Of a stretch of 64,000 nucleotides of DNA, positions 1-64,000 are shown in pieces (position 1 is the stretch's first letter; every line of letters starts with the position of its first letter). Under the pieces are notes generated by a model. That model was not told the DNA's origin. It made no database searches and saw only the letters and a list, made by a program, of their open reading frames with translations. The stretch is from Balneolaceae bacterium (GTDB taxonomy: Bacteria; Bacteroidota; Rhodothermia; Balneolales; Balneolaceae). The position numbers were made by a program, and so were the translations under genes. The stretch spans positions 1 to 64,000 of the forward strand of contig SLPZ01000073.1 in assembly GCA_007131725.1 (NCBI GenBank). The letters run 5' to 3'.

Positions 1-955
1 CCCTTCTGCCTTTTACAATTTCTGATGCGATCCAAAAATCACGATATCCCGGATTTGCCGATGAACCGATATATGCCTGGTAGATATCATCCCCTTCAAC
101 TTCGCTCACAGGAACCACATTCCCGGGACTGCTGGGCAGTGCTATCAGCGGCTCTATCCGGCTAAGATCAATCTCGTGCATTTCATCATATTCTGCCCCT
201 TCATCAGGCAGCAATTCAACCCAGTCATCTTCGCGCTTGTTTTGAGCCATAAATCGTTTTACCTCACCATCCGAAGGGAAAACAGAGGTTGTCGCTCCCA
301 TCTCTGTTCCCATATTGGCAATTACGTGGCGATCCATCGTGCTTAAATGATCGAGGCCGGGGCCAAAATATTCAATCACAAAACCGCGTGCACCTTTCAC
401 GTCGTACTTTCGCAGCATTTCGAGAACTACATCTTTGGCACTGACCCATTCAGGCAATTTCCCCGTAAGCTTTACACCCAGCACTTTTGGCATCTTTATA
501 TAGAGCGGCTCCCCTGCTATTGCAAAGGCCACATCAAGGCCTCCGGCACCCAGTGCAAACATACCCATACAGCCTGATGCCGGTGTGTGGCTGTCTGAAC
601 CGGCCAGTGTTTTTCCGGGTATTGCAAAATGTTCGGTATGTACAGGATGACTCACACCATTTCCCGGGCGGCTGTACCAAATTCCAAACCTGTCAGCCGC
701 AGATTTTAAGAAAAGGTGATCATCCGGATTTTTATTGTCGGTTTGAAGCAGATTATGATCAACATATTGACAGGAAACTTCAGTTTTGGCTCTGTCCAGA
801 TTCATCGCTTCAAGCTCAAGCATCACCAGAGTTCCGGTGGCATCTTGTGTAAGTGTCTGATCGATTTTAATTCCGATTTCAGTTCCGGGCCTGATCTCAC
901 CCTCAACAAGGTGAGATTGAATCAGTTTTTGAGTTACATTCAGTGGTTTTTTCAT
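1..955 (-). CDS. Aconitate hydratase, N-terminal part (truncated by window start)
   Basis: Reverse-strand translation from ATG at 955 reads MKKPLNVTQKLIQSHLVEGEIRPGTEIGIKIDQTLTQDATGTLVMLELEAM...GSDSHTPASGCMGMFALGAGGLDVAFAIAGEPLYIKMPKV..., typical aconitase. No stop before the window edge, so it is absent from the ORF track. Confidence 0.93.
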   Translation of the reverse strand, partial: MKKPLNVTQKLIQSHLVEGEIRPGTEIGIKIDQTLTQDATGTLVMLELEAMNLDRAKTEVSCQYVDHNLLQTDNKNPDDHLFLKSAADRFGIWYSRPGNGVSHPVHTEHFAIPGKTLAGSDSHTPASGCMGMFALGAGGLDVAFAIAGEPLYIKMPKVLGVKLTGKLPEWVSAKDVVLEMLRKYDVKGARGFVIEYFGPGLDHLSTMDRHVIANMGTEMGATTSVFPSDGEVKRFMAQNKREDDWVELLPDEGAEYDEMHEIDLSRIEPLIALPSSPGNVVPVSEVEGDDIYQAYIGSSANPGYRDFWIASEIVKGRR

Positions 956-1218
956 AACAAAAGTTTTTTTTGATTTACTAAAGAAAAAAAAATCAGAAAT
1001 AGATCGTTCATTATGTTTTCTGCAATCTATTTAACAGGATTCAGTATTAACGGAAAACTGAATAATTTTTTTAACCGGCTCCAAAATCTCCATTTATTAT
1101 TATATTTATATAAGCATACTTTATTAAATTATTTATTCTTAAATAAACCACAGCTAAAGCTCTCCAAATTAGGTTTTTTCAGCAAATTTTTCGTTTATTA
1201 ATAGAAACAGACTTTTAT

Positions 1219-1512
1219 ATGAAATACAAAGAGCTAATAGATCGTCTCTCAGAAAAGACAGGGGATTCAAAGATAAAAACCAGGGAAATACTGCAGGATG
1301 CCGTTGATGTTTTATCGGAACAGCTTTCTCAGGGTAAAGGTGTGTCTGTACCTGATCTTGGCACCTTTAGCACGAAAGTAAATCCTGAAAAAAAAGTATA
1401 TAATCCCCATTACGAGGCCTATCTTATGGTGCCTCCCAAACGAACAGTTGAGTTTAACCCATCAACGAACCTGAAAGAAGAAGTAAAGTATCTGAAAATA
1501 AACGATGAGTGA
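1219..1512 (+). CDS. HU/IHF-family DNA-binding protein
   Basis: 97 aa, MKYKELIDRLSEKTGDSKIKTREILQDAVDVLSEQLSQGKGVSVPDLGTFSTK...; HU fold pattern. Confidence 0.85.
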   Translation: MKYKELIDRLSEKTGDSKIKTREILQDAVDVLSEQLSQGKGVSVPDLGTFSTKVNPEKKVYNPHYEAYLMVPPKRTVEFNPSTNLKEEVKYLKINDE

Positions 1513-2602
1513 AAAAATCACCTTTAAAGAGCTGGTAGAACTCATCGCAAAGCAGTCTCAGCAGAGTCAGAGTTCTGCAAACAGTTTTATCACCGAGCTT
1601 GTGCAAATCATTGAAAGCGGGCTTAAATCCAGCGGTTCGGTGAGTATTTCCGGGTTTGGAAAGTTTGAGCTTCGGTGGATGAATGAACGTAAAGGAACCA
1701 ATCCTCAAACAGGTCAGGAAATTACTATTCCGGGGCAAAACAAAGTAGTTTTCAAACCTTACAAAGCACTTCGTGAGGATATTAATGCACCTTATGCAGG
1801 ACTTAAACCTCGAATAATCAGAGATCAGGTTGAAGAATCAGAGGCTGTTGCCCCGAACCCCGCAGCCAAATCAGAAAAAAAAGAATCGATCGATGACCTG
1901 CTAATTGAACGGGAGAATCCGCATTTTGTCAAACCTTTTACCAAAGAAACTAAATCAACAAAAAAGCCCGAACAAACTAAAGAGAAAAGACCTGTTGCAG
2001 CTAAAATTCCCGGCGAATCCAGGATGGCAGAAGAAGTGCAGAAGTCTGGCAGTTTCAAGTGGTCGTATGCAGCAGCTTTAATGATTGTTCTAATCGCTTT
2101 CATACTTCTGTTTTTTATGTTGCAGCGAGACACAGAAACCCCTGAGGTTCCCGCAACTGTACATATGGAACAGGTTGAACCTCCGGTTGCAGATGAAACA
2201 GATGTTGTTGCTGAACCCCGCGAACAAACCGAATTTGAAACCGAAAGTTTTTCGGTTGAACCAGGCCAGTCTCTCTGGACCATTGCCGAAAACCAACTCG
2301 GAAATCCCTATCTTTGGCCTATACTTTATAATCTGAACAGAGACTTACTTATAAATCCAAATCAATTGCCGGCAGCCTCAGAGATTCAAATTCCTACAAT
2401 TTCCGATCCCGAAAACCTGAATGAGTTTGAAAGAGAGCAGACAGCACTGGGTTATTTTTCACTTTATGAGTGGAACCGGGAAAACAACCCGGAAGAAGCA
2501 CGTTATTTTCTTTGGGCGGTAGGAGTTTTTTCACCGGAATTGCTGGATGAACCCCCATCTGAAGTTGAACCGGATGATCTGGCTTTTGCTTTAAGCAGAT
2601 AA
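1505..2602 (+). CDS. HU-like DNA-binding domain, TM helix, LysM domain fusion protein
   Basis: N-term FKELVELIAKQSQQSQSSANSFITELVQIIESGLKSSGSVSISGFGKFELR...NPQTGQEITIPGQNKVVFKPYKALRE (HU); TM WSYAAALMIVLIAFILLFFML; C-term VEPGQSLWTIAENQLGNPYLWPILYNLNRDLLINPNQL (LysM). ATG overlaps the upstream HU gene by 8 nt. Confidence 0.88.
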   Translation: MSEKITFKELVELIAKQSQQSQSSANSFITELVQIIESGLKSSGSVSISGFGKFELRWMNERKGTNPQTGQEITIPGQNKVVFKPYKALREDINAPYAGLKPRIIRDQVEESEAVAPNPAAKSEKKESIDDLLIERENPHFVKPFTKETKSTKKPEQTKEKRPVAAKIPGESRMAEEVQKSGSFKWSYAAALMIVLIAFILLFFMLQRDTETPEVPATVHMEQVEPPVADETDVVAEPREQTEFETESFSVEPGQSLWTIAENQLGNPYLWPILYNLNRDLLINPNQLPAASEIQIPTISDPENLNEFEREQTALGYFSLYEWNRENNPEEARYFLWAVGVFSPELLDEPPSEVEPDDLAFALSR

Positions 2603-2636
2603 TTCATCTTGAATTTTAAAATGAACAAGGAGTTTT

Positions 2637-2948
2637 ATGATACGGCATATAGTTATGTGGAAATTAAAAGAAGAGGCTGGCGGAGCCACAAAAAAGAAAA
2701 ATGCTGAAAAGCTGAAATTGATACTCGAAGGCCTCCGCATAAATATTGACGAAATTAAAGCCGTTGAAGTAGGCATCCAGATCAATTCCGATGATGATGA
2801 AGCCTATGATGTGGTATTGATTTGCGATTTCGAAACTGAACTCGATTTTCAAATGTACACACGAAATCCTCATCATAAAAAAGCCATAAATTTCATTGAA
2901 TCTGTCACCGAGAAAAGAAGATATGTGGATTATATGGTTGATCTTTAG
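2637..2948 (+). CDS. Dabb (stress-responsive A/B barrel) family protein
   Basis: MIRHIVMWKLKEEAGG... with VGIQINSDDDEAYDVVLICDFETELDFQMYTRNPHHKKAINFIESV. Confidence 0.85.
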   Translation: MIRHIVMWKLKEEAGGATKKKNAEKLKLILEGLRINIDEIKAVEVGIQINSDDDEAYDVVLICDFETELDFQMYTRNPHHKKAINFIESVTEKRRYVDYMVDL

Positions 2949-3013
2949 TGATTAGCCCATGTTTTCTGAATTCCGTATTGTGTAATCTTTGATTCATAAT
3001 TACCATTTGAGAG

Positions 3014-3310
3014 ATGTCTGACCATAAACCACACAGGCTGGAAATCACAGGTGTTTTAGATCTTCATCATTTCAGGCCAAAAGACCTTTCTACATTGATT
3101 GATGAATACATTGATGCCTGCCTTGAAAAGGAGATCTACCAGGTGCGATTCATTCACGGAAAAGGTATAGGAAACATCAGGCGCAGCGTACACGCCCTGC
3201 TGGACCGAAATCCTCATGTAACAGGATACCAGCTTGCAGACGGCTCAGGAGGAAGCTGGGGAGCCACCATCGCCAATCTTTCACCTGAACCTGGAGAATC
3301 TGAGCCATAA
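3014..3310 (+). CDS. Stand-alone Smr domain protein
   Basis: LDLHHFRPKDLSTLIDEYIDACLEKEIYQVRFIHGKGIGNIRRSVHALLDRNP; LDLHG-like and HGKG motifs. Confidence 0.88.
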   Translation: MSDHKPHRLEITGVLDLHHFRPKDLSTLIDEYIDACLEKEIYQVRFIHGKGIGNIRRSVHALLDRNPHVTGYQLADGSGGSWGATIANLSPEPGESEP

Positions 3311-3314
3311 AAAA
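3285..3314 (+). repeat. 30-bp direct repeat, left copy (end of smr CDS plus A-run)
   Basis: ctgaacctggagaatctgagccataaaaaa, identical at 3591-3620. Confidence 0.95.
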
Positions 3315-3360
3315 AGGTATCTGTTTAGCTTTTTAAAAAAATGAACTTGAAGCGTTCGAG

Positions 3361-3512
3361 GCTGTCCAAAAATATCGCGAAATTGCAATAACATAATCAA
3401 TTTCGTCATGCCGGACCCCCGATCTCCCGAAAGGGACAGGCTGGCATCTCCTGCCTATATCAAAGGCTGGAGATCCCGCATCAAGTGCGGGATGACGCCC
3501 TTTTTGGACAGC
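3361..3512. repeat. MITE-like intergenic repeat, copy A
   Basis: Perfect 12-bp terminal inverted repeat GCTGTCCAAAAA (3361-3372) / TTTTTGGACAGC (3501-3512); internal GTCATGCCGGA...GGAGATCCCGCATCAAGTGCGGGATGACGCC shared with copy B. Confidence 0.8.
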
Positions 3513-3590
3513 ATCATTCTTCAAGCGTCAATTCTTCGTATCAAAAGAACGCTTCAAGGAGCTTACGCACGCTTGAAGGTTCTTTTTTCG

Positions 3591-3620
3591 CTGAACCTGG
3601 AGAATCTGAGCCATAAAAAA
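3591..3620 (+). repeat. 30-bp direct repeat, right copy
   Basis: Exact copy of 3285-3314. Confidence 0.95.
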
Positions 3621-3647
3621 GCCTCCGAAAAAGATTCTTCGGAGGCT
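3615..3647 (-). terminator. Hairpin terminator for the TonB receptor gene
   Basis: AGCCTCCGAA (3620-3629) / TTCGGAGGCT (3638-3647), with an A-run at 3615-3620 that is a T-run on the minus strand. Confidence 0.75.
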
Positions 3648-3676
3648 GGAAATATTTCTGATAATAGAATCGAATT

Positions 3677-6646
3677 TTAATTCAGAAACTGATCGAATGT
3701 AAGAGAGACATAATATATGGCTCCAAGATTCGGTCCGCCAAAGTTCATAAAATGACGGTTATTGGTGATATTGGAACCGCCAAATTTAACAACTGACTTC
3801 AAACTCGGCACCGTGTAGGTGATTTGAGCATCCAGCGTTGAAATTGATGGTACCATACCATTGGCAAATGTTGATGTCCATTCGAATTCATCCTGCCAGC
3901 GAAAAGTCAGATTGAATCCGAGCCTGTCAGTCAGTCTTCTGTTGCCAAATGAGACATTAAACTTGTGCTCGGGTGTATTGAAGTCAAAGATGAATTCATC
4001 GGTTTCGTCTGTGATGAGCTTATTCCAGTTATAATTGGCTGATAACAGAAAATTTCTGGGAAGGCTGTAATCAAAACCCATAGCAAGACCCTGAGATCTT
4101 ACGGTTTCATCCATGTTTGTATAAAGCTGGAAAGTGTTGGATGCATCACCACTTAAAAGTGTTGGCAATGTCTCGGGAGATACAGGTAAAATGTTGCCTT
4201 GTCCATCCTGCAACTGTCGGACTCTGAATTGTGCAATGAAGTCATCATAAATATTATAGTAATAAGCAGCATCAACCAGTAACCGGCTGCCTAATAATCC
4301 TTTATAACCAACTTCGAACGACTGAATCTGCTCAGGTTTCACAGCGTTAAATTGAGTGAAAGGCACCAATTCAGCAGAAGCTGCCATTCCATCACCGGTT
4401 TGCAGAAGAACATCAGTAAAGCGTTCTACCGATTCCAGTGTAAATGCACTTTCCGTTACATTATACTTTTCTGCCAGATAGGGCAAACCACCAAGCAGGC
4501 GTGCTGTCAGGACGTTCAGGTCGATATACTGTCCCTGTGTGGTTGGGTTTCTGAAACCGGTTTGATAAGATGCCCGGATATTCTGATTCTCTGTTACACG
4601 AAATACGGAAGAAATGCGCGGGTTGAACTGGCCGTCAAAGTTTTCATTTTTATCATACCGAAGGGAACCGGTGAGTCGCAGCCTGTCTTCAAAAAGTGAT
4701 CTTGAGGCTTGCAGAAAACCGCCATATTCGTTGATATTCACACCGCCGTCGCCATCATCAAAAATGGTTCCGTTAGAACGAAGCTGATACTGCCTGAAAC
4801 TCAAGCCCAATTGAAGATCTACGAAGGTAATTTCATTTTTGAAATTGTAGATACCTTCAGTGTGCAAAAAACGGGAGTTATCATTAAACATTGCACCTCC
4901 TGGAATTACATCAGACAATGCATTTGCTTTTGCGTCATCAAAAGCCTGTGTACCCGGTTCAAACCGGTTAGCATCGGCTCCTGTAATTCCCAACTGTGGA
5001 TTTCCATCTCTCGACCAGTTATGAAGATTCGACAGTACCTGTGGATTGCTCAACAATGCCTGTACATTGTCAGGGTTGTAACTTGGAGAACCGAAATTTG
5101 CCACATAAGCACCAACCAATCCCTGAACAAAATTTGCTCCATAAGTTGCAAACCAATCCTGAGTAGGCATGTATTGATCGTTAATAGAGAAGCCTACAAA
5201 ATCAGCAATATAAGAATCTCCTGAATCCTCAAAGGTTCCGTAAGCACGCACCATAAAGTTATCCCCTTCAAGTTCTAATTTGTGCTGATGTATGCTAAAA
5301 TTGTTAAGGCTGTAGCGTTGTGCACCCGTATAAACTGATGTGCCGTAACCATAATTAAAGGTATAGCTCGCTTCAAGGTTATCGGTCATCCTGTAATGAA
5401 GGGATGTGCCCAGTTTCAGGTTTTCGGCATCATTATCCACTAAATACCTTTCCCGGTACCCGGTTCTTGCTACCGGCTGTGCGGGCAGGCTTTGTGCAAA
5501 CATCATTGCATCCTGCATCGGCACACCTGCCTGGTTTAATCCCTGAGATACACCTTGAATAAAATCAGGGTTAAGACTCAAGAGGCCGATATTGAAGGTA
5601 CCATCGTCTCCGTAAAGATGTACACCGTCGTATGCCGGATTTACATCCACACCGGCTGGAGCAAGTGAAGCATTTTTATCGGAATAATCGATTCCCCGCC
5701 AATCGTTTGCAGCTGAATAACTAAAATTAACTTTGAACGCAAAATTATCGCCAATTCTGTCGGCATATCGCAGTGATGTTTCAAACATCGGGCTGGGATT
5801 TCCCGGTTCACCGAGTGCTTCGTTACCATCAATATGGTTTACCCCGCTTTGAACAAAAACACTTAATCCCGGATACCGGAACGGATTTTTACTGTTCACC
5901 AATAAAATACCGTTGAATGCATTCGGGCCGTATAAAGCTGAAGAGGCACCCGGAATAAATTCAAGGCTTTCCACATCGAGAACCGAGGGGCCGTTCAGAT
6001 TTCCGACCGGGAAATTCAGGGCTGGTGCCTGTGTATCCATTCCGTCAGTAAGCTGTACCATCCGGGTATTACCGGTAGAATTAAAACCTCTGGCATTGAC
6101 AATCTGAAAGTTGATGCTGCTTGTTGTCATATCTACACCTTTCAGATTGGCAAGAGCGTGGTAGTAGCTTGGTGCAGGTGTTTGATTAATGGTGATGATG
6201 TCCATCTTCTCGATGGATACCGGCGCTTCCATTATGCTTTGCTCCACCCGGGAGGCTGAAACAACAACATCGGTACCAAGAATCATTTCTTCACGGAGTT
6301 CTATCCGCAAATCCGATACATTTTGTTCGGTAATCTCGACATTCTCTGAACTGTACCCGATAATTGAAGCAACAAGAGTAATGGGTGGGGTATCATTCAC
6401 ACTGAGGCTGAATTCTCCTTGTGCATTGGTTGCAACGCCAACCATTGTGCCTCTTACCACTACATTTACTCCGGCAAGACGCTGGCCGGTTAGTGCATCG
6501 ACTACTACACCCGAAACCGTGATTCTTTCTTCGGAATCATCACTGTAAGATGAAGAAGCTGCAAAAACATGATTATTCAACGAAAAAAGCAATACTACAA
6601 AAAAATAGAGCATTGTTTTTTTCGCACATGGTAGCTTGTTTTTCAT
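3677..6646 (-). CDS. TonB-dependent receptor with N-terminal carboxypeptidase-like regulatory domain
   Basis: Signal peptide; ITVSGVVVDALTGQRLAGVNVVVRGTMVGVATNAQGEFSL, plug domain (VNARGFNSTGNTRMVQLTDGMD), beta-barrel C-terminus. Confidence 0.93.
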   Translation of the reverse strand: MKNKLPCAKKTMLYFFVVLLFSLNNHVFAASSSYSDDSEERITVSGVVVDALTGQRLAGVNVVVRGTMVGVATNAQGEFSLSVNDTPPITLVASIIGYSSENVEITEQNVSDLRIELREEMILGTDVVVSASRVEQSIMEAPVSIEKMDIITINQTPAPSYYHALANLKGVDMTTSSINFQIVNARGFNSTGNTRMVQLTDGMDTQAPALNFPVGNLNGPSVLDVESLEFIPGASSALYGPNAFNGILLVNSKNPFRYPGLSVFVQSGVNHIDGNEALGEPGNPSPMFETSLRYADRIGDNFAFKVNFSYSAANDWRGIDYSDKNASLAPAGVDVNPAYDGVHLYGDDGTFNIGLLSLNPDFIQGVSQGLNQAGVPMQDAMMFAQSLPAQPVARTGYRERYLVDNDAENLKLGTSLHYRMTDNLEASYTFNYGYGTSVYTGAQRYSLNNFSIHQHKLELEGDNFMVRAYGTFEDSGDSYIADFVGFSINDQYMPTQDWFATYGANFVQGLVGAYVANFGSPSYNPDNVQALLSNPQVLSNLHNWSRDGNPQLGITGADANRFEPGTQAFDDAKANALSDVIPGGAMFNDNSRFLHTEGIYNFKNEITFVDLQLGLSFRQYQLRSNGTIFDDGDGGVNINEYGGFLQASRSLFEDRLRLTGSLRYDKNENFDGQFNPRISSVFRVTENQNIRASYQTGFRNPTTQGQYIDLNVLTARLLGGLPYLAEKYNVTESAFTLESVERFTDVLLQTGDGMAASAELVPFTQFNAVKPEQIQSFEVGYKGLLGSRLLVDAAYYYNIYDDFIAQFRVRQLQDGQGNILPVSPETLPTLLSGDASNTFQLYTNMDETVRSQGLAMGFDYSLPRNFLLSANYNWNKLITDETDEFIFDFNTPEHKFNVSFGNRRLTDRLGFNLTFRWQDEFEWTSTFANGMVPSISTLDAQITYTVPSLKSVVKFGGSNITNNRHFMNFGGPNLGAIYYVSLTFDQFLN

Positions 6647-6846
6647 GATATGGCAGTTAAGTTAATATTTAATGGGAACATAACAGCAGTAAAAGCAGGT
6701 GCCTGCTTTGTGCCCTAAAATAATGTCCATTTTTTGCTATATGCAAGCGCTTTCAACACATTTTTTTAATATTTTCGTTATATAAAAGTAATACAAGTAC
6801 TTGTCTGTCAGGTATCTTGTAAAATTTATGAATCTTAGAATCTATT

Positions 6847-7542
6847 TTGATGAGAAAATTGTCCATTTTTAATCTGCTGCTTGCTTTTCTGATTATATTC
6901 GTAATGGTTTCAACCGGTATTGCCAGGCAATCAGGCAAAGCCACTATTTCTGTGCAGGCAACCGGTGAAGTAGAAATACCGGCCAACCTCATTCAGTTTC
7001 ATGTAAACATTACCCAGTTTCATGCCGACCCAAAAGAGGCTTTTGCACGGCACAAGGAACTCGAGAGTTTTTTAACCGATCTTATTTTAGAAGAAGATAT
7101 TTCTGAGCGTCATATTACAGCAAATCCTATCAGTATATCACAAACAAGGCGGCAACAGGAAGGGACCGGATTTGAAACCCGGCAGCAGGTCACCATCCGG
7201 ATTGATGATGTAACACAGTTCGAAAATATGCAGCTTACTCTCATCGAAAACGGGTTTACCAGTTTTTCCGGAAATTTCAGCTCTACAGACATCGCTGAAG
7301 CACAAGATAAAGCACTCGATAAAGCCGTGCGCGAAGCTTACCGAAAAGCCGAAATTCTTGCCAATGCAGCAGGCAATACAATTGATCGTGTAATCTCTAT
7401 TGAATATGGTGCGTCAGATGTAACCCCCAGAGCCCGCGGGCTCCAGGTTGCGTTTGAGTCCGCAGACAGAACATTACTGCAGTTTGAACGGATGCTTCCC
7501 ATCAGGGAAAAGGTCTTTGTCGTTTTTCAGGTCAAGGAATAA
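6847..7542 (+). CDS. SIMPL (DUF541) domain periplasmic protein
   Basis: Signal peptide; ATISVQATGEVEIPANLIQFHVNITQFHADPKEAFARHKE... DKALDKAVREAYRKAEILANAAG. Confidence 0.85.
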   Translation: MMRKLSIFNLLLAFLIIFVMVSTGIARQSGKATISVQATGEVEIPANLIQFHVNITQFHADPKEAFARHKELESFLTDLILEEDISERHITANPISISQTRRQQEGTGFETRQQVTIRIDDVTQFENMQLTLIENGFTSFSGNFSSTDIAEAQDKALDKAVREAYRKAEILANAAGNTIDRVISIEYGASDVTPRARGLQVAFESADRTLLQFERMLPIREKVFVVFQVKE

Positions 7543-7548
7543 ACGAAC

Positions 7549-8166
7549 TTAAAGAATCGGTTTAAGCACACGCCATACATTTTCTGCCAAAATTTTATGG
7601 CCTTCTTCAGTCGGATGAATTCCATCGGGCAGATTCAGGTCGGGCTCTCCGGCAACTCCTTCAAGTATAAATGGCAGGAATACAACATCATTCGTCTCTG
7701 CCAAATCATGAAAAACCTGGTGGAATGCCTCAGTATAATCTTGACCCATGTTGGGCGGCGCCTGCATACCTGTTAATATAATGGTGGCTTCAGGAATGGT
7801 TTCCTCTACTTTGTTAATTATTGATTGCAAATTTTCTTTCGTGCTTTCGGGGTCTATTCCGCGAAGGCCGTCATTTCCTCCCAGTTCAAGGATAAATATG
7901 TCCACAGACTGCTGAAGAATCCAATCAACTCTCCGCAAACCGCCTGCCGATGTCTCTCCGCTCAATCCGGCATTTACCACCCTGTAATTGTACCCCAAAG
8001 AATCTATCTTTTGTTCAATCAGCGCAGGGAAAGCCTGTTCGGTTTCCAGGCCATATCCGGCAGTTATACTGTCTCCAAAAAACAGAATGGTTTTTTCGTC
8101 CTGTGCCTGAACATGAGCACCCAAAAACAGAATTGCAAAAAATACTCCAACCTTCATCATTTTCAT
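7549..8166 (-). CDS. tesA: SGNH-family arylesterase/lysophospholipase (TesA-like)
   Basis: TILFFGDSITAGYGLETEQAFPALIEQKI, ELGGNDGLRG, DGIHPTEEGHKILAENV. Confidence 0.88.
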   Translation of the reverse strand: MKMMKVGVFFAILFLGAHVQAQDEKTILFFGDSITAGYGLETEQAFPALIEQKIDSLGYNYRVVNAGLSGETSAGGLRRVDWILQQSVDIFILELGGNDGLRGIDPESTKENLQSIINKVEETIPEATIILTGMQAPPNMGQDYTEAFHQVFHDLAETNDVVFLPFILEGVAGEPDLNLPDGIHPTEEGHKILAENVWRVLKPIL

Positions 8167-8295
8167 TTCGTCTAAATATTATGCTGTAAATTATCTCGTT
8201 TCAAAGGAATGGTTGATAATAACCAATTTGTTGCATCTATTGTTTCTTCACGTAAGTTTGAGACAAAATCGTTGAATTAAGAATATAAAAGTGAT

Positions 8296-8430
8296 GCTGT
8301 TCAATAAGGGCGGTCAATTAGATATATTAACTACGAAACCGTCATGCCGGACACCGATCCGGCATCTCCTGCTTTTATCAAAGAGAGGAGATCCCGTATC
8401 GAGTACGGGATGACGCCTTTTTTGGACAGC
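8296..8430. repeat. MITE-like intergenic repeat, copy B
   Basis: gctgttcaataaggg ... ccttttttggacagc ends (imperfect TIR); internal gtcatgccggacaccgatccggcatctcctgctttt...ggagatcccgtatcgagtacgggatgacgcc similar to copy A. Confidence 0.75.
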
Positions 8431-8483
8431 CTCATTTTAAACTCTTATGTCAAACTGACGTTACATATCATAATTAATACAGA

Positions 8484-9212
8484 ATGACTGATACTTCAAT
8501 ACTTACTGCTCAAAACTTAACGAAAACTTTTAAAAGCGGTGAGCATTCACTGACTGTTCTGAATAACGTATCGTTTTCTTTGGAAAAAGGAATTAGCTGT
8601 GCCATTGTCGGGCCTTCGGGAAGTGGAAAAACCACTCTTTTGGGTCTGTGCGCCGGACTGGACAAACCCACCTCAGGTACTGTAACGCTAAACAGTCGCC
8701 AAATATCCGGTTTTACTGAAGCTCAGCTTTCAAAAATAAGAAACGAACAGATTGGTTTTGTATTTCAATCGTTCCAGCTCATTCCTACTCTTACAGCACT
8801 CGAGAACGTTATGGTTCCGATTGAACTCAGAGGCCTCGCATATAAAAATGTTGAGCAGCGTGCTCTGGACCTGCTCGATAGCGTTGGCCTTGCAGAACGC
8901 ACCCATCATTACCCAAATCAACTGTCAGGCGGCGAGCAGCAGCGCGTGGGGCTTGCACGGGCTTTTATCCATCAACCCGATATTTTGTTTGCTGACGAAC
9001 CCACCGGAAACCTCGACGGTGATACGGGTGCTCAAATTGAGCAGCTTTTGTTTGATTTGAACCGGGAACAAGGCACTACCCTGGTCATTGTAACGCACGA
9101 TAAAGAACTGGCCAGAAAATGCGACCGGATCATCGAACTGAAAAACGGCCAGATTGATTCCGACAGCTATGTAAACACTAAAAAAGAAGACGCCCACCTG
9201 AATATTGCCTGA
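8484..9212 (+). CDS. ybbA: ABC transporter ATP-binding protein (LolD/YbbA type)
   Basis: Walker A GPSGSGKTT, signature LSGGEQQRVGLARAF, Walker B ILFADEPTGNLD. Confidence 0.9.
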   Translation: MTDTSILTAQNLTKTFKSGEHSLTVLNNVSFSLEKGISCAIVGPSGSGKTTLLGLCAGLDKPTSGTVTLNSRQISGFTEAQLSKIRNEQIGFVFQSFQLIPTLTALENVMVPIELRGLAYKNVEQRALDLLDSVGLAERTHHYPNQLSGGEQQRVGLARAFIHQPDILFADEPTGNLDGDTGAQIEQLLFDLNREQGTTLVIVTHDKELARKCDRIIELKNGQIDSDSYVNTKKEDAHLNIA

Positions 9213-11764
9213 TGAACTTTTTCCGTGAACTTTTGAAACCATTTACCTGGAAACTTGCCTGGCGGGATGCCAAACCGCAGTGGAAAAGCCTGATGCTCTA
9301 CACATCTTCCATTATTGCAGGTGTGGCTGCACTTGTGGCAATTCTCTCTTTCCGGTCTGATGTACTGCTGACGGTTGACGATCAATCACGCGAATTGCTT
9401 GGCGCCGATCTTGAACTGCGGTCTGGCCAGCCGTTTCCCGATCCTGTCATCGCTTTTGTTGATTCCATTGGCGGCAGCAATGCTACTGCCGTGGAATTTA
9501 ACTCTATGGTGATGTTTAAAAACAGCGGAGCTAACCGGCTGTCGCAGATACGGGCTGTTGACGGGCTATTCCCAATTTATGGCACCATTAAAACGGAACC
9601 GGAAGATGCCGCTGCCAGGTATCAGGCAGAAGAATTTGCACTTGTTGAACAGACCGCTATGCGGCAATTCGGGGCTTCTGTTGGCGACAGTATCCGAGTA
9701 GGAAATATTGATATGGTGATCGGTGGTGCCCTGATCAGCGTACCGGGAGAAGCAGCTGCATTTTCGCTGATTGGCCCGCGAGTTTACATCGCCAAAGGCC
9801 TGCTCGAAGGGTCGGGTTTACTGGATCGCGGCAGCCGGGTGACCTATAAAAAGTATTTTCAGTTCGATTCGGCAGAAACCGCTGAGAGAATTTCCGGTGA
9901 ATTGCGACCGCTTGCCAGGGAACACCGTGTTAGCATTGATACAGTTGAGAGCCGAAAACAGGATTTTGAAGCCATTGTAGATAACCTCACCAAATTTCTT
10001 GGTTTAATCGGTTTTATTGCTCTTCTGCTTGGAGGGCTCGGAGTGGCCAGTGCTATTTATGTTTACATCAGGCGAAAAACTCCCGTGGTGGCAACACTGA
10101 GGTGCCTCGGAATGGAGAAAAATACCATTCTGGCTACTTTCGCCATACAGATTGCGGCACTCGGTTTTATCGGTGCTTTTTTTGGAACCGGGATTGGTAT
10201 CTTTTTACAATTTTATCTCCCCGGCCTGTTTGCCGATCTGCTTCCTTTCGAAATTGTTCAGCAAATATCCCTGCAGGCCATTTCCCTCGGCTTGATTACC
10301 GGCGTATTAATCAGCGTTTTGTTTTCTTTGCTGCCCATCGCGGCCGTTACCACCATTTCTCCCCTGCTAACCCTTCGGAACACAGAATTTTCACCTATTG
10401 GTGCACTCTCAAAACGGGTTAAAACCGCAACAATAGCAGTAACACTTTCCGTGCTGGTATTCATTGTTGGTTATTTGACGGAAAGTTTCATCGCCGCGGC
10501 CATATTTACAATCAGCCTGATACTGTTCGTATTTTTGCTGTGGGGAATGGGTGTCCTGCTCATGATTTTGGTAAAAGGCCTCCGGCTCAAAGCGTTTTCT
10601 TACACAGTGCGGCAGGGTATGGCCAACCTGTTCCGACCCAATAATCAAACAACCATGCTGATTACCACACTTGGGATGGGCATGCTACTGATAGGCACGC
10701 TCTATCTTTCTCAGGATATGCTTCTGCAGCGAATAAATCTTCAACTGGGAGATGACACACCCGATGTGGTGTTTTATGACATTCAGACCGACCAAAATGA
10801 AGGTCTGATCAAAACTGTTGAAGAGAATGGCGGCACCCTGCTCCAGAATGTGCCTATTGTATCCATGCGCCTTTCAGAGCGAAAAGGACAATCCATTCGC
10901 GAAGCGCGTGAAGACACAACCGTTCAGATCAGTAGATGGGCGCTCTCCCGTGAGTATCGCGTAACCTACCGCGATTATTTGACGGAATCGGAAACCATCA
11001 CCGAGGGGGAGTGGATTGCCGAATCTGACGGGATAGAATCGGTTGTGCCTATTTCCGTTGCCCCACAAATCATGGAAGAGCTGCAGTTGGAGCTTGGCGA
11101 CAGCCTCACCTTTGATGTGCAGGGCGTACCGGTTCAAACCAGGGTGGCCAGTGTGCGCGAAGTGGATTTTCAGCGGCCGGAACCCAACTTCTTTGTACTG
11201 TTCCCCGCCGGGGTGCTGGAGGCTGCTCCCCAGTTTTATGCAGCCACTGTATTAACTCAAAGCCGGGACCACTCACTGGAAATACAGCAGGCAGTTGTAA
11301 CCGATTTTCCCAACATTTCCGCCATCGATATTTCCGTTGCATTGAGCAGTGTACGCGAATTTTTGGATAAGATTTCACTGGCCATTCAGTTTATGGCCCT
11401 GTTCAGCATTTTCACCGGATTTATTGTACTGGCCAGTTCCATTACCATCAGCCGCAGGCAGCGTACCAAAGAGTCGGTTTTACTGAGAACACTGGGTGCG
11501 GAAAAATCACAAATCGGCTCCATTCAAACCATTGAATACGCCTTGCTGGGATTTTTATCAAGCCTGGCCGGATTGCTTCTTGCATTTGCAGCAAGCTGGG
11601 GACTGGCTTATTTTTACTTCGACCTGGCCTTCGTTCCCGATGTGTTCACACTTACGGCCATCACTCTTATTATTATGTTCACCGCTATTGCCATCGGCTG
11701 GAGCGGAAGCCGCCACATTTTCAAACATTCGCCGCTTGAAATTTTGCGGTTAGAAACGAATTAA
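9212..11764 (+). CDS. ybbP: ABC transporter permease, FtsX family (YbbP type)
   Basis: 850 aa with two FtsX-like TM regions; start overlaps the ybbA-like stop. Confidence 0.88.
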   Translation: MNFFRELLKPFTWKLAWRDAKPQWKSLMLYTSSIIAGVAALVAILSFRSDVLLTVDDQSRELLGADLELRSGQPFPDPVIAFVDSIGGSNATAVEFNSMVMFKNSGANRLSQIRAVDGLFPIYGTIKTEPEDAAARYQAEEFALVEQTAMRQFGASVGDSIRVGNIDMVIGGALISVPGEAAAFSLIGPRVYIAKGLLEGSGLLDRGSRVTYKKYFQFDSAETAERISGELRPLAREHRVSIDTVESRKQDFEAIVDNLTKFLGLIGFIALLLGGLGVASAIYVYIRRKTPVVATLRCLGMEKNTILATFAIQIAALGFIGAFFGTGIGIFLQFYLPGLFADLLPFEIVQQISLQAISLGLITGVLISVLFSLLPIAAVTTISPLLTLRNTEFSPIGALSKRVKTATIAVTLSVLVFIVGYLTESFIAAAIFTISLILFVFLLWGMGVLLMILVKGLRLKAFSYTVRQGMANLFRPNNQTTMLITTLGMGMLLIGTLYLSQDMLLQRINLQLGDDTPDVVFYDIQTDQNEGLIKTVEENGGTLLQNVPIVSMRLSERKGQSIREAREDTTVQISRWALSREYRVTYRDYLTESETITEGEWIAESDGIESVVPISVAPQIMEELQLELGDSLTFDVQGVPVQTRVASVREVDFQRPEPNFFVLFPAGVLEAAPQFYAATVLTQSRDHSLEIQQAVVTDFPNISAIDISVALSSVREFLDKISLAIQFMALFSIFTGFIVLASSITISRRQRTKESVLLRTLGAEKSQIGSIQTIEYALLGFLSSLAGLLLAFAASWGLAYFYFDLAFVPDVFTLTAITLIIMFTAIAIGWSGSRHIFKHSPLEILRLETN

Positions 11765-11775
11765 ATATCTATTTT

Positions 11776-11952
11776 ATGACCTCAAACCAAACCGTCTGGC
11801 TGATTTCAATAATCATCTTGCTGGTTTGCCTGTTGCTTGCATTGATTTTATACATTTATACCGGGCACATATTCATCGCCATTTTAATTGCCCCGCCGCT
11901 CATTCACTGGATTTTAAAAAAACGACAAAAAGAGCAGAATCGGCGATATTGA
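11776..11952 (+). CDS. Small membrane protein (58 aa), unknown function
   Basis: Manual translation MTSNQTVWLISIIILLVCLLLALILYIYTGHIFIAILIAPPLIHWILKKRQKEQNRRY*; starts 12 nt after the permease stop; below the ORF-track length cut-off. Confidence 0.55.
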   Translation: MTSNQTVWLISIIILLVCLLLALILYIYTGHIFIAILIAPPLIHWILKKRQKEQNRRY

Positions 11953-12104
11953 AATATTCATGATCTGTACCTCAATAACTGCCAGTAATTCGGCAAAATC
12001 AATATTTAAGACTTTTCTGTCTGTTTACGTTTAGGATTATTTTAGGCAAATTGCATATACAGATAAAAGACAAATTTACCCTTAACCAATAATAGACCAA
12101 AGCC

Positions 12105-12974
12105 ATGAAAATTCTGGTTCCCATTGACTTCTCCGAACGCAGCAAGAAGGCACTTCAGGTTGCCGATAAATTTGCAATCCTGTTTAAAGGAACAGTAACG
12201 CCTTTTTACTCGCATCTTCCCATATCAGAATTGGATGAGCCTTATGCGCTGGGAATGAGTACCAAGATGTACCAAAAGTTTGAGGATCTTGAAAAAACAC
12301 TGGTTGACAGAGTGAAAGAAATTGCCGGTGAAAATGTAAGGCAGGAATACCTTGGCGACCCGGTTGTTGTGATGGGAAACGCAGCGCAGGGTATTATTGA
12401 TGCATCCGAGGATTTCGATTATGTGATAATGAGCAGCCACGGCCGAACCGGGTTTTCAAGGTTCTTGCTTGGTTCTGTTTCAGAAAAAGTTCTGCGCCTT
12501 TGCAACAAGCCGGTTATGATTGTTGAAAACGAATCTGATGTAGATGATTTCAAAAAAATTCTTATCACAACCGACTTTTCAGAAAATTCTGCTGAAGCTT
12601 TTCCCTATGCAATTGAAATTGCAAAAGCCACAAAAGCAGAAGTGGATTTGGTTCACATCCTGAGTTTCGACCAGTTCGAGGATGAAGAGAAAGACCTCTC
12701 TCTCAGAAAAATCAGGGAGGAACGCCTGAAACTGCTTAAAAAAGAGCACTTCAACGAAATTTCAGATCAAATAAAACACAAAGTAATTGTTTCTCAGGAT
12801 TCTCCCCACGAGGCGATTTATAATCACGTTAAAGAAAATCCATACAATCTTGTTGTGATGGCCACGGTGGGCAGAACCGGTATTAATTACCTGATGATGG
12901 GAAGCACTACGGCCAATGTGGTGCGGCATATTAAAACGGCTGTACTCAGTGTAAATCCAAAAAAGGCCATATAA
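12105..12974 (+). CDS. Tandem universal stress protein (UspA) domains
   Basis: Two Usp domains: MKILVPIDFSERSKKAL...VIMSSHGRTGFSRFLLGSVSEKVLR and KILITTDFSENSAEAF...VVMATVGRTGINYLMMGSTTANVVR. Confidence 0.92.
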   Translation: MKILVPIDFSERSKKALQVADKFAILFKGTVTPFYSHLPISELDEPYALGMSTKMYQKFEDLEKTLVDRVKEIAGENVRQEYLGDPVVVMGNAAQGIIDASEDFDYVIMSSHGRTGFSRFLLGSVSEKVLRLCNKPVMIVENESDVDDFKKILITTDFSENSAEAFPYAIEIAKATKAEVDLVHILSFDQFEDEEKDLSLRKIREERLKLLKKEHFNEISDQIKHKVIVSQDSPHEAIYNHVKENPYNLVVMATVGRTGINYLMMGSTTANVVRHIKTAVLSVNPKKAI

Positions 12975-13008
12975 CCTGAGGCCGATCTAATTTTCCGAAA
13001 AAGCGACT

Positions 13009-13230
13009 GAGGCTGAATAAAAAAGGCGCTCAAAAAGGTTAATAATCATCGGACCCAAATTGACCGAAAGGGATAGGTTGCATCTCCTGTTTTATCAAAA
13101 AGAGGAGATTTCACTCCGCTATCGCTATGTATTCAAAAAATGAGCGCATCAAGCCAGCCTGCTCCCGAACGCTTTCGGGATCCGGTAGGCAGGTGCGGTA
13201 TGACGCCAATTTTATTGGATGGACTCTCTT
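13009..13230. repeat. MITE-like intergenic repeat, copy C (diverged)
   Basis: Shares gaggctg...aaaaaaggcg left end, gaccgaaagggataggttgcatctcctg / gaggagat core and tgacgcca...ggatggactc right end with copies A and B; carries extra internal hairpin cccgaacgctttcggg. Confidence 0.55.
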
Positions 13231-13280
13231 TATTTTCACGATAGATAAATTTTTTGTCTATGCAGATTCAAAATAAAAAA

Positions 13281-13306
13281 GCCACGTTATAGGTCTATAA
13301 CGTGGC
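13281..13306. terminator. Bidirectional hairpin terminator
   Basis: GCCACGTTATA / TATAACGTGGC separated by ggtc, between convergent genes (12974 + and 13335 -); A-run at 13275-13280. Confidence 0.8.
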
Positions 13307-13334
13307 TTTAATGGTTTACCAATAAAAAAACGGA

Positions 13335-14879
13335 TCAAAAGATAACTTTTAAAGTACCCAATAAGTTCCATCTTTCTACAGAACGGTCTGCAACTTCCGA
13401 ACGGAATGAAATCCCGGGTAAATTATCCGGCAGTGGTGAGTAATCGTACTGTGCATAATCGTACACTGCTGATACCTCATCCCAGACTGTGTATTGTCCT
13501 GCAAATTCGAACCGGATATTTTCTGAAAGCGAAATACCCGCTCCAAATGCAAATATGTTTTTGTGATCGTCACCGTCTACAAATCGGCTGGGTATGTGGC
13601 TGTATCCGCCCCGAAAGGATAATTGAGGGCTGATATCGTAAGAAACTCCACCCCTGAAACTCCAAACCGACCGGAAGTTTTCAGCAATAAAATCATTTTC
13701 GGCCATCTCATCTTCAAACAGGCTTCCATCCCTGAAATCGATGCGTGTTTTTGCATAGTCCTGATAGTCAACTGCTAAAGACGCCGAAAAATTGTTCAGG
13801 TCATGAATTGCAGCTCCGATGGATGTTCTGGACGGGGTTTGAACTCGATACCGAAATTCGAATGCTTCATCATCCTCAAATTCAACTCCGTTGTCAAACG
13901 TGGATATGATTCGGGCATCAAAATCTTCATCCACATTCAGCCTTGACCCTCTCTCGTGGCTGACACCAACATTAAAAAAATCGGTTAAACGATACACCAA
14001 CCCGCCTCTGACCTTTACGTTATGAAATGTGCTTTTTACCCGGTCTTCAAGAATGATGTTGTCGATATCGGTATCACCAACACCATCACCGCTGCTGTCA
14101 ATTAAATCACCATCGTAATCGTTAAATTCGTCCACTTCCTGGAATAATCTGTCGTAATCAAACCGGCCTGTGGTAATACCCACACTCGCACCAATCATCA
14201 GATTTTCCTGAAATTCCGTAGCTACAAACATGGTATATTCTCCGGTTCGCCCCCGCTGGATAATTTCACCCTGCTGGCGGATTCCCAGGAAATCGCCAAA
14301 TCGGTCAAATCCAATTCTTAAGATAGATTCGTCCCAGTCTTCAAACTCATCACCAAAATCAGTGGCAAATGTGTTGTATGCAATATCCTGGTATGGTGAG
14401 CCATCGTACTTAAATTTGTCGGTGATGGTGCTATTTTCGTTTCTGGCCCTGAAACCAAGCGCTCTGTTATAAACCGAATGTTGTGTATATCCCGCACCCA
14501 TCACAAAGCTGCCGCGGATGGTAGGGTACTTATACAAAAATCCGATATTGGAGATTCCTCCCTGATTATCATCAAGAACTCTTGACTGGCCAAGAAATAA
14601 AGCATCTTCTTCAACATTTCGGTAATTCAACCCGAAATCCATAAAACTCTTTTGAAACAGCGCCATACTCGCAGGATTGTCAATAACCGAACCAAAACTT
14701 GCAGGAAACGCTGTTCCAGGCATTACTACAGATAAGGGATCATTAGAAGCCCCTTGTTCCGTAAAAAGAGTGGACTGGTAGCTGTATAACAATGCATTGT
14801 TGGGATTGGTCTGGGCATGAGCCTGGTTGAAACCGAGAAACAGTGCCAGCAGTAATAAAATCTTTAATAACCTACGCAT
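13335..14879 (-). CDS. OmpP1/FadL-like outer-membrane beta-barrel protein
   Basis: Signal peptide MRRLLKILLLLALFLGFNQAHAQ; ASFGSVIDNPASMALF..., FGAGISLSENIRFEFAGQYTVW barrel strands. The ORF track extends to 14906; Met at 14879 fits the signal peptide better. Confidence 0.7.
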   Translation of the reverse strand: MRRLLKILLLLALFLGFNQAHAQTNPNNALLYSYQSTLFTEQGASNDPLSVVMPGTAFPASFGSVIDNPASMALFQKSFMDFGLNYRNVEEDALFLGQSRVLDDNQGGISNIGFLYKYPTIRGSFVMGAGYTQHSVYNRALGFRARNENSTITDKFKYDGSPYQDIAYNTFATDFGDEFEDWDESILRIGFDRFGDFLGIRQQGEIIQRGRTGEYTMFVATEFQENLMIGASVGITTGRFDYDRLFQEVDEFNDYDGDLIDSSGDGVGDTDIDNIILEDRVKSTFHNVKVRGGLVYRLTDFFNVGVSHERGSRLNVDEDFDARIISTFDNGVEFEDDEAFEFRYRVQTPSRTSIGAAIHDLNNFSASLAVDYQDYAKTRIDFRDGSLFEDEMAENDFIAENFRSVWSFRGGVSYDISPQLSFRGGYSHIPSRFVDGDDHKNIFAFGAGISLSENIRFEFAGQYTVWDEVSAVYDYAQYDYSPLPDNLPGISFRSEVADRSVERWNLLGTLKVIF

Positions 14880-14944
14880 ACTTCTCCTGTATTTTGTACA
14901 AACCAATTGATTTTAGATGATATTTTTTCAGGCTTTATTTTCTG

Positions 14945-16558
14945 TCAGTTTCTGCTTCTTGAACCTGAAGAGGAAGCCCGGCTATTTGATGAACTTCTTG
15001 TTGATCTGACAGTTGAACGTGAATTGTTGCTCGACCTGCTGGACCGAACCGTTGAACGGTTGTTGCTGTTCGAACTTCTGCGAGTAACCGAAGACGATCT
15101 CGATGAGCTCGAACGGGTAGTTCGCTGTACGGTACCGCTGTTATTTACAACACTTCTTACAACACTATTTACAATGCTGCTCCGCGAGCTGCTGTTAGAA
15201 CTGGATGAAACCCGTCCTGTTTGTCTGTTATTAGTTGATTGTGAACTAACAACTCTTTCTCTGATATTACGAACGGCCTGTTGCTGGCTTGTTGATGGCC
15301 CCTGGAAAGAAGCTGTTCTCTGCTGAGATGAATTTGAGCTTCTCACAGCAGATGAACGCTGATTATTGTTTGTTGCTGCACGGTTTACGCTGCTTGTGCT
15401 TCGGTTTGTAGAACGGTTCACAGTTCCGCTGCTTCGTGTGGTAGTATTGCTTCGGTTAACCGCACCAGAACTTCGGTTGGTTGTTGTTCTTCTGTTTACA
15501 CTGGTGCCGCTGCTCCTGTTAGTTGTTGTGCTTCTGTTTACATTGCCACTGCTGCGGTTATTGGAACTACTTCGGTTTACACTACCGCTACTGCGATTTG
15601 TGGAACTACTACGGTTTACACTACCACTGCTTCGGTTTGTGGAACTGCTTCGATTTACAGATCCCGAACTGCGGTTCGTATTTGAACCTCTGTTTACAGA
15701 TCCGCTGCTTCTGGTTGTAGAGCTGCCACGATTTACTGTACCCCGGTTTGTGTTGCCGCTCGTGGATCGATTCCGCACAGTTGAACCGGAAGACCTTGTT
15801 CTGTTCACCGTACTGCTTCGATTCACCTGTTGACTTCTTGCTGATGAACGTACATCACTGCGGGTACGTGTGGCGGTATTTACTCTCGCATCACTTCGGG
15901 TAGTTCTGTTTACTGTGCTGGCGCCACGTGTTGTCAAACCTGTGGTTCTCGGCCCGTACGTACGCACTGCGCGGGTTGATCTTGTTCCCGTTAGATAAGC
16001 ATATCCAAAGTATGGACGGGTATATCCATAATGGTAACCATAATAGTGTCTGTGGAACGGAAATACCGTGTATGGTCCAAATCCATAGTAGTGGTAGTAT
16101 GGCCTGTGCCATCCGTAATGGAATCCGAAACCAAAATGCCATCTCGGAGATCTATAATATGTATATGGGTGATAAAAGGAATAGAAGAACGGATCGTAGT
16201 AGAAGTGGCTTCTACCGAAATAATAATGATTATGGACAATTGCTCGTCTTGCATGCCTGTTATGTGCAAGAGTTGCACCATAGTTCAGATACCATTGTTT
16301 GGCTTCATAATCTTTAAAATAGTAGGACTCTGCGTCTGCCCAGCCATCTTCATAGCCAAGTGCATAATCCTCTTCATTTACAATTTCATCTGCACGATCC
16401 TGAACTGCCTGCTGTCCGGAAGCTGCACGGTCTGCTGCCACTCGTTCAGCAGCACTCGGATATCTGTCTTCAAGGGTTTCCAATTGGGTATAGCATCCTG
16501 TCATCAGAAACGCCAGTACTGTAAGTATAATCGAGTAATTTGTTATATGTGATCTCAT
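14945..16558 (-). CDS. Lipoprotein with His/Tyr-rich and Ser/Arg/Asn-rich repetitive regions
   Basis: Lipobox LAFLMTGC; His/Tyr-rich block NHYYFGRSHFYYDPFFYSFYHPYTYYRS...; then tandem TNRSSGSVNRSSS-type repeats. Confidence 0.8.
   Translation of the reverse strand: MRSHITNYSIILTVLAFLMTGCYTQLETLEDRYPSAAERVAADRAASGQQAVQDRADEIVNEEDYALGYEDGWADAESYYFKDYEAKQWYLNYGATLAHNRHARRAIVHNHYYFGRSHFYYDPFFYSFYHPYTYYRSPRWHFGFGFHYGWHRPYYHYYGFGPYTVFPFHRHYYGYHYGYTRPYFGYAYLTGTRSTRAVRTYGPRTTGLTTRGASTVNRTTRSDARVNTATRTRSDVRSSARSQQVNRSSTVNRTRSSGSTVRNRSTSGNTNRGTVNRGSSTTRSSGSVNRGSNTNRSSGSVNRSSSTNRSSGSVNRSSSTNRSSGSVNRSSSNNRSSGNVNRSTTTNRSSGTSVNRRTTTNRSSGAVNRSNTTTRSSGTVNRSTNRSTSSVNRAATNNNQRSSAVRSSNSSQQRTASFQGPSTSQQQAVRNIRERVVSSQSTNNRQTGRVSSSSNSSSRSSIVNSVVRSVVNNSGTVQRTTRSSSSRSSSVTRRSSNSNNRSTVRSSRSSNNSRSTVRSTRSSSNSRASSSGSRSRN
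15410..15730 (-). repeat. About 39-bp imperfect tandem repeats encoding (S/T)NRSSGSVNRSSS units
   Basis: Protein reads RSSGSVNRGSNTNRSSGSVNRSSSTNRSSGSVNRSSSTNRSSGSVNRSSSNNRSSGNVNRSTTT... Confidence 0.85.
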
Positions 16559-16629
16559 AATAGCCTCCGGGCTTTCTGTGTACCTTTAAGTATCCACAAG
16601 TAAAATATCAATTAAATCAATAAAACCAC

Positions 16630-16653
16630 ATCACATAATCATGTGATTACCGG
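16630..16653. promoter_or_regulatory. Candidate regulator dyad 1 (upstream of the lipoprotein gene)
   Basis: ATCACAT-AATC-ATGTGAT-TACCGG; perfect 7-bp inverted repeat, 72 nt upstream of the start at 16558; matches the site at 20220. Confidence 0.5.
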
Positions 16654-16660
16654 TATTGCA

Positions 16661-17302
16661 TCAAATCTCACCACGAAGTGATTTTGCAATTACCTCGGCT
16701 TTAGAGTTAACGTGTAATTTCTTATAAATGTTTCGTATGTGTGCCCTCACGGTATCAATTGATATATCAAACCGATCGGCAATTAATTTGTAGCTCAGGC
16801 CATCTACAAGGCCGTTTACAATATCCTGCTCTCTTGCCGTTAAATCGCTTTCCGGCTTTTTTTGAGGTTCCTGTGTGCCAAAAAATTCAATAACCTTGCG
16901 GGCAATTTGCGGAGACATCGGGGCTCCTCCCTCTACCAGGTTTTCTATTGATGTTTTGATCTCCGGCAAAGTTGTGTGTTTTAACAAATAACCGGATGCA
17001 CCGGCACACAATGAATCAAAAATTTTATGCGAATCATGGTAAATAGTGAGCATGATGATTTCTATTTCCGGAAATTCTTTTTTGATGATTCCTATCCCCT
17101 CAATACCCGACATTCCCGGTAATTGAATATCCATTAACATCACATCAGGCGGGTCGTGCTCTTTTAAATGCTCAAGCATCTCCTCTACTGAATCTACAGC
17201 GGTTTTGCAGCTCATATTGTCCTGCATATCTAAATATCGCTGGATCAAATTTCTTATTTTTACATTGTCTTCAACTATTCCTATTTCAATCATGGCTGGC
17301 AC
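16661..17302 (-). CDS. Two-component response regulator, NarL/LuxR family
   Basis: Receiver domain (VMLMDIQLPGMSGIEGI) and LuxR HTH (LTAREQDIVNGLVDGLSYKLIADRFDISIDTVRAHIRNIYKKLHV). Confidence 0.93.
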   Translation of the reverse strand: MPAMIEIGIVEDNVKIRNLIQRYLDMQDNMSCKTAVDSVEEMLEHLKEHDPPDVMLMDIQLPGMSGIEGIGIIKKEFPEIEIIMLTIYHDSHKIFDSLCAGASGYLLKHTTLPEIKTSIENLVEGGAPMSPQIARKVIEFFGTQEPQKKPESDLTAREQDIVNGLVDGLSYKLIADRFDISIDTVRAHIRNIYKKLHVNSKAEVIAKSLRGEI

Positions 17303-20185
17303 CTATTTAATGGATCCGGTTGCTTTAACCGTAAATCCTCCGTTTTGATTAATTTCAATGTTAGAACCGATGCGTTCGGCTCTCATCTTAATGTTTCGGA
17401 GCCCCTGCCCGGTTTTCCTAATTGTTTTTAACTGGGTTCCGTTGTCGCTAACAATCAATTCGTAATTATTACCGGAAAATGAGAATCGAATATCCACTTT
17501 TGTGGCATTTGAATGTTTTACCACGTTGTTTACAGCTTCTTTAAATATCAGATATACATTCTCTTTTACGTCAACCGGGAGCCTTTCGTACATTCGAAGC
17601 TTGTCAAAGTTGTAATTAAATTCAACCTCACCATTGGCAAATACCTGATTTACATAATCCTGCATCCGATCGGTGAGATCTCCGGCCGTGTCGTTTCTGG
17701 AGTCAATAGACCAGACAATATCATCCAGGCTGGACACAATTTTTCTGCTTTGTTCTCCGAGCTGTTTCAGGGTACTTTTTATCTCATCACTTACATCACC
17801 CGCAAGTAAAAAATCGGTTTGCAGGGCAAGCTCTGTCAGCGATGAACCCACATCATCATGTAAATCGCTGGCAATCTGAACGCGCATTCTTTCAATATCA
17901 ACTTGTTTTCGCACCCTGAAATACCGCATATAAAACCAGGCCAGCCCAATTATAAAAATTACTACCAGCATCAAAAACCACCACTGTAAATAGAATGGCC
18001 GCATGATTGTAAACGAAAATCCGGCTGTTTTTTCGCTTCTGATTCCATCTGCATTATAAGCCCGCAGTTCAAATTCGTATTGTCCGGAAGAAAGAGAGGG
18101 ATACCGAATGGTTCTTTCTCTGGTTGTTTGCCAGCCCTGGTCTAGTCCTTTCATCCGATATTCATAAATTATCTGATCGGGTGCTTCAAAACTGAGGCCG
18201 GTATAGGTAATCTGTACAAAATTCTGGTCGTGATCGAACTGATGTGACCTTGTGGGATTTACCAGCTTTCCGCTGACCAAAATTTCTTCAAGCTCAATTC
18301 CAGGGGAAGATTCTCGTTTTCTGATCCTCTCAGGAAAAAAACGGCTTAATCCCTCAACAGTACCCAGCCATATGGAGCCGTCACTGGCCAGAAAAGATCC
18401 GCCTGCATTCAGCTCGTTGGCAATCAGTCCCTGGTTCTGGTTGTAACTTCTGAAAGCCCTTAGCCGCTCTTCTCTGGTCGATTCACTCAAAAACAGATCA
18501 GGTTCGATGTAATATAACCCCCTGTTGGTTCCCACCCAGTAGTCGTTGTTGCGGTCTTGAATGGTGAAATATGAAATGATATCGCTTCCCCCCGACTCAG
18601 TAATTGATTCAATTGTTTCACCGTCGTAGCGTGCAATGCCGTTAAAGGTTGAAAACCAGACATGCCCGCGGTGATCGATGTGGATTTGAATAACTCCGTT
18701 ACTGGGCAGGCCGTCAGCAATGGTAAAAAAAGTGAATTGATGGCCATCATATTTTGCAGCACCGCCGTAAGTTGCAAACCAGTAATTACCATTATCGTCT
18801 TGTTTTATATCCATCACAGTATTGTGCAGAAAGCCGTTGCCTAAATAATGCTGAACATATCCTTCCTCGCGAAGCTGAATCACACCTTCGTTGTATGTAG
18901 CAATCCAGAATTCGTTATTTTCAGGATCTTCAAAAATTTTCCTGACTACTCTGAACGGAAATTCATCCTCTTCGAGGCTGTAAAATCTTTCTCCGTCGAA
19001 AATACTGATGCCGTCTCTGGTTCCCGCCCAAATTTGTCTGTGGCTGTCCTCGAATAGCGTATACACTTTATTGTCCAGCAACCCGTCTGCTTCGGTGTAC
19101 GGAATCATTTGCTCACCGTCGTATTTCAGAACTCCCCCTCCGTATGTAGCTATCCAGATATTATTTTCGGAATCTTCTTCAAATCCGGTTACCACGTTGT
19201 TGGTCAATCCATTATCTATATCGTAGCTGTGAAAATAATCCCCTGCATACATGGTAATTCCGCCACCAAGCGTTCCAAACCAAATGTTTCCTTCACGGTC
19301 AATAATGGATGAATAAATAATGATTGCCGGTAAGCCATGTTCGCGAGTAAAATTCTGAAAATTTTCACCATCAAAAAGTGAAATCCCATGCTCAGTACCC
19401 AGCCATATCCGGTCGTAATCTTCAACCGTTATGGTTTGAATACGCTCATCAAGTAATCCGTCATCCGCATCGTAAGTTATGAATGTACCGTCGTTATATT
19501 TCATCAGCCCGGCCCGTAAAGCAATCCAAATCCGGTCGTATTCATCGATATACAGGTCTCTGATGCGGAGCTCAGGCAGGCCGTCTGCCACTGAAAAAAA
19601 ATCGACTTGATCGCCGTCAATCTTCACAAGCCCTTCTCTTGAGCCAATCCAGATAACTCCATCCTGAGTTTGCCTAACGGCACGTACACGTTCAATTGGC
19701 AGACCGTATTTTTCATCAACTGAAATGAGTTCCCCATTTTGCCTCGACATCCACAGCCCGTTGCCATCGGTTCCAAACCAATAATTGCCTTCCATATCCT
19801 GAAAAATATCAAGGATAGAATAACGTGACAGTTCAAGAACATTCTGCGGTGTAACAAGCGAGTCACCCAGCAGTGTGGAAACCCCCGATTCTGTGCCTAC
19901 CCAAATGGTTCCATCACGGTCTTCAAATAAAGAGTGTATGCGATTGTGGCCAAGCCCGTCTTCTTCATAGAATTGCTTGAAAGTTATCCCGTCAAACCGG
20001 TTAAGGCCGTAGCCGGTTCCTACCCAAATATAGCCCCTGCTATCCTGCACAAGCGCGTGTGCCACCGACTCGCTCAGCCCCAATTCAATCGAGTAGGTGC
20101 GGAATGGAAGATATTGAGACCAGACAGATTCTGCTACGGCAAATAAAAACAGGAATAATAATATGGTTGTATAATTTGGTCTCAT
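17303..20185 (-). CDS. Two-component regulator propeller (Reg_prop/Y_Y_Y) sensor histidine kinase
   Basis: Many GTxxGL/FDG propeller repeats, Y_Y_Y domain, TM, HisKA_3 (IASDLHDDVGSSLTELALQ) and HATPase (NNVVKHSNATKVDIRFS). Confidence 0.93.
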   Translation of the reverse strand: MRPNYTTILLFLFLFAVAESVWSQYLPFRTYSIELGLSESVAHALVQDSRGYIWVGTGYGLNRFDGITFKQFYEEDGLGHNRIHSLFEDRDGTIWVGTESGVSTLLGDSLVTPQNVLELSRYSILDIFQDMEGNYWFGTDGNGLWMSRQNGELISVDEKYGLPIERVRAVRQTQDGVIWIGSREGLVKIDGDQVDFFSVADGLPELRIRDLYIDEYDRIWIALRAGLMKYNDGTFITYDADDGLLDERIQTITVEDYDRIWLGTEHGISLFDGENFQNFTREHGLPAIIIYSSIIDREGNIWFGTLGGGITMYAGDYFHSYDIDNGLTNNVVTGFEEDSENNIWIATYGGGVLKYDGEQMIPYTEADGLLDNKVYTLFEDSHRQIWAGTRDGISIFDGERFYSLEEDEFPFRVVRKIFEDPENNEFWIATYNEGVIQLREEGYVQHYLGNGFLHNTVMDIKQDDNGNYWFATYGGAAKYDGHQFTFFTIADGLPSNGVIQIHIDHRGHVWFSTFNGIARYDGETIESITESGGSDIISYFTIQDRNNDYWVGTNRGLYYIEPDLFLSESTREERLRAFRSYNQNQGLIANELNAGGSFLASDGSIWLGTVEGLSRFFPERIRKRESSPGIELEEILVSGKLVNPTRSHQFDHDQNFVQITYTGLSFEAPDQIIYEYRMKGLDQGWQTTRERTIRYPSLSSGQYEFELRAYNADGIRSEKTAGFSFTIMRPFYLQWWFLMLVVIFIIGLAWFYMRYFRVRKQVDIERMRVQIASDLHDDVGSSLTELALQTDFLLAGDVSDEIKSTLKQLGEQSRKIVSSLDDIVWSIDSRNDTAGDLTDRMQDYVNQVFANGEVEFNYNFDKLRMYERLPVDVKENVYLIFKEAVNNVVKHSNATKVDIRFSFSGNNYELIVSDNGTQLKTIRKTGQGLRNIKMRAERIGSNIEINQNGGFTVKATGSIK

Positions 20186-20219
20186 TCCTGTAATCTAACA
20201 AGTTATCCGGTATACACAA

Positions 20220-20241
20220 ATCACATCTTCATGTGAACCGG
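20220..20241. promoter_or_regulatory. Candidate regulator dyad 2 (upstream of the Reg_prop kinase)
   Basis: ATCACAT-CTTC-ATGTGA-ACCGG; 35 nt upstream of the start at 20185; matches the site at 16630. Confidence 0.5.
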
Positions 20242-20313
20242 ATACCGGGTGCCTTTTTCTGGAAATCAAGGCAAAAAACCGGTTGTTTTGTTTGTGTTTA
20301 GCGTCTTGAATTT

Positions 20314-20360
20314 AACAACTGACAGAGTACCGTGCTTTTCGGTTCCTGTTAGAGTTGTGA
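20314..20360 (+). repeat. Dispersed intergenic repeat, copy 1
   Basis: aacaactgacagagtaccgtgcttttcggttcctgttagagttgtga; near-identical reverse complement at 26388-26435. Confidence 0.9.
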
Positions 20361-20448
20361 GGAGTAGAAAATGTCCCAAAAACAGCTATCCGCGACTCTG
20401 GCAGGAGCTCTCTAACGTTCGCACTCTGCCAGGATGCTTCTGAGAAAT

Positions 20449-20481
20449 ACCCGTCTGACCGCTCAAAGCGGTCTGACGGGT
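20449..20481. repeat. Hairpin ACCCGTCTGACCGC/GCGGTCTGACGGGT, member 1
   Basis: 14-bp stem with one internal mismatch; homologous hairpin at 26458-26490. Confidence 0.8.
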
Positions 20482-20493
20482 CGTTAGACAAAA

Positions 20494-20518
20494 AAAGCCG
20501 GATGGTTTATCCGGCTTT
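20494..20518 (-). terminator. Hairpin terminator for the sigma factor gene
   Basis: AAAGCCGGAT / ATCCGGCTTT separated by ggttt, immediately downstream of the minus-strand stop. Confidence 0.8.
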
Positions 20519-20532
20519 AATTGAAAAGTTTT

Positions 20533-21387
20533 TTACCCAAGATAGGCACGAAGCGCCGCGCTTCGGTTATGGTGGCGCAGCTTTCGCAGTGCCTTTTCTT
20601 TGATCTGCCTCACCCGTTCGCGGGTCAAATCGAAACGCTCGCCGATTTCTTCGAGTGTAAGTGAGTGTTCACGGCCTATACCGAAGTAGAGGCGAATTAC
20701 TTCAGCCTCGCGCTTTGTTAATTTAGACAATGCACGCTCAATTTCAACCTTGAGCGATTCACCCATCAGATCATTGTCTGGATCGGGTATCTCTTCGTTT
20801 TCGAGCACATCGAGCAGACGGTTGTCTTCACCCTGTGCAAACGGTGCATCCATCGATAAGTGACGGCCTGATATTTTAAGCGTATCGGCAACTTCCGATA
20901 CCGTCATTTCCAGGCTTTCGGCAAGTTCTGCAGCCGACGGCACCCTCTCATATTCCTGCTCCAGTTTGGAAAGTTCTTTTCCGATTTTGTTAAGTGCACC
21001 AACACGGTTCAGCGGCAGACGCACAATACGGCTCTGCTCGGCAAGTGCCTGTAAGATAGACTGGCGAATCCACCAAACGGCGTACGAGATAAACTTAAAA
21101 CCACGTGTTTCGTCAAATCGCTTGGCTGCTTTAATCAGGCCAAGGTTCCCTTCGTTGATGAGATCTCCCAAAGACAAACCCTGGTTTTGATACTGCTTTG
21201 CAACAGAAACAACAAAACGGAGGTTTGCTTTTGTCAGTTCTTCGAGGGCGCGCTGTGAGCCTTTTTGTATCTCCTTCGCCAGCCTTACTTCATCGTCGGG
21301 GGTAATTAATTTCTCTTTTCCAATTTCGTGCAGGTAGCGATCCAATGATTCGGATTCGCGTGTAGAAATTCCTGAGCTTTTTGCCAC
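20533..21387 (-). CDS. rpoD: RNA polymerase primary sigma factor (RpoD/SigA family, short form)
   Basis: [106 protein letters not shown]. Confidence 0.95.
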
Positions 21388-21535
21388 GTTATAATGATTA
21401 AATTTGTTGGATTGTTTACTTAATTAAGGATGCCCTTACTACGTTTTGTATATGAATATGTTGTGTAGAAGCAACAAAATTAACTGTGAAATATAAAAAT
21501 TTATCTTCATAATTTGAAGGCGAATGTAATAAAAA

Positions 21536-22708
21536 TCATAGTCTTTTAAAAAACGATTTTCCTTTAAGCCTATTGTCAATTCCATGAAACTCAAGAATGG
21601 TTGCCGGAACATCTGAAAAGGTGGCTCTTATACCAAGATTTTTTCCTGGTTCTGCACCTTTTTTCAGTGCCAGCACAGGTACAAATTCCCTGGTGTGATC
21701 TGTGCTGTCATCAGCCGGATCATTGCCATGATCGCCCGATAATATCATCAAATCCCCATCCTCAAGTTTTCGAACCATCTCGGGCAGTGCCCTGTCTATC
21801 TCTTGCAGGCATTTTGCAAAACCTTCCGTATCCTGTCGATGCCCGTAAATCTGATCGGTGTCAATAAGGTTCACAAAAGTAAAACTGTTCTCTATTTTTG
21901 CACTCATCAGGCTTAAAAGCTGTGAAATTCCCTCTGTATTGCTCTTTGTTCTGCGAAATTGGGTAAAACCGGTATCCGCAAACAGATCAATAATTTTACC
22001 GATTGAATAGGTTCTGATTCCGTTTTCCAGCAGTTCAGACATTAAATTGGGAACTGGTGGTTTTAAGGAAAAATCATGCCGCTGGTCTGACAGACGCTCA
22101 AAAGCCCCCGGCTTTCCATGAAATGGGCGGGCAATAACTCGCCCCACGCCATGCTCATGCACCATAACTTGCTCCCTGGCATATTCACACCATTCATACA
22201 ATTTTTTTACCGGTGTAATATCATCATGGCAGGCAACCTGAAAAACACTATCGGCCGATGTGTAAACAATCGGATTTCCGGTGCACATATGTTCTTCTCC
22301 ATAATCTTCAATAACTTTTGTGCCCGAATACGGTAAATTGCAGAGCGCATCTTTCACACCAATTCCTGAACAAAATTTTGAGATAATTTCATCCGGAAAA
22401 CCTTTTGGATAGGTTGGAAACGGCCTTTCGAAATGAATTCCCGCAAACTCCCAATGGCCGGTTGTTGAATCTTTTCCGGCCGAGGCCATCCTCATCTTTC
22501 CATAGGATGCCAGTGGTTCGCTTAACGGTTTAATGGAGTGAAATTCTCTGATATTACCCATTCCGAGTTTCTCGAAATATGGGAGTTCAACATTGGTAAT
22601 TCTGCTCACGTTGCCAAGCGTATCGGCCTGCTCATCCCCATATTCGTGAGCGTCTTCCTGTGCACCTACACCCAGTCCGTCAATAATCACTAAAAAAGTT
22701 CTGGGCAT
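21536..22708 (-). CDS. deoB: Phosphopentomutase
   Basis: MPRTFLVIIDGLGVGAQEDAHEYGDEQADTLGNVSR..., DSTTGHWEFAG, ILSGDHGNDPADDSTDHTREFVPVL. Confidence 0.92.
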   Translation of the reverse strand: MPRTFLVIIDGLGVGAQEDAHEYGDEQADTLGNVSRITNVELPYFEKLGMGNIREFHSIKPLSEPLASYGKMRMASAGKDSTTGHWEFAGIHFERPFPTYPKGFPDEIISKFCSGIGVKDALCNLPYSGTKVIEDYGEEHMCTGNPIVYTSADSVFQVACHDDITPVKKLYEWCEYAREQVMVHEHGVGRVIARPFHGKPGAFERLSDQRHDFSLKPPVPNLMSELLENGIRTYSIGKIIDLFADTGFTQFRRTKSNTEGISQLLSLMSAKIENSFTFVNLIDTDQIYGHRQDTEGFAKCLQEIDRALPEMVRKLEDGDLMILSGDHGNDPADDSTDHTREFVPVLALKKGAEPGKNLGIRATFSDVPATILEFHGIDNRLKGKSFFKRL

Positions 22709-22711
22709 GGC

Positions 22712-24172
22712 TTACATATTTACGATCATGGTATCCTTATTTTTTAAGGCTATGTCAAGCGCCTGCTTTGCATCCAGAACAATCTCATTCATGTCTGTTT
22801 GCTCCGGATCGAGCTGTACTGATCCGGCTTTGATATTAACCTCCAGTTTTCGGCCATCTCCAAAATCAATTTTATTTTTCAGGTCGTTCATGTTTGTCTT
22901 CAGCCATTCCTGGTGATATTGTTCATTTACACCAAAAAGCAGATAAGAGAAAACATAGTCGCTGTTGAAACCGATTAATCCATTATAACCGAGCCGGGAC
23001 GGGTTGAGCGCTTTTACCATGAGGCGCTGTAGTTTTTTTAGTTCTTCGAGCCGAAGCTGCGAACGCAATTCAGTTAGGTTATCTATTCCGATCAGGCCAA
23101 ACCAGATATCTTCTCCGCTTTGTTGGATTCGATGCAGCTCTTTCTGCAACACTGATTCCCAGATCTCCGGCACAAAACTTCCGTATTCTGTTGTGAATAA
23201 ATCTTTCTGAAATCTTTTACTCTCCAGTTTTGCCTGAATGGTGTATGATGCAAACCTTACCAAATTTTTCAGTTGATGTTTGACCGATTCTTTAAAAATC
23301 AGCGGGTTTTTATCATAAGCAAGAACTACAATATGCCTGCGGTCCGAAATCAGTACAGGAATTGCCAAAGTTGCCCCCTCTGTAAAACTCTCGGATGATG
23401 AGATACGTTTGGGATTTTGGTTGAAATGTATAGAAAACATTGGCTTTCCCTTTTGTAGAGCATCATATGCTAATGATTTTTCTTCAACCATCAAGCCAGG
23501 CTGCGGTGATGGCGGTGCATTTTCTGAACGGATAACCGTTACCCACGTTTCCATCCCGCGAAGTGCAACTGCCACTCCGCCGCCGGGCAGCAGTTTTTGC
23601 ATCTCTTCGGCCATTATGTTCAGTATCTCCACCTCATCCAGGTTCACGGAGAATTGATTTAGTGACCTCTCATAATCCACCCACTGGTTCTGTTCATTGT
23701 AAAGATCCGTTAGCTCCAGGTAGGTATTCAGAACATTGATGTGGGCATTTTTATAAGCCAAAATTGCCCGTTCCATCACTTTGGAGCGAATTTTTTTTTC
23801 GGTTTCCAGAACGGTAATAGCAATAGTCTGTCCGTTATTTTGGAAAGGTATCAAAAAAAGGTGATCAACAGGGACGACATCAAAATAGTGGGGAAGCTCA
23901 GATCGGCCTATATCACGGTCAATTTCGAGCTGCAGCGGTTCTTTAATATCTTTGTAGTCGTTCAGGAAAAAATTTTCAAAATCAATCCTGTCTTTGAACA
24001 TCACATTATGAAGCTGTTTGAACGTAGTCTCAAGCACAAATTGCTGTCTTGAACGGTTCACCCAATACAAATACCCGGTTTGCGCTCCAACGGACTGACC
24101 CAATAGCTGCATCAGATCGTCCATGATGTGTTTAAATTCGAATAACGCTTTCTCTTCCCTGTTTGTGTTCAT
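22712..24172 (-). CDS. GAF-like domain protein with C-terminal degenerate GGDEF-like domain
   Basis: Two GAF-like stretches (N-term and 180-320) and C-term IGIDNLTELRSQLR...LIGFNSDYVFSYLLFG...VNIKAGSVQLDPEQ...DAKQALDIALKNKDTMIV, which follows GGDEF secondary-structure order without GG[D/E]EF. Confidence 0.5.
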   Translation of the reverse strand: MNTNREEKALFEFKHIMDDLMQLLGQSVGAQTGYLYWVNRSRQQFVLETTFKQLHNVMFKDRIDFENFFLNDYKDIKEPLQLEIDRDIGRSELPHYFDVVPVDHLFLIPFQNNGQTIAITVLETEKKIRSKVMERAILAYKNAHINVLNTYLELTDLYNEQNQWVDYERSLNQFSVNLDEVEILNIMAEEMQKLLPGGGVAVALRGMETWVTVIRSENAPPSPQPGLMVEEKSLAYDALQKGKPMFSIHFNQNPKRISSSESFTEGATLAIPVLISDRRHIVVLAYDKNPLIFKESVKHQLKNLVRFASYTIQAKLESKRFQKDLFTTEYGSFVPEIWESVLQKELHRIQQSGEDIWFGLIGIDNLTELRSQLRLEELKKLQRLMVKALNPSRLGYNGLIGFNSDYVFSYLLFGVNEQYHQEWLKTNMNDLKNKIDFGDGRKLEVNIKAGSVQLDPEQTDMNEIVLDAKQALDIALKNKDTMIVNM

Positions 24173-24219
24173 GCCGGATATTTATTCGCTGATGCAGTTA
24201 TTCATGCAAAGTAGGGACA

Positions 24220-26028
24220 TTAGAGGGATTCTGCCAACTTCTCTGCATCAGAAATCATGTTTTCAAAAAGTGAAATACCGTTTTCCCAGAACGCGGGATC
24301 TTTAATGTCCAGGCCGATTTTTGCTACAAGGTTGTGAGGCCAGTCGGACCCACCAGCTTCCAAAATGGAGAGATATTTTTCCGAAAAGTCTTTTTCTTCC
24401 GTCTGCCGATACACATCATAAAGTGCCAAAACCAGAAGCTCTCCGAACGCATACGCATAAACATAGCCGGGTGAGTGTAAAAAATGTGGAATGTAGCACC
24501 ACCAGATGCCGTATTCCTCAGTCAGTGTAATTGATTCACCATAGAGGTCTTTTTGAGTTTGAAGCCACAATTCGGAAAACTCATCGGTGGTTAATTCTCC
24601 CTGCTCACGCCTTGCAGTGTGTATTCGATCCTCAAACCGGTTCATTGAAATTTGCCGGAACACCGTGGCAATGGTATCATCAATCTTGCTGATTAGAAGC
24701 GCCAGTTTCTCTTGAGGATCATCCAATGCATCCATCAGTTTGTTAAAAACCAGCATTTCACCAAAAACGGATGCAGTTTCTGCCGTGGTGAGGGGAGTTG
24801 AAGATTGCAGCTCTCCCTGTTTCCTGGACAAATACTGATGCACGCCGTGACCCAGTTCATGTGCCAGGGTTTGAACATCACGCAACTGGCCATCATAATT
24901 CATAAATACATAGGGATGAACAGAAGTTACAGTACTTGCCGAATAAGCACCTCCCCTTTTCCCGGGTTTGATGGCAGCATCAATCCAGTTTTTATCAAAA
25001 AATTCTGATGCAATCTCTTTCATTGCAGGGTGGAAATCTCCATAGGCATCCAGAACCATATTTTTGCCCTGATCCCAGGGAACAGTCTTGGTGGTTTTTA
25101 AAATCGGAGCATAACGGTCGTAATCAAACATCTCATCTACTCCCAGCAGCCGGGTTTTTAATTTGTAATATCGCTGAACAAGATGGTAATGCCCCGTAAC
25201 AGCGTTAACCAGTGCTTCTACTGTTTCATCGTCTGTTTGATTGGACAGGTTCCTTGATGAAATCCAGCTATCATATTTTCTGAGCCTGTCGTTGGTGAAT
25301 TTGTCGGCCAGGATGGTATTGAAAACATAGGTCAGTGTTCTGGAATGATCTCTGAATGTATTTGTGAGAGATGCATGAGCCCGCTTTCTCAACTCGCGAT
25401 CGGGATTGTGCAGCTTGCTGAGTACCTCCTGTTCAGTCAATTTTTCTCCGTCGAGCTCGAATCGAGCCGCACCGAGGGTTTCATCAAAATAACGGTTCCA
25501 GGCAGCACGCCCTGTCACCGATTTGGCACTCATCACCTGCTCGGCTTCTTCAGTTAGCGTGTGTTTTTTATACTGACGCGACACTTGTAGATAGTGCTTC
25601 CAGTGTTCCAGTTCTTCCGATTGGATTAAAGCATCTGCTTTTTCGGTGTCAATTCTCAGCCATTCAACATCAAAAAATACAAGATGCTGATTTACCTCTG
25701 AACCAAGTTCATTAGCCTCCTGAAGCAGTTTTCCAAGCCTGGCATCTTCGGTATTTACAGACCAGCTTAAATAGGCAAATGAACCTATTCTGCCTAAAAT
25801 CCCGGCAATTTCCTCGTATTGTTGCAGGGCATCTGAAAATTCCTGCGCGTCCAGCTCACCAACTCTTCCCCTGTAAGTAGCATTAAATTCTTTTGCCAGC
25901 TTTACCGCTTTTTGACGATCGTTTTTCAATTTCGGGTCTTCGGGAGATTTATAAAGATCAGACAGGTCCCAGTTAATATTCTCAGCTCCGTTTTTTTCTT
26001 TTTTACTTTTTTTGGTCATTAAATTCAA
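24220..26028 (-). CDS. pepF: Oligoendopeptidase F (M3 family)
   Basis: HELGHGVHQYLSRKQ zinc motif; M3B architecture. Confidence 0.93.
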   Translation of the reverse strand: MNLMTKKSKKEKNGAENINWDLSDLYKSPEDPKLKNDRQKAVKLAKEFNATYRGRVGELDAQEFSDALQQYEEIAGILGRIGSFAYLSWSVNTEDARLGKLLQEANELGSEVNQHLVFFDVEWLRIDTEKADALIQSEELEHWKHYLQVSRQYKKHTLTEEAEQVMSAKSVTGRAAWNRYFDETLGAARFELDGEKLTEQEVLSKLHNPDRELRKRAHASLTNTFRDHSRTLTYVFNTILADKFTNDRLRKYDSWISSRNLSNQTDDETVEALVNAVTGHYHLVQRYYKLKTRLLGVDEMFDYDRYAPILKTTKTVPWDQGKNMVLDAYGDFHPAMKEIASEFFDKNWIDAAIKPGKRGGAYSASTVTSVHPYVFMNYDGQLRDVQTLAHELGHGVHQYLSRKQGELQSSTPLTTAETASVFGEMLVFNKLMDALDDPQEKLALLISKIDDTIATVFRQISMNRFEDRIHTARREQGELTTDEFSELWLQTQKDLYGESITLTEEYGIWWCYIPHFLHSPGYVYAYAFGELLVLALYDVYRQTEEKDFSEKYLSILEAGGSDWPHNLVAKIGLDIKDPAFWENGISLFENMISDAEKLAESL

Positions 26029-26387
26029 TGGTTTAAATATCAGCTTTATTATTTTGCATCACTCTTTGAAGATCGCCTGTACCAGATGAACTCCGCTTTA
26101 TTCAAACCGAAAATATAAAGAATACTTATCCGGCAATAAATTCCTTTTTTTGATCATCTCTAAGTGAACTTTTATCATGAACTGATGGGTTATAAAGGCA
26201 TATTCATTATTTTTTTGTATCACAAAATATGAGTATGTGTTTTGCGTAGAATAACCGTCAAATGTGTTTTGCAGGAAATACCCGTCAGACCGCTTTGGTA
26301 CGTGTTTAGCAACCTGACAAAGTGCGTTAGTCCCGATAAGCCTTTTGGGATCGCGGACAACTATTTCGCAGGTAAGTTACCTTTGGA

Positions 26388-26435
26388 TCACAACTCTGAC
26401 AGGAACCGAAAAGCACGGTACTCTGTCAGGTTGTT
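26388..26435 (-). repeat. Dispersed intergenic repeat, copy 2 (inverted relative to 20314-20360)
   Basis: tcacaactctgacaggaaccgaaaagcacggtactctgtcaggttgtt. Confidence 0.9.
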
Positions 26436-26457
26436 ATCTATGTGTATTGTCTGAAAA

Positions 26458-26490
26458 ACCCGTCAGACCGCATTGAGCGGTCAGACGGGT
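26458..26490. repeat. Hairpin ACCCGTCAGACCGC/GCGGTCAGACGGGT, member 2
   Basis: 14-bp stem with one mismatch at the same stem position as 20449-20481. Confidence 0.8.
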
Positions 26491-26686
26491 AACTGCAAAG
26501 TTATTATTTTGCATCTTAGAATACATCATATTTTTATTGCAATAATGCTTAATTTACGTGATTATGTTAATCACAACCCTGACGGAAAATTTCAATATTA
26601 TTCACAGGTACTCAGATAATGTATTTCCGTCCATCTACCATTAAACATCATTCACACATCTAATATAATATCAAGACCATACTGTT

Positions 26687-29600
26687 TTGAAATCACTTGA
26701 ATCTGTATTTGGACCCAACTCAGCACTTGTAGAAGAACTCTACAAACAATATCAGGAAAACCCTGGAACGGTTCCCAGCCACTGGAAAAAATATTTTGAC
26801 GAACTGGAAGGCGTGGAAACCGAAATCCCATCTCCGGACGGAAATGGTGCACCGGTTGTAAAGGAGAAACCACCCGAACCAAAAGAAGAGAAAGAAAAGG
26901 AAAAGATTCCGGAGCCAGAAGAGCCGAAAATTCCCGAAACTGCGGAATTGCAAAAGATAAAAGGGGTGTCTTCGAAAATTGTGGACAACATGGACGAAAG
27001 TATCTATGTGCCCACAGCTACTTCTTTGCGTGTACTGCCTGTGAAAATGATGGCCGAAGACCGGGCAATTATCAACACCCATCTGCTAAGAACCGGACAC
27101 CCAAAAGCTTCTTTTACCCACTTGATTGCCTGGGCCGTAATAAAGGCCATAGAAGATTTTCCTACACTCAAGTCCTATTATGCTAAAAAAGACGGTGCTC
27201 ATCACAGGGTAATTCCAGAGGATATTAACCTTGGAATTGCGATAGACCTTGAGGGACGAGACGGCTCCCGAAATCTTGTTGTACCGAATATTAAAGGTGT
27301 AAACAAGATGAATTTCAAAGAATTTCTCTATGCTTATTCCGAACTCATAGAAAAAGCCAGAAGCGGAAATCTTGAACTTTCCGATTACCAGGAAACCACC
27401 ATCACTATCACTAATCCCGGTACAATCGGTACGGTTTCGTCAGTGCCCCGCCTGATGAAAGGCCAGGGTGCCATTATTGCCACTGGTGCCATTAACTATC
27501 CTGCAGAGTTTCAGTCCATGTCTCAGGATGTGCTGAACCAGCTTGGCGTGAGCAAGGTTATGACGATGACATGTACTTATGACCATCGCATTATCCAGGG
27601 TGCGGAATCCGGAATGTTTTTGAAAAAAGTTCACGATCTGCTGAACGGACAGGAAGATTTTTATCACCAGATTTTTACCGATCTGGAAATTCCTTACGAA
27701 CCGTTTCCCTATGGCGATGATAAATATGCGGGCCAGCTCAGCGGCAGGGCTAATACGCTGGAACAAGATCGCCGTGCTATTGCCGTTTGGCGGCTGATAA
27801 ATATGTACCGTATGCGCGGGCATGTTCTTGCTAATCTTGATCCTCTGGCTACAGAACCAAAACAAGGCCCGGAGCTGGACATCGAATACTACGGGCTTAC
27901 ACTTTGGGATCTGGATCGAGAATTTTTCTGCGATGGGCTTGGAGGTAAAAAAATCGCAAAACTTCGTGATATTCTACAGCTTCTCAGAAATACTTATTGC
28001 GGCACCATTGGTGCAGAATACATGCATCTGCTGGATCTTGAAGAGCGCAAATGGCTCAGGGAAACCATGGAATCTACTACAAATATCCCTGATCTGAACA
28101 AGGAAGATCGCAGAGAGATTTTGCATAAACTGAATCAGGCTATGGCCTTTGAACAGTTCCTGCACAAAAAATATATTGGCCATAAACGTTTTTCACTTGA
28201 AGGGGCTGAAACCCTCATCCCGATGATGCACTTTTTAATCAATCGTGCCGGAGAAAGTGACGTTGATAAATTCTTTTTGGGAATGGCACACCGCGGGCGG
28301 TTAAATATTCTGGTGAATCTGATGAATAAACCTTACCGGAAAGTTTTTGCAGATTTTGAGGGTAACATTGATCCGGACACCATCCAGGGATCGGGTGATG
28401 TGAAATACCACTTGGGTTCAAAAGGTTTTTATGAAACCGGCAAAGGTAAAAAAATTGAAGTAGAACTTTTACCAAATCCGAGTCACCTCGAAGCCGTAAA
28501 TCCCGTTGTTGAAGGTGCTGCGCGAGCCAATCAGGATCACTATGAAGGAGAAGGCGCCCGGAAAAAGATAGTGCCTCTCCTGATGCACGGTGATGCTGCA
28601 TTTGCAGGTCAGGGTGTAGTGGCAGAAACCCTAAATATGTCGCAGTTACGCGGTTATGATACGGGAGGAACCATCCACGTTATTATAAATAACCAAATTG
28701 GATTTACCACCCTGCCGGTTGATGCCCGATCAACCGAATACGCCTCAGATCTGGCCAAAATGATTCTTGCCCCGATTTTTCACGTAAACGGGGATGATCC
28801 CGAATCAGCCGTTCATGCCATTAACCTTGCCATGGATTATCGTCAAAAATTTGGCAAAGATGTGGTAATAGACCTTATCTGCTACCGCAAACATGGCCAC
28901 AATGAAGGCGACGAGCCGGCATTTACCCAGCCCGGTTTGTATAAAGAGATTGAGAACCATCCTACGGTGCGGGATATTTACCTGAAAGACCTGCTCAGAA
29001 AAGGTGAATTTACGGAAGAAGAAACTCAGGCAATTTTTGATGATTTCGACAAGCTCTTGCAGGAAGCTTTTGAGGATGCAAAAAGCTCACCGGCTCTTGA
29101 AGTTACAGACAAAATGCTGACCCGTTCTGAAGAGACCCAAAAAGAACGGGCAAGCATCCCCGATACTACTTATCCGGAAGATGAACTCAAAGAAATTGCT
29201 GTTAAGCTTAATACTGTTCCAAAAGAGTTTGATGCAAATCCAAAGCTTCTAAGGCAGTTGGCCCTTCGGGCTGAAGCGGCAGAAAATAACGAACGAAAAA
29301 TCGACTGGGGTTTTGCTGAAGCTCTCGCATTCGGCTCACTCCTGAAAAGCGGACATACTGTACGTTTAACAGGCCAGGATGCCGAAAGAGGCACATTTTC
29401 GCACCGCCACGCTGTGCTACATGGTACCGATACCAATCAAAGTTTTATTCCACTGAATAATTTGAGTGATAAGCAGGCTACTTTTTATCCCTACAACAGT
29501 CATCTGAGTGAGTTTGCTGCACTCGGTTACGAATTCGGATATTCTTCTGCAATACTTGATTCATTGGTAATCTGGGAGGCACAGTTTGGTGATTTTGCCA

Positions 29601-30325
29601 ACGGTGCACAGGTCATCATCGATCAGTTTATATCCTCTTCTGAAGCCAAATGGGGGCAGCGTTCCGCACTGGTAATGACCCTTCCTCACGGATATGAAGG
29701 CCAGGGCCCAGAACACTCATCTGCCAGATTGGAAAGGTTTTTACAGCTTTGCGCCGAAGATAATATGCAGGTAACTAACCTGACGAGCCCCACGCAGTAT
29801 TTTCACATTTTGAGAAAGCAGGTTCTCCAGGAAGTGAAAAAACCTCTCGTAATCATGTCTCCGAAAAGTTTGCTGAGACATCCTATGGCCTTTACTAATG
29901 TTGAAGAGCTCGCCACCGGCAGGTTCCAGCCATTTATTCCAGATTCTGATGCAGATGACCCGAAATCAATCGACCGGGTAGTGCTCTGCTCAGGCAAAGT
30001 TTATTACGATCTTTACAAAGAACGGGAAAACCAAGGTAAATCAAACATCGCCATAGCCAGAATTGAACAGTATTATCCATTCCCTGATAAAGATGTCAGA
30101 AATTACCTGAATGAATTGAAGCATGTGAAAGATATTGTTTGGTGCCAGGAAGAACCCAAAAACATGGGAGCCTGGACTTACATAAGCCCGAGACTTAATG
30201 AGCTCCTGCAAAATAAACAAAAACTGCGATATGCAGGACGACAAGCCTCGGCTTCGCCTGCCGCCGGGCAAAAGAAAATTCACGACGCCGAACAGGCAAG
30301 GTTGATAGAATTGGCGTTAGATTAA
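26687..30325 (+). CDS. kgd: Fused 2-oxoglutarate dehydrogenase E2-catalytic/E1 protein (multifunctional KGD type)
   Basis: N-term FGPNSALVEELYKQYQENPGTVPSHWKKYF, P/E/K-rich linker, E2 catalytic domain ending TYDHRIIQGAESGMFL, then E1 (GMAHRGRLNILVN, HGDAAFAGQGVV). Start codon called is TTG. Confidence 0.93.
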   Translation: MKSLESVFGPNSALVEELYKQYQENPGTVPSHWKKYFDELEGVETEIPSPDGNGAPVVKEKPPEPKEEKEKEKIPEPEEPKIPETAELQKIKGVSSKIVDNMDESIYVPTATSLRVLPVKMMAEDRAIINTHLLRTGHPKASFTHLIAWAVIKAIEDFPTLKSYYAKKDGAHHRVIPEDINLGIAIDLEGRDGSRNLVVPNIKGVNKMNFKEFLYAYSELIEKARSGNLELSDYQETTITITNPGTIGTVSSVPRLMKGQGAIIATGAINYPAEFQSMSQDVLNQLGVSKVMTMTCTYDHRIIQGAESGMFLKKVHDLLNGQEDFYHQIFTDLEIPYEPFPYGDDKYAGQLSGRANTLEQDRRAIAVWRLINMYRMRGHVLANLDPLATEPKQGPELDIEYYGLTLWDLDREFFCDGLGGKKIAKLRDILQLLRNTYCGTIGAEYMHLLDLEERKWLRETMESTTNIPDLNKEDRREILHKLNQAMAFEQFLHKKYIGHKRFSLEGAETLIPMMHFLINRAGESDVDKFFLGMAHRGRLNILVNLMNKPYRKVFADFEGNIDPDTIQGSGDVKYHLGSKGFYETGKGKKIEVELLPNPSHLEAVNPVVEGAARANQDHYEGEGARKKIVPLLMHGDAAFAGQGVVAETLNMSQLRGYDTGGTIHVIINNQIGFTTLPVDARSTEYASDLAKMILAPIFHVNGDDPESAVHAINLAMDYRQKFGKDVVIDLICYRKHGHNEGDEPAFTQPGLYKEIENHPTVRDIYLKDLLRKGEFTEEETQAIFDDFDKLLQEAFEDAKSSPALEVTDKMLTRSEETQKERASIPDTTYPEDELKEIAVKLNTVPKEFDANPKLLRQLALRAEAAENNERKIDWGFAEALAFGSLLKSGHTVRLTGQDAERGTFSHRHAVLHGTDTNQSFIPLNNLSDKQATFYPYNSHLSEFAALGYEFGYSSAILDSLVIWEAQFGDFANGAQVIIDQFISSSEAKWGQRSALVMTLPHGYEGQGPEHSSARLERFLQLCAEDNMQVTNLTSPTQYFHILRKQVLQEVKKPLVIMSPKSLLRHPMAFTNVEELATGRFQPFIPDSDADDPKSIDRVVLCSGKVYYDLYKERENQGKSNIAIARIEQYYPFPDKDVRNYLNELKHVKDIVWCQEEPKNMGAWTYISPRLNELLQNKQKLRYAGRQASASPAAGQKKIHDAEQARLIELALD

Positions 30326-30328
30326 AAA

Positions 30329-30360
30329 AAAGGCAGTGAACTACGTAGCTCACTGCCTTT
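30329..30360. terminator. Bidirectional hairpin terminator
   Basis: AAAGGCAGTGA / TCACTGCCTTT with nested CTACGTAG palindrome; between convergent genes. Confidence 0.85.
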
Positions 30361-30388
30361 TACCATTCTTTTTTGCTAAAATCAGATT

Positions 30389-31288
30389 TTATCTGAGACC
30401 ATTTGGTACACCTTTGCAGATTCTGCTAACCGCATCATGACTGTGCAGGCTTTCAAGGTGTGCACATCTGATCACAAAATCTTTTACACGCTCTTCGTCA
30501 TTCAAAACCTCATAGAGCAGGCGGGCGGCATCTTCCACGAACTTTTGATAAGCACCATTCATTTCAGCAAATGCTTGTTCATCTTCCCGTTTTACGATCA
30601 CCTGAGTTTCGGTTTTCAGTGCTTCACGGCAACGCTCAACTAACTCATCAATAAACATCTCTTCGTTTAGCTGCACCGTAATATTTGCCACACTTCTCTG
30701 GCTGTGTGCAATAGCTGCCACGTCACGAGTTTCGCGGGCATGTTCCGCAAGTTCATACGAGCAGGGACAGGCACTGCTGTATTCAAAGTCGAGGTGGATA
30801 AAGCTTGAGAATCGGTTGTATTCATCCATTTTTCCTTCGATCGCTACTCTGTAGTACTGGTAGCCTTCATAGTCAGACCGCAGGCTTTTCATAATCATAG
30901 GATAGCTGAAACTTAATCGTAAATAAGCTGACTGGCTTTGCAGGTCATACTTGTAGGCACGAAGTACCTCTTCAAGCTTATCCGGGTGGAATACGTCTTC
31001 TTTAAACTTATAAAAGGTTCGCATAATACGCCCCATATTGATGCCCTTTTTTCCGGCATCAAGTCCCACGTATCCATCAACAGATGTTTCGAGTGTTAAA
31101 AGCTCACCTGTCGGAGTGGGATATTTCAGGGGTATCTTAAAATTTGAAATACCAACCTGCTGTATAGGCACATCAGCTCCTTCAATTGATGAAGCGGGGC
31201 CATTCTGAAGATCCGGTAAGCTTTCTTTGTACTGCTCGTTCACAACGAACGTAGGATCATAAAACCTTTTCAAGTTTGTGGTAATCAT
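30389..31288 (-). CDS. folE2: GTP cyclohydrolase I type IB (FolE2)
   Basis: VPIQQVGISNFKIPLKY...SVDGYVGLDAGKKGINMGRIMRTFYKF, SSACPCSYELAEH. Confidence 0.92.
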   Translation of the reverse strand: MITTNLKRFYDPTFVVNEQYKESLPDLQNGPASSIEGADVPIQQVGISNFKIPLKYPTPTGELLTLETSVDGYVGLDAGKKGINMGRIMRTFYKFKEDVFHPDKLEEVLRAYKYDLQSQSAYLRLSFSYPMIMKSLRSDYEGYQYYRVAIEGKMDEYNRFSSFIHLDFEYSSACPCSYELAEHARETRDVAAIAHSQRSVANITVQLNEEMFIDELVERCREALKTETQVIVKREDEQAFAEMNGAYQKFVEDAARLLYEVLNDEERVKDFVIRCAHLESLHSHDAVSRICKGVPNGLR

Positions 31289-31314
31289 AAGACATTAAAA
31301 TATTGAATGATTAA

Positions 31315-31743
31315 TTATTTTCGGAAAGGACAATACTCTGCAAAATTTCGTTCCGTCTCGTAGAGTTTTACTGAATAAAGAGAGGAATCGCCGTAAGCAG
31401 CTTTATTAACTGCTTCTTCAAGTTCATTGAAAAATACTTCGCAGAGATTTTCGGTTGATGGAATCACACCCTGAAGAAAAGGAACTTCAAGATTCAGATT
31501 TTTATGATCACACTGATCCAAAATTTTTTCTTCTATGATAGATTTCAGATCTGAAAGGTCTATCACATATCCTGTTTCTGGATTAGGATTTCCGGCAACG
31601 GTTACTTCTAAAGTATAATTATGGCCGTGCCAGTTTGGATTGTTGCACTTGCCAAACGTTGTTCGGTTCCACTCATCCGATTTTTTCGGATTGTGAAGTC
31701 TGTGTGATGCATTAAAATGAACTTTTCTGGTTACGTAAATCAA
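31315..31743 (-). CDS. 6-pyruvoyltetrahydropterin synthase/6-carboxytetrahydropterin synthase family
   Basis: FNASHRLHNPKKSDEWNRTTFGKCNNPNWHGHNYTLEVTVAG...DLSDLKSIIEEKILDQCDHKNLN. Confidence 0.9.
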   Translation of the reverse strand: MIYVTRKVHFNASHRLHNPKKSDEWNRTTFGKCNNPNWHGHNYTLEVTVAGNPNPETGYVIDLSDLKSIIEEKILDQCDHKNLNLEVPFLQGVIPSTENLCEVFFNELEEAVNKAAYGDSSLYSVKLYETERNFAEYCPFRK

Positions 31744-31913
31744 AGTGATACAGAACTGTTTAAATAACTGAATGAGTAATTTGAATCAATTTTTGATTCC
31801 GCACTAAACAACACAGAATCAGAATAATCGGTTCCTCAATTTAAAAATTTAGCTTCGTAACCAGAGGAATTATTCAGAAATACAGAACTATATTGAGAAT
31901 AATACTTTACAGA

Positions 31914-33983
31914 TCAGGAACTTTTAACATCCTTATCTTCTGTATTCAGTTCCAGTTGTGCATCATCTTTTTTCTTTTTCTTCTGCTTTTTTGAAGCAGG
32001 TGCACCATTGGATTTGGTAATTTCTTTTTCAGATGAGCTTTCCCCATAAATCCCTTCAGGATAGTTTCCGCCTGGCCGGTCACCGAGCATATCTCTTAAT
32101 TCAAGATGGTTAAGTACTTCTTTATTAAGCAGGGTTTCAGCCATCTCTTCAAGTTTATCGCGGTGCTTATTAAGCAGTTCGAGTGTTTTCTTGTAATTTT
32201 TTTGAATGATGTTACGAACGGCCTGATCTATTTTCTGAGCCGTATTTTCAGAATATTTTTTATTAAATCCGTAGCTGCCCTCTGCATTGGATGAATCTTT
32301 AAGCGAAATATAGCCCAACTCATCACTCATTCCGTATTCCGCCACCATCGCAAAAGCCATATTGGTTACTCGTTCAAGATCGTTCTGGGCACCGGTTGAA
32401 ATTTTGCCGAAAATAATTTCTTCAGCCACCCGGCCGCCAAGCAGTGCACAGATTTTATCATCCAATTCTTCAGTGGTCATCAAGAAGCGGTCTTCGAGCG
32501 GAGTTTGCAATGTGTATCCCAATGCGGCAAATCCTCGGGGCACAATACTGACTTTTAGAACGGGATCTGTGTATTTCAGCATCCAACCTACAATTGCATG
32601 CCCTGATTCGTGGTAGGCGACAATTTTTCTTTCGTGCGGACTTATCAGTTTATTTTTCTTCTCCAACCCGGCTACAACTCGTTCAATCGCATCCTGAAAA
32701 TCTTCCATTTCCACTTTGCTTTTATCCCTTCGGGCAGCAAAAAGGGCTGCTTCATTACAGAGATTTGCCAGTTCTGCGCCGGCAAAACCGGGGGTTTGAG
32801 AAGCCAGTACCTTTAAATCAATTTCTTCGGAAAGCTCCAGTTTTTTGGAATGAACTTCGAGCACCTGCATCCGGCCTTTCAGGTCGGGTTTGTCAATTAA
32901 AATCTGTCGGTCAAATCGTCCGGGCCTCAGCAGCGCCGAATCAAGAATATCCGGGCGATTAGTGGCTGCCATTATAATCACCCCTTTGTCGGAATTAAAG
33001 CCATCCATTTCACTCAGAAGCTGGTTAAGCGTATTTTCGCGCTCATCATTCGAGCTCATTTGCATTCCCCGCCCACGGGTTCGTCCAATGGAGTCAATTT
33101 CATCAATAAAAATTATGCATGGCGCTTTTTCTTTTGCCTGTTTAAAAAGGTCGCGCACACGTGCGGCACCCACACCTACAAACATCTCAACAAAATCGGA
33201 ACCGCTCAGAGAAAAAAACGGAACATCGGCCTCGCCGGCAGTAGCCTTGGCAAGCAGGGTTTTTCCGGTACCGGGAGGGCCAACAAGCAATACCCCTTTC
33301 GGTAGAATACCGCCCAGCTTTGTAAATTTTTGCGGATTGCTCAAAAATTGAACAACTTCTTCAACTTCTGCTTTAGCTTCTTCAAGTCCGGCAACATCTT
33401 TAAAAGAAACTTTACTTTCTGCCTGTTTATCGTAAAGTGAAGCTTTGTTTTTTCCAATATTTAGCACCTGCTGCCCCGGATTCATCCGTCTGAATATAAA
33501 AATCCAGAATGCGATAATTAAGGCAATGGGAATCAGCCATATAAAAATTCCACTGAACCAGTCTTCTTCAATCCTGACATCATAAACCACGCCATGTGTA
33601 TCCAGCAGGGCACGAACTTCATCACCCTCAAGCATGGTAGTTGTAAAGCGTTCATTTCCTGTATCCGATCGTTCCCAGCGGTTTTCACTTTCTTGAGGCC
33701 GCTCGGCAATGCCCTCTTCAAATGCTTTTTCGGAGTAAATACCTTCTATTTCAACATTATTGGTGATGGTAATTTCTTCGATATATCCCTGCTGCACGTA
33801 ATGCAGAAATTCACTGTACTTAATTCTTTCAGAAGATTCTCCAGGGATGAAATAGAGATTAAATCCTATTAAGACCAGGAACAGAACAACATAGATCCAA
33901 ATTGGGAATTTGGGGGCTTTCTTCTCGCCCTTTTGTCCTTCATTGTCTGTTGAATTTTTTTTGGAAAAAGGTTTTTTCGCCAT
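31914..33983 (-). CDS. ftsH: ATP-dependent zinc metalloprotease FtsH
   Basis: Walker [17 protein letters not shown] region, [12 protein letters not shown]. Confidence 0.97.
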
Positions 33984-34224
33984 CTTTAAATCTTAGGTAA
34001 CAAAAGAGCATTAAATATACCCTTTTTTAAGAAACTCTGCGTAATTCTAAAAAGTCTATTTCTATGAATGAGTCAGAATCAGAAAAGGAAACAAAATTAC
34101 AAGATGAACATTACGGGTATATTCATGATTCCATCAGATCTGAATTAACATAAGTACAGAAGTGACTTTCTGTTAGATCAGAACGTTTCTATTGATTAAT
34201 TATTGACATATAAAAAGAAAGCAG

Positions 34225-35268
34225 CTAATTCAAATCAACCTGAATGGTTTCGCCCTCACCGGTATTGATTTTCAACTCCTGATACTGATTGGTCATTTTT
34301 CCAATAACGGCAAAATCATCAAAGATTTCTCTGAATTTTTCAAGAAGAGGCTCCCTCATTGTAAAAAGCATTTCATAATCTTCTCCTCCATAAAAAGCAT
34401 ATTTATCAACATCTTCTTTCATTTCGTCTGCCACTTTTCGCGTATCAAGAGTTATGGGTATTGCAGGAGAATAAACTTCAGCCCCCAAACCAGAAGCTTC
34501 TGCTACGGCTTTAAGGTCTGCCATCAGCCCCTGTGAAATGTCTATCATGGCAGTGGGTTTTATGCCTGATTTTTGAAAGGCCTCGATCAGGTCTTTCCTG
34601 GCAACCGGTATTAACTGGCGTTTTACCACGTACTCATAATCTGTAATATCAGGCTGAAAGCTTTCAGTGCTTCTTTCCTGCCATTCTTTCTTTTCCCGCA
34701 TTAAAATACGAAGGCCGGCAATTGCTGATCCAAGATCTCCCGTCACACAAATAATGTCTTCTATTTTTGCATTGTTTCTGTAGATCAGATTTTTTTTCGG
34801 CGCAGAACCAAGGGCGGTAACTGAAATGGCCAAAATCTGATGTGAAGCCGTTGTATCACCTCCCGTTACCTGAACATTGTAATCTTTGCACGCAGCATCT
34901 ATGCCCTTATAGATCTGTTCAACCATCTGAACAGAATATTTATTCGGTATTGCTATATTTACCAAAAGCTGAACGGGTTCGGCATTAATCGCATAAATAT
35001 CACTAACCGCCGCAGTTACGATTTTATATCCAAGATGGTGAAGTGGTGTGTAGGTTACATCAAAGTGAATTCCTTCAAGAAATATCTCGCTGGATGCACA
35101 AGACACTGTACCCTCTTTATCCTTAAAAACTACGGCATCATCTCCTATCCCTTTTATGATTTCATCCCGTTTATTGCCATCATAAGACGACAATTTATTG
35201 ATCAGTTTAGAAAAACCAATCTCCTTTATTTCCTGAAAATTCTTTTGGCTCATAACAAAAAAAGGCAT
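34225..35268 (-). CDS. thiL: Thiamine-monophosphate kinase
   Basis: GIGDDAVVF, DIYAINAEPVQLLVNIAIP, VTGGDTTAS, CVTGDLGSAIAGLRIL. Confidence 0.9.
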   Translation of the reverse strand: MPFFVMSQKNFQEIKEIGFSKLINKLSSYDGNKRDEIIKGIGDDAVVFKDKEGTVSCASSEIFLEGIHFDVTYTPLHHLGYKIVTAAVSDIYAINAEPVQLLVNIAIPNKYSVQMVEQIYKGIDAACKDYNVQVTGGDTTASHQILAISVTALGSAPKKNLIYRNNAKIEDIICVTGDLGSAIAGLRILMREKKEWQERSTESFQPDITDYEYVVKRQLIPVARKDLIEAFQKSGIKPTAMIDISQGLMADLKAVAEASGLGAEVYSPAIPITLDTRKVADEMKEDVDKYAFYGGEDYEMLFTMREPLLEKFREIFDDFAVIGKMTNQYQELKINTGEGETIQVDLN

Positions 35269-35328
35269 TCACCCCGATTTCCGGAGCAGATGCCTTTTAA
35301 AAAATTAGTTTAAAAATAAAAAGTACTG

Positions 35329-35775
35329 TTACATTTGCCGTCTTGTGGAATAGTTGATCCGCAGTGTGCCGGCATGGCGAAGCTCCTGCTGAACATCCGT
35401 TATGATTCCGAACTCGGAATCCCTGTCAACCCTGAGGGAGACAATCAGACGGGGCTGTTCAAGGAGTTTGTCGTACATGATATTCCGGATAGCTCCGATG
35501 TCATCCACAAGTGCATCATCAATCTGAACTCTGGTTTCGCCGAGCCTGCCACCGCCTAATCTTTCTGGGCCAATGTAAACATAGCTGACCAAACGTTTTT
35601 GTTCAATTTTTTCGATGTTTTCTGCTGCCGCATAATCGATCTGAACCTGCAATTCAACTTCACGGAGTACAGTGGTAACCATGAAGAAAATCAGAAGCAT
35701 AAATACAACATCAGGCATCGCAGATGTGGGAACACTCTGCTTCGTTTTTGCTGCTTTCTTTTGAAATTTAGACAT
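35329..35775 (-). CDS. exbD: ExbD/TolR biopolymer transport protein
   Basis: QSVPTSAMPDVVFMLLIFFMVTTVLREVE. Confidence 0.88.
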   Translation of the reverse strand: MSKFQKKAAKTKQSVPTSAMPDVVFMLLIFFMVTTVLREVELQVQIDYAAAENIEKIEQKRLVSYVYIGPERLGGGRLGETRVQIDDALVDDIGAIRNIMYDKLLEQPRLIVSLRVDRDSEFGIITDVQQELRHAGTLRINYSTRRQM

Positions 35776-35780
35776 AAGAT

Positions 35781-36320
35781 TTATCCTTCGTCAGGTTCTG
35801 CGATTGAGATTTGCTTGGGATACATTTCCTGAATTTCTGCCCTGCGCTCACTTCCCTGTTCAAGTGAAGTAAATGGTACCCCGAATCTGTCCATAGAGGC
35901 CTCGTGTCTTAATTCCTCGTAGGCCCCCATTACTTCATCGAGCATGTCTATATAAACGTTGTAGGGTGTGCGCCGGTCGGTTTTAATGGAAACAATTGCA
36001 TCATCAGGTGATTCAGACAGATTTGGATCTGCACCATGATTATCTATAAATCTTCTTACCTGGTCTCTAACATTTGCAATGGCAGCGGGTTCTTCATTAA
36101 TCAGAACCATACCCTGTGCGTTTACGAGAATGTTCATCAGATTTCTTTCCCGAACCGGTGGCGGCTCGATGTCGTCAGGTATCGGCGGAAGTATCATCCC
36201 GATACCTGTATCAACATCAATTGTTGTAACAACAAGAAAGAAAACCAGAAGCAAGAATGCGATGTCTGCGAGTGACGACATTGGAATTTCAGCGTCGTCT
36301 CTGGTACGTTTCTTAAGCAT
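35781..36320 (-). CDS. exbD: ExbD/TolR biopolymer transport protein (second copy)
   Basis: AEIPMSSLADIAFLLLVFFLVVTTIDVDTGIGMILP. Confidence 0.9.
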   Translation of the reverse strand: MLKKRTRDDAEIPMSSLADIAFLLLVFFLVVTTIDVDTGIGMILPPIPDDIEPPPVRERNLMNILVNAQGMVLINEEPAAIANVRDQVRRFIDNHGADPNLSESPDDAIVSIKTDRRTPYNVYIDMLDEVMGAYEELRHEASMDRFGVPFTSLEQGSERRAEIQEMYPKQISIAEPDEG

Positions 36321-36326
36321 AATAGT

Positions 36327-36596
36327 TTAAAATTTGAAAGTTCCGCGAGTACCGGTAGCAACGATTGCCACTGCCATGAGAGTCATCATTACAACCATTG
36401 TTGCCACACCTGCTTCGCTAAAAGTTCCGAGAATACCATAAAATATTGCAAATATGACAACCGGAACCAGCATTACAGAAACTTTCTTGAATTCTGATTT
36501 ACCATTAATAACGTTACGAATTCCAGAAATTGCTATTCCAATGACTCCGATACCCATAAGGGCTAATGCAAAGCCTACTGCTATATTATCAATCAT
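36327..36596 (-). CDS. Small multi-TM protein between ExbB and ExbD genes
   Basis: 89 aa with three hydrophobic segments; co-directional and tightly spaced with neighbours. Confidence 0.75.
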   Translation of the reverse strand: MIDNIAVGFALALMGIGVIGIAISGIRNVINGKSEFKKVSVMLVPVVIFAIFYGILGTFSEAGVATMVVMMTLMAVAIVATGTRGTFKF

Positions 36597-36637
36597 ATAT
36601 CTATACCTGCTGAGATTAAAATTTAATTATGCAATAA

Positions 36638-37363
36638 TTATGCATCGTCACCTTCACCTTCAGGTGCATCTTCATCTGGAATAATTTGTTTTCCTTCTTT
36701 AAGGAGAACAATAGAGTCTATTAATGTGATTGAACTTTCTTCCATGTCTGCAATCAGCCTGTCGATCTTCGAGACACAGTAGTTGTATCCAATCTGCAGT
36801 ATAATACCTGCCATCAAACCACCTGCTGTTGTAAGCAGTGCAATTTTAATACCACGGGCTACAAGGCTTGGTGAGATATCAGCGGCAGCTTCAATAGCAT
36901 CAAAGGCCTCGATCATACCTACCACGGTTCCAAGGAATCCGAGCAGTGGTGCAATAGCAATAAACAATGACAACCACACAAGCCCTCTCTCAAGGAAACT
37001 CATTTCAATAGAGCCATAAGTTGTAATTGCTTTTTCAGCTGCGTCTATACCTTCGTCGGCGCGCATTAAACCGGCTTGAAATACTGAAGCTACCGGTCCT
37101 CTTGTTTTTGCACAGAGTTCCTGTGCGGCGGGGATACCACCTTCCTGCAGTGCTTGCTGCACTTCAAGTACGAATTTTCTTGTGTTTATGTCAGCCAGGT
37201 TCAGTGTGATAATGCGCTCCAGAAAAATAGCCAGTCCAAGAACCAGTGCTATTAATACAGGCCACATAAATTCACCGCCTTCGTTAAATTTTTCTACTAA
37301 TACATTAAAAAAGCCAGCATCAGCCCCAGCTTGAAGAAAAAAAAGAGCTAAAGATGAAGTCAT
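36638..37363 (-). CDS. exbB: MotA/TolQ/ExbB proton channel family protein
   Basis: FNEGGEFMWPVLIALVLGLAIFLERIITL; ERGLVWLSLFIAIAPLLGFLGTVVGMIEAFDAI. Confidence 0.92.
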   Translation of the reverse strand: MTSSLALFFLQAGADAGFFNVLVEKFNEGGEFMWPVLIALVLGLAIFLERIITLNLADINTRKFVLEVQQALQEGGIPAAQELCAKTRGPVASVFQAGLMRADEGIDAAEKAITTYGSIEMSFLERGLVWLSLFIAIAPLLGFLGTVVGMIEAFDAIEAAADISPSLVARGIKIALLTTAGGLMAGIILQIGYNYCVSKIDRLIADMEESSITLIDSIVLLKEGKQIIPDEDAPEGEGDDA

Positions 37364-37650
37364 ACGATTACTCCGCGTTATGTTTTGGTTATATGCTTAA
37401 GTTTTTGAAGCAAAATGATAGATCATTTGTTTCATAAAGTCAAAATATCAAATAATTAAATAACATTTCGACCACAATATCAAATTTCTCTATTACTCAG
37501 CTTATTCTAATATTTCCATCACGGAATATATTAGTTGAAATAACTAAGTGCCAAAACTGTTTAAAATTTTATGTGAATAATTTGGTTTTGTATACAACTT
37601 GATTGTTAACAACTCCGGCATATTGCCTTTATTGTTAAATACTGCCCCAA

Positions 37651-37680
37651 AAAAAACGCATCTGTTTAGATGCGTTTTTT
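37651..37680 (-). terminator. Hairpin terminator for the OmpA-family gene
   Basis: AAAAAACGCATCT / AGATGCGTTTTTT separated by gttt. Confidence 0.88.
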
Positions 37681-37697
37681 TGATTTTAGATTAATTT

Positions 37698-38237
37698 TTA
37701 CCGTCTTGGATTGAGTGGTTCAGATTCTGCCCTTCGCATTATTTCACATCCGGGCGAATGTTCATCCATCTGTGCTTCGGTACATTGTACAGGATAAATA
37801 CCCAAACCGCGAGATTCTATTCTGTCATCTGAAATTCCATTCTGCTTATAGAAATCTACAACAGCAGTAGCTCTGCGCATACTTAAACGCAGGTTGTATT
37901 GGTCGCTTCCTATATGGTCAGTATAAGCATCAACCCGAATTCCAACGTTTGGATTATCACGCAGTTTTTCTACGTTCTCGGCAAGCAGTCTTGCTGCGCG
38001 ATCGGTTATGGTATATTTGTCGAAATCGAAGTGAATTGTATTTAACTCTTCAACTCTTTCTACTTCAACAACTTCTTCCTCTTCTTCTTCCCATTCTTCA
38101 TCCTCTACCGGCTCCTCTGTTACCTCTGGTTCGGGTTCTGGCTCGACAATCTCCTCGGCTGTTCGGCAAGAACTGAAAAGCACACTCAAAGAAAGAAATA
38201 AGATGATAATTGAAAATTTACTAATTGTGATATTCAT
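37698..38237 (-). CDS. OmpA-family (Pal-like) lipoprotein with acidic linker
   Basis: Lipobox SVLFSSC after MNITISKFSIIILFLSL; NTIHFDFDKYTITDRAARLLAENVEKLRDNPNVGIRVDAYTDHIGSDQYN. Track start 38303 is likely too far upstream. Confidence 0.88.
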   Translation of the reverse strand: MNITISKFSIIILFLSLSVLFSSCRTAEEIVEPEPEPEVTEEPVEDEEWEEEEEEVVEVERVEELNTIHFDFDKYTITDRAARLLAENVEKLRDNPNVGIRVDAYTDHIGSDQYNLRLSMRRATAVVDFYKQNGISDDRIESRGLGIYPVQCTEAQMDEHSPGCEIMRRAESEPLNPRR

Positions 38238-38595
38238 AGAGCATTTAAATTTATGATTTGAACATGAAGATTTTAAAATCTTAAAAGCGTCACTCATTTG
38301 CAATATAATTCGTTATAAAAAAATAAAATTTTTTTTGCCTGACTTGATCGAACCGTAAGAATTAAAGCTCCCCTGTTCTTATCGTGTTATAGTGGAATTT
38401 TACTTCACAAGATATGTGTCGTAAAAGTTAGAAGTTATTTTATTAATAACATAGCTTTCTGTTTCTATACAGGAGAAATTTTTTAAGTCTTAAGAATATT
38501 ATTTTTATTCATATTACAATCCAGCGCTGTTTAAACAACAAACAAAAAAGCTAATAGTTTGAGAAAAATTTTCTGAATTTGCGCTTAGAATCTTT

Positions 38596-40521
38596 CTATC
38601 TGTTCACCTGACGATATCTCGAGATGCCCCGGTCAAGAAATTTTTCAAAATCATCTGCCCTTGTAAAGCCGATTAACTGATCTAACACATTTCCGGTATT
38701 CGGGTCCACTATAGCGTAGGTAGGCAGGGCAAGTGTACCGGTTAGTTCAAACTGGAACCGCTGGTTTTCTGATGCATCTCTTCCTCCATCAGTATAAAGT
38801 TTTACCGTTTCCATCTGCTGGAATCGTTCAACAATATTCTCTCTTGGAAATACCGTACTCTCCATTGCCCGGCAATTTGTGCAGGTATATCCTGTAAAAT
38901 CTATAAAAACCGGCCTGTTTTCAGCAACTGCCCGTTCTGCAGATTCATCGAAATTATCCGACCATTCAACTGCCGAAGCCGTGCCTCCTGCTGTTCCGAT
39001 CGAACTTACCACGCTCACATCTGTGGCCTGTCTTGCCGGCAGCCAGGCATCCCAGATTCCCATCGAAGCACCAAGCAGGCCCGGAATCAGATAAAAGCTG
39101 AACAGTAAAAACGGAACTGCCAGAAGCAAACGGCCTGTAGAAATATTTTTGGGTTTTTCTTCACCATGAAGGGCAAACATCCCAAGAAGATAGAGGCCTG
39201 CAATCAGAAAAAGTGAAATCCAAATCGCAATACCGAGCGGGCGTGTAATGATTCCCCACTGCCAAATTATATCGGCATTTGCCAGAAATTTAACCGCAGC
39301 GGCAAGAATAATAATACCGAGAATCACTTTCACAACATTCATCCAGGCGCCGCTTTTGGGAAGTGATTCAAGATATCCAGGAAACATTGCAAACAACACA
39401 AACGGGCTTGCAAATGCCGCAGAAAATCCGAGCATTCCGATTATCGGGAAAAACCATTCACCGCCGGTTGTAGCGGCCAGTACGGCGCCAACAAACGGAG
39501 CTGTGCACGAAAAAGAAACGGCGCTGATAGTCAGCCCCATAAAGAGCGTACCCATCACCCCGGAGCCTTCATTACTTTTTTTGTTGAGCCAATTTGTAAG
39601 CTGATATGGAAGCCTCAATTCAAACATTCCGAGCAGGCTCACGCCAAACACAACAAACAGCACCCCAATAAACAAATTTACCCAGGGATTTGACGCAAAC
39701 TGGCTGACCCCGGCAACACCGAGTACAAGAGCCAGCACCGCACCGATCGCGGTAAAAATCAAAACAATGGAGAGCCCGAATATGATGGCCTGTCCCCAGC
39801 TTGTTCTTTTTCCCCCGCCTTGTGCACCACCCTGATTTGAGAAATAGGATACGACAAGAGGTATCAGCGGAAACACACAAGGTGTTAACAGAGCGGCAAG
39901 GCCTGCAGTAATTGCCAGCCAGAGAAAAACCCAGATATTATCCGATGATACATCGGCATCGCTGGTTAGCTCAAAATCTTCTGTTTGGCTGATTGCCAAT
40001 TCATCTTCATCAGGGAAATCGGTGAAGGGATTATCCACCACACCAGCAAGGAGAATTTCTCCGGAAATTTCCTTCGTTTTTGGCGGAAGGCAGGAGCGGT
40101 CATCGCAAACCTGGTAGAGTACCTCGAGTAGTATGTTCTGGCTGCCTTCAAGTTCACTTCGAAAAGCTATTGGAATGGTGAATTGAGCCGTATCGGAGTG
40201 CCAGCCGAGTTCGGTGTTGAAATTCGGATCGAACGCTATTACGGCTTCAGTTTCTTCGATCTCCCCGGCAATTGCCATTTGGTTTGTGCCGGATGAGAAC
40301 GTTGTGGGATATGGGCCTGCTTCAGGATCGTTCAGGATTGAATAGAGATGCCAGTCGCCCTCAATTGTTGCCTCTACTACTACATAAAAAACTTCGCCTG
40401 CCTGTGCCGTTTCCGGTGCTTCAATTAACTCATAGTCCACAGGGTCGAGCATCTGACCATAAACCAAAAATGGGGATAACGCTAACAGCGCAATCCCCAG
40501 TGCAATTCGTACTTTTTTCAT
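38596..40521 (-). CDS. dsbD: Protein-disulfide reductase DsbD-like
   Basis: Periplasmic N-domain, CcdA-like TM core (LLTPCVFPLIPLVVSYF), C-term thioredoxin FIDFTGYTCTNCRAMESTVF. Confidence 0.92.
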   Translation of the reverse strand: MKKVRIALGIALLALSPFLVYGQMLDPVDYELIEAPETAQAGEVFYVVVEATIEGDWHLYSILNDPEAGPYPTTFSSGTNQMAIAGEIEETEAVIAFDPNFNTELGWHSDTAQFTIPIAFRSELEGSQNILLEVLYQVCDDRSCLPPKTKEISGEILLAGVVDNPFTDFPDEDELAISQTEDFELTSDADVSSDNIWVFLWLAITAGLAALLTPCVFPLIPLVVSYFSNQGGAQGGGKRTSWGQAIIFGLSIVLIFTAIGAVLALVLGVAGVSQFASNPWVNLFIGVLFVVFGVSLLGMFELRLPYQLTNWLNKKSNEGSGVMGTLFMGLTISAVSFSCTAPFVGAVLAATTGGEWFFPIIGMLGFSAAFASPFVLFAMFPGYLESLPKSGAWMNVVKVILGIIILAAAVKFLANADIIWQWGIITRPLGIAIWISLFLIAGLYLLGMFALHGEEKPKNISTGRLLLAVPFLLFSFYLIPGLLGASMGIWDAWLPARQATDVSVVSSIGTAGGTASAVEWSDNFDESAERAVAENRPVFIDFTGYTCTNCRAMESTVFPRENIVERFQQMETVKLYTDGGRDASENQRFQFELTGTLALPTYAIVDPNTGNVLDQLIGFTRADDFEKFLDRGISRYRQVNR

Positions 40522-40565
40522 TTACTTACATGAATTGGTTCGCTTACTGATTTTGAATAAACCAG

Positions 40566-41012
40566 TTAATCTTCTTTAACTACCCAAACTTTCACTTTCG
40601 GGTTCAGATCACCAAGTAAACTAACTGTAGCTGTGTACTCGCCAAGAGTTTTAATGTCCTGATCGACTTTAATTTTTCTTCGGTCAATCAAAATATCTCT
40701 TTCTTCAAGAGCTTCGGCTATCTGAATATTGGTAACCGTACCGTGAATTTTATCATCTTCTCCCACAGTAACCGGAATGGTAACGGAAGTGGCCTCGAGT
40801 TGTTGCGCAAGTTCTTTAGCAGCTTCTGCAGTTAACTCGGCTCTCAATTCAGCCTCACGCTGCATATTGTTGTAGTGCCGAATGGCACCCTCTGTAGCTA
40901 AAACTGCTTTAGCCTGCGGAATGAGGTAATTTCTTCCATAGCCGGGTTTTACATCAACCAGTTCGCCGGCTGATCCAAGCTTTTCTACGTCTTCTTTTAA
41001 TATCACTTTCAT
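40566..41012 (-). CDS. rplI: 50S ribosomal protein L9
   Basis: MKVILKEDVEKLGSAGELVDVKPGYGRNYLIPQAKAVLAT. Confidence 0.97.
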   Translation of the reverse strand: MKVILKEDVEKLGSAGELVDVKPGYGRNYLIPQAKAVLATEGAIRHYNNMQREAELRAELTAEAAKELAQQLEATSVTIPVTVGEDDKIHGTVTNIQIAEALEERDILIDRRKIKVDQDIKTLGEYTATVSLLGDLNPKVKVWVVKED

Positions 41013-41019
41013 AGTCAGA

Positions 41020-41271
41020 TCACCTCATATTTTCAGTTACATATGGAATCAGAGCCAGAAATCGTGCTCTTTTCACTGCCCTGGACAACTGGCGCTGGTG
41101 GCCGGCACTCGTACCGGTAACTCTTCTCGGTAAAATTTTACCCTGATCGTTAATAAACCGCTCTAAAATGTCGGTCTGCTTATAGTCAATATATTCGAAT
41201 CCTGCTTTTGTAAATTTGCAGTCCTTGGTTTTTAAATTACCTTTTTTCGGATGTGATGGATTGTTAATCAT
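41020..41271 (-). CDS. rpsR: 30S ribosomal protein S18
   Basis: [50 protein letters not shown]. Confidence 0.96.
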
Positions 41272-41282
41272 AATTTAGCCTC

Positions 41283-41693
41283 TTAATCCTCTTCTTCAAC
41301 TTTTTCTTCAGCTTCTTCCTCAAAAAATAGAGGGAGTTCACCTTTGGCTCTAAGCTCGTAATGGCGCATCATTTTTGAATCGTACTTCAGGGTAAGATAT
41401 CTCATCACATCATCATGTATTCTGAGATTACGCTCAATCATCCCTATTGCTTCTGCGGGCGCTTTGAAATAGAGATTTACGTAGTAACCGGTGCTTTTTT
41501 TATCGATATCGTAGGCCAGTTTTTTTACTCCCCACTCATCAACATCAACAATTTCACCGTTGTTATCTTCGATAAGTTTATTAATATGGCCTACTAATTC
41601 TGAGAGTTTCTCATCTTCGAGAACCGGGTTCAGAATGTAAGTCATTTCATAGAAATCTTTCTTCATTCGATTTTGTCTTTGGTTGTTATCCAT
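41283..41693 (-). CDS. rpsF: 30S ribosomal protein S6
   Basis: YEMTYILNPVLEDEKLSELVGHINKLIEDNNGEIVDVDEWGVKKLAYDIDKKSTGYYVNLYF; start may be at the internal Met (MKKDFYEM). Confidence 0.95.
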   Translation of the reverse strand: MDNNQRQNRMKKDFYEMTYILNPVLEDEKLSELVGHINKLIEDNNGEIVDVDEWGVKKLAYDIDKKSTGYYVNLYFKAPAEAIGMIERNLRIHDDVMRYLTLKYDSKMMRHYELRAKGELPLFFEEEAEEKVEEED

Positions 41694-41815
41694 TATTGGT
41701 AACAGTCATCGTGCGTTGTGCCGATAACAGAGCCTTCAAAGATAAGAATAGAAACGTTCTTTAACAACGGCTGATTTGAGTTCTGTCAAACTTCTGCCCG
41801 CTCTATTTTACCTCT

Positions 41816-43258
41816 CTATGCTGCGTAGTACGAAGTAATCAGTTCAATAAGTCCGGTTGTGGGGAGCACCGGCTCGATGCCATAATAGACGGTTAAAACA
41901 GCGAGAATTACCAGGCTCGATTTAAACACAAGCCCCGGAGTTATAAGTGAATACTCTTTGTGAGCTTCTTTGAAATAGAGATACACCATCACCCGCAGAT
42001 AGTAATAAACACTGGCCGCGCTCGCCAGCACCCCGATTATTACGAGTGGTATTAACCCGGCATGAACCGCTGCAGCAAATACATAATATTTGCCCAAAAA
42101 CCCTACCATTGGCGGTATTCCCGCGAGAGAAAAGAGAAAAACAGAAAGTGCCACACCCATCACAGGAACTTTGAAGCCAAGGCCGGCATAACTGTCTATT
42201 TCGGTGAAATCGAGCCCGTGATTGCGTTCGTAATAGGCAATCACACCAAAAGCCCCGATGTTCATCAATGTGTAAGCAAACAGGTAATACAAAACCCCGG
42301 AATACCCGGCGGCTGTTCCGGCAGCAAGCCCCACCATCAGGTATCCCGCATGTGCAATACTCGAGTAGGCAAGCATTCGCTTTACATTATCCTGGGCAAG
42401 GGCAATCAGGTTACCAACAATCATTGTTATGATTGCTACCACCTGGATGACGTTGGTCCAGTCTCCGGCTTCGGTTTCGGGCAGCATTCGGCTCAAAATC
42501 AGGATAAATGCCACGAATGTTGCAGATTTTGCAGCCGTTGCCATGAATGCCGTAAGCGTGGTTGGCGTGCCCTGGTATACATCGGGCGTCCACATATGAA
42601 ATGGCACGGCTGCAATTTTGAAAAAGATTCCCACCAGAAGCAGTCCGGAACCGGCGAAAAACAGTAGTGTGGGTTCAGCAGCAGCGGCTATTTCATTCAG
42701 GTTTGTGTGGCCTGTAGCGCCATAAATCAGGGCAATACCGTATAATAGAAACCCGGTGGAAAAGGCACCTAAAAGAAAATATTTAAGAGCGGCTTCAGCG
42801 CCTGTTTTTTCATGCTTGATCAATCCCGCCAAAACATACAGGCAGATCGACATGGTTTCAAGGCTTACAAAGAATGAAATCAGGTCGTTGGAAACAGCAA
42901 GGCCGAGCATCCCGGTGGTAGCAAATAAAATCATGGCATAAACTTCACCGTTATGCAGGTTCAGGTCGCTCAGATATTCCCTGGATATAATCACACAAAA
43001 CAGCGCACCAAGCAAAACAATAAACGTCCCGAATGCACCCGTTCCGCCGTACACTATCATTCCATAAAATGCCGTTCCTGATTCGCCAAACATGGCCTGT
43101 ATGGATATAAGTAGAGCAATAGCCAGGCTGCCTGTGGTTATACCGTATGTTATTTTCATGCCTTTTTTGAAGGCATCAAGCATTATTACCACCAATCCGG
43201 CGGCAGCCACTACAATACCGGGCAAAAATACTTGTAAGTCGTGTAAATAATCCATCAA
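41816..43258 (-). CDS. nuoN: NADH-quinone oxidoreductase subunit N
   Basis: 480 aa; LISFFVSLETMSICLYVLAG, IAAVPFHMWTPDVYQGTPTTLTAFM. Confidence 0.94.
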   Translation of the reverse strand: MMDYLHDLQVFLPGIVVAAAGLVVIMLDAFKKGMKITYGITTGSLAIALLISIQAMFGESGTAFYGMIVYGGTGAFGTFIVLLGALFCVIISREYLSDLNLHNGEVYAMILFATTGMLGLAVSNDLISFFVSLETMSICLYVLAGLIKHEKTGAEAALKYFLLGAFSTGFLLYGIALIYGATGHTNLNEIAAAAEPTLLFFAGSGLLLVGIFFKIAAVPFHMWTPDVYQGTPTTLTAFMATAAKSATFVAFILILSRMLPETEAGDWTNVIQVVAIITMIVGNLIALAQDNVKRMLAYSSIAHAGYLMVGLAAGTAAGYSGVLYYLFAYTLMNIGAFGVIAYYERNHGLDFTEIDSYAGLGFKVPVMGVALSVFLFSLAGIPPMVGFLGKYYVFAAAVHAGLIPLVIIGVLASAASVYYYLRVMVYLYFKEAHKEYSLITPGLVFKSSLVILAVLTVYYGIEPVLPTTGLIELITSYYAA

Positions 43259-43303
43259 CGATCTATTTATTTAATAATCTCAATAAACTTTTCAGGCACA
43301 CGG

Positions 43304-43591
43304 TCAGGCATTGGCTATCACTTCAATAGTTTTGGCAAGTTTAATGTCTTTTTCAGTTACTTTGCCTCCCGCATCGTGAGTGCTTAGCGCAATTTCCACC
43401 CTGTTGTAAACATTGAACCATTCGGGATGATGCACCTGTGCCTCAGCTTCAAATCCAACCTGAAGCATAAATGCCAGCGCCTGTTTAAAATCAGGGAATG
43501 TAAACTGTTTTTTTAGTTTATCATCTTCAAGTTTCCAGCCGTCGAGGGCAGTCAGTTCTTTTTCGATTTTCTCTGGTGATAATGCTTTCAT
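43304..43591 (-). CDS. 4a-hydroxytetrahydrobiopterin dehydratase (PCD/DCoH)
   Basis: 95 aa with EAEAQVHHPEWFNVYNRVEIALSTHDAGG active-site motif. Confidence 0.93.
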   Translation of the reverse strand: MKALSPEKIEKELTALDGWKLEDDKLKKQFTFPDFKQALAFMLQVGFEAEAQVHHPEWFNVYNRVEIALSTHDAGGKVTEKDIKLAKTIEVIANA

Positions 43592-43602
43592 AGTAGTCAG
43601 GT

Positions 43603-45219
43603 TTAATCTTTTTGAACCATCAGGTTCTGTTCAGATTGATGCTCGTGCAGATTATAAATTTTCGCAGTCCAGTCGGGCAGTTCATCCGCATTTGTGTTTT
43701 GTAATACCGTGATGCTCTTCTCCTCTGACTGAGTGATGAATGTATCCACCCACTCCTCAGAAAATTGTGTAAAATCAACCGGGCGAATACCTATCCAGAC
43801 CATGAAAATGACCAATGGAACAAGCAACCCGATTTCCCTGGCATTCAGGTCTATCAGTTTTTCATTTTCTTTATTTGTGATGGGGCCGAAGAACACTCGC
43901 TGATACATCCAAAGCATGTAAACGGCGGCAAGAATCACACCTGTGGCACCAAGTATGGCATACACTTTATTGTCGTAGAGAACAGACATGAAAGTGCCGT
44001 TCAAAATCAAAAATTCACCAACAAATCCGTTCAGGCCGGGCAGGCCGATGGAAGCCAGCGTTGCTATCATAAACATGGTGGCGTAAACCGGCATTTTTTT
44101 GGCAACACCTCCAAAATCGGAAATCATTCGTGTGTGGCGCCGGTCATAAATCATTCCAACAACAAGGAAGAGTGCGCCGGTAGAAAGTCCGTGGTTGATC
44201 ATCTGAATAATAGCTCCCTGCACAGCGATGGTGTTAAAGGCAAAAATTCCAAGCACCACAAACCCAAGGTGGCTGACAGAGGAGTAAGCCACAAGTTTTT
44301 TGACATCTTTCTGAACCATGGCCACAAGTGCACCGTAAATTATTCCGATTACGGCAAGCACCGCCATCAAGGGGGCGAATTCCATAAATGCATTCGGAAA
44401 TACGGGCAAGCACACACGAACCAGGCCGTAGGTTCCCAGCTTCAGCATAATTGCGGCAAGAACCACAGAGCCGGCTGTTGGCGCTTCGGTATGAGCCCAG
44501 GGCAGCCATGTGTGAAACGGAAACAGCGGCACCTTGATGCAAAATGCAAGGGCAAAAGCCAGGAACATCCAGGTTTGCTCAACCAGCCCGGGGGTATATT
44601 CCGCCCCAGAAATAAATCTCCAGTCGGATGAAAATTCGTAGATACCGGTAGCAGCTCCTGCATTGTAGCCCAGGTAGATTAACGCTACCAGCATGATGAG
44701 CGACCCAACCAGAGTATAAATAAAGAACTTGATGGTTGCTTTTATCTTATCACGCCCGCCCCAGATACCAATCAGGAAATACATGGGAATCAGCGAAAGC
44801 TCGAAGAACACGTAAAATACCACCAAATCGAGCGAGGCAAACACACCCAGTGAAGCGGTCTGCAAAATCAGGAGCATGGAGTAGTAACCAATCAGGCTTT
44901 TTTTGATGGAACTCCAGGAAGCCAGAATCACAATAGGGCCAAAAAGGGTTGTGAGCATGAAAAGAAGCAGGCTCAATCCATCGAGGCCGACCAGGTATTT
45001 GATATCCATCCCCGCAAAAATTGGTGTGCCTTCGGTGAGGTACTGAGGTACGGCTGAATTTGCCACATCAAAGTTAAACAGCAACGGCAGTGAAAGGAAA
45101 AAGGTTGCCGTTGTTATGATCAGGCTTGTCCACTTAACGGCTTCATCTTTTTTGATAAACAAAAATGCAACAACGCCAAGCAGCGGTAAATAAATTGTGA
45201 TATTTAGTAATAACTCCAT
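43603..45219 (-). CDS. nuoM: NADH-quinone oxidoreductase subunit M
   Basis: LDLVVFYVFFELSLIPMYFLIGIWGG, KVPLFPFHTWLPWAHTEAPTAGSVVLAAIMLKLGTYGLVR. Confidence 0.96.
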   Translation of the reverse strand: MELLLNITIYLPLLGVVAFLFIKKDEAVKWTSLIITTATFFLSLPLLFNFDVANSAVPQYLTEGTPIFAGMDIKYLVGLDGLSLLLFMLTTLFGPIVILASWSSIKKSLIGYYSMLLILQTASLGVFASLDLVVFYVFFELSLIPMYFLIGIWGGRDKIKATIKFFIYTLVGSLIMLVALIYLGYNAGAATGIYEFSSDWRFISGAEYTPGLVEQTWMFLAFALAFCIKVPLFPFHTWLPWAHTEAPTAGSVVLAAIMLKLGTYGLVRVCLPVFPNAFMEFAPLMAVLAVIGIIYGALVAMVQKDVKKLVAYSSVSHLGFVVLGIFAFNTIAVQGAIIQMINHGLSTGALFLVVGMIYDRRHTRMISDFGGVAKKMPVYATMFMIATLASIGLPGLNGFVGEFLILNGTFMSVLYDNKVYAILGATGVILAAVYMLWMYQRVFFGPITNKENEKLIDLNAREIGLLVPLVIFMVWIGIRPVDFTQFSEEWVDTFITQSEEKSITVLQNTNADELPDWTAKIYNLHEHQSEQNLMVQKD

Positions 45220-45237
45220 GCTGATCTGAAAAAATCT

Positions 45238-47253
45238 TTAAAAGAGTAAAAGTGCGAGTACCAAAATGACTCCGAGAATCATAAATAGCGCATAATTACT
45301 GGCGATTCCGGTTTGAATATATCTGAGCAGGCTGCCGATCAGGCGAACCGTACCGCCAACGGCATTCACAAATCCGTCAATAAATTTTAAATCAAATACC
45401 GCCAGCACCCTGTCGGAAAATTTAACCGTGGGCTGAACAATCATTCCTTCGTAAACCTCGTCAAGGCTGTACTTGTCTTTCCACACCTGGTAGAGTTCGC
45501 CGAATGTGGAAGAAATTTTTGCATCGGCTGCTTCCTGCCCGTCATCGGCATACATCCGGAAGGATACATAAACACCGGCAACGGCAACGGCTGTGGCAAA
45601 GATCATTAACACCCATTCTGCAGGAATGGAAAGTGTAAGCGGTATATCAGCGGCAATCGGGCTCATATAACTGCCCAGCCAGTTGATGGCTCCCTCGCCA
45701 CCAAAAGTTTTGGAAATAAAATTCGGTACTCCGATAAAACCGCCAACAATTGAAAGGCCGGCCAGGGACCAGAGCGGAACCGTCATGCTTGACGGGCTTT
45801 CGTGCAGGTATTCTTCAGCATCTTCAGCACCCTTAACACGCTGCGGCAGTTTAAAGCTTCCGTGGAATGTTGTCAGCGTCAGGCGGAACATGTAGAATGC
45901 CGTGAGGAATGCGGTGATGGTTGCCACCCCCCACAACATAAAATACATGGCGCCGGCAAACTCACCGAAGCCCATATTAAAGGTATGCATCAAAATTTCA
46001 TCTTTGGAAAAGAACCCGGCCAGAGGCGGAATCCCGGCAATGGCAACTGTTGCAATCAAAAAGGTTTTGTAGGTAGAAGGCATGTATTTTCGCAGACCGC
46101 CCATGTTGCGGATATCCTGCGGATCAAAATGCACATCTTTTCCTTTGTCATGCAGTTTGTGCTCAACATGATGCATGGTGTGAATAACCGAACCGGAACC
46201 AAGAAAGAGGCAGGCCTTGAAAAATGCGTGTGTTATCACATGAAACAGCGCGGCGGTATAAGCACCTGCACCCAGGGCAAGAAACATAAACCCAAGCTGC
46301 GACACAGTTGAATAGGCCAGCACACCTTTGATATCATACTGAGTAATGGCAATAGTTGCTGCTACAATGGCGGTCAGTGCACCGATTACTGCGATAATCA
46401 TCATCACTTCGGGGCTGATTACATACATCGATGACATTCGGGTAATCAGGTAAATACCGGAGGTAACCATGGTTGCCGCGTGGATGAGGGCAGACACCGG
46501 GGTTGGGCCGGCCATAGCATCAGGCAGCCATACAAACAGCGGAATCTGGGCACTTTTACCGGTGGCCCCGATAAACATCAGAAATGCAATCCAGAAAACA
46601 GCATCTCCTGAAAATGCCTCCAGGTTGTTTAAAATAACATCAAAATTGAGGCTGCCCACTGTTTGGAAAATCCAGAAAAGGGCGATCAGAAATGCAAAAT
46701 CTCCAACTCTGTTATATAAAAATGCTTTTTTTGCAGCATCCGATTTCATCATATCGGTATACCAGTAACCAATCAGCAGATAGGAGCAGAGCCCCACGCC
46801 TTCCCAGCCGAGGAAAAGCAGCAGCAGGTTATCGGCCAGCACCAGGTTCAGCATTGCAAAGATAAACAGGTTCAGGTAGGCAAAATACTTCCAGAATCCC
46901 GGATCATCTGCCATATATCCAATCGAATAAAGATGAATTAATGAGCCTACACCTGTCACAACCAGGGCCATAATCAGCGATAGCTGATCCAATTGATAAG
47001 CAAAATCAACACTGAAACCGCCTACATCAAACCAGGTAAACAATTTGGCGTGAATAGCGCCCTCTCCGGAAAAATTCAGAAAAAAGTAGGCAGTAATTAA
47101 AAAAGGAATAAATACTGCTGCATTGGAAAGAATTCCGATGATGCTTTTCTGCTTTCGATACCCGTTAAACGACAGGCCTAAAATACCATTGATCAAAAAA
47201 CCAAGAAGCGGTAAACCAATTATCAGACTTACAAGCGCTGTAGGTGATTCCAT
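45238..47253 (-). CDS. nuoL: NADH-quinone oxidoreductase subunit L
   Basis: LLLFLGWEGVGLCSYLLIGYWY, SAQIPLFVWLPDAMAGPTPVSALIHAATMVTSGIYLI, long C-terminal extension. Confidence 0.96.
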   Translation of the reverse strand: MESPTALVSLIIGLPLLGFLINGILGLSFNGYRKQKSIIGILSNAAVFIPFLITAYFFLNFSGEGAIHAKLFTWFDVGGFSVDFAYQLDQLSLIMALVVTGVGSLIHLYSIGYMADDPGFWKYFAYLNLFIFAMLNLVLADNLLLLFLGWEGVGLCSYLLIGYWYTDMMKSDAAKKAFLYNRVGDFAFLIALFWIFQTVGSLNFDVILNNLEAFSGDAVFWIAFLMFIGATGKSAQIPLFVWLPDAMAGPTPVSALIHAATMVTSGIYLITRMSSMYVISPEVMMIIAVIGALTAIVAATIAITQYDIKGVLAYSTVSQLGFMFLALGAGAYTAALFHVITHAFFKACLFLGSGSVIHTMHHVEHKLHDKGKDVHFDPQDIRNMGGLRKYMPSTYKTFLIATVAIAGIPPLAGFFSKDEILMHTFNMGFGEFAGAMYFMLWGVATITAFLTAFYMFRLTLTTFHGSFKLPQRVKGAEDAEEYLHESPSSMTVPLWSLAGLSIVGGFIGVPNFISKTFGGEGAINWLGSYMSPIAADIPLTLSIPAEWVLMIFATAVAVAGVYVSFRMYADDGQEAADAKISSTFGELYQVWKDKYSLDEVYEGMIVQPTVKFSDRVLAVFDLKFIDGFVNAVGGTVRLIGSLLRYIQTGIASNYALFMILGVILVLALLLF

Positions 47254-47571
47254 TAAACAGGTTAATTAGTTGGCACAAAAATTTACGTGCTGAATGACCA
47301 GCCACAATTTCAGGATGCAAAGATACAAAAATCTTCCCCAAGTTAAACTCAAAACAGTGGAAATCTGTTCGGCTTTAAAATTTTTTTGAAAGCAATTCAT
47401 AAGTCAAAAGAAAGCACAACAATTTACTTTTGTCTGAAGAGCTTTTCCGGGTAAAATCTGTAAAAGCTTTAAAATCGGTAAAGTTTTATTGCAGAGAATA
47501 GCTCTTTTTTGATAATTTTGGGGCTGACATAAAAAAGTGGGCAAGAATACATATCTGCTAACTATCAATTA

Positions 47572-48132
47572 ATGAATAAGCTCTCAATCTACAGTCTTAG
47601 CCTTTCCTTCATCTCGCTGATGATCTTCTGGATTATTATGAGCGGGCTTTTGACGTTTATCCACATTGGCTTTGGTGTGGTTACAGTGGCTTTGGTTATG
47701 TTTGTTAATTATCAATTAAAAACTCACCGCTTTTTCCATGATGACATGGATGATTTAAGTGAGCTGAGGATTACCAGGGCAGTATATTATGTAATGTGGA
47801 TGGTCGTGCAAATTGTAGCTGCAGGTTTCCATGTGGCATACATTATTTTAAGCCCGTCGATGAAAATTCATACCACTATTTTGAAATTTAAAACCGACCT
47901 GCCGAGTGCCCATGCACGTATGATTCTCGGAAATTCGATTACACTTACCCCGGGCACACTTACAGTTGATATCGAAGGCGAACACTTTACCGTCCACTCG
48001 CTCGATGACAAATCCTGCGAAAGCCTTGTAAGTGATAAAATGCCCCGTGAAGTGCTGAAATTATTTCAAAAAGATGAGCGGCAGGTGATACATGAGATGC
48101 AAATAGTAAAAGTAACCGAACCCGGAAGTTGA
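47572..48132 (+). CDS. mrpE: Mrp/Mnh antiporter subunit E (MbhA-like)
   Basis: ARMILGNSITLTPGTLTVDIEGEHFTVHSLD. Confidence 0.9.
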   Translation: MNKLSIYSLSLSFISLMIFWIIMSGLLTFIHIGFGVVTVALVMFVNYQLKTHRFFHDDMDDLSELRITRAVYYVMWMVVQIVAAGFHVAYIILSPSMKIHTTILKFKTDLPSAHARMILGNSITLTPGTLTVDIEGEHFTVHSLDDKSCESLVSDKMPREVLKLFQKDERQVIHEMQIVKVTEPGS

Positions 48133-48404
48133 TGGAACATTTTTTTCTTTACAGCGCGGTTATTTTGACCATCATTATTGCAGTACCTCTTTACAGGGTT
48201 CTGAACGGGCCTACCCTATTCGACAGGCTGCTTGCAACCAATGCCATTGCTACCAAAACCATTGTATTAATAGCTTTGATCGGCTTCTTGTTTGACCGGA
48301 TTGATATGTTTATTGACATCACTTTGGCATATGCCATACTTGGTTTTATCGGGTCCCTGATTATTGCCAAATTTGTTACAACCGAAAAAGTAGAGCCCGA
48401 ATGA
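48129..48404 (+). CDS. mrpF: Mrp/Mnh antiporter subunit F (MbhB-like)
   Basis: YRVLNGPTLFDRLLATNAIATKTIVLIALIGFL...DITLAYAILGFIGSLIIAKF. Confidence 0.9.
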   Translation: MMEHFFLYSAVILTIIIAVPLYRVLNGPTLFDRLLATNAIATKTIVLIALIGFLFDRIDMFIDITLAYAILGFIGSLIIAKFVTTEKVEPE

Positions 48405-48733
48405 CAGACATTCAATCCATCATAAGCATTGTCTTAGTTGTTATCGGCATATTTTTTATGTTTGTGGGAAGTGTGGGCATTATAAGGCTGCCGGATTTTT
48501 ACGCCCGTACCCATTCAGTCAGTAAGAGCGATACCCTTGGAATTATTTTTGTGATTGTGGGTCTGGTAATCTACGAAGGTTTTACCCAGAGCAGCCTCAA
48601 ACTTCTGTTGATTGTGCTGTTTATTGCTCTCTCTAACCCTGTTGGAACTCATGCACTTGCCAGAGCTGCTCTCAAAAGCGGGCTCAATCCGTTCTTCAGT
48701 GATGATGAATTAAAAAAGGAGAGTAAAAAATGA
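48401..48733 (+). CDS. mrpG: Mrp/Mnh antiporter subunit G (MbhC-like)
   Basis: FMFVGSVGIIRLPDFYARTHSVSKSDTLG...NPVGTHALARAAL. Confidence 0.92.
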   Translation: MTDIQSIISIVLVVIGIFFMFVGSVGIIRLPDFYARTHSVSKSDTLGIIFVIVGLVIYEGFTQSSLKLLLIVLFIALSNPVGTHALARAALKSGLNPFFSDDELKKESKK

Positions 48734-48975
48734 TCTGGGAAGTTGAACTTATCATCCTCGTTTTTTTAGCACTCTCTGCCATTGTAGCGCTTGAAGTGAA
48801 AGATATGCTTGTGGCAGTTGTGATGATGACCATTTTCAGCTTTTTGATGGCACTGCTTTTTATTGCGATGGGCGCCATTGATGTAGGATTTACCGAAGCG
48901 GTTATCGGCGCCGGTGTAACCGGAATTTTGTTTGTTGTTGTTGTATTTCAAACCTCAAGAAAATCAAACGATTGA
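48730..48975 (+). CDS. DUF4040/MbhD-like subunit (MrpA C-terminal piece)
   Basis: ALEVKDMLVAVVMMTIFSFLMALLFIAMGAIDVGFTEAVIGAGVTGILFVVVV. Confidence 0.85.
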   Translation: MIWEVELIILVFLALSAIVALEVKDMLVAVVMMTIFSFLMALLFIAMGAIDVGFTEAVIGAGVTGILFVVVVFQTSRKSND

Positions 48976-49280
48976 AGATATTTAAAATACTCATATTGGT
49001 TCTTTTTGCTGCCGTATTAATTTATGCAGCCTCCGATTTGCCTTATCGCGGCGACCCCGATAACCTGATGCATGCTGAACAGAGCATCACGGACACACGG
49101 GTTATGGGAAGCTATTTCATACAAAATGCTTACCGGGACGCCAGAACGCCCAATATGGTAACCGTGGTGCTTGGTGATTACAGAAGTATTGATACCTTCG
49201 GCGAGCAGATTGTGATTTATACCGCAGGCCTCATTGCTCTCCTGGTGCTAAGAAAAACCAAAAGGAGGAGAGTTGTATGA
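48972..49280 (+). CDS. MbhE-like subunit
   Basis: YFIQNAYRDARTPNMVTVVLGDYRSIDTFGEQIVIYTAGL; TTG start overlapping the upstream stop. Confidence 0.85.
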   Translation: MKIFKILILVLFAAVLIYAASDLPYRGDPDNLMHAEQSITDTRVMGSYFIQNAYRDARTPNMVTVVLGDYRSIDTFGEQIVIYTAGLIALLVLRKTKRRRVV

Positions 49281-49717
49281 ACAAACCTTTTCAAACCCCG
49301 ATTGTGCTGCTTGGTGCACGTCTGCTCAGCCCCTATATCATGCTATTTGGCTGGTATGTCATCATTCACGGACATTACAGCCCGGGTGGTGGTTTCCAGG
49401 GGGGGGCATTGCTGGCAGCGTCAATACTGCTGATTCGCGTTGCCGGCGGGCGAAGGGTTGCCCAATTACAGATTAAGGAATTTGCAACTACACCGCTGGC
49501 TGTTGTCGGGGTTTCAATCTACTTTGCCGCCGGGCTGGTGGCGGTTGCCATGGGCGGGTATTTTCTCGATTACGGCATGCTGCCGATTCCCGGCATGGAT
49601 CCCGCCTGGCTCAGGTACACCGGAATTTTAATAATTGAAGTAGGAATAGGCCTTGCCGTAATGGCCATCCTGGTAATGATTTACGACAACATGGTAAGAG
49701 GAGAAGATTATGGCTGA
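49277..49717 (+). CDS. mrpB: Mrp/Mnh antiporter subunit B (MbhF-like)
   Basis: ARLLSPYIMLFGWYVIIHGHYSPGGGFQGGALLAASILL. Confidence 0.92.
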   Translation: MNKPFQTPIVLLGARLLSPYIMLFGWYVIIHGHYSPGGGFQGGALLAASILLIRVAGGRRVAQLQIKEFATTPLAVVGVSIYFAAGLVAVAMGGYFLDYGMLPIPGMDPAWLRYTGILIIEVGIGLAVMAILVMIYDNMVRGEDYG

Positions 49718-50078
49718 TTTTTTTCTTGGGCATTATGCATACTGGTTTACAATTATCCTGCTGTGTATTGGCCTTTATGGAATTTTATTTAAGAAAAACC
49801 TGATCAAAAAAACTATAGGGCTGGCAATTCTTCAGATCTCTGTGGTGATGTACTTTGTTTCCGTTGCATCAAAATGGGATGCAACTGTTCCTGTGCTTGA
49901 CCCCAACATCCCGGTTGACCAGGTTGCCAATTACCTGAACCCGCTTCCACACACTTTGATGCTTACCGCCATTGTTGTGGGGGTGGCTACCCTTGGAGTG
50001 GCATTCACTCTTTTAATTGCCGTTTACAACCGTTACGAAACACTCGACGAAGAAGAACTGATAGATAAAATTCAATGA
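49710..50078 (+). CDS. mrpC: Mrp/Mnh antiporter subunit C (NuoK-like; MbhG-like)
   Basis: CIGLYGILFKKNLIKKTIGLAILQISVVMYFVSVA...PLPHTLMLTAIVVGVATLGVAFTLLI. Confidence 0.92.
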   Translation: MADFFLGHYAYWFTIILLCIGLYGILFKKNLIKKTIGLAILQISVVMYFVSVASKWDATVPVLDPNIPVDQVANYLNPLPHTLMLTAIVVGVATLGVAFTLLIAVYNRYETLDEEELIDKIQ

Positions 50079-51556
50079 TTGAGTCGCATCTCCCGGCATA
50101 TATCGCTTTAACTTTTTTGCTGTTTTCGGTGTTGATTCCCGCATTCGGAATCTGGAGAGATGAACTCTCTCAGCCACTTGCGGTTATTGGATCAGGCCTG
50201 GCTGCAGGTTTCTCTATTTATGGATTTTATAGCTACCTGCAGCTTGGAAGTATCCGGTATTTCTTTGGCGGATGGGAACCACCCATTGGCATCGAATTTG
50301 TTTACGATGGGCTGTCCGGATTTTTTGCGCTGGTTATAAACACCGTCGCATTTTTTGTAATCATCCATTCAAACAAAATTTCAAAAAGGGAATTTCCCGG
50401 CAAAGAGATGCCCTATTACGCCCTGGCCATGCTGATGATGCTTGGCTTTAACGGTATGGTGCTGACCGGCGATTTGTTTAATCTCTATGTATTCCTTGAA
50501 ATTGCTTCACTTGCCGGATATGCAATTATTGCAATCGGAGACAGGCAGGCGCCTTATGCAGCTTTCAGATACCTGATCATCGGCACGGCCGGCGGAACGC
50601 TCTACCTGCTTGGAGTCGGTTTTTTATATACGGTGACCGGTACGCTGAATATCATTGATATGTCGGCTATGCTGCCTCAATTTGCCGGCAGCACCGCTGT
50701 GGTAGCCGCCCTCATCCTGATGATTGTCGGGATTGGCGTGAAAGCTGCCCTGTTTCCCATGCACGGATGGCTGCCCGACTCGTATACCTACGCATCGTCC
50801 AGTTCAACCGCACTGATTGCCCCCATCGGCACCAAGGTTGCGGCTTACATTTTATTCAGAATCATTCTGTGGTTATTTGGGGTTGAGCTGACCGATGCCG
50901 TGGTTCCGTTCACATACATTGTCGGGGTGCTGGCATGTATCGGGATTTTGTACGGATCAATCATGGCTATCGCCCAGTCCGAAATGAAACGGATGCTGGC
51001 TTACAGTTCGGTTTCTCAGATCGGGTACATCATCATGGGGCTGAGCCTGGCTAATCCCTGGGGATTTGCAGGTGCACTGCTGCATGTTTTGAATCATGCC
51101 ATCATGAAAGCAGCACTATTTATGATCAGCGGACAAATCAGGTTTAAAGAAGGGCATTCAAGCGTCAACATGTTTGATGATACCTATCGAAAAAAATATC
51201 CCTGGACGATGGCTGCATTTACAGTAACGGCAATTTCCATGGTGGGGCTGCCTCCGCTTGCCGGCTTTTTCAGCAAGTGGTATCTCGCCCTGGGCACCAT
51301 TGACAACAGCAACTGGCTGTTCCTGGCCGTCATTTTGATCAGCTCGCTGCTCAATGCCGTCTATTTTTTCCGGATACTTGAAAAGGTGTATATGATGAAT
51401 CCGGACAAGGGGCAAAAAGAGGCCGCTGATGCCGAACGAGACGAGTTTAGCGGAAGCATGCTCTGGCCGACAAGCATTCTGGCATTCAGCCTCATCGTAA
51501 TCGGCTTTGCCAATGCAATTATTGTAGGAGTTCTTTTAAATATTTTTCCGATGTAA
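50075..51556 (+). CDS. mrpD: Mrp/Mnh antiporter subunit D (MbhH-like), first copy
   Basis: LFNLYVFLEIASLAGYAI; GIGVKAALFPMHGWLPDSYTYASSSSTALIAPIGTKVAAYI. Confidence 0.93.
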   Translation: MIESHLPAYIALTFLLFSVLIPAFGIWRDELSQPLAVIGSGLAAGFSIYGFYSYLQLGSIRYFFGGWEPPIGIEFVYDGLSGFFALVINTVAFFVIIHSNKISKREFPGKEMPYYALAMLMMLGFNGMVLTGDLFNLYVFLEIASLAGYAIIAIGDRQAPYAAFRYLIIGTAGGTLYLLGVGFLYTVTGTLNIIDMSAMLPQFAGSTAVVAALILMIVGIGVKAALFPMHGWLPDSYTYASSSSTALIAPIGTKVAAYILFRIILWLFGVELTDAVVPFTYIVGVLACIGILYGSIMAIAQSEMKRMLAYSSVSQIGYIIMGLSLANPWGFAGALLHVLNHAIMKAALFMISGQIRFKEGHSSVNMFDDTYRKKYPWTMAAFTVTAISMVGLPPLAGFFSKWYLALGTIDNSNWLFLAVILISSLLNAVYFFRILEKVYMMNPDKGQKEAADAERDEFSGSMLWPTSILAFSLIVIGFANAIIVGVLLNIFPM

Positions 51557-51575
51557 TCTCCCCTTGATGGGGTAT

Positions 51576-51680
51576 GTGTTTAGTGGAATTAGAACCTTTG
51601 CCAAAGGCATCCCTTTAGGGCAAGCGTTCCCGGCGGCTGTCGGGGACTCTGGCAGGTTGTTTGTTTATCCCACCCCTTAC
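51576..51680. repeat. Possible degenerate member of the dispersed intergenic repeat family inside the Mrp operon
   Basis: gtgtttag...gactctggcagg shared with 20296-20405; located in an unusually long gap (51557-51726). Confidence 0.4.
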
Positions 51681-51726
51681 AAGGGGCATTTACTTTATTG
51701 ACAGATTTTAAAACTTAAATTAACCG

Positions 51727-53199
51727 ATGGATCTTTCCCTCGTACCTTTACTGGCCGTTTTGGTTTCGCTTATTGCGGTTGTTCCGATACTGTTGAGCTC
51801 GGACAAGCCAAACCTGCGTGAAACATGGACCATTCTGGCAGCCTTTATCAAATTCGGGCTTGTACTTTTATTGGTGCCCGGTGCAATTGAAGGCAAATCC
51901 GTTGAGCTCCATCTTGTAGACCTGGCTCCCGGAATGCCACTGGCACTCAACGCCGATCCGCTTGGGGTATTTTTTGCCGTTATCGCTTCCGGTCTCTGGA
52001 TATTTACATCCTTCTACTCCATCGGGTATGTGCGAGGAGCGGGTGAACACAAACAAACCCGCTATTTTGCCAGCTTTGCCGTCTGCCTGTCGGCAACCAT
52101 CGGTATTGCATTTTCTGCCAACCTGCTCACTTTTGTTCTCTTTTATGAAATTCTAACCGTAGCCACCTATCCCCTTGTCATTCATAACGAAGGAAAGGAG
52201 GCAATCAATGCCGGGCGTAAATATCTCGCATTTACTTTGACCGCTGGCTTGCTCCTGGTAGCTGGTTCGGCGATGGTTTATATCTACACCGGGTCAATTG
52301 ATTTTACACCGGGTGGGTTGTTCAGCGGAATTGAACTACCTCACACAGCCATGCTGGTGCTGTTTATTATCTTTTTGGGAGCAGTGGGTGTAAAGGCGGG
52401 CATCATGCCCATTCATAGCTGGCTGCCTGCTGCTATGGCCGCCCCCACTCCGGTAAGTGCACTGCTCCACGCCGTGGCCGTTGTAAAGTCGGGTGTATTT
52501 GCCGTGATACGTGTGGCCGGATATGTTTTCGGTACAGAAACGATGGGCAATTACGGGCTTGACGATATTTTAATTGTAATTGCCGGTGCCACCATCATCC
52601 TGGCATCGCTGATTGCCTTCGCGCAGGATAACTTGAAACAGCGGCTTGCCTACTCTACGGTCGGGCATTTATCATACATTGTGTTAGGAGTTGCACTGCT
52701 CACTCCTTTTGGAATGCAGGGCGGCATCATGCACATTGCTGCACACGCCACGCTGAAGATTACTCTCTTTTTCTGTGCCGGGGCCATTTATGTGAACCTG
52801 AAACGGAAAAATATCAGCCAGTTAAACGGTATTGCGAAATCCATGCCCTGGACAATGGCAGCATTTACGATTGGCTCAATGGGGCTGGCCGGCATTCCGC
52901 CCATTAACGGTTTTTTCAGTAAATGGACGCTTGCATTGGGTTCATTAGACGGAGATATGGTCATTCCCGTCATAGTATTGGTTGTGAGCGGCCTGCTGAA
53001 TGTGGGATACTTTTTCCCGATCATTTACAGGGCCTATTTTAAACCGCCGGAAGGGCTTGAAGGGTATGGAGAAGCTTCTCCGCTGATGGTGGTTCCCATT
53101 ATGGTAACGGCCATTTTATCTGTACTGTTTGGGTTTTTCCCGAACCTCTTTTTCGGGCTGTACGACCTGGCCGTAAACATCAGTTTGTCACTTTTTTAA
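51727..53199 (+). CDS. NuoM/NuoL/MrpD-family antiporter subunit, second copy
   Basis: LLTFVLFYEILTVATYPLVI; GVKAGIMPIHSWLPAAMAAPTPVSALLHAVAVVKSGVFAVIRV. Confidence 0.92.
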   Translation: MDLSLVPLLAVLVSLIAVVPILLSSDKPNLRETWTILAAFIKFGLVLLLVPGAIEGKSVELHLVDLAPGMPLALNADPLGVFFAVIASGLWIFTSFYSIGYVRGAGEHKQTRYFASFAVCLSATIGIAFSANLLTFVLFYEILTVATYPLVIHNEGKEAINAGRKYLAFTLTAGLLLVAGSAMVYIYTGSIDFTPGGLFSGIELPHTAMLVLFIIFLGAVGVKAGIMPIHSWLPAAMAAPTPVSALLHAVAVVKSGVFAVIRVAGYVFGTETMGNYGLDDILIVIAGATIILASLIAFAQDNLKQRLAYSTVGHLSYIVLGVALLTPFGMQGGIMHIAAHATLKITLFFCAGAIYVNLKRKNISQLNGIAKSMPWTMAAFTIGSMGLAGIPPINGFFSKWTLALGSLDGDMVIPVIVLVVSGLLNVGYFFPIIYRAYFKPPEGLEGYGEASPLMVVPIMVTAILSVLFGFFPNLFFGLYDLAVNISLSLF

Positions 53200-53211
53200 C
53201 TATCAGACTCC

Positions 53212-53424
53212 ATGAAGAACTTTCACTGGATCATATTAGGCATCATTTTCATCATTACGCTGGTACTTGAATTTACCGTACTGGCCGATTACGACAGCCA
53301 CTGGTGGAATGCCATCCCCGCTTTTTATGCCATTTTCGGTTTTGTGATGTGTTATGCCCTTGTTTATTCGGCCAAGTTTATTGCAAAAAAAATTGTGAAC
53401 AGAGACATCAACTATTATGATTGA
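53212..53424 (+). CDS. Small 2-TM protein embedded in the antiporter operon
   Basis: 70 aa, MKNFHWIILGIIFIITLVLEFTVLADYDSHWWNAIPAFYAIFGFVMCYALVYSAKFIAKKIVNRDINYYD; stop overlaps the next start. Confidence 0.8.
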   Translation: MKNFHWIILGIIFIITLVLEFTVLADYDSHWWNAIPAFYAIFGFVMCYALVYSAKFIAKKIVNRDINYYD

Positions 53425-55132
53425 GATTCTCGCCATACCGGGTGTAATATTGTTAATCGGGGCAGCGCTGCTCTCTTTCTTTTCTGAAAAACTGCGCCCC
53501 GTTCTGTTTCTGGTATTTCCGCTGATTGCAGCCGCGGTGATCATCCTGCGCCCGGAAGGCTACAGTGTAACCAGCCAGTTGCTGCACTACGATCTCGTAC
53601 TAATGCAAACCGATGCCCTCAGCAATCTCTTCGGAATCGTCTTTGCACTTGGGGCTTTTGTTGCCGGTGTGTACGCATTTCATATGAAAGAACTGGGGCA
53701 GCAGATCTGTGCTCTCGGATATGCCGGTGGTGCATTGGGAGTAACGTATGCCGGAGATCTTCTCACCCTGATTATTTTCTGGGAAATTATGGCAGTGGCT
53801 TCCACATGGCTGATCTGGGCACAGCGTACTCCCGCAACAGATGCTGCCGGAATGCGCTACCTGATTTATCACATTCTCGGAGGAGGGCTCCTTTTTGCCG
53901 GAATTCTCTGGCACTCGGTCGTAACCGGCTCAATCGCTATTGAAACCATTCCGATGGAATACACGCCGGCCAATGTTCTGATGCTTCTGGGAATTGCCGT
54001 CAACGCAGCTGTAATTCCGTTGCACACCTGGCTGTCTGATGCTTATCCAAAAGCCACACTCACCGGCACCATTTTTATGAGCATCTTTACCACCAAAACG
54101 GCCGTTTACGTTCTCATCCGGATGTATTCGGGCTGGGAAATGCTCGTATTTTTCGGTGCGGCAATGGCCATCTACGGAATTTATTACGCGGTAATCTGCA
54201 AAGACATGCGCGAAATTCTCTCCTATCACATCATCAGCCAGGTTGGCTATATGGTGGCGGCGATCGGTGTGGGAAGTGAGCTTGCCGTAAATGGTGCAGC
54301 AGCACATGCATACAACAATATTCTCTATAAATCTTTGATGTTCATGGCTGTAAGCGCCGTAATGTATTCAGCCGGAACCAGTAAAATGTTCCACCTTGGC
54401 GGGCTCTACAAAAAAATGCCCTGGGTTCTCGGGCTTTATGTGGTTGGCGGGCTTTCCATCTCCGGTATTCCCTTGTTCGCCGGATTTGTCAGCAAAGGAA
54501 TGGTGATTGATGCGGCCGGTTATGGTGGTTACGAAACCATCATGCTGGTTCTTCTGGTTGCTTCGGTGGGTACATGGCTCAGTGTCGGCCTCAAGCTTCC
54601 CTACTTCACCTGGTTCGACAAACAGGATTATGAGGGCGAATTAAAACCTATTCCTGTGAACATGTATATCGCGATGGGAATTCTTGCCTTTGCATGTATT
54701 TTCTATGGCATCTTCCCGAATGCACTTTATACTTTCCTGCCGCATGAAACCGGTTATGAGCCCTACACGGTGTATCACCTGGTTGAAATCACTCAAATTG
54801 CACTGTTAACTTTTGTGGGATTCTGGCTGCTCAGAAAAAAGCTGGCGCCCGAACTCACGACGGTTCTCGACCTGGACTGGTTCTATCGCAAAGCCGCCCC
54901 TGCCACTCGCCTGGTTTTCGTTGAAAAAGTAGATACTTTCTATGCACATGTTGAAGACGGCATCCAGGCATCGGCCCGCTATCTTGCCGATAAGTTTCAA
55001 AACCCGATGCGATGGCTCAATCCATTTACAGACGAAAAAAATGAAGCCTCAAGCTACAGCCCGGCTATGGAAGTGGTGATGAGCTTTATACTGCTCTGTT
55101 TCCTGGTTTTTGCCATAATCTACTTTTTATAA
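53417..55132 (+). CDS. NuoM/MrpD-family antiporter subunit, third copy (571 aa)
   Basis: LLTLIIFWEIMAVASTWLIWAQ; AVNAAVIPLHTWLSDAYPKATLTGTIFMSIFTTKTAVYVLIRM. Confidence 0.92.
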   Translation: MIEILAIPGVILLIGAALLSFFSEKLRPVLFLVFPLIAAAVIILRPEGYSVTSQLLHYDLVLMQTDALSNLFGIVFALGAFVAGVYAFHMKELGQQICALGYAGGALGVTYAGDLLTLIIFWEIMAVASTWLIWAQRTPATDAAGMRYLIYHILGGGLLFAGILWHSVVTGSIAIETIPMEYTPANVLMLLGIAVNAAVIPLHTWLSDAYPKATLTGTIFMSIFTTKTAVYVLIRMYSGWEMLVFFGAAMAIYGIYYAVICKDMREILSYHIISQVGYMVAAIGVGSELAVNGAAAHAYNNILYKSLMFMAVSAVMYSAGTSKMFHLGGLYKKMPWVLGLYVVGGLSISGIPLFAGFVSKGMVIDAAGYGGYETIMLVLLVASVGTWLSVGLKLPYFTWFDKQDYEGELKPIPVNMYIAMGILAFACIFYGIFPNALYTFLPHETGYEPYTVYHLVEITQIALLTFVGFWLLRKKLAPELTTVLDLDWFYRKAAPATRLVFVEKVDTFYAHVEDGIQASARYLADKFQNPMRWLNPFTDEKNEASSYSPAMEVVMSFILLCFLVFAIIYFL

Positions 55133-55187
55133 AACAAAGAGATTAGGCGCTTAAAGCGCCGTGAATACCAACATGTTTTCGATATAT

Positions 55188-55221
55188 AGTTGACAGTTGA
55201 TAATTTGATCAACTGTCAACT
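55188..55221. repeat. Perfect inverted repeat in the gap after the antiporter operon
   Basis: AGTTGACAGTTGAT / ATCAACTGTCAACT, 14-bp arms, loop aatttg. Confidence 0.85.
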
Positions 55222-55500
55222 GCCTTTTGTTAACTTTACCCATTATCTATTCAGATCAGCTCTTTCCTTTTTCCAACTTTTTTAGTTACTTAGATGCGTA
55301 CCTGAGAATTACGGCAGCCTTACCGCCGTATGATGATTAGTGATTGCAAAATGGACAAAATTTAAGAAGAGAGCAGTTTGCGATAATAAATCCTGTCCAT
55401 TAAAGCATTTCATCTAAATGATATGAAATCTTGCCCGAGCAGATGAAGCCTGTCCGCTCTTAGAACCGATTACCTTCTGTTAACTACGGAGAAAAAATCC

Positions 55501-58500
55501 ATGAAATTTGAGGGACATCGCATTTGGATTGCGCTTTTATTAGCCGTTTTGATCGTAAGTGGATATTTTTTCTATACCTTTCGATCAAATCAGGCACAAC
55601 TGCATGACCAGAGTATCCGGAGTCTTAGTATTACCCAATCCAACCTGAAGAATAGTTGGGAGGCCTATAAAATGCGCTGCAGAATACCTCCAGATGTCGG
55701 TGGAATAGAGGAAACAAACATTTCAGAAACTGACAGTTTGAAAAAAGTACTGAACATCTTGCTCAGTTCTATGCCCCCCAGCGATTTTTTCGATATAACC
55801 ATTATTACCGACTCTTCCGGGCAGGTGCTGGTTACCAAACCTGAAGCAATTATTGACAGGATGCCGGTAGGCGAGAACATTCAAACAGAAGAAATAAAAC
55901 TCGGCATTATAGACTCTGAACTAACTATTTCAGGTGACAATTACCAAATATTCCAGGTGCCCATACACTTGCAATGGGACCAACAAAATTGCCTCTGGAG
56001 ATCTGAAAACCAAGATTCAGAAAATGCAAACCAGGACATAGAATCTGAAAACCTGAATTCGGAAACTGAAAATCAGAACTCAGAACCTGATAACCTAAAA
56101 TCTGAATCTGAAAAAATCATTCTTTACGGTGCCCTTAGTCAGGAAAATTTTAACCAGGTTCGCTGGCGTATTCCGTTTATAGCCATTTATTTTCTGCTAA
56201 GCCTCGTAATTTTAATTATTGCCTCTTACCCTGTAATTCGAATTTTGGGAATGGGACGAGGCGATAGAATGACAGGTTCACAGGTATATCAGACAGGGCT
56301 CTCCCTTATTCTCCTTTCGCTATTTATAGGATTTTCTATCTCTTACTTTGCCAGCAGGCATGAAATCAAAAATAATCAGAGTGATTATGTGCAGAGCCTC
56401 ATTAATAATGTTGAGAAAATGCAGAAAGCTCAACTTTCAAAGTACATAATGTTATTGGATTTATTCATCAAAGTAGGAGGTGAACCTGTAAATAAATCTA
56501 ATATACAATATAATGAAACGATTGTAAGTGATATTGAGGGAAATATCCAACACTTGTGGCTTAGTTCAGATAAAAAAGCGATTGAAGATACTTTAATAAA
56601 TGATTTACCTGATTTAGCCACTCGGCATTATATAAAACGAGCTGTTGATGATAATTTTTATCATGGATCTCATTACTCATATAATCGGGGAAAATTCGAA
56701 AATGTAATCAGCAAGAAAAAGGTTTATTCAAACGAAAGAGACCACTCATATGAATTGATTCATGCAATAACTTTCAACAACGAAATTTATGATGCAGTAG
56801 ATACCTTATATACGAATCCAATTGGCCTGAAATATCTCATCATCAATGAAATCGGCGAGGTATATTATCGGCCGCCTTCGGTGAATACGGCTATTTTTAA
56901 CCTGAGAGAGGCAATACATCCTCGTCAATGGGATGAGGTTCTGGTATTGATGCAGAATAACGATTCTACGGAAACACCATTGCAAATTAATATCTATTTT
57001 GAAGGCCAGCGTTTTAATGCCTTTCTGCAAAAAATGTCTACAGAACCACTCAATCTGAAAGAATCCTCCTGGATTCTCGTGTTCGACGATCCCAATCTGC
57101 TGGCATTTCGCAGTTACTCGGCATTTATGTATTCGGCTGTCGGTTATTTATTCCTGCTGATTATTTTCCTTGCCATTGGCCTGATATCGTATGCGATCAG
57201 GCCGGAGGTCTATTATCTCTCATTCCGCAGGTTTAATCAATATTTTTTCAGGCCGTCTTTTAAGAAGCGCAAAGAGAATGTAATCCTATGTTTGATCATA
57301 TCTACGCATATCCTCTTTTTTATCATCATTTTAAATTGTATAGATATTCATCACATTTGGCTGCTTTTACTTCTTTTTGGGTTAACCGTTCCATTTATCA
57401 TACTATCGCGGCACCTCCTGCTGTCTGATTTTCTTCAAAAACTAACAACAGCATCATCCTGGAAATTTCCACTGTCGGTATTCGCTGTTATTCTGCTGAT
57501 CCTTTATTTCCTTTATCACTTGCCGGTTATCGAATTTCACTACTTATTGATTTTATTATTTCTGTTAGGAATTCAAGCCGGATGGATAATATTTATCATA
57601 TGGGCATTCAATAACTATCCGTTTCAGATTCAAAAAAAATTAAAAAAAATACTCTGGCTCCGTGGCATATCAAACTTTATAAAGGCGTTTGTTCGAAACC
57701 CGAATCAAATGTTTTCTTTTACATTTGCAATTTGGGCGCTGCTGATCGGAATGATTGCGGGTTATGCCATTCATCACTCCGCATTCCATTATGAAGACAA
57801 ACTCTGGGAGCTTGCAGTTGAACACAAGACCGGAGAACCACACCTTCACGAAGACAATAAAAACCATGTGGAACATTCTTCCAGAAGTACCAATCATGAT
57901 CACAACGGCCATTTTCATACGGCAAGTTTAAATCCCTTTTTAAATCACTTTGAGTATTGGCGAAGGCAATGGCTCTTTAATTATACGGGTATAGATTATC
58001 CGGTCATCAACCGTTATATCTATGCCGGAAGATCCCAAATTATGGATGCCTTTGATCACGATCATACTGAAGAAAATGATCATTCTCACCAAGTTCACCA
58101 TTCAAAAGAACCACTAACTTTATTTCTGATCGTTCTTTCATTTCTTGCTGGTTTTATGCTGCTCTATTATCTCGTAAAAATCCTCTCAAAACGCATTTTC
58201 CTGACTGAATACTGGAAATTTTTGCCCGATCCGGCACCTGCTCCAAAAATCAAAAACTATACCTATATACTGACCCCTGATCCCGAAAATGCGCTGAGGG
58301 AACTCCAATCCGGGTTTTTAAAGAATAAAAAATACAAAATACTCAATCTCGCCGGACGGTCGGAACGGGAAAAATTGCGACGGACTGAAGCATCCGGCAG
58401 TATTCCATTTGGCATCCTGTTGAAAGACACCGACGGAATTGCATTACTGAATGCAGACCGTGCACTCCGCTCTTCAGATGACATCGAAAATCTCACAGAT

Positions 58501-59310
58501 CTTATTACAATCTTCAAACAAAAGGAAAAATTTGTTCTGATGACCGGATCAAAAAGCATGAAAGACCTGCAGGAATCCGTGCTTTCCGACAAGGATCCCG
58601 AGCGGGACCATGCACTGCTGAACTGGATGGATGTAACAGGATCGTTTTTTTCAAGCCTCATACCCGTCGGTTACGGGCTTAAACCACCTGAGCCCGGCAA
58701 AGAATCATCCGGCAACAAATATGTCGAAAAGCTGAGAAGAGAAATTTTGTACGGCCCTCACACAAAAGCACTTTCCTATCTTGTAAAACTCGCTGATAAT
58801 GAAGCAAAATCCGGAAAATTTGGCAAAAAAGAGTACCAGAGATGCATCCTGAATATTCAAAGGCACAACAAATCGTATTATCAGAATTTATGGGATCAGC
58901 TCACATTCCGTGAAAAACAGATGGTGAATAACTATGCAAATGAAGGATTTGTAAACTACTCCAATATCGGTGTGGTAACAGAATTACTCCAAAAGGGCAT
59001 TTTCAGATATGACGACCGGCACGAAGACATCAGGCTTTTTAACATAAGCTTCTGCAATTTTGCAACTCAGGCCGTAACCGGTCAGCTTGCCAAAGAATTT
59101 AAAAAAGATAAAAAACTGCACGGAAATGTAAGCCATTTAAGAAATGCTATTCTTACAATTTTTTTCCTTACCATTCTCGGTATTGCCATTATCAGGCCAG
59201 AACTACCCCAGCAATATATTGGTGCCATCAGCGGCGGTCTTGCCCTCATCAGCTCTCTTGCATCGGTTGCCGGTAAACTCCCTTGGAACATTCCCATTCT
59301 CGAAAAGTAA
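55501..59310 (+). CDS. Large multi-TM protein of unknown function with His-rich segments and a cytoplasmic C-terminal NTPase-like/wHTH-like region
   Basis: 1269-aa ORF; N-term TM plus extracytoplasmic segment, multiple central TM helices, HDHNGHFH and HDHTEENDHSHQVHH segments, C-term soluble region and terminal TM pair. Confidence 0.8.
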   Translation: MKFEGHRIWIALLLAVLIVSGYFFYTFRSNQAQLHDQSIRSLSITQSNLKNSWEAYKMRCRIPPDVGGIEETNISETDSLKKVLNILLSSMPPSDFFDITIITDSSGQVLVTKPEAIIDRMPVGENIQTEEIKLGIIDSELTISGDNYQIFQVPIHLQWDQQNCLWRSENQDSENANQDIESENLNSETENQNSEPDNLKSESEKIILYGALSQENFNQVRWRIPFIAIYFLLSLVILIIASYPVIRILGMGRGDRMTGSQVYQTGLSLILLSLFIGFSISYFASRHEIKNNQSDYVQSLINNVEKMQKAQLSKYIMLLDLFIKVGGEPVNKSNIQYNETIVSDIEGNIQHLWLSSDKKAIEDTLINDLPDLATRHYIKRAVDDNFYHGSHYSYNRGKFENVISKKKVYSNERDHSYELIHAITFNNEIYDAVDTLYTNPIGLKYLIINEIGEVYYRPPSVNTAIFNLREAIHPRQWDEVLVLMQNNDSTETPLQINIYFEGQRFNAFLQKMSTEPLNLKESSWILVFDDPNLLAFRSYSAFMYSAVGYLFLLIIFLAIGLISYAIRPEVYYLSFRRFNQYFFRPSFKKRKENVILCLIISTHILFFIIILNCIDIHHIWLLLLLFGLTVPFIILSRHLLLSDFLQKLTTASSWKFPLSVFAVILLILYFLYHLPVIEFHYLLILLFLLGIQAGWIIFIIWAFNNYPFQIQKKLKKILWLRGISNFIKAFVRNPNQMFSFTFAIWALLIGMIAGYAIHHSAFHYEDKLWELAVEHKTGEPHLHEDNKNHVEHSSRSTNHDHNGHFHTASLNPFLNHFEYWRRQWLFNYTGIDYPVINRYIYAGRSQIMDAFDHDHTEENDHSHQVHHSKEPLTLFLIVLSFLAGFMLLYYLVKILSKRIFLTEYWKFLPDPAPAPKIKNYTYILTPDPENALRELQSGFLKNKKYKILNLAGRSEREKLRRTEASGSIPFGILLKDTDGIALLNADRALRSSDDIENLTDLITIFKQKEKFVLMTGSKSMKDLQESVLSDKDPERDHALLNWMDVTGSFFSSLIPVGYGLKPPEPGKESSGNKYVEKLRREILYGPHTKALSYLVKLADNEAKSGKFGKKEYQRCILNIQRHNKSYYQNLWDQLTFREKQMVNNYANEGFVNYSNIGVVTELLQKGIFRYDDRHEDIRLFNISFCNFATQAVTGQLAKEFKKDKKLHGNVSHLRNAILTIFFLTILGIAIIRPELPQQYIGAISGGLALISSLASVAGKLPWNIPILEK

Positions 59311-59429
59311 CCGATCTCTGCATTTGATTAATCTGATAACGATATAATTTTCAAAAACTTTAAATATTTTAAAATTAGTATATTTTTAACAACTTAAGCG
59401 ATCCGTCTTTATTCATTTAAGAAATTAAT

Positions 59430-60722
59430 ATGGACAAAGTTAAAGCACTCATCAGGAGCAGCCCTATCGTAATTGCCCTGATTTACATTGTTGTGGGTTT
59501 TCTTTGGATACAGTTCTCGGATCAGTGGGTGCTTGCCATGTTTGATGATCCGGAATCCATTACACGTGTGCAATCACTAAAAGGATGGTTTTTTGTGGCA
59601 GCCAGCGGCTTCATCATTTTTCTGCTGGTAAGTCAAAACAACAGAATGCTCGGAAATGTGATACGCAGCCTCGACCGCACCAATAAAAAATTTGAGTCAA
59701 CTATTGAAAATGCCCCTGTTGGAATTGCTCATCACAAAATCAATGAAAAGTGGCTCGAAGTAAATCAATCGTTTTGTAATCTGTTTGGATATGAACGAGA
59801 TGAACTCCTGAAACTCGGTTTTGATGATATTGTCCATCCCGACGATCTTGAGAAATGCCGTGAATTGGATAAAAAACTGGTTTCAGGAAAAATTCAATAT
59901 TACGAATTTGAAATAAAGTATATCCGAAAGGATGGAAGTATATTTCCGGGTTTTCTCAGAAAAGCCTTCGTAAATGACAATAATGGAAGCTCGCCGTATA
60001 TCATCGCAATTCTTGAAGATATTTCAAGCCAAAAAAATCACGCAAAGCAAATTCGCAAATCACTCCGCGATAAGGAAATACTATTGTCCGAAGTTCATCA
60101 CCGGGTAAAAAACAACCTGGCTTTAATCTCAGCCCTGTTGAATCTCCAGGATATGCATTTTGAAAATAAAGAGCTGAATTCAATTCTGTCTGAAAACAAA
60201 ATCCGAATCAAATGCCTTGCCTTGATTCATGAAACTTTTTCTCAAAATGAAAACTCTGCCGATATTAATTTTCGGAAATTTTTAAATGAGCTGTCAGATT
60301 ATTTACTATCAGAACTGGCCGCGAGCAAAGAAAAAGTAACCCTCAAAAAAAATATTCAACCACTCAACCTCAATATAAATATCGCCATTCCTGTCAGTTT
60401 GATATATACCGAACTGATGATTAAAAACCTTTCTGATACTAAGCTAAAGGGTAATACAGAAATTTCTATTTCGGCAGTAGAAGAAAATGAAATTATTTCG
60501 CTTGTGTTGAAGATACCCGTAAATCAAAACTTTGAAGATTCTCAGATTCTGGACCCAGAAAATCTAAGCTCTATAATTATCAACACACTGGCAGCCCAAA
60601 TTGAAGGCAGTTTCAAGGCTAAAAGTGTAAACAGCATCCTTTCTTATTCACTCACATTTTCAAAGAAAGAACTTCGGGGAGGAGCAAGCCATCTTACTAA
60701 TCAGGATATTTTTACGATGTGA
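59430..60722 (+). CDS. PAS / HisKA_2 sensor histidine kinase homologue with apparently degenerate ATPase domain
   Basis: Two TM; PAS (FESTIENAPVGIAHHKINEKWLEVNQSFCNLFGYERDELLKLGFDDIVHPDDL); HisKA_2 LSEVHHRVKNNLALISALLNLQ. Confidence 0.85.
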   Translation: MDKVKALIRSSPIVIALIYIVVGFLWIQFSDQWVLAMFDDPESITRVQSLKGWFFVAASGFIIFLLVSQNNRMLGNVIRSLDRTNKKFESTIENAPVGIAHHKINEKWLEVNQSFCNLFGYERDELLKLGFDDIVHPDDLEKCRELDKKLVSGKIQYYEFEIKYIRKDGSIFPGFLRKAFVNDNNGSSPYIIAILEDISSQKNHAKQIRKSLRDKEILLSEVHHRVKNNLALISALLNLQDMHFENKELNSILSENKIRIKCLALIHETFSQNENSADINFRKFLNELSDYLLSELAASKEKVTLKKNIQPLNLNINIAIPVSLIYTELMIKNLSDTKLKGNTEISISAVEENEIISLVLKIPVNQNFEDSQILDPENLSSIIINTLAAQIEGSFKAKSVNSILSYSLTFSKKELRGGASHLTNQDIFTM

Positions 60723-60746
60723 GAAATAATTTTCGCAGGCAGTACA

Positions 60747-61556
60747 TTATCCCGAAAATACCGTGTAAAGCATATTGGCACAAAGCATCAAAAGCAAAAC
60801 GGCAAATAGCTTTTTCAGAGCATCAACCGGAAGTTTGTGAGCCAGCTTTGCACCAAGCGGAGCTGTAACTGTACTGACAATTGTGATGGCTATTACCGCA
60901 GGAATATAGATAAAACCGAGTGTGAATTCGGGAAGTGTATCAACAGATAAGCCTCCTGTGATATACCCGAGAGAACCGGCAACCGAAATCGGAAATCCAA
61001 CGGCTGCCGACGTTCCGATGGCATTCTGGATTTTTACATTGCACCAATTTAAAAACGGAACCGTGAGCGATCCACCCCCGATGGCCACCAGCGCCGAAAT
61101 GCCCCCTATTCCTGCTCCGGCCGCAGAAAGTCCCAGTGTACCCGGAAGTTTTCTTGACGGCTGCGGCTTGAAATTCTTAAACATCCGGAAAGAAACATAC
61201 AGCATGAACAGGACAAAAAATATGGCCAGCGGCTGCGATGGAATATAGGCAGCGATAAAAGCCACGCTGAATGTACCCAGAATAATTCCCGGAGAAATTC
61301 GCAATACCACCGGCCAGAGAACCCCGCCGTGCTGATGATGCGCACGCAAACTTGCCAAAGATGTGAACATGATGGCGGCCATGGAAGTAGCCAGTGCCAA
61401 ATGTACAATGTGATCAGCCGGAAAGCCCTGAATCACAAAAAATGTAGTAAGTACAGGCACCATTATCCCGCCGCCGCCAATACCGAACAGTCCGGCTAAA
61501 AAACCCACTGCAGAACCCAGGGCGATGTAAGCTAAAATCCATTCAAATTCAATCAA
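60747..61556 (-). CDS. TSUP family (TauE/SafE) membrane transporter
   Basis: GSAVGFLAGLFGIGGGGIMVPVL...GGISALVAIGGGSLTVPFLNWCNVKIQNAIGTSAAVGFPISV. Confidence 0.92.
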   Translation of the reverse strand: MIEFEWILAYIALGSAVGFLAGLFGIGGGGIMVPVLTTFFVIQGFPADHIVHLALATSMAAIMFTSLASLRAHHQHGGVLWPVVLRISPGIILGTFSVAFIAAYIPSQPLAIFFVLFMLYVSFRMFKNFKPQPSRKLPGTLGLSAAGAGIGGISALVAIGGGSLTVPFLNWCNVKIQNAIGTSAAVGFPISVAGSLGYITGGLSVDTLPEFTLGFIYIPAVIAITIVSTVTAPLGAKLAHKLPVDALKKLFAVLLLMLCANMLYTVFSG

Positions 61557-62000
61557 ACCCGGTTTATTTTAATTGCTGTTTGGCAGACGATTTCATATTT
61601 GGCCTTCTTTTCCCAAAAAGATACTTACAAATTATTTATCATATAAAAATAACTGAAACTGACATCGATGTTTGATCATACTCATTAAATCGGCGTTTCA
61701 GGGCAAATAAAATTAAAGTTCTACCGAAAATTTTGTGGGTAATAGGCGATATCACTAAATCATGGTTGCTGTTAATTGACAGCAGGCAGTTGCAGTTGGC
61801 AACTCATTTGGATAAATATGGACGGTAAATGATCTTTCAATACAAATAAAAACAGATGTTAAAACTTAAATAAACCAAATTATAAAGTTTTCAACTGTCT
61901 ACTGTCAACTCAAAAACACCTTCTTAAAAATCTCACCCTGCTACCCACAGTTTTTTTCGGTAAATCCAAGTTTAATAAAATTCACTCCGGCATAACAATC

Positions 62001-62489
62001 ATGGTAATCATTTTAATGGGCGTTTCTGGCTGCGGAAAAACCACCGTTGGCGAGCTGCTCGCGGAAAAATTAGACCTGCCTTTTTACGATGCAGATGACT
62101 TTCACCCCGACGTTAATGTAAAAAAAATGCGTTCCGGAATTCCGCTGAATGATGACGACCGAAAACCCTGGCTCGAAGAGTTGTCACGGCAGATCAAACA
62201 CTGGAATAAAAAAGACGGAGCCGTACTTGCATGTTCAGCACTCAAAAAAAAATACCGGGATATTCTCAGAGCGGATTCGGCACGTAATGAAGTTCAATTT
62301 GTTTACCTGAAAGGTTCGAAAGAATTAATTCTAAACAGACTCGAAGAGCGAAGCGGCCACTATATGCCCCCCGGCCTGCTCGATTCTCAATTTTCCGCAC
62401 TCGAAGAACCCGAAAATGCAATCGTCATTTCGATTAATCAATCACCGGAAAAAATCACTGAAAGCATTATTGACCGACTGGATTTGTGA
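62001..62489 (+). CDS. gntK: Gluconokinase
   Basis: MGVSGCGKTTVGELLAEKLDLPFYDADDFHPDVNVKKMRSGIPLNDDDRKPWL; SGHYMPPGLLDSQFSALEEP. Confidence 0.94.
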   Translation: MVIILMGVSGCGKTTVGELLAEKLDLPFYDADDFHPDVNVKKMRSGIPLNDDDRKPWLEELSRQIKHWNKKDGAVLACSALKKKYRDILRADSARNEVQFVYLKGSKELILNRLEERSGHYMPPGLLDSQFSALEEPENAIVISINQSPEKITESIIDRLDL

Positions 62490-62739
62490 TCCATTATCCG
62501 CGCCCCTCTGCGCTCAATCTCCACAGAAATATCTGAAAAACACCATCAGAAATTCATGATATTTTTCTGAATAAGGGAATAAATAGGTCAATTATTTCAT
62601 CTAAACCTATGGTCAAATTTTGGGTATAAATAATTATTTAAAAATTCATTTTTGGTTAAAATTTCAATTCTAAATTGAAGTAAAACTACTATGCAAATGA
62701 TAATGCAAGTAATATTTAATCAACTAAATAGCCTGAAAA

Positions 62740-63645
62740 ATGAATATACTCACTATCTACCAAAAGGGCGCCTCTCTTGTTTTTGCTTTAATCGTTCTTT
62801 TCACTTATCCCCTTAATGCACAAAACCAGCTTGAGGATGCTATCAGACAGCTATCCGCCGATAATGTATCAGGATATATGCAGCCATTTTTAAATGGTTT
62901 TTCCGGGAATATGAACTCTGGATTTTCGGGTTCAGCAAAAATTGATGATAAATTCACAATCAGGATCGATGCTATTGGTATGGCCACTATGATCGGATCT
63001 TCTGAGGAAGTATACAATGCCGTTCCGCCTTCTCCGTTTGCGCAGCAACCCGTAAGAACGGCTACTGTTTTTGGAGACCAGGGGGCGGTTGTACAGGGGC
63101 CAGAAGGGCTGAGTTATAAATTCCAGAACGGACAACTGGATATGGATTACTTTCCGCTGGTTGCTCCTCAACTGACCATCGGAAATTTCTACAACACACA
63201 ATTAATCTTCCGGTTTTTCACGTATTCAGGCGATTCCGATGTACCGGATATCGACATGATAGGACTCGGCCTGAGGCATGGCCTGAACCAATATTTTGGA
63301 GAGCTTCCGGTTGATATTGCCGCCGGGGTGTTTTTTCAATCCTTTAAGATCGGGGATATCATCAATACCAATTTTTTCTCCGTAAATGGCATGGCCAGCA
63401 AAGAGTTCAGTCTGCTAACCCTATACGGCGGATTGCAATTTGAGTATTCGAACATGAATCTGAACTACACGCTATCGAGCTCCTCTGGTGATCAAGAATC
63501 AGAAGTTGATCTCAGTTTCAGCTCAGATAATTATATACGTGCTATGGCCGGCCTGAATCTTAACCTGGGTGTTGTACACATTCGAACTGATTTCAACCTT
63601 GGAAAAGTCTCTGTTTTGAGCGCATCTATCGGTTTTGGAATCTGA
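62740..63645 (+). CDS. DUF6588-like outer-membrane-type protein
   Basis: Signal peptide; ANVSGYMQPFLNGFSGNMNSGF-type N-terminus and beta-strand-rich C-terminus. Confidence 0.65.
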   Translation: MNILTIYQKGASLVFALIVLFTYPLNAQNQLEDAIRQLSADNVSGYMQPFLNGFSGNMNSGFSGSAKIDDKFTIRIDAIGMATMIGSSEEVYNAVPPSPFAQQPVRTATVFGDQGAVVQGPEGLSYKFQNGQLDMDYFPLVAPQLTIGNFYNTQLIFRFFTYSGDSDVPDIDMIGLGLRHGLNQYFGELPVDIAAGVFFQSFKIGDIINTNFFSVNGMASKEFSLLTLYGGLQFEYSNMNLNYTLSSSSGDQESEVDLSFSSDNYIRAMAGLNLNLGVVHIRTDFNLGKVSVLSASIGFGI

Positions 63646-63695
63646 TCAAATTAAAAATCACAAAACTGAAAAAATATTAATCCAATCCTTAAATC

Positions 63696-64000
63696 ATGAA
63701 AAATCAAAGAAAAACTCTACTTGGCCTTTTGGCAGTCGCCCTGCTATATGTTTCGTGTGATGATATGCTGCGGGACAACCTGGTGATGCTCGATGCCGTA
63801 TCCTCATTCACCTATTCTATTGATACAGGCGACAATAATTACTCTGAAACAGAAAGAGTGAACCTGCAAAGTGTGATTGATGATATTGATGGTGATGTGG
63901 AAGATGTCAGTTTTTTCAATATCACGATGCTTGTTAGCGATATTTACGACAGTTCTCCCGAAACTTCTTTCTCGGGGCAGCTTACAGCAAGGCAATCCGG
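63696..64000 (+). CDS. Putative lipoprotein, truncated by window end
   Basis: MKNQRKTLLGLLAVALLYVSCDDMLRDNLVMLDAVSSFTYSIDTGDNNYSE...; lipobox LYVSC; open to the end of the window. Confidence 0.65.
   Translation, partial: MKNQRKTLLGLLAVALLYVSCDDMLRDNLVMLDAVSSFTYSIDTGDNNYSETERVNLQSVIDDIDGDVEDVSFFNITMLVSDIYDSSPETSFSGQLTARQS

Follow-up and report, generated by a model that had tools for sequence, protein, structure and literature searches.

A group 3 Mrp antiporter operon of a Balneolaceae bacterium and its D2-x-D3 gene trio shared with complex I

Analysis of a 64,000-nucleotide stretch of DNA from a Balneolaceae bacterium (the window) revealed an eleven-gene operon at 47572-55132 on the plus strand, read from open reading frames and Pfam matches as MrpE-F-G-MbhD-MbhE-MrpB-C-D1-D2-x-D3, where x is our name for the 70-aa gene between D2 and D3. 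The operon is one more group 3 Mrp, a class that has already been described. By analogy with that class, its products very likely form a stand-alone cation/proton antiporter, most likely Na+/H+, that would help this soda-lake member of the Balneolaceae to keep its cytoplasmic pH and Na+ in balance. A sequence-only reading of this DNA had offered a stand-alone Na+/H+ antiporter of unusual composition as one possibility. The antiporter is the best-supported explanation, and the composition is unusual only in comparison with groups 1 and 2.

Gene content and order of the operon

The genes and other features of the operon are listed below.

47572..48132, plus strand: MrpE/MnhE (MbhA), 186 aa; PF01899 (4.6e-30, 104.8 bits); best NCBIfam match, NF009295, below cut-off
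48129..48404, plus strand: MrpF (MbhB), 91 aa; PF04066 (1.4e-13)
48401..48733, plus strand: MrpG (MbhC), 110 aa; PF03334 (1.1e-28); NF009314 and TIGR01300 above cut-off
48730..48975, plus strand: MbhD/DUF4040, 81 aa; PF13244 (9.8e-17, 61.3 bits, cut-off 27.2)
48972..49280, plus strand: MbhE, 102 aa; PF20501 (3.8e-09, 36.9 bits, cut-off 27)
49277..49717, plus strand: MrpB/MnhB (MbhF), 146 aa; PF04039 (2.3e-24); the sole MnhB in the genome
49710..50078, plus strand: MrpC/MnhC (MbhG, NuoK-like), 122 aa; PF00420 (1.5e-19); MrpC models match best
50075..51556, plus strand: D1, MrpD/MbhH-type antiporter subunit, 493 aa; PF00361 (2.4e-59, 201 bits)
51557..51726, no strand: gap of 170 bp separating D1 from D2; holds pieces of short repeats that are dispersed in the genome
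51727..53199, plus strand: D2, antiporter subunit, 490 aa; PF00361 (2e-58, 198 bits)
53212..53424, plus strand: x, small membrane protein, 70 aa; no Pfam or PDB match
53417..55132, plus strand: D3, antiporter subunit with a C-terminal arm, 571 aa; NF009310 (662 bits, cut-off 564)
55187-55222, plus strand: putative operon terminator, a strong hairpin with a 15-bp stem and a T-rich tail; pattern match alone

Neighbouring genes abut or overlap, the sole exception being the 170 bp between D1 and D2, a sequence with 12 matches in the genome, itself counted. The hairpin downstream of D3 is a probable operon terminator. No Rfam match to a riboswitch or other RNA element was found across 41-56 kb, and matches in a sigma-70 promoter scan were not in excess over shuffled sequence. 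D3 was matched by PF00361 at 126 bits; NF009310, its family model, is named 'Na(+)/H(+) antiporter subunit D'.

The antiporter genes stand in the order mbhA-H, and MrpE to D1 correspond to MbhA-H in a published homology table (PMC8415708). The coordinates, the strand and the order E-F-G-MbhD-MbhE-B-C-D given in the sequence-only reading were thus borne out by the reading frames, the Pfam matches and that table. The same reading was right that two further D-like subunits and a 70-aa gene follow. Its statement that they stand instead of mbhI-N overstates the link to Mbh, because stand-alone group 3 Mrp operons that lack hydrogenase genes can also have this order.

By definition, a group 3 Mrp lacks mrpA and has at least one mrpD (PMC8415708). 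MrpB, C, E, F and G are all present in the operon with Pfam matches above cut-off; mrpA is absent, and none of the three PF00361 subunits is of MrpA length or C-terminally fused. The full-length MrpA of groups 1 and 2 (about 780 aa or more) is absent from both the operon and the genome. Comparison with NCBIfam MrpA models placed MbhD near residues 600-690 and MbhE near residues 710-790, the first and last parts of MrpA TM17-21. As the sequence-only reading had claimed, there is no full-length MrpA and its C-terminal part occurs as two small genes. No part of MrpA is left without a counterpart among D2, D3, MbhD and MbhE.

Comparison with known systems

Stand-alone group 3 Mrp of P. furiosus, Aphanothece, Nitrospira and Verruconatronum likewise lack mrpA and consist of E, F, G, B, C and at least one D. 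Unlike the operon analysed here, the P. furiosus operon (mrpEFGBB'CD) has only one D and no MrpA-like subunit, and the Aphanothece cluster (mrpCD1D2EFGAB) has a different, cyanobacterial order. In 'Ca. Nitrospira alkalitolerans' the group 3 operon is followed, after mrpD, by two NuoM/NuoL-like genes (PMC7784846). The soda-lake verrucomicrobium isolate Verruconatronum alginivorum is reported to carry MrpEFGBCD1D2D3 on eleven consecutive locus tags (PMC13274419); this is the same published order over an 11-gene locus range, a likeness by description, as for Nitrospira. Since the group 3 definition (PMC8415708) and MrpEFGBCD1D2D3 (PMC13274419) already describe this arrangement, the novelty suggested in the sequence-only reading falls away.

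Haloarchaeal Mnh loci (Halosolutus L115, Haloterrigena L116) share the order E-F-G-DUF4040-B-C-D-D-D and a D3 of the same family with asparagine in TM7. They differ in having a single DUF4040 gene, a long hydrophilic insert in D2, no x, and a D3 that is 32-38% identical. Pyrococcus MBH and MBS have the same MbhA-H order, and in MBS there is a further antiporter subunit, MbsH', which bears a lateral helix. Unlike these, the operon lacks MbhI-N or MbsJ-N and has three antiporter subunits as against one or two.

Search of the genome for partners

The source genome is a Balneolaceae metagenome-assembled genome that is 88.6% complete. The closest public record, with a D3 95% identical, is labelled CSSed, and from this isolate name the habitat is taken to be soda-lake sediment. 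Nine PF00361 genes were found in the genome: the three of the operon, nuoL-M-N in the window and nuoL-M-N on contig C250. MnhB gave a single match, and no second Mrp was found in this 88.6% complete assembly; within the same limit, the PF00361 and MnhB census revealed no full-length MrpA hidden elsewhere. The nuoLMN of the window adjoins the operon divergently and has homologues of rpsF and rplI after it rather than nuoA-K. As nuoA-H lie on contig C291, apart from this nuoLMN, one complex I is split over loci, and its part in the window is ordinary.

The gene order of MbhA-H raises the question of whether the operon is the membrane arm of a larger, redox-driven Mbh- or Mbs-like complex whose electron-transfer partner is encoded elsewhere, a possibility already entertained in the sequence-only reading. 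The split nuoLMN that adjoins the operon divergently, both in the window and in the related loci L111, L112 and L113, also speaks for it. However, only two NuoD/MbhL homologues occur in the genome, one with nuoA-H on C291 and the other in a nuo cluster, and no MbhL-like protein was found in the genome outside complex I loci. The 99% complete genome of a congener (G012) contains, besides the operon, just one nuoLMN and one NuoD homologue. The operon itself has neither the MbhI-N hydrogenase/membrane-anchor genes nor an MbhM/NuoH-like gene. The sole NiFe hydrogenase of the genome, on contig C39, stands beside HoxE/F/U-like and hyp maturation genes and lacks membrane subunits; judged by reading the sequences rather than by family search, it is a soluble Hox-like set. 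For this 88.6% complete assembly, an Mbh or Mbs partner encoded elsewhere was therefore rejected, since the NuoDs belong to complex I and the hydrogenase is soluble, and we consider a redox-driven arm very improbable. A DabAB/MpsAB inorganic carbon transporter module was rejected as well: DabA (PF10070) had no match in the genome, and control genomes did match.

Residues, fold and arm of the antiporter subunits

D1, D2 and D3 were aligned with MrpA, MrpD and NuoL/M/N and compared residue by residue. D1, whose best PDB matches are MbsH, MrpD and MbhH, retains E142, K223, K254, H337 and K401. D2 retains the full MrpA/NuoL set (E141, K223, H248, K254, H336 and K399); its H248 aligns with a histidine of MrpA and NuoL that is missing in MrpD, NuoM, NuoN, D1 and D3, and D2 is nearest to MrpA and NuoL in the tree (93/88). 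By this alignment, D1 and D2 keep all putative proton-path residues.

D3 retains E123, K227, H297 and K360, and the position of the TM7 lysine is occupied by N196. Asparagine was found at this position in all D3 examined, whether from Mrp, complex I, haloarchaeal or rhizobial contexts, except for the early-branching L077, which has lysine. The corresponding residue of Bacillus MrpA, Lys223, has been described as a partner in a 'strictly conserved' Glu/Lys pair (PMC9568556). Because the TM7 lysine that pairs with glutamic acid in MrpA is asparagine in D3, D3 may not be a proton conductor of the usual kind.

The AlphaFold model of D3 has a mean pLDDT of 82, with low confidence in the arm (pLDDT about 41-57). 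Its top PDB match is MrpA (7qru_A), followed by other MrpA and NuoL-type chains, so that D3 is predicted to have an MrpA/NuoL-type fold with a C-terminal arm. The arm helix is predicted to span 39 residues in D3 as against 56 in a complex I D3, and the C-terminus of D3 is shaped differently from that of complex I-type D3.

The distance from Y to Q.G in the arm is 34 in MrpA (2 pumps), 49 in NuoL (3) and 74 in complex I D3 (4). The C250 NuoL has an arm of 74 residues, yet its locus has three pump genes, and the arm of Chlorobaculum NuoL (L085) is also extended, in a locus where L, M and N were the sole pump genes detected. Taking arm length as an exact pump count was rejected, as these two long arms accompanied by three pumps break the rule and make arm length unreliable for this purpose.

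The D2-x-D3 trio in complex I

D2, x and D3 form a conserved trio that substitutes for NuoL in some complex I, an observation absent from the sequence-only reading. The trio lies between nuoK and nuoM, in the place of NuoL, in 35 retrieved loci of Verrucomicrobiota, Lentisphaerota, Thermodesulfobacteriota and other groups, as well as on S. meliloti pSymA. In the 35 loci D3 is preceded by NuoK, D2 and x and followed by NuoM and then, where the contig reaches, NuoN; a NuoL-like gene is nearby in only one of them (L043). A check of L064 identified its upstream genes as nuoA, B, C, D, H, I, J and K, and the annotation of pSymA reads J-K-D2-hypothetical-D3-M-N-A-B-C-D-E-F-G. Complex I with two MrpD-like subunits in place of NuoL is known from Degli Esposti and Martinez Romero 2016, as far as that work is cited in PMC9040806. 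To this kind belong the rhizobial 'green' complex I and part of the Manganitrophaceae Complex_I_3, with a trio homologous to D2-x-D3 gene by gene (S. meliloti pSymA); they differ in that the trio lies among nuo genes in one operon and in the greater length of the NuoL-type arm of D3.

The small gene x lies directly before D3 in both Mrp and complex I contexts and encodes 70-90 aa in most loci. It was scored only as the open reading frame directly upstream of D3, and spurious profile matches of long reading frames in some loci were left out. A common motif, WW..IPaFy..FGF..C....SK......redYYd, was found in about 60 loci; x had no match in Pfam or PDB. We found no description of x, of its sharing between the two contexts or of the change from lysine to asparagine in TM7 of D3 in the open papers searched, a set outside which most subscription journals lie.

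In each tree a single branch separates all 24 complex I sequences from the others (D3 82/96, D2 90/86). In the D3 tree, Desulfuromonadales sequences from Mrp contexts are sister to the complex I set (90/100); in the D2 tree, the Mrp and complex I contexts are simply sisters. Complex I sequences are thus nested within those of the Mrp context in the D3 tree, a pattern that favours a single move from Mrp into complex I, and the D2 tree gives no direction. The trio has the appearance of a substitute for MrpA TM1-16/NuoL divided over several polypeptides, which would explain the 'missing' MrpA; it probably supplies the missing MrpA half. Only tentatively do we propose the fuller account, that D2 is the proton channel, D3 mainly a structural arm and x its small subunit, and that the trio was born in Mrp and moved once into complex I.

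Given the trio in the place of NuoL at the 35 loci and on pSymA, its products might also join complex I of the same cell as extra pumps, like the rhizobial 'green' complex I. The operon does hold D2-x-D3 homologues, and the C250 NuoL arm, at 74 residues, is as long as that of four-pump D3, although the C250 locus has only three pump genes. However, the operon's trio follows mrpC and D1 and does not lie between nuoK and nuoM, the C-terminus of its D3 is unlike the complex I type, and both complex I of the genome have their own NuoL. The extended arm of Chlorobaculum NuoL, where only L, M and N were detected, also counts against this possibility, which we regard as the least probable of those weighed here.

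Distribution and relatives

The same 11 genes are intact in related Balneolaceae, with D3 identities of 72-95%, and the arrangement is thus not due to chance. More distant loci of the same genus (L111-L113) keep both the operon and its divergent nuoL-M-N neighbour. In a search of relatives, D3 exceeded the family cut-off in 23 of 25 same-genus genomes and in one genome of another family; across the phylum, it did so in 10 of 198 genomes sampled. The two sister-family loci examined (L108, L109) have a group 1 operon, F-G-A-B-C-D-E, with an MrpA of 776-778 aa. Sister families have this full-MrpA operon and G012 only the one described here, as though one stood in for the other.

Outside the phylum, the same gene order was found in Clostridia and other Bacillota (L041, L050, L080) and in Desulfuromonadales (L072); L074 and L077 have it in part. 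The haloarchaeal loci, on plasmids, keep the order with MbhD-MbhE as the single DUF4040 gene and without x. Balneolaceae D2 and D3 group with Bacillota in the trees (98/97 and 92/86), which suggests that the operon was acquired by horizontal transfer.

Proposed function

On the simplest reading, separate polypeptides together with one additional pump-like subunit take the place of MrpA in a group 3 Na+/H+ antiporter. By comparison with Mrp, MBH and MBS, Na+ would pass through MrpE-F-G-B, and the junction and the first proton path would be built from MbhD, MbhE, MrpC and D1. The N-terminal pump half of MrpA (TM1-16) would be replaced jointly by D2, x and D3, with D2 as an MrpA/NuoL-type proton path and D3 as the distal subunit whose arm may clamp the row. 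Entry of H+ down the membrane potential would power the expulsion of Na+. That the products assemble into a single complex is our inference, as are the places of D2 and D3 in it, the ion transported, the direction of exchange and the stoichiometry; activity, ion and direction are deduced from membership in group 3, of which the Aphanothece halophytica cluster acts as a Na+/H+ antiporter in E. coli (reviewed in PMC5703873).

Group 3 members are little studied. The stand-alone Mrp of P. furiosus has been proposed to use the entry of Na+ to expel H+ (PMC8415708), and one Mrp has been reported to transport Ca2+ (PMC5703873), so that ion and direction are uncertain here. Transport of another ion (K+ or Ca2+), or the reverse direction with H+ moving out and Na+ in, nevertheless seems unlikely: the P. 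furiosus Mrp lacks an MrpA-like energy-input subunit, whereas the operon has D2 and D3, and a soda-lake habitat favours H+ uptake and Na+ extrusion.

Significance

The value of the operon is comparative, as the differences between Mrp groups have been called poorly studied. The same trio is part of an antiporter here and a NuoL substitute in complex I elsewhere, and so links two families of ion pumps. If it is true that D3 does not pump, the 'extra pump' attributed to rhizobial and related complex I would be a miscount. The question raised is which subunit carries protons, and whether the counts for four-pump complex I hold.

Complex I genes and NuoL arms

The subunits of one complex I are encoded in two places in the Balneolaceae genome, with nuoL-M-N in the window and nuoA-H on contig C291; nuoI-K of this split complex were not located. 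The window genes form a stand-alone set that adjoins rpsF/rplI and is oriented divergently to the neighbouring Mrp operon, and this pairing of nuoLMN and Mrp is retained genus-wide (three loci, L111-L113). A further NuoL, of an 11-subunit-type complex I, is encoded on contig C250.

Window 41816-47253 (-), nuoL-M-N
L102 (contig C250) 9274-11310, NuoL of the 11-subunit-type complex I

The lateral arm (Y to QTG) comprises 74 residues in the C250 NuoL, which has a repeated 'DDNIxDGxVN' segment, versus 49 in the window NuoL. The C250 arm is long despite an operon with L, M and N only. The Chlorobaculum NuoL (L085) appears to have a similar extension.

Hydrogenase locus and other window features

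Contig C39 of the Balneolaceae genome carries a locus (L117) for a soluble NAD-type NiFe hydrogenase, including hypA, hypB and a HoxF-like protein of 1055 aa with an additional oxidoreductase region at its C-terminus.

Window 26687-30325, 2-oxoglutarate dehydrogenase E1 fused to a 2-oxoacid dehydrogenase acyltransferase domain (single 1212-aa protein)
Window 51557-51726, D1-D2 gap with short dispersed repeat fragments
Window 55501-59310, 1269-aa multi-TM ORF directly 3' of the Mrp operon

Pfam returned zero matches for the 1269-aa ORF. Pieces of the gap repeats are matched in part 11 more times elsewhere in the genome, at 80-100% across 24-55 bp, and these repeats are REP-like.

Gene x homologue

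L114 (S. meliloti pSymA) 11754-12008, 84-aa 'hypothetical protein' between two MrpD-like complex I subunits

This S. meliloti protein is a homologue of gene x, the 70-aa ORF between D2 and D3 of the Mrp operon.
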